A stretch of DNA of 37,248 nt, taken from positions 1 through 37,248 of IMG/VR virus record IMGVR_UViG_3300025141_000306; one strand, given 5' to 3'. Both the position numbers and the translations under genes were made by a program. Below are positions 1 through 37,248 of this stretch, piece after piece (within the stretch, counting starts at the first letter, position 1; every line of letters starts with the position of its first letter). Origin of the DNA: a virus. Under the pieces are notes generated by a model, which searched no databases, was not told the DNA's origin, and saw only the letters and a list, made by a program, of their open reading frames with translations.

Positions 1-53
1 TCTTCTGTTAGCTCATTGAACATTCTTATTCCGTTGGTACATAGAAGACTCAT
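1..53 (-). CDS. Partial ORF at window edge with a DUF932-like CTNG segment
   Basis: Seen: an ORF begins with ATG at 53 and runs off the left edge. Its ATG overlaps the TGA stop of the upstream 66-residue gene (ATGA). The visible residues read MSLLCTNGIRMFNELTE. The same frame is open a little further upstream, to a stop near 78, and there reads TLALCGDI just before the M. This resembles the segment SLGLSGGIWTLICTNGM in the DUF932-like protein at 3422-4657. The DNA also shares 14 identical bases with that gene (28-41 against 3858-3871). Inference: this is either the start of a short DUF932-related gene or the 3' remnant of a second, broken DUF932 copy. It cannot be settled because the rest lies outside the window. 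Confidence 0.4.
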   Translation of the reverse strand, partial: MSLLCTNGIRMFNELTE

Positions 54-250
54 GATGTCACCACACAAGGCAAGAGTTTACGACGACGACGAATGACAGT
101 AGTACCGATGCCGAAGGCTCCATCAACGGCACACTTAGCTGTTCTTGTATACAAATAGTCTGGTCTGGTTTTCTCCAGATGTTCGGTCAGCTTTGGAAAC
201 CAATTATTGATTATCCAGTTTTTCTTCGGGTTAGGTTTAGTTAGCCACAT
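50..250 (-). CDS. Small basic hypothetical protein (66 aa)
   Basis: I do not recognise this 66-residue protein. The ATG at 250 is preceded by AGGA at a spacing of about 7, which supports the start. The N-terminal half is rich in Lys, Pro, Asn and Trp, and the C-terminal part has a run of four arginines (RRRRK) followed by a short hydrophobic end. There is no signal peptide or clear membrane segment. It lies downstream of a hairpin terminator (305-336), so it may depend on read-through from the promoter at 554-581. Oddity: its 3' end overlaps, in another frame, the DUF932-like segment at the window edge, so this stretch could be a decayed DUF932 gene in which a new frame is now open. Confidence 0.5.
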   Translation of the reverse strand: MWLTKPNPKKNWIINNWFPKLTEHLEKTRPDYLYTRTAKCAVDGAFGIGTTVIRRRRKLLPCVVTS

Positions 251-304
251 GATATATCCTTTATTGGATTGTTATTAGTTAGGTTACACTCTGCATTATT
301 GCAG

Positions 305-336
305 AACAAAGGACACCGGCAATACAACCGATGTCC
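305..336 (-). terminator. Intrinsic terminator, leftward
   Basis: On the minus strand GGACATCGG, an 8-base loop, then CCGGTGTCC form a 9-bp stem with one G-T pair, followed directly by TTTGTTCT. It lies just after the stop of the small membrane gene (363-527) and before the next leftward gene, where a terminator would be expected. The rest of the gap 251-362 holds only the leader of the 66-aa gene. Confidence 0.65.
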
Positions 337-362
337 AAGGCACTGAAACAAAGCCGTGTCTA

Positions 363-527
363 TTACGACAGTCGTTTGATTATATATCGAACCGCTTGAT
401 TCACTTCGTCTATCTGCTTTCGGTTCTTTGGTATCGCTACCAAAAGGATGACAGCTAGGCTTATTACTATGATGTAATCAACTATCATTGGTATTACTCC
501 GATACGACCAGAAGGTTTAGTTGCCAT
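363..527 (-). CDS. Small single-pass membrane protein (54 aa)
   Basis: The frame is open further upstream, but the ATG at 527 is chosen because GGAG lies 9 bases before it and because the promoter at 554-581 would start transcription only a few bases upstream. The longer version would start inside the promoter. The 54-residue product has a short polar N-terminus, one strongly hydrophobic helix (IVDYIIVISLAVILLVAI, about residues 15-32) and a basic amphipathic tail. This predicts an inner-membrane protein with a cytoplasmic C-terminus. It is the first gene after a sigma70-like promoter, so it is probably expressed early. A holin-like or superinfection-related role is possible but nothing in the sequence proves it. 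Confidence 0.6.
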   Translation of the reverse strand: MATKPSGRIGVIPMIVDYIIVISLAVILLVAIPKNRKQIDEVNQAVRYIIKRLS

Positions 528-553
528 CGGTGGTCGCTCCGATTGGCACCCCC

Positions 554-581
554 AATGTAACATCGTGCCGCTGGCTGTCAA
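554..581 (-). promoter_or_regulatory. Sigma70-like promoter, leftward
   Basis: Minus-strand TTGACA (576-581), a 16-bp spacer and TACATT (554-559). The -35 is perfect and the -10 matches 4 of 6 bases. The promoter at 4703-4730 has the same hexamers and spacing. It would drive the small membrane gene at 363-527. Confidence 0.7.
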
Positions 582-639
582 ATCAGGCTCGCAGCACAGC
601 GATTCCGAAAATGGAAAAGCCCGACACCGCACTGCGCCC

Positions 640-700
640 TTATAAATTATATATTATACATATATAAGATACATGTGTGCGCCTGTGTGTGCGTGTGTCG
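640..700. other. AT-only tract followed by alternating GT/GC tract
   Basis: Bases 640-672 are almost entirely A and T with many TATA steps. Bases 673-700 are mostly alternating purine-pyrimidine (GTGTGCG units). The first would melt easily and the second could adopt Z-form DNA. The same pairing occurs at 4802-4870. Such a layout could be an unwinding element, a UP-like upstream promoter region, or part of an origin; the sequence alone does not decide. Confidence 0.4.
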
Positions 701-748
701 GACTTCAACCAAAGGGTTAGTAACAAATCCCTTTACGGGATGACGGGA

Positions 749-1066
749 TTACCCAAGCACTGCGGCCCAGAAACTGTCTTCATCTTCCATATCAAGTGGA
801 TTACTAACCTCCTTCGGGTCAACATCTATGACCCTTACTGGTGGCTCGGTGCTTATCTCTCTGACTTCTATCTTAGCCTTTGGTTCTTCTACAACCTCAG
901 ACTCGCTCCACTTACCTGTCTTTGAAAGCTCTGAAAGACTGTAAGTTCTTCCCTCTTCTGGTTTGTCCTCTCGTCTAGCCTCAAGGATAGACTTAAGACC
1001 AGCGAGTGCGGTCATTGCTTCAACTATTTTCTGGATTGATTCATCTAACATTTTATCTTCTGACAT
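749..1066 (-). CDS. Acidic coiled-coil-like hypothetical protein (105 aa)
   Basis: I do not recognise the family. The start is well fixed: AGGAGG lies 6 bases before the ATG at 1066. The 105-residue protein is strongly acidic. Residues 1-35 look like an amphipathic helix (LDESIQKIVEAMTALAGLKSILEARRE), the middle is polar and probably disordered, and the C-terminus ends in an acidic-aromatic segment (EDEDSFWAAVLG). It is the last gene of the leftward cluster beginning near 3311. A weak 5-bp hairpin (727-741) follows its stop. An acidic, partly disordered early phage protein suggests a binding or inhibitor role, but this is only a guess. Confidence 0.6.
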   Translation of the reverse strand: MSEDKMLDESIQKIVEAMTALAGLKSILEARREDKPEEGRTYSLSELSKTGKWSESEVVEEPKAKIEVREISTEPPVRVIDVDPKEVSNPLDMEDEDSFWAAVLG

Positions 1067-1076
1067 GATTGTCCTC

Positions 1077-1193
1077 CTAAGAACATATAAAAGCTACGGA
1101 TAGTAGCATTAGTGCTGGCAACGCTGCGACCCCCAAGACTGAGAGCAACACCATTGCCGTGGTTAAAAATATAATGGCATAAGCCTTGTTCAC
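1077..1193 (-). CDS. 38-aa membrane peptide, GTG start
   Basis: This very short gene has a GTG start at 1193 right after AGGAGGAGGT on the minus strand. It is open for 38 codons to a TAG at 1077, and that stop overlaps the SD site of the next gene. Apart from the first few residues (MNKAY), the product is almost wholly hydrophobic (AIIFLTTAMVLLSVLGVAALPALMLLSVAFICS, given here as two adjoining halves: AIIFLTTAMVLLSVLG and VAALPALMLLSVAFICS). It could span the membrane once or form a hairpin. The strong SD and tight packing support expression. Function is unknown; small phage membrane peptides are often lysis or exclusion factors, but nothing here identifies one. Confidence 0.55.
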   Translation of the reverse strand: MNKAYAIIFLTTAMVLLSVLGVAALPALMLLSVAFICS

Positions 1194-1201
1194 ACCTCCT
1201 C

Positions 1202-1399
1202 CTAATTATAGATTGATTTAATTCTCTTTCGTTTACCGTCTTTTAATTCCCATACATTTCCTTGGTGTAGATTAATTCCCATCGCATGAATGTAGCTGTC
1301 AGTGTGGATAGCGAACCGCTTACCACAAACATCAAGCCCCGTTACTATGTATCTTCCTGACTCTGGTTTCATGGTTCTTCTTGTCTTTGGACTGCACAT
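1202..1399 (-). CDS. Small basic hypothetical protein (65 aa)
   Basis: Unrecognised 65-residue basic protein. The ATG at 1399 overlaps the TGA stop of the preceding zinc-motif gene as TGATG, and GGAGG lies 9 bases upstream. A GTG at 1402 is the alternative start. The sequence begins MCSPKTRRTMKPESGRYIVTG, then has a probable small beta fold (LDVCGKRFAIHTDSYIHAMGINLHQGNVWELKDG) and a basic tail (KRKRIKSIYN). The GxxWELKDGKRKRI ending is typical of small beta-barrel or nucleic-acid-binding proteins, which is an impression only. It is translationally coupled to its upstream neighbour. Confidence 0.6.
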   Translation of the reverse strand: MCSPKTRRTMKPESGRYIVTGLDVCGKRFAIHTDSYIHAMGINLHQGNVWELKDGKRKRIKSIYN

Positions 1400-1566
1400 C
1401 ACAACTTACCTCCCGCAGCGTAATAGCTATCAAACTTTTGTTTATCAACAACGCCGCTCCCTCGGCAGGTGTGACACTGACGCATAACTAAGCCCGGAAT
1501 AGTTATATCGGGTCTTCGTATGCCTACCCAGCCCTTCCCCTTACAAAATCTACAACTCTTCTTCAT
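1399..1566 (-). CDS. 55-aa DnaJ-type zinc-finger-like protein
   Basis: This short gene starts at ATG 1566 behind AAGGAGG and ends with the TGA at 1399-1401 that overlaps the next ATG. The product has two copies of the CxxCxGxG signature of the DnaJ/Hsp40 central zinc domain: CRFCKGKG at residues 5-12 and CHTCRGSG at 31-38. DnaJ itself has four such repeats binding two zinc ions; here the two copies could bind a single zinc. There is no J domain. Small phage proteins of this type may bind unfolded protein or act as adaptors, but the role here is unknown. It overlaps the end of the upstream gene by 17 bases. Confidence 0.7.
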   Translation of the reverse strand: MKKSCRFCKGKGWVGIRRPDITIPGLVMRQCHTCRGSGVVDKQKFDSYYAAGGKL

Positions 1567-1867
1567 GGTCTACCTCCTTTATTGGGTCGTATCTCTTTAT
1601 TGTATACGGTTGGATTTGAAAGGGATTCCGAATGATGAACTCCTCCTCTGCGTCTTGCATTAACTGTAAGAACTGTTTGTAATCATCTTCGGTTGCGAAG
1701 GTTACGATTGCTTTGTGAGTGTTCTTGCCGCTGCACATATCGCATACACTGGCTTGACCGCACCGTTCGCACAATCCTTCGTATAAGGTATCTTCCAAAG
1801 CTTTTACATAAGAAGGGTCTTCACCACCCAGTTGTTCTTCTAAAACTTTTCTTCCCATCTTACTCAT
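1550..1867 (-). CDS. Hypothetical protein with CxxC pairs (105 aa)
   Basis: Unrecognised acidic protein of about 105 residues. ATG 1867 is preferred because it sits in the recurring GGTGAGTGATG junction and overlaps the end of the upstream gene; GTG 1870 and ATG 1855 are alternatives. Residues ~33-46 hold two CxxC pairs (CERCGQASVCDMC), likely a zinc knuckle. The C-terminal half (HKAIVTFATEDDYKQFLQLM) looks like a small alpha/beta domain and the tail is acidic (EVDHEEEL). It adjoins another zinc-motif gene, so the two may act together. No enzymatic motif is visible. Confidence 0.6.
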   Translation of the reverse strand: MSKMGRKVLEEQLGGEDPSYVKALEDTLYEGLCERCGQASVCDMCSGKNTHKAIVTFATEDDYKQFLQLMQDAEEEFIIRNPFQIQPYTIKRYDPIKEVDHEEEL

Positions 1868-2069
1868 CACTCACCACCCACGCACTCATGGCATCTCCTT
1901 TCCTCTTGAAACCAACCTCATGTGGTGGCACCATCACGCCGTTGTAGTCAGTGATCATCCACACATGCTTAGACCCACACTTGACTCGCCACAGTGCGCG
2001 GTTGTGCTTTTGGTCGATGAGCTTTGTTGGTCTATTGGAGTAGGGTGGTTTGGGGCTATCTAGTTTCAT
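1860..2069 (-). CDS. Small hypothetical protein (69 aa)
   Basis: Unrecognised 69-residue protein. ATG 2069 overlaps the TGA stop of the upstream gene (TGATG) and follows GAGGTAA; an in-frame ATG at 2072 is an alternative. The sequence has a basic N-terminal third and then a compact region with regularly spaced aromatics (ALWRVKCGSKHVWMITDYNG), likely a small beta sheet. No catalytic or membrane motif is visible. It is translationally coupled on both sides in the leftward small-gene cluster. Confidence 0.55.
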   Translation of the reverse strand: MKLDSPKPPYSNRPTKLIDQKHNRALWRVKCGSKHVWMITDYNGVMVPPHEVGFKRKGDAMSAWVVSDE

Positions 2070-2710
2070 CATTTACCTCTCTTTGCTGCTTTGATTAAAT
2101 CTCTCTTCACTGCTGATTCTTTTCTTACTACACTCTCCTTCAAGGTGAGGTGTAGCCTGTAGTGCCCTTTGACCCGTGTCACGCGAACATTCTCATCTTC
2201 GTTGGCCAATTCCAGTAATTCTTCGAGGGTGTAGTAGTGGTTCTTCCATCCACCTTTGCCATCTCTCTCAATACACTTCACTGGTTGGAGGAGTTTATTG
2301 CCCCCCCTCTCTTCTATCAGAAGGTAGTCTGCCAATGACTTCGGAGGTTTGGCTCGCCAAGTCCACGGACCTTTCCCCCTCTTCCACTTGGTAAGGACTG
2401 CCCCACAAATTGAGTTCCGCATCTCAACAGTAAACCGCGCCTTCCTTGTGTAGCAACTCTTTACACGGTATTCTTGAAGTGGATCTTTGCCTGTGGCAAT
2501 TACATCTTTCGAGTACCGCTTCCAAGCAACCTCGTAATCAGCCAACAATTTCTCCGCTTCCTTTTGTTCTACACCCTCATGGTCACCGTCAGAGTAGGCA
2601 TCTACACTGTAGAATCCATCTCCATGCCACCAGTAGGTCGAACGATGCCACCCTACCTCACAATCTTTTTCTCCACAATGCCACGGCATCTCTCCAATAA
2701 CATCACTCAT
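2069..2710 (-). CDS. Hypothetical protein (213 aa)
   Basis: Unrecognised. ATG 2710 follows GGAGGTGAG and overlaps the previous TGA stop. The protein begins with a possible metal site (WHCGEKDCEVGWHRSTYWWHGDG: two Cys and several His within about 25 residues), then a Lys/Glu-rich helical stretch, a Trp-rich middle (TKWKRGKGPWTWRAKPP) and a basic C-terminus (VKRDLIKAAKRGK). The mix of Cys/His near the N-terminus and a basic tail would fit a nucleic-acid-binding protein, but no known domain is evident. It is the largest of the genes between 0.7 and 3.3 kb. Confidence 0.6.
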   Translation of the reverse strand: MSDVIGEMPWHCGEKDCEVGWHRSTYWWHGDGFYSVDAYSDGDHEGVEQKEAEKLLADYEVAWKRYSKDVIATGKDPLQEYRVKSCYTRKARFTVEMRNSICGAVLTKWKRGKGPWTWRAKPPKSLADYLLIEERGGNKLLQPVKCIERDGKGGWKNHYYTLEELLELANEDENVRVTRVKGHYRLHLTLKESVVRKESAVKRDLIKAAKRGK

Positions 2711-2898
2711 CACTCACCTCCCATCAACGAGTCATGTACAAGACTCATGTTCATGTTCAATATTCTTGTCTCGCTCCAACCCTGCTTACGCGCTGCTCTG
2801 ATAATTACCTTCGACCACGCTTCAGCCGTAGCAAGATTACTACATCGCTTCATTCTTCCTGCGGCGACTAGCCACCATGCACCATCATAGTTAAACAT
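2710..2898 (-). CDS. Small hypothetical protein (62 aa)
   Basis: Unrecognised 62-residue protein. ATG 2898 overlaps the TGA of the upstream gene and follows GGAGGTAA; an in-frame ATG at 2901 is an alternative. The start MFNYDGAWWLVAAGRMKRC looks like a beta hairpin, followed by helices containing basic residues (SKVIIRAARKQGWSETRIL). This could be a tiny DNA- or RNA-binding protein. There is no membrane segment. It is coupled to both neighbours by stop-start overlaps. Confidence 0.5.
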   Translation of the reverse strand: MFNYDGAWWLVAAGRMKRCSNLATAEAWSKVIIRAARKQGWSETRILNMNMSLVHDSLMGGE

Positions 2899-3311
2899 CA
2901 TTTACCTCCCTTGTACCTATTGAAGTTGTCGGTTGCTATTGCCTTCCTTACTTTTAGTATCTCATTGCGAGATAGCCAAACACCAACGCAGTTCATCCCG
3001 CCCTTTCTCTCGCCGCTCTCGTGCCGACCTACCGAAAGCGACGAAGCAACAGCAGCATACTGACCACTGGTATACCATCTCTCTTCAACCATAGAGCTAA
3101 CACCTCTATGGTTTTCTACCATCCTTTCCCTTGATGGTCTTTTATACTGTGTCTTTTTAGGGACAACCTCGACATGGCTCTCGTGTTTGCTTTCGGTTTC
3201 GTCGGAGCGAGAGTTTACTAGCTTCATTAGCTTTGTCTCTGCTTCTTTTACCATAGCCTGAGCAGTTCTTACCTCGTCAATAGCAGCAGCAATTTTATCT
3301 ATTAGTGTCAT
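2898..3311 (-). CDS. Hypothetical protein with N-terminal helix (137 aa)
   Basis: Unrecognised. The frame extends upstream to 3368, but ATG 3311 has AAGGA 7 bases ahead and the longer version would run through the terminator at 3345-3368. Residues 2-32 form an amphipathic helix (LIDKIAAAIDEVRTAQAMVK and onward), likely a coiled coil. A charged, probably disordered linker follows (SDETESKHESHVEV), then a basic region and a Ser/Gly-rich segment. It is the first gene of the leftward cluster that runs to 749. Its leader shares a CAATCCAAT…AAAGGA pattern with the leader of the 66-aa gene at 50-250. Confidence 0.6.
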   Translation of the reverse strand: MTLIDKIAAAIDEVRTAQAMVKEAETKLMKLVNSRSDETESKHESHVEVVPKKTQYKRPSRERMVENHRGVSSMVEERWYTSGQYAAVASSLSVGRHESGERKGGMNCVGVWLSRNEILKVRKAIATDNFNRYKGGK

Positions 3312-3344
3312 TGTCTTTCCTTTACTGGATTGGATTGTTGATAG

Positions 3345-3368
3345 AAAAAGTGTGGGCCTTTCACCCAC
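3345..3368 (-). terminator. Weak intrinsic terminator, leftward
   Basis: On the minus strand GTGGG, a 7-base loop and CCCAC form a short stem followed by TTTTT. It lies about 55 bases after the DUF932-like gene. The 5-bp stem suggests partial read-through into the small-gene cluster, since no good promoter is seen in 3312-3421. A second inverted repeat, TAGTCC…GGACTA, lies just downstream of the gene's stop but lacks a T-run. Confidence 0.45.
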
Positions 3369-3421
3369 TCGGAGGTATCCTATATTTATTTTATTAGTCC
3401 TATGACCCCTAGTCGGACTAT

Positions 3422-4657
3422 CTAAGCCTTGGCTGGTACAACCACCCTGCCTTCGTGAGCAAGGCCAAGCCCCCTGTTAAGAGTATCTAATGCAATCTCT
3501 TCAAGGAGTGCTTCCCCAGCAAAGTCGTGCTGCTGTGCTATAAGGGCAATGGCTTGAGATACCTGAGCAACACTGTGGTTTTGAGGTGTTGTCGCATGTC
3601 GAAGACCGGTGTCAATAACCTCATCAACAATGCTGGTAGGCAGCTTATGGCGACCATTCTTTGCAGCTTGCTCAAAGGTATACTTAGTGAAAGCAAACAG
3701 GTCATCAACATAGGTGTCTAATGCTTCTTCATATCGTTGAAGAACACCATAGTTTTTTGTTAGCATATCCTCTGTCGCACCAGAGAACCAACTGGCCAAT
3801 CTCTCAGGCTTCCCTCGATGTGGAGTTCGTTTGTTGAACTCGCCTTGGTAGCTTGTCATTCCGTTGGTACAGATAAGAGTCCAAATGCCACCGCTTAGAC
3901 CCAACGAACCCTCGCCTGTCTCAGAGTTTCTTAGTTGAAACACATTGACGGGGTTGTGTGCTTCTATCTTGTTAATGCTTTGGTGAACCACTAGCCCATC
4001 AACATGGTCTGGTGCAGCCAGCTTAACTCTGATTCCATCGTCGTTTAGAATACAACTAAGAACGGTTGCCTCGGCATATTCCTCAGCACCATCTATAAAG
4101 TTTTTTACTAAGTCAAGGTGACTGTATGGTTGGTAACAACCATGATGACCAGCGGGGTGAACAGAGCGTATGACCCGTTCGTTGCCACGGTTTACGGTTC
4201 TAATCATTAGCGGCGACTCGCTGTCCATAACTAGGTGAGCATAAAGGGCAGATACAATGTTGTCTCCCCTTTCGTTTGTGGACCAGTGCTTATCAATAGT
4301 GTTTAAGCTCATTCCTTTTTTGGTATTCTTAAACAAGCTATTCAAACCCGTCTTAGTAAACGGCATCCGTTCGCTGACATTATCCCTTGATAGGATTCTG
4401 CCAAACGCCTTGCCATCTTTTATTTCTAGCTGAAGCCTATTGGATTGAGCATGAATGTCTTTAGCCTCTTGCTTTTTTTCTAGCTGAACCAACATTCTCT
4501 CTACATCTTTTAGTTTCCAGATTCTCTGAGTGGTTTTCCTTTCGCCAAGCACTGTTAAGCTTGGGCCTCTATGGGTAACATCAAATCGTACTAGATTTCT
4601 GGTTGGAAGGGTTAACGATTTTCGCTGTCGTGTTGCATTTTCAATGATGTTGTTCAT
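3422..4657 (-). CDS. DUF932-like phage protein (411 aa)
   Basis: The frame is open to 4720 but ATG 4657 is chosen: GAGG lies 6 bases ahead, and an upstream start would fall inside the promoter at 4703-4730. The 411-residue product resembles the DUF932 family of phage and plasmid proteins (PF06067), whose hallmark is an 'R-N-S-E-T-G … CTNG' segment. Here FQLRNSETGEGSLGLSGG is followed by IWTLICTNGM. The family's biochemical role is not established; members often sit in accessory or early regions. The N-terminal ~60 residues are basic, and the C-terminal ~130 are helical. It is the first gene after the promoter, with about 40 bases of leader, which suggests strong early expression. The family call rests on this motif and overall feel, not on an alignment. 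Confidence 0.65.
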   Translation of the reverse strand: MNNIIENATRQRKSLTLPTRNLVRFDVTHRGPSLTVLGERKTTQRIWKLKDVERMLVQLEKKQEAKDIHAQSNRLQLEIKDGKAFGRILSRDNVSERMPFTKTGLNSLFKNTKKGMSLNTIDKHWSTNERGDNIVSALYAHLVMDSESPLMIRTVNRGNERVIRSVHPAGHHGCYQPYSHLDLVKNFIDGAEEYAEATVLSCILNDDGIRVKLAAPDHVDGLVVHQSINKIEAHNPVNVFQLRNSETGEGSLGLSGGIWTLICTNGMTSYQGEFNKRTPHRGKPERLASWFSGATEDMLTKNYGVLQRYEEALDTYVDDLFAFTKYTFEQAAKNGRHKLPTSIVDEVIDTGLRHATTPQNHSVAQVSQAIALIAQQHDFAGEALLEEIALDTLNRGLGLAHEGRVVVPAKA

Positions 4658-4691
4658 CACTACCTCGTCTGATTCCGCCCTGCTGGATTGC

Positions 4692-4870
4692 TTGGCACCG
4701 ACAATGTAACACGCTGCCACCGGCTGTCAAGTATCGGGGCGCAGTGCAGCGTTTGCGGTGCCCCATCGGTCGCACGCCACGGGGCGAAACCACGAACCGC
4801 CTTATATATATTATATAATTCTATACAGTTTATATATATTTATGTGCGCGTGGGTGTGCGCGTGCTGGCG
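4692..4870. repeat. Diverged direct repeat, copy 2 (control region)
   Basis: This is the second copy of the control region at 543-700, with the same ordered blocks: TTGGCACC (4692-4699), CAATGTAACA (4702-4711), GGCTGTCAA, CGCAGTGCAGCG (4740-4751), an AT-only stretch (4802-4843) and alternating GT/GC (4844-4870). It separates the leftward DUF932-like gene from the rightward endolysin. I see no gene in 4731-4935. Confidence 0.7.
4703..4730 (-). promoter_or_regulatory. Sigma70-like promoter, leftward
   Basis: Minus-strand TTGACA (4725-4730), a 16-bp spacer and TACATT (4703-4708), the same hexamers as the promoter at 554-581. It would start transcription roughly 35-40 bases before the ATG of the DUF932-like gene. 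Confidence 0.75.
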
Positions 4871-4890
4871 AGAGGGTATCTTCTTGGTTA

Positions 4891-4919
4891 GTATACGGGA
4901 TGGCTGTATACGGGATGGC
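4891..4919 (+). repeat. Tandem 14-bp repeat upstream of endolysin
   Basis: GTATACGGGATGGC occurs at 4891-4904 and again at 4906-4919. The unit starts with the palindrome GTATAC. A related TATACGGGATAG lies on the minus strand just upstream of the gene at 6885-7775. It could be a binding site controlling the endolysin. Confidence 0.5.
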
Positions 4920-4935
4920 CCACATTGGAGAACTT

Positions 4936-5697
4936 ATGATTAGATTTATAGATGCGCGTGAAGACCTACCTCGGCATGAAACAAAGAAGTTTAGTAAGCG
5001 ATCTTTGTCTGATATAAAGGGTGTTGTTGTTCATCACACGGGCGGCGGCGATGATGTTCACAACACAGCGCGATACCATGTTGGACCTAACCATGTCTCT
5101 GAGTCAGGATGTCCTGCTCTTTTGTATACCTTCTATATAAATAAGTCTGGTATAATCTATTGGGCCAATGACTTAGAAGATGTAACATGGTCACAGGGTG
5201 GTCACGGTTCGCCCGTCCCAAAAACACACGCGAACAATAACTTCTTAGCAATTGTTTGTGCTGGCAATTACTCCAGTGACAGGATGGCTGGGCCTCCATT
5301 TGCTCAGGTGTATGCCTTCTTTGTTTTGTGGGCACATCTTGTTGGTTCTAATAAGAACTCTAGGATTTCCAGTGATCTATATGGTGTAATTGATTGCCCC
5401 GTTGAGGCGATGTGGGGCCACCATAATTTTGGTAAGCCATCTTGTCCGGGTCCAACCTTAACTATGTTGGTTGATTCAGTAAGGGCATACCTCCCACCCG
5501 AAGATAGTCTCGTCACGGTTAGAGACTGGCAAGAAGCATTGAACGCTTGGGGTTCTAACCTAGTTGTTGATGGTGTATGGGGAGCACTCAGCAGAGAACA
5601 ACTCACTAAGTTCCAACGGTCCTGCGATGGTAAGTTAGTCGTTGATGGTATCCGAGGACCACTGACTGAAGCTGCCCTCATCGCTGCTACAAGATAA
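4936..5697 (+). CDS. Endolysin: N-acetylmuramoyl-L-alanine amidase with peptidoglycan-binding tail
   Basis: The product cuts the amide bond between the glycan strand and stem peptide of peptidoglycan to release progeny phage. ATG 4936 is chosen because GGAG lies 5 bases ahead; an earlier in-frame ATG at 4900 lacks an SD and lies in the tandem repeat. The 253-residue protein has an Amidase_2-type domain (about residues 20-185). Expected zinc ligands are the His pair in VVVHHT (33-34), His in GHHNFG (162-163) and Cys170 in KPSCPGP. Residues ~195-250 hold two short motifs, VVDGVWGALSREQL and VVDGIRGPLTEAAL, typical of PG_binding_1. There is no signal peptide, so export needs a holin. Its 3' end overlaps the convergent gene by 11 bases. 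Confidence 0.88.
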   Translation: MIRFIDAREDLPRHETKKFSKRSLSDIKGVVVHHTGGGDDVHNTARYHVGPNHVSESGCPALLYTFYINKSGIIYWANDLEDVTWSQGGHGSPVPKTHANNNFLAIVCAGNYSSDRMAGPPFAQVYAFFVLWAHLVGSNKNSRISSDLYGVIDCPVEAMWGHHNFGKPSCPGPTLTMLVDSVRAYLPPEDSLVTVRDWQEALNAWGSNLVVDGVWGALSREQLTKFQRSCDGKLVVDGIRGPLTEAALIAATR

Positions 5698-6028
5698 CAC
5701 CACCTTCAGTTCTTACCTCTTCTTCTATTGGAGTAAGAACAAGGACACACATATATCTATAGTGACCTTCAATGTGCCCAATGGTTGAGAGATCATTGAT
5801 TCTATCATACCCCTCGGTTGACATGTCAATGCCCCCGACCACCACCACAGCCTCACCTATAGCACTACGCGCAGCCTCCTTGGGCGTGCTGCCCGTACCG
5901 CACATAAATCTAACTGGATAATCATCAACAGAGAGTGGGTTTCTATTCAGGATAAGCTGAGTCTTTTCTCCCTCATCCTTTAGAACAACCCCCATCTCAA
6001 CTAAGTCAGCCTTATATTTGTTTGACAT
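5687..6028 (-). CDS. Hypothetical protein (113 aa)
   Basis: Unrecognised 113-residue protein. ATG 6028 follows GGAGAGGG. The middle contains KEAARSAIGEAVVVVGGIDM, a helix followed by a strongly hydrophobic strand, and a late hydrophobic strand YRYMCVLVLTPIEEE, suggesting a compact alpha/beta fold. No catalytic residues are evident. It overlaps the upstream small gene by 17 bases and converges with the endolysin, overlapping it by 11 bases. It may be co-transcribed with the 73-aa and 34-aa genes to its right. Confidence 0.55.
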   Translation of the reverse strand: MSNKYKADLVEMGVVLKDEGEKTQLILNRNPLSVDDYPVRFMCGTGSTPKEAARSAIGEAVVVVGGIDMSTEGYDRINDLSTIGHIEGHYRYMCVLVLTPIEEEVRTEGGVIL

Positions 6029-6233
6029 GCTTACCCTCTCCGAGTCGGTTCAATAACATCCTTGCAGTCTCAACGGACTTCTTATCCGAGAACACCGCAA
6101 GTGCGGTTGTATTGTTATCTGTGTCCATCATATAGAGAACAGGTTTCTGTCTGCCCGGAAGCAGACCAATATGGATTGACATGTTTATATCAAGCAACTC
6201 CCAGCCTGTAAATGTTCTCAGTATATCTGGCAT
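6012..6233 (-). CDS. Small hypothetical protein (73 aa)
   Basis: Unrecognised 73-residue protein. ATG 6233 overlaps the TGA of the preceding 34-aa membrane gene as TGATG, so translation is probably coupled; GTG 6236 is an alternative. The sequence suggests a beta-rich N-terminal two thirds (INMSIHIGLLPGRQKPVLYMMD) and a C-terminal helix (KKSVETARMLLNRLG). No known motif is visible. It lies between the endolysin and the holin-like gene but on the opposite strand. Confidence 0.5.
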   Translation of the reverse strand: MPDILRTFTGWELLDINMSIHIGLLPGRQKPVLYMMDTDNNTTALAVFSDKKSVETARMLLNRLGEGKHVKQI

Positions 6234-6337
6234 CACAATCCGTTAGCTATCCACTCTGATACTGTGTATGTGAGCACATAAGCAATGGCTGTGAGTAATA
6301 CAATTACTCCAACGAAATCTATTCCATGATCGTCCAT
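6233..6337 (-). CDS. 34-aa membrane peptide
   Basis: This very short gene starts at ATG 6337, 9 bases after AAGGAG on the minus strand, and ends in a TGA (6233-6235) that shares one base with the next ATG. The product begins MDDHGIDFVG, continues with a single hydrophobic helix (VIVLLTAIAYVLTYTV) and ends SEWIANGL. This predicts a single-pass membrane peptide with an acidic N-terminus. Its position beside a holin-like gene suggests a lysis-related or antiholin role, but it is on the other strand, so that is only a guess. Confidence 0.5.
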   Translation of the reverse strand: MDDHGIDFVGVIVLLTAIAYVLTYTVSEWIANGL

Positions 6338-6384
6338 AGTTTCTGTCTCCTTGTTTTCTTTTGACGGTGGTGTTATCGGGAACT

Positions 6385-6399
6385 CTCCTATTAGGAGGT
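6385..6399 (+). promoter_or_regulatory. Palindrome covering the holin-like gene's SD
   Basis: CTCCTA-T-TAGGAG is a perfect inverted repeat (6385-6397) and includes most of the AGGAGG SD (6394-6399) of the next gene. In RNA, CTCC and GGAG could pair across a 5-base loop and partly hide the SD. A 4-bp stem is weak. Confidence 0.35.
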
Positions 6400-6403
6400 A
6401 AGT

Positions 6404-6607
6404 ATGTGGGATGATATAAAGTCAAGACTTGTTAGTCGTAAGTTCTGGATGGCTCTTTTGGGTGCTGTAACACCATTAGCTTTAGAAGCTATGACCGGTG
6501 TGGTCACACCAACAGAGGCTTTGATTGCTTCAACTACAGTCATCGTTAGTTATATCCTTGGTCAAGCCTATCAAGATGGGCAAGCAGCGTTAGGCTCTAA
6601 TTCCTAG
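6404..6607 (+). CDS. Holin-like small membrane protein (67 aa)
   Basis: Probable holin or holin-like protein, which would let the endolysin reach the cell wall. AGGAGG lies 4 bases before ATG 6404. The 67-residue product starts MWDDIKSRLVSRKFWMALLG, with a charged N-terminus and a first hydrophobic segment (FWMALLGAVTPLALEAM). A second segment (EALIASTTVIVSYILGQAY) and a short polar tail follow. Length, two membrane segments and the RKFW…GQAYxDG pattern are typical of small phage membrane proteins annotated as holins. It is the only plus-strand gene between the endolysin and the helicase. The role is inferred from shape and context; no sequence motif proves hole formation. Confidence 0.6.
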   Translation: MWDDIKSRLVSRKFWMALLGAVTPLALEAMTGVVTPTEALIASTTVIVSYILGQAYQDGQAALGSNS

Positions 6608-6885
6608 CACACTGGCAGCGTAGGGTATATAATGTCTGCTGGACCAGACTCTTCTACTGTTTCTTCTGAGGCAGAGATGAGTTGGTTCAGTAGCTGAACA
6701 TCAAGTGGTTTCCTTCCCCCAGCCCCCCTCTTCATTTTCTTCAGTGCGACTCCCTTCTTCCGATAGGAACTGGCCCTGACAGCAGCCGAGTTCCTTTTCA
6801 TTCCGGTTCTCTCACAGAACTCGTCGAGTGATTCTGATAGTTGCCATACTGTGACAAAGGTTTCCGGTGTTAGTTGCTTTGGCAT
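6604..6885 (-). CDS. Small HTH-like DNA-binding protein (93 aa)
   Basis: Probable small DNA-binding protein. The start is well supported: ATG 6885 with GGAGG 5 bases ahead, and it shares one base with the stop of the upstream gene (TAATG). The 93-residue sequence carries a pattern known from small phage proteins: a helix (FVTVWQLSESLDEFCERTGM), then KRNSAAVRASSYRKKGVALK, which reads as a helix-turn-helix with a basic recognition helix. A basic linker (KRGAGGRK) and an acidic C-terminal half follow. It is third in the leftward regulatory operon. It may be a second regulator, or an accessory factor for the HTH repressor. Its 3' end overlaps the convergent holin-like gene by 4 bases. Confidence 0.55.
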   Translation of the reverse strand: MPKQLTPETFVTVWQLSESLDEFCERTGMKRNSAAVRASSYRKKGVALKKMKRGAGGRKPLDVQLLNQLISASEETVEESGPADIIYPTLPVC

Positions 6886-7775
6886 TATTCCTCCATGTCT
6901 GGTGTCTTTCTGTGGTATGAGGCCAGAGGATCTGAGCGAACAAACCCTGCTGATGATGATAGGTCAATCTCTTTATGGTATGCGCCGATGACTAGGTTCG
7001 CATACTGTTGGTAGAATACCTCGTTGATGCTTCCGATGTACTCCCATTGTGTAAATGCCCCGTTGTTCCACCACTCAGGGCACAACCTAGAGAGCAGTTG
7101 AACAGCTTGTTGATAGATCCCAAGTGCTATCTCTGCGCTAATCAGTGGGCACCTGAACTCGCTGAGTGCTCCTATCTCTATGAGTGAGGCTGCTGTCTTG
7201 GCCGGTAGAGCCAGCATTAGAGAGATGTATAGGGCGTGCTTAAGGGTTGGGCTTCTGGGATGAAGCAGTTCCGCGTAGGTCCAATCTTGGTTTATGTGGG
7301 TGGCGTAGTAAGTATATGTTCTATCGTACCCAAGCAGAGAGCCTTCTTCTATCCTGTTCTGTACTAGGGTTCTGACCATAGAATTATATCTAACGCTTGT
7401 CTTCCTATCTACAGCGACACACATCTTAGGAGAAAGTGAATCAACAATTCTTTGAGAGATAGTGTCTGCCCAGATTCTAATAGCGTCTGCATCTGTTGTC
7501 GTTGGCAGTGCGATGTTGGTCTTTAATAACTTACCTTGAACCCTCCATACTTTACCATTGAGTCCAAGAAATATAAACCTCTCACCCGTACAGGCACCCA
7601 AGAAATAAGATTGAGTGCCAAGCATAACTGAACCAAGGTTCAGAATAAACTTCCTCTTAGGCTTACCTGCTTTCTTGAAGTGGTAGTAACCTATATAAGA
7701 GCAGAAATCATTTACACTAATGTTACCATTTCTGAATGATTTAGTAGGAACTGCCTTGTCTCTGAGAACTGACAT
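6885..7775 (-). CDS. Hypothetical protein in regulator operon (296 aa)
   Basis: Unrecognised 296-residue protein. ATG 7775 lies one base after the stop of the HTH gene, with only a weak SD (GGGAT), so its translation is probably coupled. The N-terminal part is basic with several aromatics (GYYHFKKAGKPKRKF). The middle holds a Ser/Arg/Lys stretch (SPKMCVAVDRKTSVRYNSMVR). Residues ~175-225 are hydrophobic and helical (TLKHALYISLMLALPAKTAA) but probably buried rather than membrane-spanning. I see no nuclease, integrase or kinase signature. Lying between two HTH-type proteins, it might be a regulator partner or an exclusion factor. The 5' leader contains TATACGGGATAG, similar to the tandem repeat before the endolysin. 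Confidence 0.5.
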   Translation of the reverse strand: MSVLRDKAVPTKSFRNGNISVNDFCSYIGYYHFKKAGKPKRKFILNLGSVMLGTQSYFLGACTGERFIFLGLNGKVWRVQGKLLKTNIALPTTTDADAIRIWADTISQRIVDSLSPKMCVAVDRKTSVRYNSMVRTLVQNRIEEGSLLGYDRTYTYYATHINQDWTYAELLHPRSPTLKHALYISLMLALPAKTAASLIEIGALSEFRCPLISAEIALGIYQQAVQLLSRLCPEWWNNGAFTQWEYIGSINEVFYQQYANLVIGAYHKEIDLSSSAGFVRSDPLASYHRKTPDMEE

Positions 7776-7776
7776 A

Positions 7777-8106
7777 CTATCCCGTATATGTGATGTTAAA
7801 GGCTTCTTCTATTGCTGATATTTCCTTCTCTGTTACCGGCAAGTTTATATTGTAGTGGTGGTACAGTCTAGACAGACTAAGTATCTGCTTCTTTGTAAGC
7901 TTGAGAAACAGTATCATTCTGATGAACAAGACCCTGCCCGGTGGCTTGATACCAAGCTCGACATTCCTCCAAGTTGGCTGAGTCACACCGAGTCTCCGGG
8001 CCAGTGCTCGCTGCGAAATCCCCACCTCTCCCCGCCAAGCGGACAAAATCTGTCCGGCTAAAAACAACGGTTCAACCTCCGCTTTCGGGTTTTTTTCACT
8101 TTCCAT
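7777..8106 (-). CDS. XRE-like HTH transcriptional regulator (109 aa)
   Basis: Probable DNA-binding repressor. ATG 8106 follows a GGGGGTG SD-like element and a sigma70-like promoter (8127-8155). Residues ~16-60 form a Cro/CI-type helix-turn-helix: QILSAWRGEVGISQRALARR is followed by LGVTQPTWRNVELGIKPP, the layout in which 'SQ..LA..LGV…T….E.G' marks the two helices and the turn. The C-terminal half is helical with a basic stretch and no RecA-cleavable peptidase domain, so it is shorter than a classical CI repressor. It heads a three-gene leftward operon and faces the replication operon across a region with inverted repeats, so it likely represses both. No integrase is visible, so temperate growth is not shown. 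Confidence 0.75.
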   Translation of the reverse strand: MESEKNPKAEVEPLFLAGQILSAWRGEVGISQRALARRLGVTQPTWRNVELGIKPPGRVLFIRMILFLKLTKKQILSLSRLYHHYNINLPVTEKEISAIEEAFNITYTG

Positions 8107-8126
8107 TTGACACCCCCTGTCCTCAC

Positions 8127-8155
8127 AAGTTAGCCTGCGGCTTGTCTGCCGTCAA
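8127..8155 (-). promoter_or_regulatory. Sigma70-like promoter for the HTH operon, leftward
   Basis: Minus-strand TTGACG (8150-8155), a 17-bp spacer and TAACTT (8127-8132). The start of transcription would fall just before the GGGGGTG SD of the HTH gene. Confidence 0.65.
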
Positions 8156-8182
8156 GCATATCGAAGCGTTGCGACTGTGGAA

Positions 8183-8245
8183 ATGTACCGTAGCTACGAT
8201 ACCTTCTACATCGTTACCATATATTGAAACGGTACTACGGTACAT
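8183..8245. promoter_or_regulatory. Inverted-repeat operator region
   Basis: ATGTACCGTAG (8183-8193) and CTACGGTACAT (8235-8245) are perfect inverted copies 41 bp apart. The left arm runs into the palindrome CGTAGCTACG (8189-8198). The right arm lies inside the spacer of the rightward promoter, where a bound protein would block RNA polymerase. Binding by the neighbouring HTH protein is inferred. Confidence 0.55.
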
Positions 8246-8252
8246 ATATCAT
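8224..8252 (+). promoter_or_regulatory. Sigma70-like promoter for the replication operon, rightward
   Basis: TTGAAA (8224-8229), a 17-bp spacer and TATCAT (8247-8252), in an AT-rich stretch. The spacer contains one arm of the inverted repeat. A leader of about 90 bases precedes the helicase. Confidence 0.65.
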
Positions 8253-8352
8253 AATATAATTTCTATGAAACGGAGTAACTACATTAGCTTTATTCTACAA
8301 ATGTTTTAATTAAAAAAACCATACTAACCAACATCTCAATTAGGAGAATAAT

Positions 8353-9747
8353 ATGAATCAACTATATCCCTCTGAGTCAGAAAGAATCTTATTAGGTTCA
8401 TTGATATTAGGGGAAGGAACAGGCCTTGAACTGGTCGAGGGTGTTGTGTCTAAGCACGACTTCTCGTCCTCCTCTCATGGCTTATTATTTGAATGGATAC
8501 AACGACAGGTTGCAGCCAACGAGCCGGTTAGCCTTCATGTTCTTATTGAAAAGGAAGGCGATAGGAAGTGTGAAGATAGATATGGAACTCTTGATTATCT
8601 ACATTCATTGGGAGACAATGCGGTAATAGATTCAAAGTTACCTGCTTATGCTAAGGTCATCTCAGACTGCTCCGCCCTAAGAGAAATGTTGTCTTCGGTT
8701 GAGGAGATAAAGAATAAGATTGTAAATGGGACAGAATCTGTCCGAGAAATAAAAGCATTTGCCGAGAAGCAGGTCTTTGATAATAGAACTGGATCGTCCT
8801 CCGGTGTCATCATGTCGGCAGAGTCGGTTACCACACAAGCAGAGGTATCTTTCAATGGCATGTGTAAAGGCGATAGCAGTATCAGTGAGTTTGTTCCTAG
8901 TGGGATGCCTAGCTTTGATAGGCATTACCTTGGTTGGCCGAGGGGTTTGCCGACATACATTGGTGGTAGGACGAAGATGGGCAAAACGGCTTTTATGCTT
9001 GCTGCCGCTGCTAAAGGTGCGATTGCTGGGATACCACAAGGAATAATCTCAGTAGAGATGGGGAGTAAGCAGCTTGCATATAGGCTTGCGTCTTACTTCG
9101 GAGGTGTCTCCTTACGAGAAGCCCTTCAAGGGAACCCAGAGCATCAAGACTTATTTAGATGGGGTCTTGGCGAGGTGTCTCGGCTGCCTATCCACATCGA
9201 CGATGCCTCAAGAAACATTGATATAGTTGCCTCTAGTATCCGACAGATGAAAAGGATTCATGGTTGTGAGGTTATCTGGGTTGACTACATACAACTGCTT
9301 ACGGGGTACGGAAAGAAGCAAGATGAAAGAACTAGACTCGACTCTATTGCTGATGCAGTAAGACAAATAGCAAAGGAGGAGCGGGTTGCAATCGTTGCCC
9401 TTGCCCAGTTTAACCGGACCCTTGATACCAGAATAGTTGGTGGACAGAGAGGGCTTCCCTACCCCTCTGATTTCAGAGGCTCTGATAAGTTCTTACAGGA
9501 CGCTGGTCTTGCCTTCGGGATCTATCGACCGTTCTACTACGAGCCGCCAAAGAAATCTGTAGGTGTATATTCTGAAGATGAGTTGTCCACTATGTTCCAA
9601 CCACTTCATCTGGTCAGCTTGGCGGCACGAGAGGCGGCAAGGAAAGACATAGAGCTTTGCCTACAGACAGCGTGGGGTAGAGTCTACGACACAGAAGAGC
9701 CGGAACCAGAGTGGTGGAATGGCACATGGCCACCGAGGTGGACATGA
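8353..9747 (+). CDS. Replicative DNA helicase, DnaB-like
   Basis: Replicative 5'-3' helicase that unwinds the fork using ATP, probably as a hexamer with the primase at 14051. AGGAG precedes ATG 8353. The 464-residue protein has a DnaB-type N-terminal helical domain (about 5-110, SESERILLGSLILG), a linker, then a RecA-like core. Walker A is GGRTKMGKT at 204-212, Walker B is VIWVDYIQLL at 307-316, and VALAQFNRT plus DFRGSDKFLQDAGLAFGIYR match the later DnaB motifs. The length is typical. It is the first gene of the rightward replication block and is likely controlled by the promoter and operator at 8183-8252. The 3' 64 bases overlap an antisense gene. Confidence 0.92.
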   Translation: MNQLYPSESERILLGSLILGEGTGLELVEGVVSKHDFSSSSHGLLFEWIQRQVAANEPVSLHVLIEKEGDRKCEDRYGTLDYLHSLGDNAVIDSKLPAYAKVISDCSALREMLSSVEEIKNKIVNGTESVREIKAFAEKQVFDNRTGSSSGVIMSAESVTTQAEVSFNGMCKGDSSISEFVPSGMPSFDRHYLGWPRGLPTYIGGRTKMGKTAFMLAAAAKGAIAGIPQGIISVEMGSKQLAYRLASYFGGVSLREALQGNPEHQDLFRWGLGEVSRLPIHIDDASRNIDIVASSIRQMKRIHGCEVIWVDYIQLLTGYGKKQDERTRLDSIADAVRQIAKEERVAIVALAQFNRTLDTRIVGGQRGLPYPSDFRGSDKFLQDAGLAFGIYRPFYYEPPKKSVGVYSEDELSTMFQPLHLVSLAAREAARKDIELCLQTAWGRVYDTEEPEPEWWNGTWPPRWT

Positions 9748-10145
9748 TCTCTGAGTTCATCCACCATATCTTGGTCAACCTCTATTCCATTCCATACAAT
9801 AGGAAACTCCAAGCTCAGGTAATACCAGTCTGTAATAAGCTGATTGAGCAGTCTTGCATAGTCATAGAAGATTGGATACCCCTTCTCCATCATGCCAAAG
9901 TAAAGGTCCAGCGTTCCAGAAACCATCTCTCTAAACGGAACCTCAAGTTCTTTGGACTCCTTCTCAAGAACCTTCATGGCCCTTGCTATGACAAAGACGC
10001 TTCTCCGCTTCTTCCCGATGCGACAAGCGGTTCTCTTCTTCCACTCGTCCAACAGGATGTAGCGGTTGGTGCCTCGATAGAGGTATCTTTCGGCCCGGTT
10101 TCCGGGCCGCGTGTAGCGTGTTCGGGGATTAGTTTTTCTTTTCAT
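9684..10145 (-). CDS. Antisense hypothetical protein within the replication block (153 aa)
   Basis: Unrecognised. The plus strand here is also open (9711-10214), but the minus-strand reading looks like the real protein: charged and helical (KKRRSVFVIARAMKVLEKES), with a plausible acidic/aromatic C-terminus, whereas the plus reading is rich in Ser, Val, His and Cys with no fold-like pattern. ATG 10145 has AAGG about 9 bases ahead; the frame is open to 10211. The N-terminus is strongly basic (MKRKTNPRTRYTRPGNRAER), which suggests nucleic-acid binding. It overlaps the helicase 3' end by 64 bases and faces the Rad52 promoter. No promoter for it is obvious. It may be a later insertion in the operon. 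Confidence 0.55.
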   Translation of the reverse strand: MKRKTNPRTRYTRPGNRAERYLYRGTNRYILLDEWKKRTACRIGKKRRSVFVIARAMKVLEKESKELEVPFREMVSGTLDLYFGMMEKGYPIFYDYARLLNQLITDWYYLSLEFPIVWNGIEVDQDMVDELRDHVHLGGHVPFHHSGSGSSVS

Positions 10146-10155
10146 CGAATCAACC

Positions 10156-10184
10156 TTGACAACCAGATAGCCACAGGCTATCAG
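10156..10184 (+). promoter_or_regulatory. Sigma70-like promoter with palindromic operator
   Basis: TTGACA (10156-10161), a 17-bp spacer and TATCAG (10179-10184). The spacer and first part of the -10 carry a perfect palindrome GATAGCC-ACA-GGCTATC (10166-10182), a classic repressor-site position. It should drive the recombination genes from 10224. Confidence 0.65.
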
Positions 10185-10194
10185 AACAGTGCGA

Positions 10195-10213
10195 CAGTGG
10201 CGTTCAACCACTG
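10195..10213 (+). promoter_or_regulatory. Hairpin just before the Rad52-like gene's SD
   Basis: CAGTGG-CGTTCAA-CCACTG forms a 6-bp stem with a 7-base loop directly ahead of AGGAGG. At the likely transcript 5' end it could stabilise the mRNA or modulate translation. Confidence 0.45.
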
Positions 10214-10223
10214 AGGAGGTAGT

Positions 10224-11075
10224 ATGACAGCAAGCAAGAATTGGCCACTACAAATAGATGGCCGTAACATTGAATCTAAACTTCGGGAGCTAAGGCGACC
10301 ATTCGTTGACGATGAGATTTACTGGAGGGCACAGACTATCACTGGCTCAAAAGGTAATGGCAGGGCTATGATTTTAGCTTATGTTGATAGTAGATGTATA
10401 CAGGAGAGACTAGACAATGTACTTGGACCTCATAATTGGCAAACAGAAATCAGAGTTGACGGAACAAAGAACCTCGCTGGCATTGGAATTAGAGTTGCCG
10501 GTGAGTGGGTTTGGAAATGGGATGGAGCAGGAGACACCAAGATCGAAGCCGAGAAGGGAGGAATCTCAGACTCGATCAAGCGTGCTGCTGTCCTCTGGGG
10601 AATGGCAAGACACCTTTACGAACTCGACACAACTTGGTGTGACATCCATTCAAGTAAACCAAACGATGTACCCAAGCACAGATTAGTATATATAAACGAC
10701 TATAAGAAGGGCATCAAGGGCTGGTGTGTTGCTCCCTCTATACGGGAGATACAGAGACATCTGCTATCTATAGATGATTTAGTCAGGCATATAGACAAGC
10801 CAAAATCAAGAAGGCTTATGCGCTTTAAGATCGTTGCTTCTAAGAACGACATCGAGCCTACTGGCCCTCAGATTCAGGCTCTGGTTGAGGCCGCAACAGC
10901 CAAGTTCAAGGACGGCAAGTTCACTGGCAAGGGTGCTACTCACCCAACCAAAGCCAGCGATAAGCAAATAGAGATTGGTTCTCATCGTGCTGTCAAGTGG
11001 CACGAAGACGGGACGATTCATCAGATGATTAAACAATACTTTAACGAAGTCGGGAACAGTGAGGTTCCATTTTAG
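10224..11075 (+). CDS. Rad52/Rad22-family single-strand annealing protein
   Basis: Probable recombination mediator that anneals complementary single strands during phage recombination and repair. AGGAGG lies 4 bases before ATG 10224. The 283-residue protein shows the Rad52/Rad22 family pattern: an N-terminal region with IYWRAQTITGSKGNGRAMIL, the LGPHNWQTEIRV segment, and above all the DTKIEAEKGGISDSIKRAAV block (residues ~104-123) followed by WGMARHLYEL. In the family this KGG-S-D-x-K-R-A segment lies in the DNA-binding ring. The C-terminal ~80 residues are less ordered and end in VPF. It stands with a nuclease, two OB-fold proteins and a resolvase, a coherent recombination set, under a promoter of its own (10156-10184). 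Confidence 0.85.
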   Translation: MTASKNWPLQIDGRNIESKLRELRRPFVDDEIYWRAQTITGSKGNGRAMILAYVDSRCIQERLDNVLGPHNWQTEIRVDGTKNLAGIGIRVAGEWVWKWDGAGDTKIEAEKGGISDSIKRAAVLWGMARHLYELDTTWCDIHSSKPNDVPKHRLVYINDYKKGIKGWCVAPSIREIQRHLLSIDDLVRHIDKPKSRRLMRFKIVASKNDIEPTGPQIQALVEAATAKFKDGKFTGKGATHPTKASDKQIEIGSHRAVKWHEDGTIHQMIKQYFNEVGNSEVPF

Positions 11076-11085
11076 GAGGTGAGTG

Positions 11086-11397
11086 ATGGGATTTAGAAAC
11101 CAATATCCAAACTCTGTTAGTTTCTGTGGCCTAGTCACAGAGATAGATGACTGCGGACCATCAGCCTCTAGCGGTAAGAAAGTTAGGGCTAAGATTCGGA
11201 ATCCTAACCTAGAACAATCAAAGTTCGATACCTATGTTACAGCCCTTGCTTTTGGTAAGAACGCAATAAGGCTTTCGGACGAGTGTATGGGGGAGGTTGT
11301 TCACATTCTTGGGAGGGTAGGCAGCGAAGGAACAAGTACAATTTTATTAGTAGACAAGATTTATTTAACAGACGAAGCACCCTTGGGGGAACTATGA
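11086..11397 (+). CDS. OB-fold SSB-like protein (103 aa)
   Basis: Probable single-strand-binding-type protein, a second one beside the ssb at 12460. ATG 11086 follows AGGAGGTGAG; GTG 11083 is an alternative. The 103-residue protein resembles an OB fold: SVSFCGLVTEIDDCG (first strand), VRAKIRNPNLEQSKFDTYVT (strands 2 and 3), then ECMGEVVHILGRVGSEGTST and ILLVDKIYLTDE, in the SSB order 'G.v.e', 'G..v.V.G'. It lacks an acidic C-terminal tail. It ends by sharing bases with the next start (TGATG). It may be a specialised accessory to the annealing protein or nuclease. Confidence 0.6.
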   Translation: MGFRNQYPNSVSFCGLVTEIDDCGPSASSGKKVRAKIRNPNLEQSKFDTYVTALAFGKNAIRLSDECMGEVVHILGRVGSEGTSTILLVDKIYLTDEAPLGEL

Positions 11398-12455
11398 TGG
11401 AAGTCAATAACGACGATATGTGGATTGAAGTTGAACACGGGGTATTCTTACCTGACATAGCAAGAATGGTTCTTGCTAGGCTGGCCGAGCGTAAACCAAT
11501 AACATCTAACTATGATACATCTGAGCTAGGCAAGATTCTTGTCCGCCAGCTTGAGGAAACAAGGGACGGTCCAACCGGCTCTCTCCGGTTAAGCTCTGCT
11601 GGTAAGTGCCAACGAGCACTGGCTTACGACTATCACCACTATAAACCAAACGGTTTTGTTTCAGACGAGAGCGCTCCTATCGTCTTTGCTGTTGGTGATA
11701 TTGTTGAGATGCTGATAGTGGCTGCCTTGCACGATGCAACTGACCAAATCAAAACAATAAACATAACAAGTACCGGACTAAACCAAGAGACAGTATGTCT
11801 TGAGGTTCCAATCCCTGCCAATCCTGATCTCATCACAGCCCCTACTCACTATAGAGATAATGCCACGAGGGTTGCTAGGATTTCTGGACACCCTGATGGC
11901 ATTATGTCTATCCCGATGTACCGCCGGGGGCTTCTAGGAGAGGAAGAGTTCACAATAGTAGACGGCATACTTGAGGTTAAGTCAATGAGCGACTACGGCT
12001 TCAAGCGATTCCGCGATGGGGGCTTAGGCAAGGATGACTTGTATAATTATCAGACCCAAGCCTATCAACTAGCCAAGACTCAGATGACAGGCAAGCCATT
12101 CAACTGGACCTATATGATTGCTCTTGGTAAGAATGTCACGGTAAAGGATGGCATCATCAGAGAGGATGGGTCTTGGGCAAAGGCAAAGCCTATCGTCGGT
12201 CACTGGGTCAAGGGTGACGACGACATCAAGCACGACATTGTAAACCGTTTGAGAGAAGTAATACTAACCCGTAACCCAGAGGAGATAGACCGACCATATA
12301 AACCATCAACAGCGAAAGCTACCAAAGGACAGTTACGATTCCCGTGTGATTGGTGCTCACATTGGAAGACTTGCTGGCCTAACGCCTATGAGGAACCAGC
12401 CTCATCAGGCTTTTATCAAAAGAGCACCAAGATCAAACTGTTCGTAGGAGAATAA
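11397..12455 (+). CDS. PD-(D/E)XK nuclease with Cas4/AddB-like cysteine cluster
   Basis: Probable DNA exonuclease for resection. ATG 11397 overlaps the previous stop as TGATG; ATG 11394 is an alternative, both after GGGGGA. The 352-residue protein has the RecB-like nuclease motifs in order: LSSAGKCQRALAYDY (Cys71), GHPDGIM with Asp167, ILEVKS with Glu193 and Lys195, and YNYQTQAYQ (Gln219 and Tyr223, the QxxxY motif). The C-terminus carries CDWCSHWKTC (Cys317, 320, 326). One early and three late cysteines in C…CxxCx5C spacing match the iron-sulfur cluster of Cas4 and AddB nucleases, so a [4Fe-4S] cluster is likely. Its neighbours are the annealing protein and ssb, which fits resect-and-anneal recombination. 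Confidence 0.8.
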   Translation: MEVNNDDMWIEVEHGVFLPDIARMVLARLAERKPITSNYDTSELGKILVRQLEETRDGPTGSLRLSSAGKCQRALAYDYHHYKPNGFVSDESAPIVFAVGDIVEMLIVAALHDATDQIKTINITSTGLNQETVCLEVPIPANPDLITAPTHYRDNATRVARISGHPDGIMSIPMYRRGLLGEEEFTIVDGILEVKSMSDYGFKRFRDGGLGKDDLYNYQTQAYQLAKTQMTGKPFNWTYMIALGKNVTVKDGIIREDGSWAKAKPIVGHWVKGDDDIKHDIVNRLREVILTRNPEEIDRPYKPSTAKATKGQLRFPCDWCSHWKTCWPNAYEEPASSGFYQKSTKIKLFVGE

Positions 12456-12459
12456 GATC

Positions 12460-12936
12460 ATGTTAAATAAAAGTATAATAATTGGCGAGCTAGTTAATGA
12501 GCCTGAAGAGCGTCAGGTGGGACAGAAAAGCGTTCTTAATCTTAGGGTTAAGACTTGGGAAACCAGCAACGGACAGCGGTATGATGCTTACCACTCTGTT
12601 CAAATCTGGGGAGACAGGACCAAGGCGGAGGCAAGAGAGTGTAGGGTTGGTGACCTTGTTATGTGTGAAGGTAAATACACCACCAGAAAGGCAGAAAAGA
12701 ATGGCCAAACGGCGTACTATTCATCGCTTACTGCGTTTAATGTCAGCAAGTTTACTTCGCAAGGTATCAGCCAAGGGGAAGCCCAGCCAAGGGTGGGGGA
12801 AGGCCGTCCCTCTGATAGAACCCGTCCTCCAGTCGGTGGAGGACATGGACCGGTGGATACTGGGAACGGTGCGACACATAGCACTAGCGTATCTGATTCC
12901 AGCGACAGAAGTAATGATGTCCATGACCAGTGGTAG
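12460..12936 (+). CDS. ssb: Single-stranded DNA-binding protein
   Basis: Coats single-stranded DNA at the fork. The 158-residue protein has an OB fold (about 1-107): NKSIIIGELVNEPEERQVGQ, VLNLRVKTWETSNGQRYDAY, VQIWGDRTKAEARECRVGDL and VMCEGKYTTRKAEKNGQTAY give the SSB strand order. A Gly/Ser/Asp-rich disordered tail follows. Oddity: the tail ends NDVHDQW instead of the usual acidic DDDIPF-type tip that binds partner proteins, so it may not recruit host SSB partners. ATG 12460 is 4 bases after the nuclease stop, behind a weak SD (GGAG further upstream). Its 3' end overlaps the next small gene by 23 bases in another frame. Confidence 0.85.
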   Translation: MLNKSIIIGELVNEPEERQVGQKSVLNLRVKTWETSNGQRYDAYHSVQIWGDRTKAEARECRVGDLVMCEGKYTTRKAEKNGQTAYYSSLTAFNVSKFTSQGISQGEAQPRVGEGRPSDRTRPPVGGGHGPVDTGNGATHSTSVSDSSDRSNDVHDQW

Positions 12937-13153
12937 CGATGAGCTAGGGTTTGAAGTGGAAGATGATAGTCTTGCTCCTTGTATTCGCATACCTTGGGAC
13001 AAGACTATCATCCGACACAGCATAACCCTTATACGGTACGACCATACCACGAGAATGATATACGACAGCAAGGGTAAGCTCAAAGGGTTTATCTTTGTTG
13101 ACGAGGAGTCTATCGTTCGGTGGCTTGCTGTCGATGGAGACTACCTTGAGTAG
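12914..13153 (+). CDS. Small hypothetical protein overlapping ssb (79 aa)
   Basis: Unrecognised. The frame is open back to 12497 inside ssb, but that upstream part has the odd composition of a shadow frame. The protein-like part begins near the tandem ATG codons at 12914/12917/12923. SD sites are weak, so translation is probably coupled to ssb, whose stop is at 12936. An ATG at 12845 with GGTGGAGG two bases ahead is another possibility. The 79-residue protein is acidic early (GSDELGFEVEDDSLAPC), then beta-like (IIRHSITLIRYDHTTRMIYD) with GFIFVDEESIVRWLAVDGDY at the end. A small beta-barrel fold is plausible; no function is evident. Confidence 0.5.
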   Translation: MMSMTSGSDELGFEVEDDSLAPCIRIPWDKTIIRHSITLIRYDHTTRMIYDSKGKLKGFIFVDEESIVRWLAVDGDYLE

Positions 13154-13478
13154 TCGTTCTCGCCGTAGCAATACACTAGCAAGGCAGCGCCTTAGAAAAT
13201 TAAAGGCGCACCTTGGTAGTGTTCACGCTATGCAACATAGTCTGTTTACCAACACTGGATGCAGAACAGAGATTAGTTGTATCTATGACTGGCTCGCTGG
13301 TGTCCGGTGTCCAGATGGTAGGATTGTTACCCTTGGTCCGCCGGTAAGATACCTTGTTAACGAGTGGATCTCTTCATTCGATTACGAGCTTCCATCCATC
13401 TACGGCCCCTTCGACGAGGATTGGTGGTGGACCCTTGTTGGTCCCTCGTATGAAGAGCTACCAATAAACGCAACATAG
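13134..13478 (+). CDS. Hypothetical protein (114 aa)
   Basis: Unrecognised 114-residue protein. ATG 13134 is used because the only earlier in-frame start is a TTG with no SD; it overlaps the upstream gene by 20 bases and has no strong SD of its own, so coupling is likely. The N-terminus is basic (SSRSRRSNTLARQRLRKLKA), suggesting nucleic-acid contact. A cysteine-containing middle (CRTEISCIYDWLAGVRCPDG) and an aromatic acidic C-terminus (GPFDEDWWWTLVGPSYEEL) follow. It lies between ssb and the resolvase, so a replication accessory role is likely but unproven. Confidence 0.55.
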   Translation: METTLSSRSRRSNTLARQRLRKLKAHLGSVHAMQHSLFTNTGCRTEISCIYDWLAGVRCPDGRIVTLGPPVRYLVNEWISSFDYELPSIYGPFDEDWWWTLVGPSYEELPINAT

Positions 13479-13486
13479 GTAAAGCA

Positions 13487-14011
13487 ATGAACAAAGCACA
13501 CTACATTATAGGATTAGACTTAGGCACCAAGTGCGGCTGGGCTGTGCTGGGTAACGGTGTCCTTACACCAGTGGGTAAGCGCATCGCTTCTGGAACTTGG
13601 AACTTCTCACCAAAGCGTCACGAGGGTGGCGGTATGCGCTATGTTAGGTTCGCCAATAAGCTTAGAGAACTACTTGATAAGTGGTCCTTTGATATATCCC
13701 CTCAAGGAACCAGCGTTCATGTTGCGTTTGAAGAAGTAAGGAGACATCGGGGTGTCACTGCTGCTCATGTCTACGGTGGGCTTATGGCAACACTACAATC
13801 TGTGCTTGAGGACAGAGAGACAAAGATACCCTATGTCAGCATCCCAGTAGGGACGATTAAGAAGCACGCCACAGGAAAAGGAAACGCGAGTAAAGAACAG
13901 ATGATGACCAGCGCAAAAAAACAATGGGAGGATGAAGGCTGGGAATTGCAAGATGATAACGAAGCTGATGCACTTTGGGTGGCATCGGCATACCTAAACG
14001 GATTATTCTAG
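13487..14011 (+). CDS. RuvC-like Holliday junction resolvase
   Basis: Probable endonuclease that resolves branched DNA before packaging. The 174-residue protein shows the RNase H-like RuvC fold: YIIGLDLGTKCGWAV with catalytic Asp11, VHVAFEEVRRHRG with Glu82 or 83, and the C-terminal LQDDNEADALWVASAYL with acidic residues 156-161. Its length matches RuvC (~170). The GxDxGTxxGWAV start is common to phage RuvC-type proteins. ATG 13487 follows a modest AGGTAA. Its place between the recombination genes and the primase is typical of phage replication modules. Confidence 0.8.
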   Translation: MNKAHYIIGLDLGTKCGWAVLGNGVLTPVGKRIASGTWNFSPKRHEGGGMRYVRFANKLRELLDKWSFDISPQGTSVHVAFEEVRRHRGVTAAHVYGGLMATLQSVLEDRETKIPYVSIPVGTIKKHATGKGNASKEQMMTSAKKQWEDEGWELQDDNEADALWVASAYLNGLF

Positions 14012-14050
14012 TTCGTTAGACCCAAAAACTAATCTCAATCAGGAGTTAAT

Positions 14051-15700
14051 ATGAACGATTATACTATTGAAAATGTACGAAACAACTCTGATATTCAGGA
14101 GTTGTTCGGTGATTATGCCAAAATAAAAAGACAAGGGGGTGAGGTTTTCGTTGTTTGCCCTTTTCATTCAGAGAAAACACCAAGCTTGCATGTTGAGCCA
14201 GAGCGTGGTGTGTTCTACTGTCACGGATGCGGAGCCAGTGGAGACATCTTTACCATACCAATGAAGCTTGAGGGTCTAGGATTCATTGATGCGGTTCAGT
14301 ATGTGGCTGATAGGTTCAACATTCACATAGACAAAGACCTTAATGACGATGGGCACAAGATGAGGGATGACATGAGGTCTGCCCTTGCGATTGCTTTTGA
14401 TTACTTCCGGCTCTCTGTTTCTGATAAAGCAGCATCCGTTTACCTGAAAGAAAGAAAGATAACAGATGAGTCTATTGATTCTTGGGGCATTGGATATTCT
14501 CCTCGTTCATCGTCTGAGCTTGTCCAAAGGTTAAGAGATAAGGGCTTGGTAGATGCGGCTGTCAGTGCCGGTGTTCTTAGGATGGGCCACGGTTCGCCAA
14601 CCTGCGTATTCTCCAACAGGATTATCTTCCCCATACGGAACAGAATAGGACAACTGGTATCCTTTGCTGGCAGGGACATAACAGGCAATGCCAAGGCAAA
14701 GTATATTAACGGAAAGGAAACAACGCTTTACAATAAGTCCAAGGTTCTTTTTGGCATAAACAAATCAATCCCATCAATCAGAGATTGGGGCAGGGTTATA
14801 CTGGTCGAGGGATACTTCGATGTTATTGCTCTGCACCAAGCCGAGATAAGCGAGGCGGTAGCCACTTGCGGGACAGCACTAACGAAAGACCATGTTAAGC
14901 TTTTCTCTAAGCTGACAGACAAAGCCCTGTGCTTCTTTGACTCTGATGATGCAGGTAGGAGAGCAGCGTCTAAGGCACTGCCTATGCTGGCCAAGAATAA
15001 TGTTGATTCACTTATGGTTAACCTCCCAGACGGGATGGACCCAGCAGACTACGCCACATCTAAATCATTAGAAGAGCTAATGGATAGAATAGAAGAAGCG
15101 GAACCGTTGCTATCAACTTGGCTACGCTCCCTGTCACGGGACCATGATAAGACACCACATGGCCGTCAGGCTGCGGCTAATGAGGCTGTACCAGTGATAA
15201 GATCATATCCAGTAATCGCTAGGGATGTGGTTCTACGACAGGTATCAGACATCCTAAGCGTCCCGTATGCAGCCCTTAAGCGGCTCGTAGGGCAACCTGC
15301 ACCCAAAGACCCGGTTGACTCTGTAGCGGCCACTCACGACCCCTTAGCGTTGGCTATGGCGGGTATCCTGATGAAGCATGGTCACCTAGTTGAATCAGTT
15401 AGAGCATCATTCAATCTGGATTGGATTGATGGGCATGATGAGAGGGAATCTTTAGAGAAGATCCTAGCTGGGGAGCCAGCCTATACGGTGGCTAGGAAGG
15501 CAGCAGAGGAACTACAACCAAAGCTACATAGGATCGCAACCGGAACGGGACACGATGACCCTGAGAGAAGCTTGGGGAAGGTTGTATCGCGGATAGAGAT
15601 GCGGCACATCGCAAGAGAATTACCCAGCCAACCCGCCGATAGCAGACTACAGATGCAGAAACGAAGGCTAGAGTTGCAAAGAAAGATAGCTACTCTTTAG
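14051..15700 (+). CDS. DnaG-type DNA primase
   Basis: Makes RNA primers for lagging-strand synthesis. AGGAG lies 5 bases before ATG 14051. The 549-residue protein has a CHC2 zinc domain (Cys36, His39, Cys57, Cys60 in CPFHSEKTPSLHV and FYCHGCGASGD). A catalytic core follows (LKERKITDESIDSWGIGYSP, VSFAGRD) with a TOPRIM domain whose motifs are VILVEGYFD (Glu253) and CFFDSDDAGRRAA (Asp297, Asp299). The C-terminal ~180 residues are helical and may bind the helicase. No fused helicase is present, which fits a separate DnaB-like gene at 8353. It is the last gene of the rightward block, and its stop overlaps the convergent gene by 11 bases. Confidence 0.92.
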   Translation: MNDYTIENVRNNSDIQELFGDYAKIKRQGGEVFVVCPFHSEKTPSLHVEPERGVFYCHGCGASGDIFTIPMKLEGLGFIDAVQYVADRFNIHIDKDLNDDGHKMRDDMRSALAIAFDYFRLSVSDKAASVYLKERKITDESIDSWGIGYSPRSSSELVQRLRDKGLVDAAVSAGVLRMGHGSPTCVFSNRIIFPIRNRIGQLVSFAGRDITGNAKAKYINGKETTLYNKSKVLFGINKSIPSIRDWGRVILVEGYFDVIALHQAEISEAVATCGTALTKDHVKLFSKLTDKALCFFDSDDAGRRAASKALPMLAKNNVDSLMVNLPDGMDPADYATSKSLEELMDRIEEAEPLLSTWLRSLSRDHDKTPHGRQAAANEAVPVIRSYPVIARDVVLRQVSDILSVPYAALKRLVGQPAPKDPVDSVAATHDPLALAMAGILMKHGHLVESVRASFNLDWIDGHDERESLEKILAGEPAYTVARKAAEELQPKLHRIATGTGHDDPERSLGKVVSRIEMRHIARELPSQPADSRLQMQKRRLELQRKIATL

Positions 15701-16001
15701 TTGCCAGCTTCTCCCTAATCCACTGGATGTTCTCACTAAGGGTAAGCAGTGTCGCTTTGACCTCTTTGAGAGAATCATTGAAGTTATTGCTGTTAGCTTC
15801 TAGCCTGACCACATCTTCTCTGACAGCCGAGATTTCCTTGTCTATCCTTAGTGTTACCTTGCTTGCTCTCTGTTCCATTGAATCAACCTGAGACACTAGG
15901 CGGCGCAGAAAAAAGCTGAGAACACCGAATAAAAGCAGAGAAATAGCCTGTGCGCTGATGGCGATTGTTGTTCCATACTCTTCCAATTTCCATGTTCCCA
16001 T
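15690..16001 (-). CDS. Membrane-anchored coiled-coil protein (103 aa)
   Basis: Unrecognised 103-residue protein with one N-terminal membrane segment (AISAQAISLLLFGVLSFFLR, about 14-33) followed by a long charged helix with coiled-coil heptads (VSQVDSMEQRASKVTLRIDK … IQWIREKL). It is the last gene of the leftward virion block, directly after the giant gene. No SD is seen before ATG 16001. Such an anchor-plus-coil layout is found in spanins, in some holin partners and in virion ejection factors. Placement beside late genes makes a lysis (inner spanin-like) or ejection role possible, but there is no lipobox partner nearby. Confidence 0.6.
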   Translation of the reverse strand: MGTWKLEEYGTTIAISAQAISLLLFGVLSFFLRRLVSQVDSMEQRASKVTLRIDKEISAVREDVVRLEANSNNFNDSLKEVKATLLTLSENIQWIREKLATKE

Positions 16002-16041
16002 TCGTTTGTGTAAGGCTTTAGTCCTAGTTTCCTATTAGCAT

Positions 16042-16065
16042 ATTATGCGTACTCCTGAGCATAAT
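16042..16065. repeat. Inverted repeat after the giant gene
   Basis: ATTATGC (16042-16048) and GCATAAT (16059-16065) are perfect inverted copies with a 10-base loop, just beyond the stop of the giant gene. The stem is AT-rich with no T-run, so it is at most a weak terminator or mRNA end-protection hairpin. Confidence 0.35.
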
Positions 16066-16068
16066 TTA

Positions 16069-19000
16069 TCATTTGAATGGAACATAGGACCTCTCCCAAG
16101 ACTTGAGTAAGCCTATAGACTCCAAATACTTTGTAAGTTGTTTCTCCATCCGCTTCTCTGAATAGGCTCGCATAAGCTCTGGATCAGTCTGTTTAATCCT
16201 GATGCCAGAGCCAGCGTCAAGGACGCTATACATAAAGGGTAGCTCTTTCAATTCATCTTCGACGACCCCGCCCTCACCGGTAAGCTCCTCGCGTGGTATG
16301 GTTCTACTAATAAGGAATTGGTCAGTCATAGCTGCGGCATCACGGAGGCTACGGCTCCAAGGCATTGAACCTAAGACATGGTTTGGAGCACCATCAACCT
16401 TAACAAAGCTCTTCCAAGACCCACTGTACTTGTCGTATACTGTGTACCCCTTAAGCCCGGTTCTATGTGCCATAATATCGGCCATCGTATCACCAACGAA
16501 TGGAACCTGCCGTATAGCCCCAACAGCTTCAGCAACAAGGCGACCATCTGTTAGTTCGTTAATTGGCTTATCAAAGAACATGTGTTGTCGGGTTCCCACC
16601 TCAACAGCAAAGCGAAGCAGGGCGTGTGTCTCGCCCATAAACCTAATCCACCTACTCCTTGAACTAAAGGCGCGTGCTTGTTGCTCTCTGCCCAACTCTC
16701 CCGGCAGTGGCAATACTGGCCAGTTACGAAGGTCTGCTGCGCCCATTAGCAGCGACATGCTGTTAACCAAGGCTTCTTGCGGTAGACCCAAGCCCTGAAC
16801 CTGTGCGTTCTTAAGACGGGGGAAGTAGTCTTTGCCAAGCTTACCCCATTGTAAATCGTAGTTCTGCCAAGGGATGATACCCTTCTTGCCCTTGATTCTC
16901 TTGATCGCTGGAACAGGTATATCGCCAGCCCATGTGTTCTCCAACGAAAGGAGGGGTAGCTGTATGGTGTGCAGGTAATGAGTCTCCCGCTCTCTTAGCT
17001 TTTCTTTAGAGAGTGGGTCATAGTCTACGAAGCGTTCACCCGCTGACTCTGACTGACTAGCCGAGAGCGCCTGTGGTAAGCCATCAATCATTAGTCGGTG
17101 GAAGTTGGCGTACATCTGTGGTGATGTTCGCATCAAGTCAAACTGTAAGGCAACATTCTTTTGGTTCCAAGTAAAGAACGGAACAAGAAGCCTCATGTAC
17201 CTCTTCTGAACTTGGGTAAGATCACCATAGTTGAATAGGAACTTGTTGACATGTGCGGTAGCATCAGAGAAGCTGTTCGTCTTCTTGAAGTTTGATAAGA
17301 AGTTAAAAACACGGGCTTGGTTTTCAACAGTCCTAGCAACAAACTCACTACCAATTTTCTTTGGTAGGGCGATGGGAACGCCGCCGGTCATAATCGTAGG
17401 AACCGTAACGAGCAGAGCGTCCTCCACAGCACTGGCAACCTTGCCCACCTTAGAAGCGCGGAGGGCATCACCCCTAGCACCGCCGAGAAGAGCCTTCTCA
17501 AGCAGTTGCTGCTCTGCCATCGCTATATCAACCACCTGAGTAAAGGCGGGGCTAACAACACCCCTGTTCGTGAGTTCTGTCACAAGGTCATCTGCGCTCA
17601 TCCAGAAGTCATCTGTAAGCTGGAAACCGTCATCTAAGATTGACTTCATGCCGCTTTTCTTAAATATAGTTCTTGCAGTGAAGTGCTTCGTCTTCTCCCA
17701 CTCGCTTGCTGTGGCAGGTAAAGCCCTGTTCAATGATGCCCAAGCTTTCTCAAGGCTTCCGTACTCCTCGACCCAACGAGTGGCGTTGGCGAGACGAAGA
17801 CCTTGACGGTGTGTTTTAAGATTTAGAACACCCATTGGCCCAAGGTCAAACGCCATAGAGACATTGTTGGCAAGCCAGTTTCTTGTAGAGAAGGCGACAG
17901 CAATAACAGTTACACGAGTCTTCCAGAAGTTGTTGATCTTCTCAAGTGACCTTCTGGCAAACCCAGCGATCTTGGGGTCCATCTCAATAACTTCAGTCAT
18001 GTTTTGCTTAACAACCGCAGGGATGTATTGCTCCCAAAGCTTGGTGTCTGCATCAAGGTAAGAGGACAGAAACTTACCTCTTACTTTTGGAACATTAGGT
18101 GCGTGCTTACGAGTCAGGACATTTATCTCTTCGGCAATCTCGTCCCAGACCTTGGGGGCAAAGCCCCTATCAAACCTAAACTCTGCCAGCTTTCTTGCCT
18201 CTTCAATCTTCTCTGGTGTCGCTTGCGCCTTCCTCATCTTCTCGCCTATATCGGCATCCCAACTCTTTCGGAAAGCGTCCAGACCATTGTTATACCTAGT
18301 GTTAAAGACAGCAACGGCATCGTAAAGGTCTTGGCCCTTTCCGGCTTGTGCTGCACGCAGCCTAAGCAACGCTTGCTCTGTTTGCAGCGTACCCTTTACT
18401 TCGATGGTGTTTCGCATCCACGATGCAAAGCCCTTCTCAACTGGTTCCTTTAGCTCGTCCGCCAATCGCTCTATAGCTTTTTGAACGCCAACCCCCTCCT
18501 CGCCAGCTACGGTTGGGAACCTAGCGAGTAGGTCTTCAAGCTTTCCATTGATGAACAGTTCCATCTCTTCGGTTGAGTAATGGCGACTAAAGACAGGAAC
18601 ATAGTCCAGTTCCTGTGCAAGCTCCTGTGCTGTCTTAAGCACTCCGGGTGTCCGCTCCACAGCAACGCCAAGGTTAGTGTCGCCAGCCCTAATGCCCTTC
18701 ATTACTCCGGTTGCTATGAGTGTCGTGAGGAAGTCTTGTGTCGTTAGCGCATGGTTTGCCTGTGTGTAGCGTGCCCACAGTAAAGTAGGATCTAGTGCGA
18801 TAATATCCGTACTCCCTTTCTTGGCGTTAGTAATCGCATTTATCTCTAGTATACTACCGGCAAGACCACGCTTCTTACTCGCATCCATCTCTCTCATTAA
18901 CAGTTGTTCTAAGCCTTTGGTGCTGCCTCCTCCCCTTGAAATCTTATCGTAGACGGCCATCTCAACACCAACTTCGGAAGCTTCTTTATACAAGTGAGGC

Positions 19001-22000
19001 GCATACTCAACAACACCCCAACGCTGCATCATCTCTGTCTTGTTCCGCATAAAGGAAAGGCTGCGCTTAGAATACTCATGTTCGTATGTTTTAATAAGCC
19101 CGTTTAGCTCTTCCATTACTGGCTTTAGGTCTGACGCAACATCTCCATATCTACGACCGATAACAGATGGATACTTTTTAGTTATCTGCTTTGTCATTTC
19201 CTTTGATATGCCTCGTGGCATCTCTCTTAGGACCGAGAAGGCCGCGAATAGCTGGTCTTCAACGGACAGGTTCTTCTCTGCGACAAGGAGTGCAAAGTCA
19301 TCCCAGAGCTTGGCTTCCCACACCTCAAAGTCTCTGCCGTCAAACTTTATCTCGTTGTCGATGATATAGGGTGGGAACTTAGGTCGTGCTACCCTAGCAA
19401 GCTTGGCCTTCAAATCGTCTAAATCTTTTATAAGCGGCTCTGCAAGATTACCATGCTCGTCTGTTATCTTTTTCTTTGCAAGAGCAGCCGCCCTGCGGGT
19501 TTCCACAACAAACTTACCGGGCTTGCCTTTCGTTTTGAGCATACTAAGCATGTCGTCCTTTATCTTCTGGACATCAGCAGTAATGGTTTCTGCCCTCATC
19601 TTGGATACGCTTCGTTTGACGGTAGCTCTTTTTGCCACCTCAGATAACAGAGCCTTAAGCTCAGGGTCCATTATGCGCTGACGAGAGAGAAGGGTTGTCA
19701 TTGCATCCATAAAGTCATCATAGGTCAAGCCTTTGAGGGCATCACCAAGGTTCCGCCCCTTCAAGCTATCCGCCGTTAATCCAGTCGGACCCATAGGCGT
19801 TCTTCGTATCGGAGGTGCCTCGTCTGGTAGGGCTGCCTTTATTCTCTTCCCATACTTTTTATTGATGGTCTTTAGAGAGTCCAGTATGACATCATTACCG
19901 CCGTGTAGAAGCCCGTTAAGTATGCGAATAAAGCTGTTATGAAACTCGTCTAAGGCTCCAGACCTCTTCCTAATAGAATTAAGACCAGACATGATATTAT
20001 CTGCGGCTTTAGAAAGTGCTCCGCTTGGCTTGAACTCCCGCCCAAGTCCACCCTCCTTGCTCCACTCTCCTAAGTCACGAAGAAGGAACTCAAGGTTCTC
20101 CATCTCGTCTAGCGTAGAAAATCCAGATAGTCTTTGTGACTCTAACTTCTCAAGAACCTTAACCACATCATTTATAAGACCGTCGATGTCAGGGCTAAGA
20201 GCAACCCTTTTGGGGTCTAGGTCTTTCTTTATATTTTCAATAGCTTTTCTAAGTTCTTTCTGGTATTTCTCGCTTAGTCCAAGCTTTCCTTCCTCTCCTA
20301 GAAGCGCCCTAGAAACCTTACCTGTCTGAGCCTTAAGGTTCTTGGCTGCACCTTCGCTGAGAGGTTTGGCCGCCCCTTTGCCTCGCTTAGTAGCGGCTGG
20401 GATAAACGGCTCAAATGGAACCTCAGACTTAAGGATGTCGATGTCTTTCCATTTTTTAATTGGTGGTCCTCCTACCACGGGGTAAGATGGCTTTGGTTTC
20501 CTGATAGGCAGACCAGAAAATGGTTTGGGGCCACCTTTAACAGTACCGAAACGCTCCAGAAGATCATCTGTTAGGTCTAAGACATTATCTAGCGCAGTGT
20601 ATTGACCCTTTTTTAGCCCAAGAAGATCAGCAACGGCCTCAACAAACTTCGTCCACGCAGACTCTTGATCAATCTTAATTGTCTTCAAGAAGCTTTGAGT
20701 ATCCTTGTGCGCGAACGCATAAGAAATAAGCTCGTCCACACCCTTTTTATCCTTAAGCTGGATGTTGAACTGCACCAGACCAAGCTCTCTCAACTCTTGA
20801 GGATCAAGGTCACGCAGTTTCCTTCCGATTGTTACTCTTAAGTTTTCGAGCTTGCTATATAGCTTGTCCGATTTTGACTTTTGCGCGGCCCTAAGAGCAC
20901 GAAATGTGGCGGCGTGTGTTAGTTCGTGGGCAAGCACTTCTGTGGTGACACCCTTATTTAGCTTGTTAAGCCAAATAACATCGAGGTGGGCTTCACCTGT
21001 GGTGGGTGTTGTGGTGGCACCGCCATATCCACCCCTTGGCCCCCGTGGGTGCAACATCTCCATACCAAACATTCCGGCCAAATCTTGACTAGCTTCACTC
21101 CCATCAAAAACCCTAACCTTTCCAGATTTATCAATCTTAGGTAAGATTCTTTCTATCAAAGCACTGGTGGCATCGTCAGCGCTTTCGATAAGAAACTCTG
21201 CGGCCTTTCCGAAAGATATTCCTGATCCTATCTTCGACTCAACCACATGACTGGGCACCCTCTTTATCTCAGACTTAAGAATACCCATCGGCTTTTCAGC
21301 ACCGCGCCTAGGCCAGTATCTAGCAAGCTCGTCCGTGGGTGCATCGAGAACAGCTTCCGTTAGGCGAAGAACCTCTGCAAGAACATTCTGATCTCCCTTG
21401 CCTAGACCAAGGAAACCGGCAACAATCTCTACGAACTTAGTCCAAGCCGACTGTCGCTCAAAATGAATCTTCTTCAGACCATCACGAACGCCTTTGTTTG
21501 TTAAACCCCACGATATAAGCTCGTCTGCATTAAACTTTGTTGGTAGCAGATCCTTGGTGTGCTTGCTCTGTTGGACTATTTTTACAAGATTATTTAACTC
21601 AGAAACATAACCAGCCAAGTGGCTTGAAGCGCTCGGAAAGTCTGTTGCAAAGTGAATCCGCATTGAAGTTGCGTTATGCAGAAGCTCGTGTACTAGCGTT
21701 TCTGGATTGACGCCGTGGTATTTGCCGTAACGGATAGAGTTAGAAACACTTCTTATGTGAATCTCTGTAATCGTACCAGTTGCCTGACCGTCAGACAGAG
21801 CAGCCTGAATCGTGCCCTTTGGGGTTGTAGTAATCGGTATGGGGGCGCTAACGCCGTATGACCCACCACCAGACATTGTTATTCTTCTGTTGGGGTGCAG
21901 AGATAATTTTGGAGTCTTATCCAGATGATTGAGAAAGACAAAGCTCTCATCACTGAGATGAGGTATTATTTTATTTAGGATATGAACAAGCGCCTTATCA

Positions 22001-25000
22001 TCAAGCTCTTTAGCTAAGAACTGTGCAAGTCTTTTCGCAGTGCCAGCTTCTATTATTTTCTCTTCTAGCTCGTGGACAGTGTAGTTCCCTACGCCACTCT
22101 TCCTCTTGCCAAGCTTGTCTTCCCGTGAACCCTTTGGTTTGCTGTGCTTTTTCCGCCTCCTCAAAGCGTCTGTAATGTGTTTACCCAGACGGACATCAAG
22201 GTCTTCGTCTATGCTCACCAAGCCCTCTAGTTTCGCCCATTCCTTTTCAGCTAAGGTTGCAGCCTCAAGGTCTAGCTTTGCAGCGGCCCTCATAGCGTCA
22301 TCGGTCGCCGCAGCTATCGCGGCTTCTGCTGCTGCCTTGGCCCTCCTAGCGGCCCTGAGTTTGATAGATACAATCCGTAGTTTCTCCGCACCTTCTGGCA
22401 TATCAGAGACAGACTTCGGTACGCCTAAACCAATATCAAGCTCTAGCTGTACCTTAGCCCCCTGCCTCCAAGATGACGGTGAGACAAAGCCCTCTGGGAT
22501 AACTGCCCCAGAAGCCTGTGCTCGATCAGCAAGACGGTAAGCCTCCTCTCTTGCATGTCTGCTCGCATACGGAACAATAGACTCATAAACCTTGCCCCTA
22601 GAAGCAAATCCTTTAGACTTCCATCGTCTTGCTGTCTTCTGGACTTCCCGAAGACCGAGTTCCCTGCGGTAGAACCCAAACGCCTGTTGCCAACTGAGGG
22701 CACCGCCTTCCGGCATCGCGGCTGTTAGGGATCTTAACAGGTCATCGCCTCCCCCGCGACGACCTAGCTCATCAAGACGCTTGGTTACATTCTCTATTGT
22801 TTTCCTAGCGTCTTCAAAGGCAGGAGATTCAGGGCCAATGGCGCGTGCTGCTTCCAGTCGCCTCTGAAGATCAGCCACCTCCTTAGAGGTTGCTGCATCA
22901 TCTACTGTGCCTCTTCCTGCCCATTTCTTAAATAGTTTACGCTCTGCTTCAGGAACAAGCAGCATCCACGATGCTCGCTCTTTCGCCATCATTGAGTCTA
23001 TGAGAAGATTAAAGTTCGCCGCGCTCATTCCGGGCAAGAACTCGTCATCTCCCACCTTGGCGCGAGTAACACCTGACCCATCGAGCCGACCACTATTCCA
23101 AGCGTTACGCAGTGCTGCTGCTTCAGATTTGAGTTTGGCTAAGTGATCTCTAATTGCGATACCAATAGCCTTTCTCAACTCAACTGGATCACGAAACTTA
23201 ACGGCGGGTAGCTTTGAGGTAAGCTCCTCTGCAAGAAGCCTAATGCCCTTGTAACCATCAGAGGTGCCCATAGCGATGGCTGTGTTACGAAGAACACTGT
23301 TGGCGGCGGCTTCTGTTCCGAAAATAGTTAGGAGGTCTGCATACAAAGCCTCCGCGTTAGCCGTTTTTTTACCAGACATGAGAAGATCAACAAGCTTATC
23401 TACAGATAAATTATCAACCATACTCTCCAAAGTGCGAATCTTCACAATTCTCTTCTGGAAAATCTTCTTTGTCTTGGCTAATAGCTTGTCCCTTTTTAGG
23501 TTCAGACCAGATAGTGTTTGGTCGATAACTTTCATGTCGGCAAGAATCTTGCCCCTCTCTACCAAGTTGCCTTTTGTAAGGCGAACCATCTGAACAAGAG
23601 CCTGTTCAACAGTTATCTTGCCAAGCTTCATGTCGGGGTCATCTACAATCTTCTGTATGATAGCCTTGATGCCTTCTGACACTTCCTTGACATCATCAGA
23701 CAGGCTCGCGTATTTCCCGGCTCCAGTTTCAATCGCATTGCCAGCTTCGTTGAGAATATCAGTAATCGTATATTCTCTCTTGTTTGCCCAACGCTTTGCT
23801 TCGTCTATCCTAAAGTCTAGGTCTGCAACCATGTCTGGATTGGTTGTTTTTCCACGCTGCTCGACCAGCCGCCTAACCTCTTCTGCTGAGTTTCGACGAC
23901 GACCCTCAAGAGCCTGTTCAGCAGTCTTCATAAGACGCATTGTCGTCGTTCTTAGCTGAGTCTCAAGACCAGTATAAGCCTCCATCATTTTGGTTAGACC
24001 TTCTTGATACTGATCCCACACGAGAGGGTGTGCTTTCTTGAGTCTCCGTATAGTTGTTGTTTGGAACGAAAAGCTTGGAAGCTTATTATAGTTTTCAAGC
24101 AGGTTTATCTGCAATGATTGCGTCATCGGTTGAATGAATCTAGTCCCAAGCGCCCGCCTGAGCATGTCCCACGCAGCAAATGGTAAGACAAGACCCTTCA
24201 TTCCCAAGCTTTGCATTGTCCAAGCAAAGCTCTTTGTGTGGCTCCCGCCAAAAGCGTCTAGGGCAGAAATGCCATCACCGTGTACCTTTATTGCAGCCTC
24301 AAGCTCATTGCTAAGGGCTGAGTATGTGTAAGAGGCAACATTGTCCATCGCAGTATCAATGGGACCAATCGTTCTAAGAAGCTCTCCTGCCTTTCCTAGA
24401 GGGTTTATGTTTACATTCCCACCCACAGTTGTAAAGGGTATATGCCAAGACAGTCCGCCCTGCTTTTTGGCACCCCTAGCGATCTGTCTTGGTCCAGCAT
24501 CACGAGCACCGCGAGCATACTCAATAGTATGCTTAAGTTGTTCAGCAATCTTCTCCGAGTTCCTAGCTTCAAGCGGAATAATTCTCTGCTGCTTTTTTAG
24601 CCAAGCAGAAGCCAGTTCAGGTGACTCAGCTATAGCAAAAAGCTTCTCTTCTAAAATATCTGCGGCTTTAAGAAACCTATCCGCATTAGCTTTGCTAACA
24701 TCATCCCCAATCGACAGATGCTTAGTAGCAATAACATTAGCTTGATCAATCCTATCCTTAGCTATAGATCGAACAACCTCTCTTAACTTGGTAGCATCTC
24801 CAGTCTTAATCGCATCGTTCACCTTACTGAGTATAAGCCTTGAGTGCTCTGCGTCCGTAAGCGCCATGTCAGAGTATCTACCAATAATTTTTTCTGCTCG
24901 TTGTATTAGGGTAGAACCATCCTCGGTTACATCGGTTCCCCTCATTAGGTCTACCATTAGACGCTGGAAGTCCTTAGCATGAGCACCAACATCACTAGCC

Positions 25001-26118
25001 CTATCCATTAGCTCCATATTACCGGCTGCTTTCATCAGCGTGGAACCCAATCTGTAGACATCGTCGCCATGAGTCACAACATTTGTTGCTTTAGCTGGCC
25101 CAGCAAACCATAGCGGATCGGCAATAATCTCCAAGCTTATACCAAGCACAAGGCGACCCATATCGTTACTCATCAAACTACCAAACTTTCTATGAGCGGC
25201 GGTTTCACCAAAGTGAGAGAGGTGTTCAGCGGCATCGTATGGCAGCAGAGAGTCTAGGAGCATGTCTCCGGTAGGGGCGGGAGCCATTGACCAATCCCAC
25301 CACAACCAAGGACGCATGTGCTCTTCTGCTCTCTCAGCAAGCTCACCTGTAGAGACATCAGCGTACAGGTTCTCAATCATTTGTGAGAAGGTAAGAGCAA
25401 ACTCTTCTGTGGTGGCTCGCCCACTGGAAGGACCGGAGGATACAGCCTCGTCGTCCCTGTCCTCGCCAAACACTGCATCCCAAAGTATTTTGGGAGATGA
25501 AATCACTCCGACACTGGTGGCGAGCAGAGCACCACCGACAGCGCCCACGACATCCTGAGTCATGTCGCCAGCGGCTGTTCCGGGGTCTGGTAGCCACTCA
25601 CCGGCCTTTAGGGCAACATACCAAGCAAGCCTCTGAGGTGTGGTAAATGGCTCAAAGAAAGTACCCACATTCTCCCAAAAGGATGGGTCTTCTGCCTCTT
25701 GAATATCTGCTTCTGTTAGGATGTTGCGCCTACCTAAAGCGTTTACAGATGCTACATTCCTCCACTGATCAGCAGCATCTGGGTACTTCCGGGCAAGAAC
25801 AAGCGCATTTTGCGCTCTTAGGCGCTGCTCTGGAGTAGAGATCATCTGACCGCCCAGTCCTCTGAACTGGGATGGGTGTATGTATGGCTTACCGGACTCT
25901 CTTATGCGACTGACCTCTTTCCCAAGAGAAAGAGGTCTGGTGCTAGTCATCTCGGCCAGAATCTTGGGGCTTATATCAATCGACTTGCTGCTTATAAGGC
26001 TTTGTAACGGAGGCGGCCTTGTGGGTGCTCCAAAATCAGGCTCATCCATCCATTGCTGTTGGTTGATCCCTCCATCAGACGCTATCGCTGCCTGTTTATT
26101 TCCGTCTTTTTCAGACAC
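16069..26118 (-). CDS. Giant virion-associated (ejection-type) polyprotein-like protein with two HExxH domains
   Basis: A single frame of about 3,349 codons, over a quarter of the window. GTG 26118 is preferred because GGGGGA lies 7 bases ahead; a TTG at 26133 without SD is the alternative. Residues ~185-207 are hydrophobic and the next ~1,200 mostly helical. Two related metallopeptidase-like domains follow: HELLH at 1477-1481 with Glu1533 in DELIS, and HELTH at 1731-1735 with Glu1796 in DELIS. Each copy ends in an SAWTKFVE…LGL…KG segment, so they arose by duplication. Around residues 2950-2990 lies HVNKFLFNYGDLTQVQKRYM, then LLVPFFTWNQKN, a pattern I associate with the C-termini of large polyvalent phage proteins (LPD38-like, from memory). 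By position it is probably packaged in the head and injected with the DNA. Cleavage of virion or host proteins is inferred, not shown. Confidence 0.8.
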   Translation of the reverse strand: MSEKDGNKQAAIASDGGINQQQWMDEPDFGAPTRPPPLQSLISSKSIDISPKILAEMTSTRPLSLGKEVSRIRESGKPYIHPSQFRGLGGQMISTPEQRLRAQNALVLARKYPDAADQWRNVASVNALGRRNILTEADIQEAEDPSFWENVGTFFEPFTTPQRLAWYVALKAGEWLPDPGTAAGDMTQDVVGAVGGALLATSVGVISSPKILWDAVFGEDRDDEAVSSGPSSGRATTEEFALTFSQMIENLYADVSTGELAERAEEHMRPWLWWDWSMAPAPTGDMLLDSLLPYDAAEHLSHFGETAAHRKFGSLMSNDMGRLVLGISLEIIADPLWFAGPAKATNVVTHGDDVYRLGSTLMKAAGNMELMDRASDVGAHAKDFQRLMVDLMRGTDVTEDGSTLIQRAEKIIGRYSDMALTDAEHSRLILSKVNDAIKTGDATKLREVVRSIAKDRIDQANVIATKHLSIGDDVSKANADRFLKAADILEEKLFAIAESPELASAWLKKQQRIIPLEARNSEKIAEQLKHTIEYARGARDAGPRQIARGAKKQGGLSWHIPFTTVGGNVNINPLGKAGELLRTIGPIDTAMDNVASYTYSALSNELEAAIKVHGDGISALDAFGGSHTKSFAWTMQSLGMKGLVLPFAAWDMLRRALGTRFIQPMTQSLQINLLENYNKLPSFSFQTTTIRRLKKAHPLVWDQYQEGLTKMMEAYTGLETQLRTTTMRLMKTAEQALEGRRRNSAEEVRRLVEQRGKTTNPDMVADLDFRIDEAKRWANKREYTITDILNEAGNAIETGAGKYASLSDDVKEVSEGIKAIIQKIVDDPDMKLGKITVEQALVQMVRLTKGNLVERGKILADMKVIDQTLSGLNLKRDKLLAKTKKIFQKRIVKIRTLESMVDNLSVDKLVDLLMSGKKTANAEALYADLLTIFGTEAAANSVLRNTAIAMGTSDGYKGIRLLAEELTSKLPAVKFRDPVELRKAIGIAIRDHLAKLKSEAAALRNAWNSGRLDGSGVTRAKVGDDEFLPGMSAANFNLLIDSMMAKERASWMLLVPEAERKLFKKWAGRGTVDDAATSKEVADLQRRLEAARAIGPESPAFEDARKTIENVTKRLDELGRRGGGDDLLRSLTAAMPEGGALSWQQAFGFYRRELGLREVQKTARRWKSKGFASRGKVYESIVPYASRHAREEAYRLADRAQASGAVIPEGFVSPSSWRQGAKVQLELDIGLGVPKSVSDMPEGAEKLRIVSIKLRAARRAKAAAEAAIAAATDDAMRAAAKLDLEAATLAEKEWAKLEGLVSIDEDLDVRLGKHITDALRRRKKHSKPKGSREDKLGKRKSGVGNYTVHELEEKIIEAGTAKRLAQFLAKELDDKALVHILNKIIPHLSDESFVFLNHLDKTPKLSLHPNRRITMSGGGSYGVSAPIPITTTPKGTIQAALSDGQATGTITEIHIRSVSNSIRYGKYHGVNPETLVHELLHNATSMRIHFATDFPSASSHLAGYVSELNNLVKIVQQSKHTKDLLPTKFNADELISWGLTNKGVRDGLKKIHFERQSAWTKFVEIVAGFLGLGKGDQNVLAEVLRLTEAVLDAPTDELARYWPRRGAEKPMGILKSEIKRVPSHVVESKIGSGISFGKAAEFLIESADDATSALIERILPKIDKSGKVRVFDGSEASQDLAGMFGMEMLHPRGPRGGYGGATTTPTTGEAHLDVIWLNKLNKGVTTEVLAHELTHAATFRALRAAQKSKSDKLYSKLENLRVTIGRKLRDLDPQELRELGLVQFNIQLKDKKGVDELISYAFAHKDTQSFLKTIKIDQESAWTKFVEAVADLLGLKKGQYTALDNVLDLTDDLLERFGTVKGGPKPFSGLPIRKPKPSYPVVGGPPIKKWKDIDILKSEVPFEPFIPAATKRGKGAAKPLSEGAAKNLKAQTGKVSRALLGEEGKLGLSEKYQKELRKAIENIKKDLDPKRVALSPDIDGLINDVVKVLEKLESQRLSGFSTLDEMENLEFLLRDLGEWSKEGGLGREFKPSGALSKAADNIMSGLNSIRKRSGALDEFHNSFIRILNGLLHGGNDVILDSLKTINKKYGKRIKAALPDEAPPIRRTPMGPTGLTADSLKGRNLGDALKGLTYDDFMDAMTTLLSRQRIMDPELKALLSEVAKRATVKRSVSKMRAETITADVQKIKDDMLSMLKTKGKPGKFVVETRRAAALAKKKITDEHGNLAEPLIKDLDDLKAKLARVARPKFPPYIIDNEIKFDGRDFEVWEAKLWDDFALLVAEKNLSVEDQLFAAFSVLREMPRGISKEMTKQITKKYPSVIGRRYGDVASDLKPVMEELNGLIKTYEHEYSKRSLSFMRNKTEMMQRWGVVEYAPHLYKEASEVGVEMAVYDKISRGGGSTKGLEQLLMREMDASKKRGLAGSILEINAITNAKKGSTDIIALDPTLLWARYTQANHALTTQDFLTTLIATGVMKGIRAGDTNLGVAVERTPGVLKTAQELAQELDYVPVFSRHYSTEEMELFINGKLEDLLARFPTVAGEEGVGVQKAIERLADELKEPVEKGFASWMRNTIEVKGTLQTEQALLRLRAAQAGKGQDLYDAVAVFNTRYNNGLDAFRKSWDADIGEKMRKAQATPEKIEEARKLAEFRFDRGFAPKVWDEIAEEINVLTRKHAPNVPKVRGKFLSSYLDADTKLWEQYIPAVVKQNMTEVIEMDPKIAGFARRSLEKINNFWKTRVTVIAVAFSTRNWLANNVSMAFDLGPMGVLNLKTHRQGLRLANATRWVEEYGSLEKAWASLNRALPATASEWEKTKHFTARTIFKKSGMKSILDDGFQLTDDFWMSADDLVTELTNRGVVSPAFTQVVDIAMAEQQLLEKALLGGARGDALRASKVGKVASAVEDALLVTVPTIMTGGVPIALPKKIGSEFVARTVENQARVFNFLSNFKKTNSFSDATAHVNKFLFNYGDLTQVQKRYMRLLVPFFTWNQKNVALQFDLMRTSPQMYANFHRLMIDGLPQALSASQSESAGERFVDYDPLSKEKLRERETHYLHTIQLPLLSLENTWAGDIPVPAIKRIKGKKGIIPWQNYDLQWGKLGKDYFPRLKNAQVQGLGLPQEALVNSMSLLMGAADLRNWPVLPLPGELGREQQARAFSSRSRWIRFMGETHALLRFAVEVGTRQHMFFDKPINELTDGRLVAEAVGAIRQVPFVGDTMADIMAHRTGLKGYTVYDKYSGSWKSFVKVDGAPNHVLGSMPWSRSLRDAAAMTDQFLISRTIPREELTGEGGVVEDELKELPFMYSVLDAGSGIRIKQTDPELMRAYSEKRMEKQLTKYLESIGLLKSWERSYVPFK

Positions 26119-26140
26119 TCGGCCATCCCCCAACTAGATA

Positions 26141-27112
26141 CTATTGTTCGCTTGCAGCTTCAAGAGCGCCTTCACTAAGTGTTTTCTCTTCTTCCGCGCG
26201 GGCTTCTTCTGCCGCGCGGGCTGCTTCTGCCGCGGCCCTACGGGCCATACGCTCTTCCAACTCTTTCGCCTCGTTTATCTTAGATTGGTGCTTAGCTTTC
26301 ATATGCTGCGCAGAGCCGACTTCTGGTCGGTATCCCATCGACAATGATCCTTCTGTTTGAAAGGGGCTTCCAAATCCACCGGGTTTATTTTTTGGTAGAT
26401 GCTGTGCCATACCGGGAGGGGTAACCACGGGGTACGCTAACTCAGAGGGGTGGGCCACGGGCTTTGGTGGGTTGCTCCCGCGTTCATACGGATATGGCTG
26501 AGTCATATAATCCCAAAGATCAGCCGCCGCGTTCTGCATGTCTGGAGACAGATCCTCATCATTCAGCATCTCACCGAATAACTCTACTCCTTCTTCAAGG
26601 GAATCAGCAGCCTTTAGCCGCGCCCAATACTTTTTGAATCTGGGATCTGTTGTCATGTCCATGACGCCATATTTGTCCAGAGGATGTCCAGCAACTCCGC
26701 CGTGTATTTTGGGATAGCCGACAGAAAAGAATGCTTCTTGAGGACCAGTGATCACAAATTTAGATTGTTCTCCCGTTTGACTATAGAGTCCTTTAAGACT
26801 AATTATTGGTTGCTGCTGACTCGCAAGATTCTCGGAAAATTCTGGAGATACCTTCCCCCACCATGCCATGTGCTCGGCCAATTTTGGCGATAGTGATGGA
26901 TATATATCGGATGATGGATCTGCGGGGTCTTCAACTGGAGAATAGATCCCAGATTCGATACTTGCCTTTAACCCAGCCACCTTATTCTGAGGGACCACCA
27001 CCCAATTCCCACTCTCTTCGTCTAAATACTCAAAGCCATCACCAGCGTCACGAACTTCTACGGTTCGGGCTTTGCCACGGTCATCTGATACTATCTTTTT
27101 ATATTTTGCCAT
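26141..27112 (-). CDS. Internal virion-type protein (323 aa)
   Basis: Unrecognised 323-residue protein between two large internal-virion-type genes. ATG 27112 has GAGG 7 bases ahead. The first ~60 residues are basic and beta-like. The middle is rich in Pro, Gly, Tyr and Trp (AEHMAWWGKVSPEFSE, GYPKIHGGVAG). The last ~60 residues are an Ala/Glu/Arg helix (AKELEERMARRAAAEAARAA and onward), a likely coiled coil or single alpha-helix. The stop lies 7 bases before the alternative TTG start of the giant gene, so the two are probably made together. A head-internal or ejected protein is the likeliest role by position. Confidence 0.55.
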   Translation of the reverse strand: MAKYKKIVSDDRGKARTVEVRDAGDGFEYLDEESGNWVVVPQNKVAGLKASIESGIYSPVEDPADPSSDIYPSLSPKLAEHMAWWGKVSPEFSENLASQQQPIISLKGLYSQTGEQSKFVITGPQEAFFSVGYPKIHGGVAGHPLDKYGVMDMTTDPRFKKYWARLKAADSLEEGVELFGEMLNDEDLSPDMQNAAADLWDYMTQPYPYERGSNPPKPVAHPSELAYPVVTPPGMAQHLPKNKPGGFGSPFQTEGSLSMGYRPEVGSAQHMKAKHQSKINEAKELEERMARRAAAEAARAAEEARAEEEKTLSEGALEAASEQ

Positions 27113-27134
27113 TTTGTGCCTCTACTCCAGTCAT

Positions 27135-29516
27135 TTAAAGAAGGTCTTCGGTAGACTGTACAGATGGTTTTATATCTGCCTCTTCTCCACCAAGAAGTTC
27201 CAATGTTGTTTGTTTCCTTCGCTTTGGCTTCGCTTTTGGCTCCGCCTTCGCCTCAAGAACCTCAGATGGCTTGGTCCTAGCCATGGTAGATTCTGCTTCT
27301 AGTTGGGCTTTCTGCTTGTCCGTTAGTGGCGTCCAATCGCGCTCAAGTGGGTACTCAGTCGCTACTTCGGTTGTCGGTGCAATACCACTCAAATCTCCTT
27401 CTCCAAGCCCCGGATACTCCGCTCCATGCTGTATGATGCCGGTAGGTTTTTCTTCTTCTTTCTCAAAGCCCTTTACCGTCTCAAACGCAGATGGCTCTTC
27501 TTCTACGGTGAATGGGACTAGAACGCCCTGAGCCATTTCTTGATAGATATTGCTAAGAATATCTTCATACTTTCCCCGATGGGCAATCTTGGATCGCTTG
27601 TAATCTTCTGAACCCTCTTCAATTACCACAGGCTCCTTACCCGGCTCTTCTATAATGATCTCACCCTCTCTCAGCCTAACGATTCTACCCTGTGCATCCC
27701 TGAGTGCTGACTCCTTCGGTTTGGCGGCAGCAGCCTCGGCCTCGGCAGCAGCCTCCTCTCCTTCGACTTCTGTTAGAATGTCGGTGGTCTTAGCTGCACC
27801 AATAGCTTCGGCCTTACCAACAGCAAAAGCCGAGTCTTTTAGCACAAGGTCCATAAGTTCATCACCCATCACCTCTGGCATATCTACGCCAGTCTCTTGA
27901 TCGTAGGTTTTTTGTTTGGCGAGCCACGACGCGAGAGCGTTGTCCCACGCACCCTCTGCTATTGCATTTGCGAAAGACAACGACCCATCTTCTGCTCTGA
28001 ACGCTTGGTCACTAAGACCACTCTCAGCCAACCATTCCGCCTGAAACTCCTTGTACCGATCTACCATCGGCGCTTTTACAATCTGGAACTTATCAGTAGC
28101 TTGATAGTTGTTAAGAGTTTCATCAATGCCAGTTATTTGTGTTTTAGTCAGTCCAGCAAGCTTCTCCCTAACAGAAGTCTCTCGGTCGAAGGCGGCAGGT
28201 ACACCACGGCCAACCATGCCCTCGCGGGACATGTACTTCCTAAGCATCACATCTCTCTGAGCCTCTGGAACTCCAGCTACTTTAGCCTGATGAATAAGCG
28301 AAAACAGCTTTGTCATCTTGTAGGGGTTTTTAGTCATCTCAAAAACAGCTTTCCGGTAAGTCTCGTAGTTCGTGCCCTTATACCCCATAGCCGCAAACGC
28401 CTCGCGGAACCCATCAATCTCAATGATGCGAAGAACCTCGTCCGCATAAACATCTTTGTACTTCAGACGGTCTAGCTGATCCTGAACAAGCTGTATCTCG
28501 TCAGTATAGATTGAGGGAGTATCGAATATCTCAGGAGGTCTGTTGCCAGTTTTGTTGGCTTCTATCCTCGCCATAATGATGTCTTCCATAACCGTTATTC
28601 TGTCTTGCTTTGTGTTGTTACCACCCGCTTTCGTTCTCATTATGGCCGTTTGCTTCTCAACCCTCTCTTGTAAGCCGTGAGAGGCTTTACTGCGATCTGC
28701 CATAGCAGCAGCATCTATGTCGCCATAGTTCTCTCTTAGGGTGCCATCAGCAACAAGCCGTGTTGTGACATCTCGCCACATTTCCTCGTACACTGCCTCT
28801 GTTTCTCCGGGGTACTCGCTTCGGAGAAGGTTTTTTGTTAGGCCAGCCATAGCACCAAGAACACCCTGCTCGGCTGTTCTTTCGATGTAAAGCCCACCAG
28901 ACATCTCTTCTACTCCCATCCCGGCTCTAAGCGCACCCTTCAATTTCGGGCTTATCGTGTTCGCTATCTTCTGCGCGACCTGTCCCTTGTCTGATCCAGA
29001 GAACACGCCCTCCTCAAAGCCATCAAACGCCATTTGCGTTGTTTTAATCAGCCCCGGCTGAGTACCAGCATCATCAAAAGATATATCGTAGCCGGGTACA
29101 GACCTCATGCCGCCACTATACAAGATTTCATCGTAGGCATTAAGCTCAAGGGAGCCGTATAGTTGGTACTCATACCCCATCTTCTGAGTTTGAACTCTTG
29201 CCGAACCCTCAAGAAAGCCCACATCCATTTTATGTAGGTCCATCAGTAGCTTAAGAGCATCGTTGCTCTCTACAATCAAGCCCCTTCTCCACTTCTCTTC
29301 CCGTTCCGTTAGGTCCAAAAGTTGGCCCTCAAGCGTGGCCCTCATATTAAGCTCTTCTTTGCCCGTTAGGTTGGTATACGGCCCCTCTCGCCTGTACTTG
29401 ATCGCTTGAGCAATAGCACCGCCTATACCAGCAGGGAATGTACCAGCTTCGCTTGTCTTTCCGGGGTAGCTTTTGCTTAGTAGACTCCCGCCGTATCCTG
29501 CTGTTTGTGTTGCCAT
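27135..29516 (-). CDS. Large internal virion-type protein (793 aa)
   Basis: Unrecognised 793-residue protein. ATG 29516 follows AGGA at about 8 bases. Residues ~1-560 are mostly helical and charged, with no catalytic motif I can name. Residues ~580-600 are an Ala/Glu low-complexity tract (VEGEEAAAEAEAAAAKPKES), and the last ~200 are Glu/Pro/Lys-rich and probably disordered, ending in a basic stretch (KAEPKAKPKRRKQ). Length, helicity and a position between the glycine-zipper protein and the giant protein parallel the internal core or ejection proteins of podoviruses (T7 gp14-16-like order: small, large, very large). That functional parallel is inferred from order and size only. Confidence 0.65.
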   Translation of the reverse strand: MATQTAGYGGSLLSKSYPGKTSEAGTFPAGIGGAIAQAIKYRREGPYTNLTGKEELNMRATLEGQLLDLTEREEKWRRGLIVESNDALKLLMDLHKMDVGFLEGSARVQTQKMGYEYQLYGSLELNAYDEILYSGGMRSVPGYDISFDDAGTQPGLIKTTQMAFDGFEEGVFSGSDKGQVAQKIANTISPKLKGALRAGMGVEEMSGGLYIERTAEQGVLGAMAGLTKNLLRSEYPGETEAVYEEMWRDVTTRLVADGTLRENYGDIDAAAMADRSKASHGLQERVEKQTAIMRTKAGGNNTKQDRITVMEDIIMARIEANKTGNRPPEIFDTPSIYTDEIQLVQDQLDRLKYKDVYADEVLRIIEIDGFREAFAAMGYKGTNYETYRKAVFEMTKNPYKMTKLFSLIHQAKVAGVPEAQRDVMLRKYMSREGMVGRGVPAAFDRETSVREKLAGLTKTQITGIDETLNNYQATDKFQIVKAPMVDRYKEFQAEWLAESGLSDQAFRAEDGSLSFANAIAEGAWDNALASWLAKQKTYDQETGVDMPEVMGDELMDLVLKDSAFAVGKAEAIGAAKTTDILTEVEGEEAAAEAEAAAAKPKESALRDAQGRIVRLREGEIIIEEPGKEPVVIEEGSEDYKRSKIAHRGKYEDILSNIYQEMAQGVLVPFTVEEEPSAFETVKGFEKEEEKPTGIIQHGAEYPGLGEGDLSGIAPTTEVATEYPLERDWTPLTDKQKAQLEAESTMARTKPSEVLEAKAEPKAKPKRRKQTTLELLGGEEADIKPSVQSTEDLL

Positions 29517-29525
29517 CGTTCTATC

Positions 29526-30110
29526 CTAAGTAATAGGTGGTGGAGTAGCGGAGGCAGTGCCTGTTATTGCTGATGTATCACCCTTTGGCTTACCCATTTG
29601 ACCAAGCTGGCCGAAGTCGTAGCCCAGCAGCGCAGTCAGTGCAGCCTTTTTGTCTTCTCGATCCACCTCTTCCTGACCTGTCTTCATCTGGTGTGCAGCA
29701 ATCTGTCTTTGGATATTCTGTTCGCGCGCACCCCCCGCAGCCCCGGCTCTGGCTGCAAGGGCAGCACGCTCCTGCTCTCCAACCTTAGCGGCCTCCGCGT
29801 CCAACGCAACACCACGAGTTCCGCCCTCTGCCGTAGTTACGGCATTGCGCTTCATTGCAACAGCTTGCTGCTCCCGCAGTCTATCCTCAAACTGAGCCAT
29901 CAGGCTCGCGTCCTGAGCTATCTCTTCCGGTGTAATTCCGGTTCCGAGGTAATCTGCAAAGTCCGCAAGCTCTTGTCCGTACTCACTTTTGGTCAAAGCC
30001 CCGCCAACAAAACCCCCAGCAATCGCCCCTAGAACCATACCCGGAGGGCCAAACTTTGACCCCGATATTCCCCCCTGTATACCTCCGGCAATTACTCCTT
30101 CTGTGCTCAT
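29526..30110 (-). CDS. Glycine-zipper internal virion protein (194 aa)
   Basis: Probable membrane-active ejection protein. AGGAG lies 6 bases before ATG 30110. The N-terminal ~40 residues form a glycine zipper (VIAGGIQGGISGSKFG, then GMVLGAIAGGFVGGALTKSE), a pattern of small hydrophobic residues with Gly every four that packs into membranes or pores. The rest is Ala/Glu/Arg-rich and helical (EDRLREQQAVAMKRNAVTTA and onward), with a probable coiled coil. The size (194) and layout match small podovirus internal virion proteins of the T7 gp14 sort that form a channel for DNA entry. This is known for T7-like phages; here it is inferred from shape and position, not from sequence identity. Confidence 0.65.
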   Translation of the reverse strand: MSTEGVIAGGIQGGISGSKFGPPGMVLGAIAGGFVGGALTKSEYGQELADFADYLGTGITPEEIAQDASLMAQFEDRLREQQAVAMKRNAVTTAEGGTRGVALDAEAAKVGEQERAALAARAGAAGGAREQNIQRQIAAHQMKTGQEEVDREDKKAALTALLGYDFGQLGQMGKPKGDTSAITGTASATPPPIT

Positions 30111-30119
30111 TATTTACTC

Positions 30120-30845
30120 CTATCGGATTGCAAGGGCATAGAACGCTCCTATAACCGTTTTTACTTTAGCATGACGCTGGTTAGGATATTTTACATTGGG
30201 GGAAACCCTGATCTCAAACTCGCTATAACCCTTATTAACCCCTGTTTCTACCTGATGCTTATTGACATACTTCCATCTGTTTTCAACATTGTCAGAGACT
30301 GACAAAGAACTACTAGCCTCGGTTGGGGGGTCCGGCGTAGAAGATGCCCACGGTAGGACTGTTCTTGACTCCTCTTTCTCATCCACGGTCGTGCCACTTC
30401 TTCTTGAAATCTTAATCGACCAAAGCTCCGTCTTCTTCCCCCCTTCATCTCCATCTGTATCCCAGACAGTAGCATCTTGCTGGAAGAACGCTTGATAACC
30501 GTAAAGAAGAATAGATGGTGCCCAAGGAAGGAACAACTTAGCAGACAACGATGTATGGGTGTGGTACTGTTGCGCGTTTGAACCAATGTCAAGGGACACC
30601 TGATCGGCATACACAGCGTGCTCTCTGGTAAAGCCTGAGAAGTAACCAAGAGCAAATGACCCGTATTGGCACATTCGTGGCTCTATAGACCTATTACCAG
30701 CACCAAAGTTTTCAAGGTCTAAGCCGCCGTTAAGAATCTCAAGAGTATCGGGAGTAACAGCAGGATCAAACAAGCCGTTTGTGTATATCTCCGGTATCGA
30801 AACCGCGTTACCAGTAGTCAGTGTCATCGTTGGGAGCAGGGGCAT
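30120..30845 (-). CDS. Beta-rich virion protein (241 aa)
   Basis: Unrecognised 241-residue protein. ATG 30845 shares a base with the stop of the upstream gene (TAATG) and has AAGGA 8 bases ahead. Composition (Ser, Thr, Gly, Tyr, few helices) indicates beta structure. There is an acidic loop (DTDGDEGGKKTELW) and a long Ser/Thr/Pro-rich loop near residues 155-185. No signal peptide or catalytic motif is visible. It lies in a run of three such genes between the nozzle-like protein and the internal proteins. A tail-tip, short-fibre or head-fibre component is likely, but there is no clear fibre repeat or host-binding domain to confirm it. Confidence 0.55.
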   Translation of the reverse strand: MPLLPTMTLTTGNAVSIPEIYTNGLFDPAVTPDTLEILNGGLDLENFGAGNRSIEPRMCQYGSFALGYFSGFTREHAVYADQVSLDIGSNAQQYHTHTSLSAKLFLPWAPSILLYGYQAFFQQDATVWDTDGDEGGKKTELWSIKISRRSGTTVDEKEESRTVLPWASSTPDPPTEASSSLSVSDNVENRWKYVNKHQVETGVNKGYSEFEIRVSPNVKYPNQRHAKVKTVIGAFYALAIR

Positions 30846-31576
30846 TATGAGTCCTTATAAAACGCAAAGAAGTTGAGATTTGCATTGTTAATGATAACGC
30901 TTGCTGGCTTTACAGAATCAGCTTGAGGCCCAGTCCCAATGCCAGCCTTCACGTTTAATGTCTCTAGCGTCCAAGTAGCACCAGTTATCCCAGTCTGGTC
31001 AATGACAAACCATATAGATACAGGCGCTTGAATCTCTGAATCTATGATCGCTCCCGCAGACCCAACTAGATTGGTGTACCCTAAAGCCATACCAAGATTC
31101 TCCGCATCCCAGACGGTAACAGTCCCAGAACCAAGGTCGGCTGTGTAGTAGACAGAAAACCACGCTTGGCCATATCCAAGATCGGAGACATTAGCCTTAG
31201 TAAGAGTGCTGACAGTGGCATCAAACATAACCAAGACCTTGCATGGTGGGAGGACATACCCAGCGGTGCTGCTGCCTAGACCATTTAGGGTCATAACTGC
31301 GGCCCAGTCTGAAGTAACATCGCCCACTGTCTCAGCCTCTACTTGGCAGTCAGCCACAGCCAGCGTTAGCGGGCTAGTTAGAGTGCCAGAATCGCTTGCC
31401 GTTGTAGTTGTCCCGTCAAGCGTGCAAAGCGCAGAAGGCAGATGCTGTGTCCCAAAGGCAGAGTCACCAATGCCACCAACCGGAACAGTATTGACAACCG
31501 TCTTAATACTGTCGTACATACTCGTTACACTTACTGTTGAGATAGTCTCACCAGATTTTGGTTTCGTTACAGCCAT
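30845..31576 (-). CDS. Beta-rich virion protein (243 aa)
   Basis: Unrecognised 243-residue protein. ATG 31576 immediately adjoins the upstream gene's stop, with GGGGGG four bases ahead. The sequence is Thr/Ser/Gly/Val-rich throughout (LDGTTTTASDSGTLTSPLTL), typical of a beta-sandwich or fibre domain, and it ends in a short aromatic segment (NNANLNFFAFYKDS). It may be a structural tail or decoration protein. It resembles its right-hand neighbour in composition but not obviously in sequence, so I do not call them a duplicated pair. Confidence 0.55.
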   Translation of the reverse strand: MAVTKPKSGETISTVSVTSMYDSIKTVVNTVPVGGIGDSAFGTQHLPSALCTLDGTTTTASDSGTLTSPLTLAVADCQVEAETVGDVTSDWAAVMTLNGLGSSTAGYVLPPCKVLVMFDATVSTLTKANVSDLGYGQAWFSVYYTADLGSGTVTVWDAENLGMALGYTNLVGSAGAIIDSEIQAPVSIWFVIDQTGITGATWTLETLNVKAGIGTGPQADSVKPASVIINNANLNFFAFYKDS

Positions 31577-32389
31577 CTAGCCCCCCTCAATCCAACCGCC
31601 ACGAGGAAACCGAAAGAGCATTAAGGTTCTATGTGCTATACAAACACCCTGATCAGGAGGAACCTCAAAGCTCGTTGGATACGCCGTGAACCCCCAAGTA
31701 GACAGGGTTAGGGTTGACTCCGTTGGAGACTGCGCTGCCTCGGCCACGATTGAGTGGGTGCCCGGAGGGGCCAAGGTCAGACCAACAATGGTTGTTCTTA
31801 GCGATGTCCCAGCATAGCCGGTTCCCCTGAAGGTAGTGCCGCCGGGGTCAGCATAAATACCGGCTCCGGGTATGGTTCCCCCATCCAGAACAATCCTGAT
31901 CTGAGTTCTTGGCGTAACAGTCGTGCCATCACCAATGTTGAAGTTGCTATCACGCTCTCTTATAAATTGGAAAGAGAAAGCAGTCATGATAAGTTCTGGG
32001 TACTCGTTAGTCCAGCTTATCTCCATATCCTGAGCGCCAGTTATCTTGCCAAATCCCCTGTTGTATGGGATGTGGTATAGTTGGCCATCGCCATTTGAAT
32101 CCAGCAACGGGTCGTTGCCGGGGTCAGCGTCATAATCTGTTCTGGCCACCGAAGGTGAAGCGTTTGTTCCACGGAGAAAGGCTTTCTGACTTACCTGTTC
32201 TATAATAACAGGAGTTCCGTTCTTAAGTAGGTCTATCTGGGGTGTGCTTCCGCTGAATAGTGCATTGTTAACCCACTGATATTGAGATGTATCAGTAGCT
32301 ACAGTAGACGCACGAACAAACTCATCACCAAGCTCATCTGGGTCGATCACACCGCCCGGTTTTAGCCCCTTCGGTAAGAATATGCTCAT
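31577..32389 (-). CDS. Virion protein, possible tail-fibre-like (270 aa)
   Basis: Unrecognised 270-residue protein. AAGGA lies 7 bases before ATG 32389, which overlaps the stop of the nozzle-like gene (ATGA). It starts MSIFLPKGLKPGGVIDPDEL, a short N-terminal region that could attach to the tail, then Gly/Asp/Thr-rich beta segments (DGGTIPGAGIYADPGGTTFR) and closes with an aromatic/basic end (LMLFRFPRGGWIEGG). Position directly after the nozzle-like protein suggests a tail-associated role. No catalytic depolymerase motif or collagen-like repeat is visible. Confidence 0.55.
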   Translation of the reverse strand: MSIFLPKGLKPGGVIDPDELGDEFVRASTVATDTSQYQWVNNALFSGSTPQIDLLKNGTPVIIEQVSQKAFLRGTNASPSVARTDYDADPGNDPLLDSNGDGQLYHIPYNRGFGKITGAQDMEISWTNEYPELIMTAFSFQFIRERDSNFNIGDGTTVTPRTQIRIVLDGGTIPGAGIYADPGGTTFRGTGYAGTSLRTTIVGLTLAPPGTHSIVAEAAQSPTESTLTLSTWGFTAYPTSFEVPPDQGVCIAHRTLMLFRFPRGGWIEGG

Positions 32390-34500
32390 TGTGGTGTCCT
32401 TCCGCCGGGTAACGCCACCATAGGCCCGTAAACATCCAGCGACATTACAGATAATGGGTCTGAAGATTCTATCTTAACCTGAAACACAGACGCGGACGAA
32501 ACACTCAAGGCGATTCTATCAGAGTAGGCTCGATGTTCCCGATACACCCCCGTTCCGTATAGAGCTATTTCGTAGTAAGGAATGTCCGAGTTCTCTGGGT
32601 GTGCGGTAGAAACCGTTCCCGACTCCACAGGGTTATCGCCGTCCCAATCCTGATAGCTAGAGACAGTGGCTGTCCCAGAATAAGTCTCTTTCATCAAAAC
32701 AATGAGGTCATTAACATTTGATAGAGCGTGCATACCCGGACCAACTTCAGCCATAGAGCACCAGCCACTCCTATAGGTTGCTACCGGACTTGATGCTGTG
32801 TAACCAGTGTACGAGTTCCCATAGGCGTACACACCTTTACTGTGTGTTTCTTTATCGCCAGTCCCAGACGGTTCGTATGAGCCACTAACCAGAACAAGGT
32901 CAGAGTTGTCTATTGCAATGGCAGCAGTAACCTTCAAATCTTCTTTTATCCGCCACCCGGAGAACCGTGTGTCCCAAATAAACTGCATGTTCGGGACCAA
33001 AGAGTCGTCAATGGGGAGGACGAAGACCAACTCACCAGCGTTTGGATCAACCCAAGATATACCCATCTTTGCTTTCTTCTTGTTAACGCGAGAAAGTCGT
33101 TTCCTTATAGGCCCACCCACATCAACAATCTGACCCTTTTCCGAAGAAAAAGCCCAGAAAGTATCGTTTCCATACCAGACGATTGTGCTATCTGACCCTG
33201 ACTGAATAAGATTAGGCCCAGCAAGCCCTGACTTCTTGTGTAGCGTGCCAGAGAACCAGTCAGGATACTTACCAGAGATATAGTGAACTGCCTTCTCCTT
33301 GAATACCAAAAGCGTTGGGCTAGATGTATCGCCCATACTAGAGGTCGCTGGGTAACAACCCGTTATGGGGCCGGTAGACGGGGAGATGTCTAGGTAATGG
33401 TTCTTTAGTAAACTTTCTGGCGTAGATCCGTATAGGCTTGTCTGCTCAGACCACCAAACCCTATGTGGATTCCCGTCCGTTCTTAGCAGAAACAAGGAAC
33501 CTGCGAACGGCCTCATAAAGTAAAACCCAGTAGGCACAGGATCTCTTTGCAGCCAAGGAAGACCAAGCGCACTATCAGTTATATTATCAATCCATTCTGT
33601 AGCTGTATTGTTGGGTATACGGTGCAGAAGTCTAGGCTCCGCCAGTGCTATGCTGTTCTGCTCATCGGGTGTCCTAAGAAGGATTCTCGCCACAGTCCCT
33701 TCCGGCCCTATGGGAATATCCTTAATCCAGAACTTCCTTCGCTTGGCTGCCGCTACGAGTCCCGACGTGGCGACATCTGATTCGATGGTGCAAGAGCTTG
33801 CATCCTCCGACGAGGGTGAGTAGGCTCCGTCTACATTTTCAAAAACAACTGTATAAGTCCATCTTCCATTAAGGATGCCATGAGAAGCTGCTGGGGTTCC
33901 TCCGTCCGACACCAACATACTCGATGTGATTGAACCAATGTTACCTGCAACATCAAAGTTGCCACGCGGTCCTATAGCCGCTGGCGACGATGGTGCTGAC
34001 CTGTATCCAAACTGACGAATCTTGTGGCCATCCCATACCCATGTGTTACCGCCATCACCGAAGTTAAAATAGATTCTATTACCCAGCGTAATGACTTGCG
34101 CTGGAAACTTCTGTCTTGCTTGGGGAGCACAGCTAGATGTTGCGCTCGTTACGAAATGATAAAGATACTGTTCATCTAAGCCACGATTACCAGCCGTACC
34201 AGTATTCCTAAACCAAGGTGTATACCGAAACACCCCAGTCGATGTAAGGAATAGGATCTCTGGCCTTTCTCCACCGTCTAAACGGATCTGGGCAAAGCCC
34301 ACAACATCGCTGAAGGCAGTTGGCTGCTGGTCTACATTCCAAATAGTAGGGATTAGCGGCATAAGCCTAAAGTTAGACCGAAGAAAACCCTCTTTATCCA
34401 CATCAAAATTGATTATCTGATAAGCCTTAGTTCCATCAGATAGCGGGACTTCTGCCATAACCTTGGCACCAACGGACTTTGCCTGATAGTCCTTAAACAT
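32386..34500 (-). CDS. Tail nozzle-like structural protein (704 aa)
   Basis: Probable tail tube/nozzle protein that closes the short tail. ATG 34500 follows an AAGAAGGG SD, 2 bases after the adaptor-like gene's stop. The 704-residue protein is beta-rich with repeated turns: GERPEILFLTSTGVFRYTPW, VITLGNRIYFNFGDGGNTWV, FFVLRTDGN-type segments, and GRWTYTVVFENVDGAYSPSS (a fibronectin-like strand set common in nozzle-type proteins). WSEQTSLYGSTPES and DTRFSGWRIKEDL resemble propeller-like repeats seen in tail tubular protein B relatives. Length (700-800) and position right after the adaptor-like gene fit. Identification rests on order and texture; no alignment was possible. Confidence 0.65.
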   Translation of the reverse strand: MFKDYQAKSVGAKVMAEVPLSDGTKAYQIINFDVDKEGFLRSNFRLMPLIPTIWNVDQQPTAFSDVVGFAQIRLDGGERPEILFLTSTGVFRYTPWFRNTGTAGNRGLDEQYLYHFVTSATSSCAPQARQKFPAQVITLGNRIYFNFGDGGNTWVWDGHKIRQFGYRSAPSSPAAIGPRGNFDVAGNIGSITSSMLVSDGGTPAASHGILNGRWTYTVVFENVDGAYSPSSEDASSCTIESDVATSGLVAAAKRRKFWIKDIPIGPEGTVARILLRTPDEQNSIALAEPRLLHRIPNNTATEWIDNITDSALGLPWLQRDPVPTGFYFMRPFAGSLFLLRTDGNPHRVWWSEQTSLYGSTPESLLKNHYLDISPSTGPITGCYPATSSMGDTSSPTLLVFKEKAVHYISGKYPDWFSGTLHKKSGLAGPNLIQSGSDSTIVWYGNDTFWAFSSEKGQIVDVGGPIRKRLSRVNKKKAKMGISWVDPNAGELVFVLPIDDSLVPNMQFIWDTRFSGWRIKEDLKVTAAIAIDNSDLVLVSGSYEPSGTGDKETHSKGVYAYGNSYTGYTASSPVATYRSGWCSMAEVGPGMHALSNVNDLIVLMKETYSGTATVSSYQDWDGDNPVESGTVSTAHPENSDIPYYEIALYGTGVYREHRAYSDRIALSVSSASVFQVKIESSDPLSVMSLDVYGPMVALPGGRTPQ

Positions 34501-34502
34501 GG

Positions 34503-36041
34503 CTACCCTTCTTTAACTTCGTAATTCCTACCCTCTTGACTCGGAGATGGATGCAGCCCATCTCCAAAGGCGGGATCTTGGAAGCCAGAGAAGGTATAAA
34601 GCCCCCTAAGCCGATCAACCTCTTCCATATAGCGAGCGTAATAGTAGCTTTCCCTTTTCGGCTCACCATCTCTACGCCCCAACAGATAAGAACATGTCAA
34701 GTCAACAAGGGCACCATAACATTCCGGCGGAACCCTAGACACATCAGTATCATACTTTAGCGTATCGGGCCTTCTAATGATGCTCATAAGCACATCAGCC
34801 GCTGTATCGGGGTAGGAGTCGAATCGGATGTGAAAGTGGCCGTGAACATCCTTTAAGGGGATAGTTTTATCAACAGGATCATCAGCACCACGATCAAATG
34901 TCGTGTCTGCCTTTGTTGCCTCGTATCCCTTGACTATATTCCAAAGGTAGTAGACTCCATCAGCTTCAACATCTTTATGATTTGTTCCATCGGTATCCGT
35001 GGCGTGTCTCGCCCTAAATATCCACTTCTCAATACCGCTTTTGTGGTAAGATAAGTCTGAGAGGGCTGACTCTTGACCATATCCATTCATATAATCAATG
35101 TCTGGGGTAACAATTTTAATAACACCCTTGCCCCAGTAGCTTGTCACCTGATCAGACGCTTCTGACGGTGAGGAAACATAGAACGGGAGCAGGGTTCCCT
35201 TAACCTCGTTGGCCGCAATGGTGGCGGTCGGGCGCTTGTGGGAGGGGTCAAGCAAGGGGCGGCGACCCCAAACATGAACAACCTTATAGCTAAAGGTTCC
35301 AGCGGGTCCATAATCTGGTTCTGTGCTACCATCTGCTGCTTTGTGACCCCACAGGTCAGAGTTAATCGGGTCTAGCTCCTGATCTGGTGTGACGAGAGAA
35401 ACCTTTGGCTTGTAGTGAGGAGATGGGAGGGTAAAGAAATCACCTCTTGCTGCTCGCCTTGGGACACCAGAGTCTCTAAAGCCATGAGACAACCTCCAAT
35501 CGTAAAGCTCATCAGCAAACAGCGAGTAAGTAATCTTATGACTTGAGTTCTCTGGATCGTACATGATCTTGCGAATCTTCTGAACATCGGACGGATAGGG
35601 ATATTCTTTAGTAAAGATTCGGTAAGTCAAATTAGAATCGCTAAGGTTCTCCCAAGGCTTATCTATGATTATCTTCCACTGTTCTACATCCGTCCGCCAG
35701 TAAATGCTTTGGATTCTTCGATAGATATATCGTCCGTCCTTCTCAACCTCAAGCCACCGAGCCGAGAGCGTGCCGTCCACGGCAAATGATGTATCAGTCA
35801 AGCCCGTTGTGGCAATCCCAAAAACAAGAGGGTTGTAGGCATCAATCGTTATTGTATTCTTTGAGATCGGCGGCTCTAGCCGAAGCCTAAACTCTTCTTT
35901 CATCAGGGCTTCCGGCATCTCTCGCCAGAGTTGCCGCAATGAGTAGTTAATGGATGAATTAAGGCGCTCCTGTCCAACAGTACCCCTTTCTGGGTATCCG
36001 GTGATTGCGACAACCTGAGAGCGAAGTCCTGCTAAATCCAT
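34503..36041 (-). CDS. Head-tail adaptor-like structural protein (512 aa)
   Basis: Probable connector protein beneath the portal. AGGAG precedes ATG 36041. The first ~50 residues (MDLAGLRSQVVAITGYPERG … RLNSSINYSLRQLWREMP) resemble the adaptor fold used by SU10-like and P22-like phages, with a helix, a glycine-rich turn and an N-x-x-L-R-x-L-W helix. The remaining ~450 residues are beta-rich and much longer than a plain adaptor, ending in a helix (ESYYYARYMEEVDRLRGLY) and a disordered tail. It may therefore fuse an adaptor with a tail or nozzle-joining domain. It follows a terminator (36056-36089), so its level may be set by read-through. Confidence 0.6.
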   Translation of the reverse strand: MDLAGLRSQVVAITGYPERGTVGQERLNSSINYSLRQLWREMPEALMKEEFRLRLEPPISKNTITIDAYNPLVFGIATTGLTDTSFAVDGTLSARWLEVEKDGRYIYRRIQSIYWRTDVEQWKIIIDKPWENLSDSNLTYRIFTKEYPYPSDVQKIRKIMYDPENSSHKITYSLFADELYDWRLSHGFRDSGVPRRAARGDFFTLPSPHYKPKVSLVTPDQELDPINSDLWGHKAADGSTEPDYGPAGTFSYKVVHVWGRRPLLDPSHKRPTATIAANEVKGTLLPFYVSSPSEASDQVTSYWGKGVIKIVTPDIDYMNGYGQESALSDLSYHKSGIEKWIFRARHATDTDGTNHKDVEADGVYYLWNIVKGYEATKADTTFDRGADDPVDKTIPLKDVHGHFHIRFDSYPDTAADVLMSIIRRPDTLKYDTDVSRVPPECYGALVDLTCSYLLGRRDGEPKRESYYYARYMEEVDRLRGLYTFSGFQDPAFGDGLHPSPSQEGRNYEVKEG

Positions 36042-36055
36042 TTTATCTCCTAAAC

Positions 36056-36089
36056 AAAAAAGGCTCCCGTGTATAATAACGCGGAAGCC
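36056..36089 (-). terminator. Intrinsic terminator between head and tail genes
   Basis: On the minus strand GGCTTCCGCG, an 8-base loop and CACGGGAGCC form a stem (one mismatch, one G-T pair) followed by TTTTTT. It lies 26 bases after the stop of the decoration-type gene, so head genes could be made in excess over the tail genes. Confidence 0.7.
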
Positions 36090-36093
36090 GTAA

Positions 36094-36108
36094 CTGAGCG
36101 TAGCTCAG
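36094..36108 (-). other. Second hairpin before the terminator
   Basis: CTGAGC-GTA-GCTCAG is a perfect 6-bp stem with a 3-base loop, right after the gene's stop and before the main terminator. It may help termination or protect the 3' end of the head-gene mRNA. Confidence 0.5.
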
Positions 36109-36114
36109 ATTAAA

Positions 36115-36513
36115 TTAGCCGCCCTGAACGAATGTCAACTTCCATATGCCAGTCCCGCTTTTCCCAGTAGCAAGCTTTGCTACAGCGTAAACAGAGCCTT
36201 CAAGATAGGCATCTTGTTCGATCCTAATCGCAAAACCACCAGCGTTGCTGTCAACCATTCCTGTTTTACTAACAGCAGCGGGGTCTGTAATCGGGTGGAG
36301 GCCAGCAGCGTCCTTCGCTAAGTAGATTGCGGTCACAGCCTGTGTTGCCGTAAGAGTACCACCTGATACGGTACACTCCAAAGAAACTAGACGGCATCTC
36401 CCTCCGGGAGTTGCAGAGCCAGAAGTCCCATCTGTTACCAGTGCGCCGCTAACAGAAGCTGAAGCCGACAGGGTGTGCGAACCAACAGTTGCGTACTTGA
36501 TGTTTCTTGGCAT
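36115..36513 (-). CDS. Small beta-rich head-decoration-type protein (132 aa)
   Basis: Unrecognised 132-residue protein. GGAGG lies 4 bases before ATG 36513. It is rich in Ser, Thr, Ala and Gly with alternating hydrophobics (HTLSASASVSGALVTDGTSG; CTVSGGTLTATQAVTAIYLA), the texture of a beta-sandwich, and it has two or more internal SGGTL/GTSG turns. Position just after the capsid gene and another small protein suggests a capsid decoration or cement protein. No RGD, Ig-like hallmark or other firm motif is visible. It probably shares the strong late transcript with the capsid and stops at the terminator at 36056-36089. Confidence 0.6.
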   Translation of the reverse strand: MPRNIKYATVGSHTLSASASVSGALVTDGTSGSATPGGRCRLVSLECTVSGGTLTATQAVTAIYLAKDAAGLHPITDPAAVSKTGMVDSNAGGFAIRIEQDAYLEGSVYAVAKLATGKSGTGIWKLTFVQGG

Positions 36514-36525
36514 CTAGCCTCCAAG

Positions 36526-36550
36526 GAGTAGGGGACAAAGCCCCATACTC
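36526..36550 (-). other. Intergenic hairpin between decoration-type genes
   Basis: GAGTA-GGGG, a 6-base loop, CCCC-A-TACTC (plus strand) folds into a 9-bp stem with one bulge. It lies between two head genes and has no T-run, so it may tune mRNA processing or stability rather than end transcription. Confidence 0.5.
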
Positions 36551-36559
36551 AATTAGTGA

Positions 36560-37036
36560 CTAGAGAAGGCCCGAAACGCGCATTGATGTGGTCGTTGCTG
36601 ATCCTGCGGCCTCCGTGAAGATACCAATAATGGACTCTTCGACATCGGTAAAATCAGTATCATCTACACACCCTGCTGTAACAGCACCCTTGGTAACAAC
36701 GGCAGCACCGGCTGCGGCTGCGTCTGCTGTTGTGACCTTACAAAGACCAGAACAGACGACCCAACCGTAGCTTCCACTAGCGATAGCGTTCTGTGAAACC
36801 CCAGCAATCGTGCCAGAGACAGCAAAGTTGCTATCGTTGTGTGCGGCCAAACCCGTGATGCCATCATCAAACTCCACCACCTTGTAGGCGGTGATAGCGG
36901 CACTGGCCTTAACCAAGCGGTAAAGCTGGTATCCGTAGGTTGAGTCATTGTAAGCACGAACAGCACCGACAGGCGCTATTTGGCTTGTCGATGTATCCGA
37001 TGGGGTAGTTAAATATACAATAGGTCCGATAGACAT
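36560..37036 (-). CDS. Head-decoration or capsid-associated protein (158 aa)
   Basis: Unrecognised 158-residue protein. AAGGAG lies 6 bases before ATG 37036. The sequence is beta-rich and low in charge (VGAVRAYNDSTYGYQLYRLV; GSYGWVVCSGLCKVTTADAA) with an Ala-rich stretch (ADAAAAGAAVVTKGAVTAG). It resembles in texture the DUF2190-like and other capsid-stabilising proteins encoded just after phage capsid genes, including the 'GWVVCSGLCKV' type turn. Directly after the capsid gene, with a gap of 10 bases, it is likely abundant in the virion. The family assignment is not certain. Confidence 0.6.
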   Translation of the reverse strand: MSIGPIVYLTTPSDTSTSQIAPVGAVRAYNDSTYGYQLYRLVKASAAITAYKVVEFDDGITGLAAHNDSNFAVSGTIAGVSQNAIASGSYGWVVCSGLCKVTTADAAAAGAAVVTKGAVTAGCVDDTDFTDVEESIIGIFTEAAGSATTTSMRVSGLL

Positions 37037-37046
37037 ATCAATCTCC

Positions 37047-37248
37047 TTATCGTGAAGTGCAGCCGTTGGCTAAGAGGTTAGGTACAGCGAACTGAGACTC
37101 CATGATGATGTAGCCGATGTCTGCATCTTGGTTAGAAGTCGCAAGATGATCAGTAAACTTCGTAGTACGGAAGTCGTTATTAGCGTTGACCCAGTATTCA
37201 ATCTGATTTGGGTTCAACAAGTAAGCAGCTTCGGTTTTACCCATGTTA
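37047..37248 (-). CDS. Major capsid protein, C-terminal part (cut by the window edge)
   Basis: Only the last ~66 residues are seen; the frame is open to the right edge, so the ATG at 37244 is internal rather than a true start. The segment reads YLLNPNQIEYWVNANNDFRT, then FTDHLATSNQDADIGYIIME and SQFAVPNLLANG. This matches the C-terminal pattern of phage capsid proteins of the SU10/DUF5309 type ('LNP…I…FRT..L…D…G.I..E…V.N..A'). Its place, followed by two small head-type proteins, a terminator and the adaptor-like gene, fits. Most likely the coat protein of an HK97-fold head; a scaffold or other head protein is less likely. Confidence 0.6.
   Translation of the reverse strand, partial: NMGKTEAAYLLNPNQIEYWVNANNDFRTTKFTDHLATSNQDADIGYIIMESQFAVPNLLANGCTSR

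Follow-up and report, generated by a model that had tools for sequence, protein, structure and literature searches.

A giant ORF in the late region of the window

We identified an ORF for a putative giant ejection-type protein (P0001) on the minus strand of the 37,248-nucleotide stretch of viral DNA analysed here, which is referred to over its whole length as the window (Table 1). An ORF of about 3,350 amino acids at 16069-26118 had originally been predicted from the sequence. It is present, and position 26118 is a GTG directly downstream of a GGGGG stretch, a plausible start that would give a protein of 3349 amino acids; the TTG at 26133 is also possible and is used for the numbering below. 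The giant ORF is preceded in the late operon by the genes for the 194-, 793- and 323-amino acid proteins, in that order. Judged from gene order, these neighbours are putative ejection proteins. The glycine-zipper match of the 194-amino acid protein is weak (E 0.046, below the cut-off). Four further late genes precede them; those that were also found in loci L133, L134 and L136 are arranged there as in the window, upstream of the giant ORF.

Table 1. Positions in the window of the giant ORF, its parts and the genes upstream of it (residues are those of the giant protein).
Feature	Position	Strand	Residues	Remarks
Giant ejection-type polyvalent protein ORF (P0001)	16069..26133	-		3354 aa from TTG at 26133
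N-terminal conserved block	22915..25833	-	~101-1073	profile and BLASTP
Central variable slot	19336..22914	-	~1074-2266	
Stretch replaced in L146	20341..22452	-	1228-1931	
Metallopeptidase-like unit D1	21286..22122	-	1338-1616	
D1 HELLH	21676..21690	-	1482-1486	predicted zinc ligands H1482, H1486; general base E1483
D1 DELIS	21511..21525	-	1537-1541	E1538, predicted third zinc ligand
Metallopeptidase-like unit D2	20518..21297	-	1613-1872	
D2 HELTH	20914..20928	-	1736-1740	H1736, E1737, H1740
D2 DELIS	20722..20736	-	1800-1804	E1801, predicted third zinc ligand
C-terminal conserved block	16078..19335	-	2267-3352	contains FFTWNQKN
323-aa protein, directly upstream of giant ORF	26141..27112	-		no family match
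793-aa protein	27135..29516	-		candidate second ejection protein, from position, size and gene order
194-aa protein	29526..30110	-		candidate small membrane-active ejection protein; weak glycine-zipper match
Four late genes	30120..34500	-		30120-30845, 30845-31576, 31577-32389, 32386-34500

On the plus strand, a set of replication genes (8353-15700; DnaB-like helicase, Cas4-type exonuclease, SSB, RuvC-like resolvase and primase) runs toward the late genes, and a gene for an amidase-type endolysin is located at 4900-5697. No matches to the tail genes (32386-34500 and 34503-36041) were obtained from the annotated phage collection, and it is therefore by inference that we regard this uncultured phage as probably podovirus-like. 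No close cultured relative exists.

Two tandem copies of a metallopeptidase-like domain

The central part of the giant protein contains two copies of one domain, D1 and D2, arranged head to tail as repeat units of about 260-280 amino acids. The repetition of the domain is real. Pairwise BLASTP of D1 against D2 gave an identity of 30-39% with E values from 5e-19 to 2e-18. The repeat exceeds the length originally recognised, continuing upstream of the HExxH motif, as the D2 region matches residues 1338-1616 at 30% identity (E 3e-18). HELLH and HELTH are separated by exactly 254 residues. In composition-preserving shuffles of the giant protein the mean number of HExxH motifs was 0.06 and the probability of finding two or more was 0.001. 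The original prediction of two copies is confirmed. The DELIS and SAWTKFVE blocks (the latter at residue 1562 in D1 and 1825 in D2) were found in both copies where that prediction had placed them. D1 and D2 differ at second-shell positions, with HNAT in D1 versus HAAT in D2 and R versus Q at the FQ position.

Searches of the whole giant protein against Pfam and PHROGs gave no peptidase match, none of the Pfam metallopeptidase models matches D1 or D2, and an RNA polymerase module was found over the full length of the protein with neither Pfam nor PHROGs. Only the peptidase region, when scanned alone, matches a PHROG (phrog_2206). Close relatives of the tandem region were not found by scanning viral contigs, and a scan with a profile of two rows returned one locus.

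The domain belongs to a family found in ejected phage proteins

Viral contigs were scanned for the pattern HExxHAAT and 119 stretches were fetched. According to a profile search the domain is encoded by nearly all of these; most of the ORFs concerned measure 1200-3900 amino acids, and many are cut by the end of the contig or locus. Across 66 aligned copies only five columns do not vary: H, E, H, T and the DELIS Glu. The fetching pattern itself accounts in part for the first four, but the DELIS-type Glu, present in 66 of 66 copies, was not selected for. The distance from the second His to this Glu ranges from 39 to 100 residues (median about 65). HAAT is found in 63 of the 66 copies, D1 having HNAT, and the PHROG 'virion RNA polymerase' model matches 63 of the 66.

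A TBLASTN search with the tandem region against annotated phages identified 167 records, among them phiKMV gp37, Pradovirus internal virion proteins, Schitoviridae virion RNA polymerases and a DarB-like protein of Serratia phage Parlo; a plasmid collection gave no matches. When PDB sequences were searched with a D2-led profile, the domain was found in a phiKMV-type internal virion protein (9sfn, E 1e-44), in the C1 domain of the N4 virion RNA polymerase (vRNAP) gp50 (residues 2124-2375; PMC12633501; PDB 9pnr and 11gp; E 3e-30), in 23sg gp10 (E 9e-21) and in the PhiM1 ejection protein (8vb2, E 2e-14). A D1-led profile recovered the same set, with N4 vRNAP at E 1e-8. These matches bear out the earlier expectation that the giant protein is to be grouped with phage proteins that are ejected or packaged in the virion.

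A zincin-like metallopeptidase (MPTase) has been defined in the 'polyvalent proteins' of phages and plasmids (Iyer et al. 2017, PMC5512222), which carry one to five copies each, about 8% of them having more than one. Its authors mapped it to residues 2130-2448 of N4 vRNAP and described for it the core and Glu ligand that are predicted here, and our profile relates the domain of the window to this defined member. Judged by these profile matches, the D1/D2 domain is the metallopeptidase of the polyvalent proteins. The domain is common in phage-ejected proteins and structures have been solved, yet we found no Pfam model that covers it.

Predicted fold and metal site

AlphaFold2 models were obtained for D2 (66 rows; pLDDT 79.5, pTM 0.76) and D1 (49 rows; pLDDT 74.5, pTM 0.73). 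Both consist of a helix, three strands, the HExxH helix, a further helix and a helix with the Glu, although the N-terminal part of the D1 model is of low confidence. The elements are H15-29, E35-38, E62-69, E76-83 and HExxH helix 92-113 in D2, and H14-21, E31-37, E56-62, E70-77 and HExxH helix 93-114 in D1. In both models the three-stranded sheet with its N-terminal helix lies ahead of the HExxH helix, HExxH is on the first C-terminal core helix and the Glu of the predicted third ligand is on a later core helix. A Foldseek search with the D2 model gave no matches with E under 0.001. Re-ranking of the fold matches with VIA placed M34-type zincin peptidases at the top for both models (D2: Z 8.6, rmsd 3.9, 165 aligned; D1: Z 7.2, rmsd 4.4, 151 aligned), with N4 vRNAP (9pnt) at Z 7.1 for D2; these Z scores are close to what can be obtained with unrelated models and do not decide the matter alone, as the sequence profile does. 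The fold assignment therefore rests on the consistent list of zincins together with the sequence profile, which support D1 and D2 as zincin-type metallopeptidase-like domains.

In each copy, one zinc is predicted to be bound by the two His residues and the downstream Glu of DELIS. That this Glu is the third ligand had been proposed originally; its invariance in 66 of 66 copies, its position on a predicted helix and the zincin core that structure prediction returned for both copies support the proposal. Neither copy has lost a predicted ligand or the general base, and both are therefore predicted to be active. An alternative is that the domains are structural remnants, serving as packing or channel parts and not as peptidases in practice. 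In PhiM1 the copy forms part of a tetrameric ejectosome protein located within the capsid (8vb2), and no activity of the domain is reported in PMC5512222, PMC12633501 or PMC11440229. We consider this improbable, since the HExxH and Glu set is invariant in 66 diverged copies while almost all else varies, which points to selection on the metal site; in weighing this invariance, HExxH is partly set by the search pattern but the Glu is not.

Conserved end blocks flank a variable slot

Viral relatives of the giant protein over its whole length have both end blocks in common but differ in the middle. The N-terminal block is common to L002, L003, L004, L133, L136, L146, L148, L150 and L153, and BLASTP comparison of six middle regions (window, L002, L003, L004, L133 and L136) detected no mutual similarity. 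The slot is about 1190 amino acids long in the window, 1310 in L002, 475 in L003 and 220 in L004. The closest relative, L146 (3494 amino acids), matches residues 6-1227 of the window protein at 40% and residues 1932-3354 at 50%; in its ORF at 8148 the tandem region is swapped for an unrelated segment of about 930 residues (residues 1150-2079) which has no HExxH and no Pfam match. L148 and L150 have one metallopeptidase each in the slot. The HELWH of L002 had been taken as unrelated, a view that was dropped after comparison with the metallopeptidase profile (79%, E 1.5e-5), which makes it a probable remote copy. In L003 (ORF at 3140), residues 1189-1357 of the slot match a polyvalent-type ADP-ribosyltransferase (PF18760, E 3.7e-7, just above its curated cut-off). 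A LysM match in L133 (ORF at 6302, residues 599-627, E 2.8e-5), possibly a peptidoglycan contact, was rejected as slot content, as profiles place it within the N-terminal block.

Neither end block has a Pfam domain, and comparison with PDB sequences gave nothing convincing. PHROGs gave one weak match in the C-terminal block, and the C-terminal half matched none of the annotated phages. When the C-terminal block was searched against genomes of bacteria and archaea, only four relatives, short and weak, were returned. The end blocks are likely to package and deliver the giant protein. Somewhat short of an even chance, in our estimate, the protein could be a delivery chassis as a whole, with the end blocks as packaging and ejection machine and the slot holding interchangeable payload domains injected into the host. 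If so, comparing slots across this phage group would list phage-delivered effectors, the payloads being one metallopeptidase or a pair of them, an ADP-ribosyltransferase and other segments.

The payload of the slot might act on host proteins, with D1 and D2 having diverged to cut different targets. The payload-like swaps (the ADP-ribosyltransferase in L003 and the unrelated segment in L146) and the second-shell differences between D1 and D2 speak for such host-directed effectors, whereas the occurrence of the same domain in ejection proteins with conserved structural roles speaks against them, and we hold this possible rather than probable.

Origin of the pair

The two copies had originally been ascribed to an internal duplication. 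This is not established: D1 and D2 are not sisters in a tree of 112 rows nor in one of 40 rows, although trees constrained to unite them are not rejected (p-AU 0.315 and 0.188). Two separate acquisitions, which would be compatible with any function, have in our view a nearly even chance of having joined them. In addition to the trees, this is suggested by the BLASTP score of D1 to the single-copy relative L098 (85 bits versus 67 bits to D2), and D1 likewise scores better against L028, L030 and L106 than against D2. On the other hand, no other copy in the full tree has a higher identity to D1 or to D2 than they have to each other (37%), they lie exactly head to tail, and the tests leave their sisterhood standing.

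Two confident copies were found in 3 of 120 domain-bearing ORFs (the window, L042 and the vRNAP of Vibrio phage PG11), so that an adjacent pair is uncommon in this sample. In the PG11 virion RNA polymerase (L008) the HExxH motifs are at residues 2187 and 2424, 237 apart. The ORFs L042 10749 and L165 5886 have HNAT in the first and HAAT in the second copy as in the window, with about 610 residues between the copies, and no other similarity to the window protein was detected. A search for HNAT gave, as the only other confident copies of the family, these first copies of L042 and L165, which represent one lineage; the rest were unrelated or remote. An HNAT first copy shared by double-copy proteins is a lead, not a result.

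Proposed function and comparison with known systems

We consider it likely that the protein is a giant polyvalent ejection protein whose central slot holds two head-to-tail zincin-like metallopeptidase copies, and that it is packaged whole with the peptidases acting after ejection. Its presence in the virion and its ejection are suggested by the homologous domains and the gene order. The protein would travel with the phage DNA into the cell, where the peptidases would act in or on the cell envelope or in the cytoplasm, and their cleavage would either free pieces of the giant protein or cut host proteins. Alternatively, the peptidases could form a self-processing cassette that cuts the giant polypeptide while the virion is assembled or immediately after ejection, allowing the blocks to come apart and to pass through a narrow channel or act separately, the two copies making two cuts. 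Autoprocessing has been proposed for the family by Iyer et al., and phage P1 DdrB, in which the copy is C-terminal, is processed before packaging (PMC5512222); the central position of D1 and D2 between two conserved blocks would fit as well. We nevertheless regard it as rather unlikely. For N4 vRNAP, which shares the domain, packaging without processing has been reported (PMC5512222), and autoprocessing before packaging is therefore not general. Moreover, L003, L004 and L146, which have no recognisable peptidase, still keep both blocks in one ORF, which argues against a scaffold that needs cleavage and slightly favours a payload.

The proposed ejection protein with paired peptidases can be compared with several known systems. 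M34-type zincins (the lethal factor catalytic domain and Pro-Pro endopeptidases), the best fold matches of both models, resemble the copies in fold only, with no detectable sequence relation. The Parlo protein (QBQ72230) is polyvalent and has the same domain and a second HExxH; unlike the window protein it carries SLT transglycosylase, helicase and methyltransferase domains, and its two HExxH motifs are about 1360 residues apart, the second not being recovered by the metallopeptidase profile. The phiKMV-type internal virion proteins (gp37; 9sfn) have the domain with HEAVHAAT and KELVAWGLT, but as one copy in a protein of about 1340 amino acids with a different scaffold.

The tetrameric ejection protein of PhiM1 (8vb2; PMC11440229) also has one copy, with HEAAHAKT and HEFIS, at residues ~377-510. 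This ejectosome protein corresponds to L145 (JX290549.1) 10198-13989, in which residues ~377-510 match the metallopeptidase profile, and its region Asp268-Asp528 was labelled endolysin/exotransglycosidase-like by its authors (PMC11440229). On the profile match this label may be wrong, and placing the region in the metallopeptidase family changes what should be assayed.

N4 vRNAP, in whose C1 domain a 2025 preprint notes the HExxH (PMC12633501), is a giant virion protein that is ejected into the cell, as we propose for the window protein. It has one copy by our profile, together with an RNA polymerase module, whereas the window protein has two copies. The window domain resembles the polyvalent MPTase in its HExxH helix, its second helix with the Glu ligand and its three-stranded sheet with an N-terminal helix, and likewise lies, as the MPTase sometimes does in more than one copy, inside a very large phage protein. 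It differs in that its copies are adjacent and head to tail, and its scaffold is covered by no Pfam model and matched weakly at the C-terminus by PHROGs. The domain and its multi-copy state are thus already known (Iyer et al. 2017); what is new here is the setting, in which conserved end blocks flank a changeable central slot, and this offers a natural comparison within one scaffold, which carries two peptidases, a single one or none, or an ADP-ribosyltransferase in their place.
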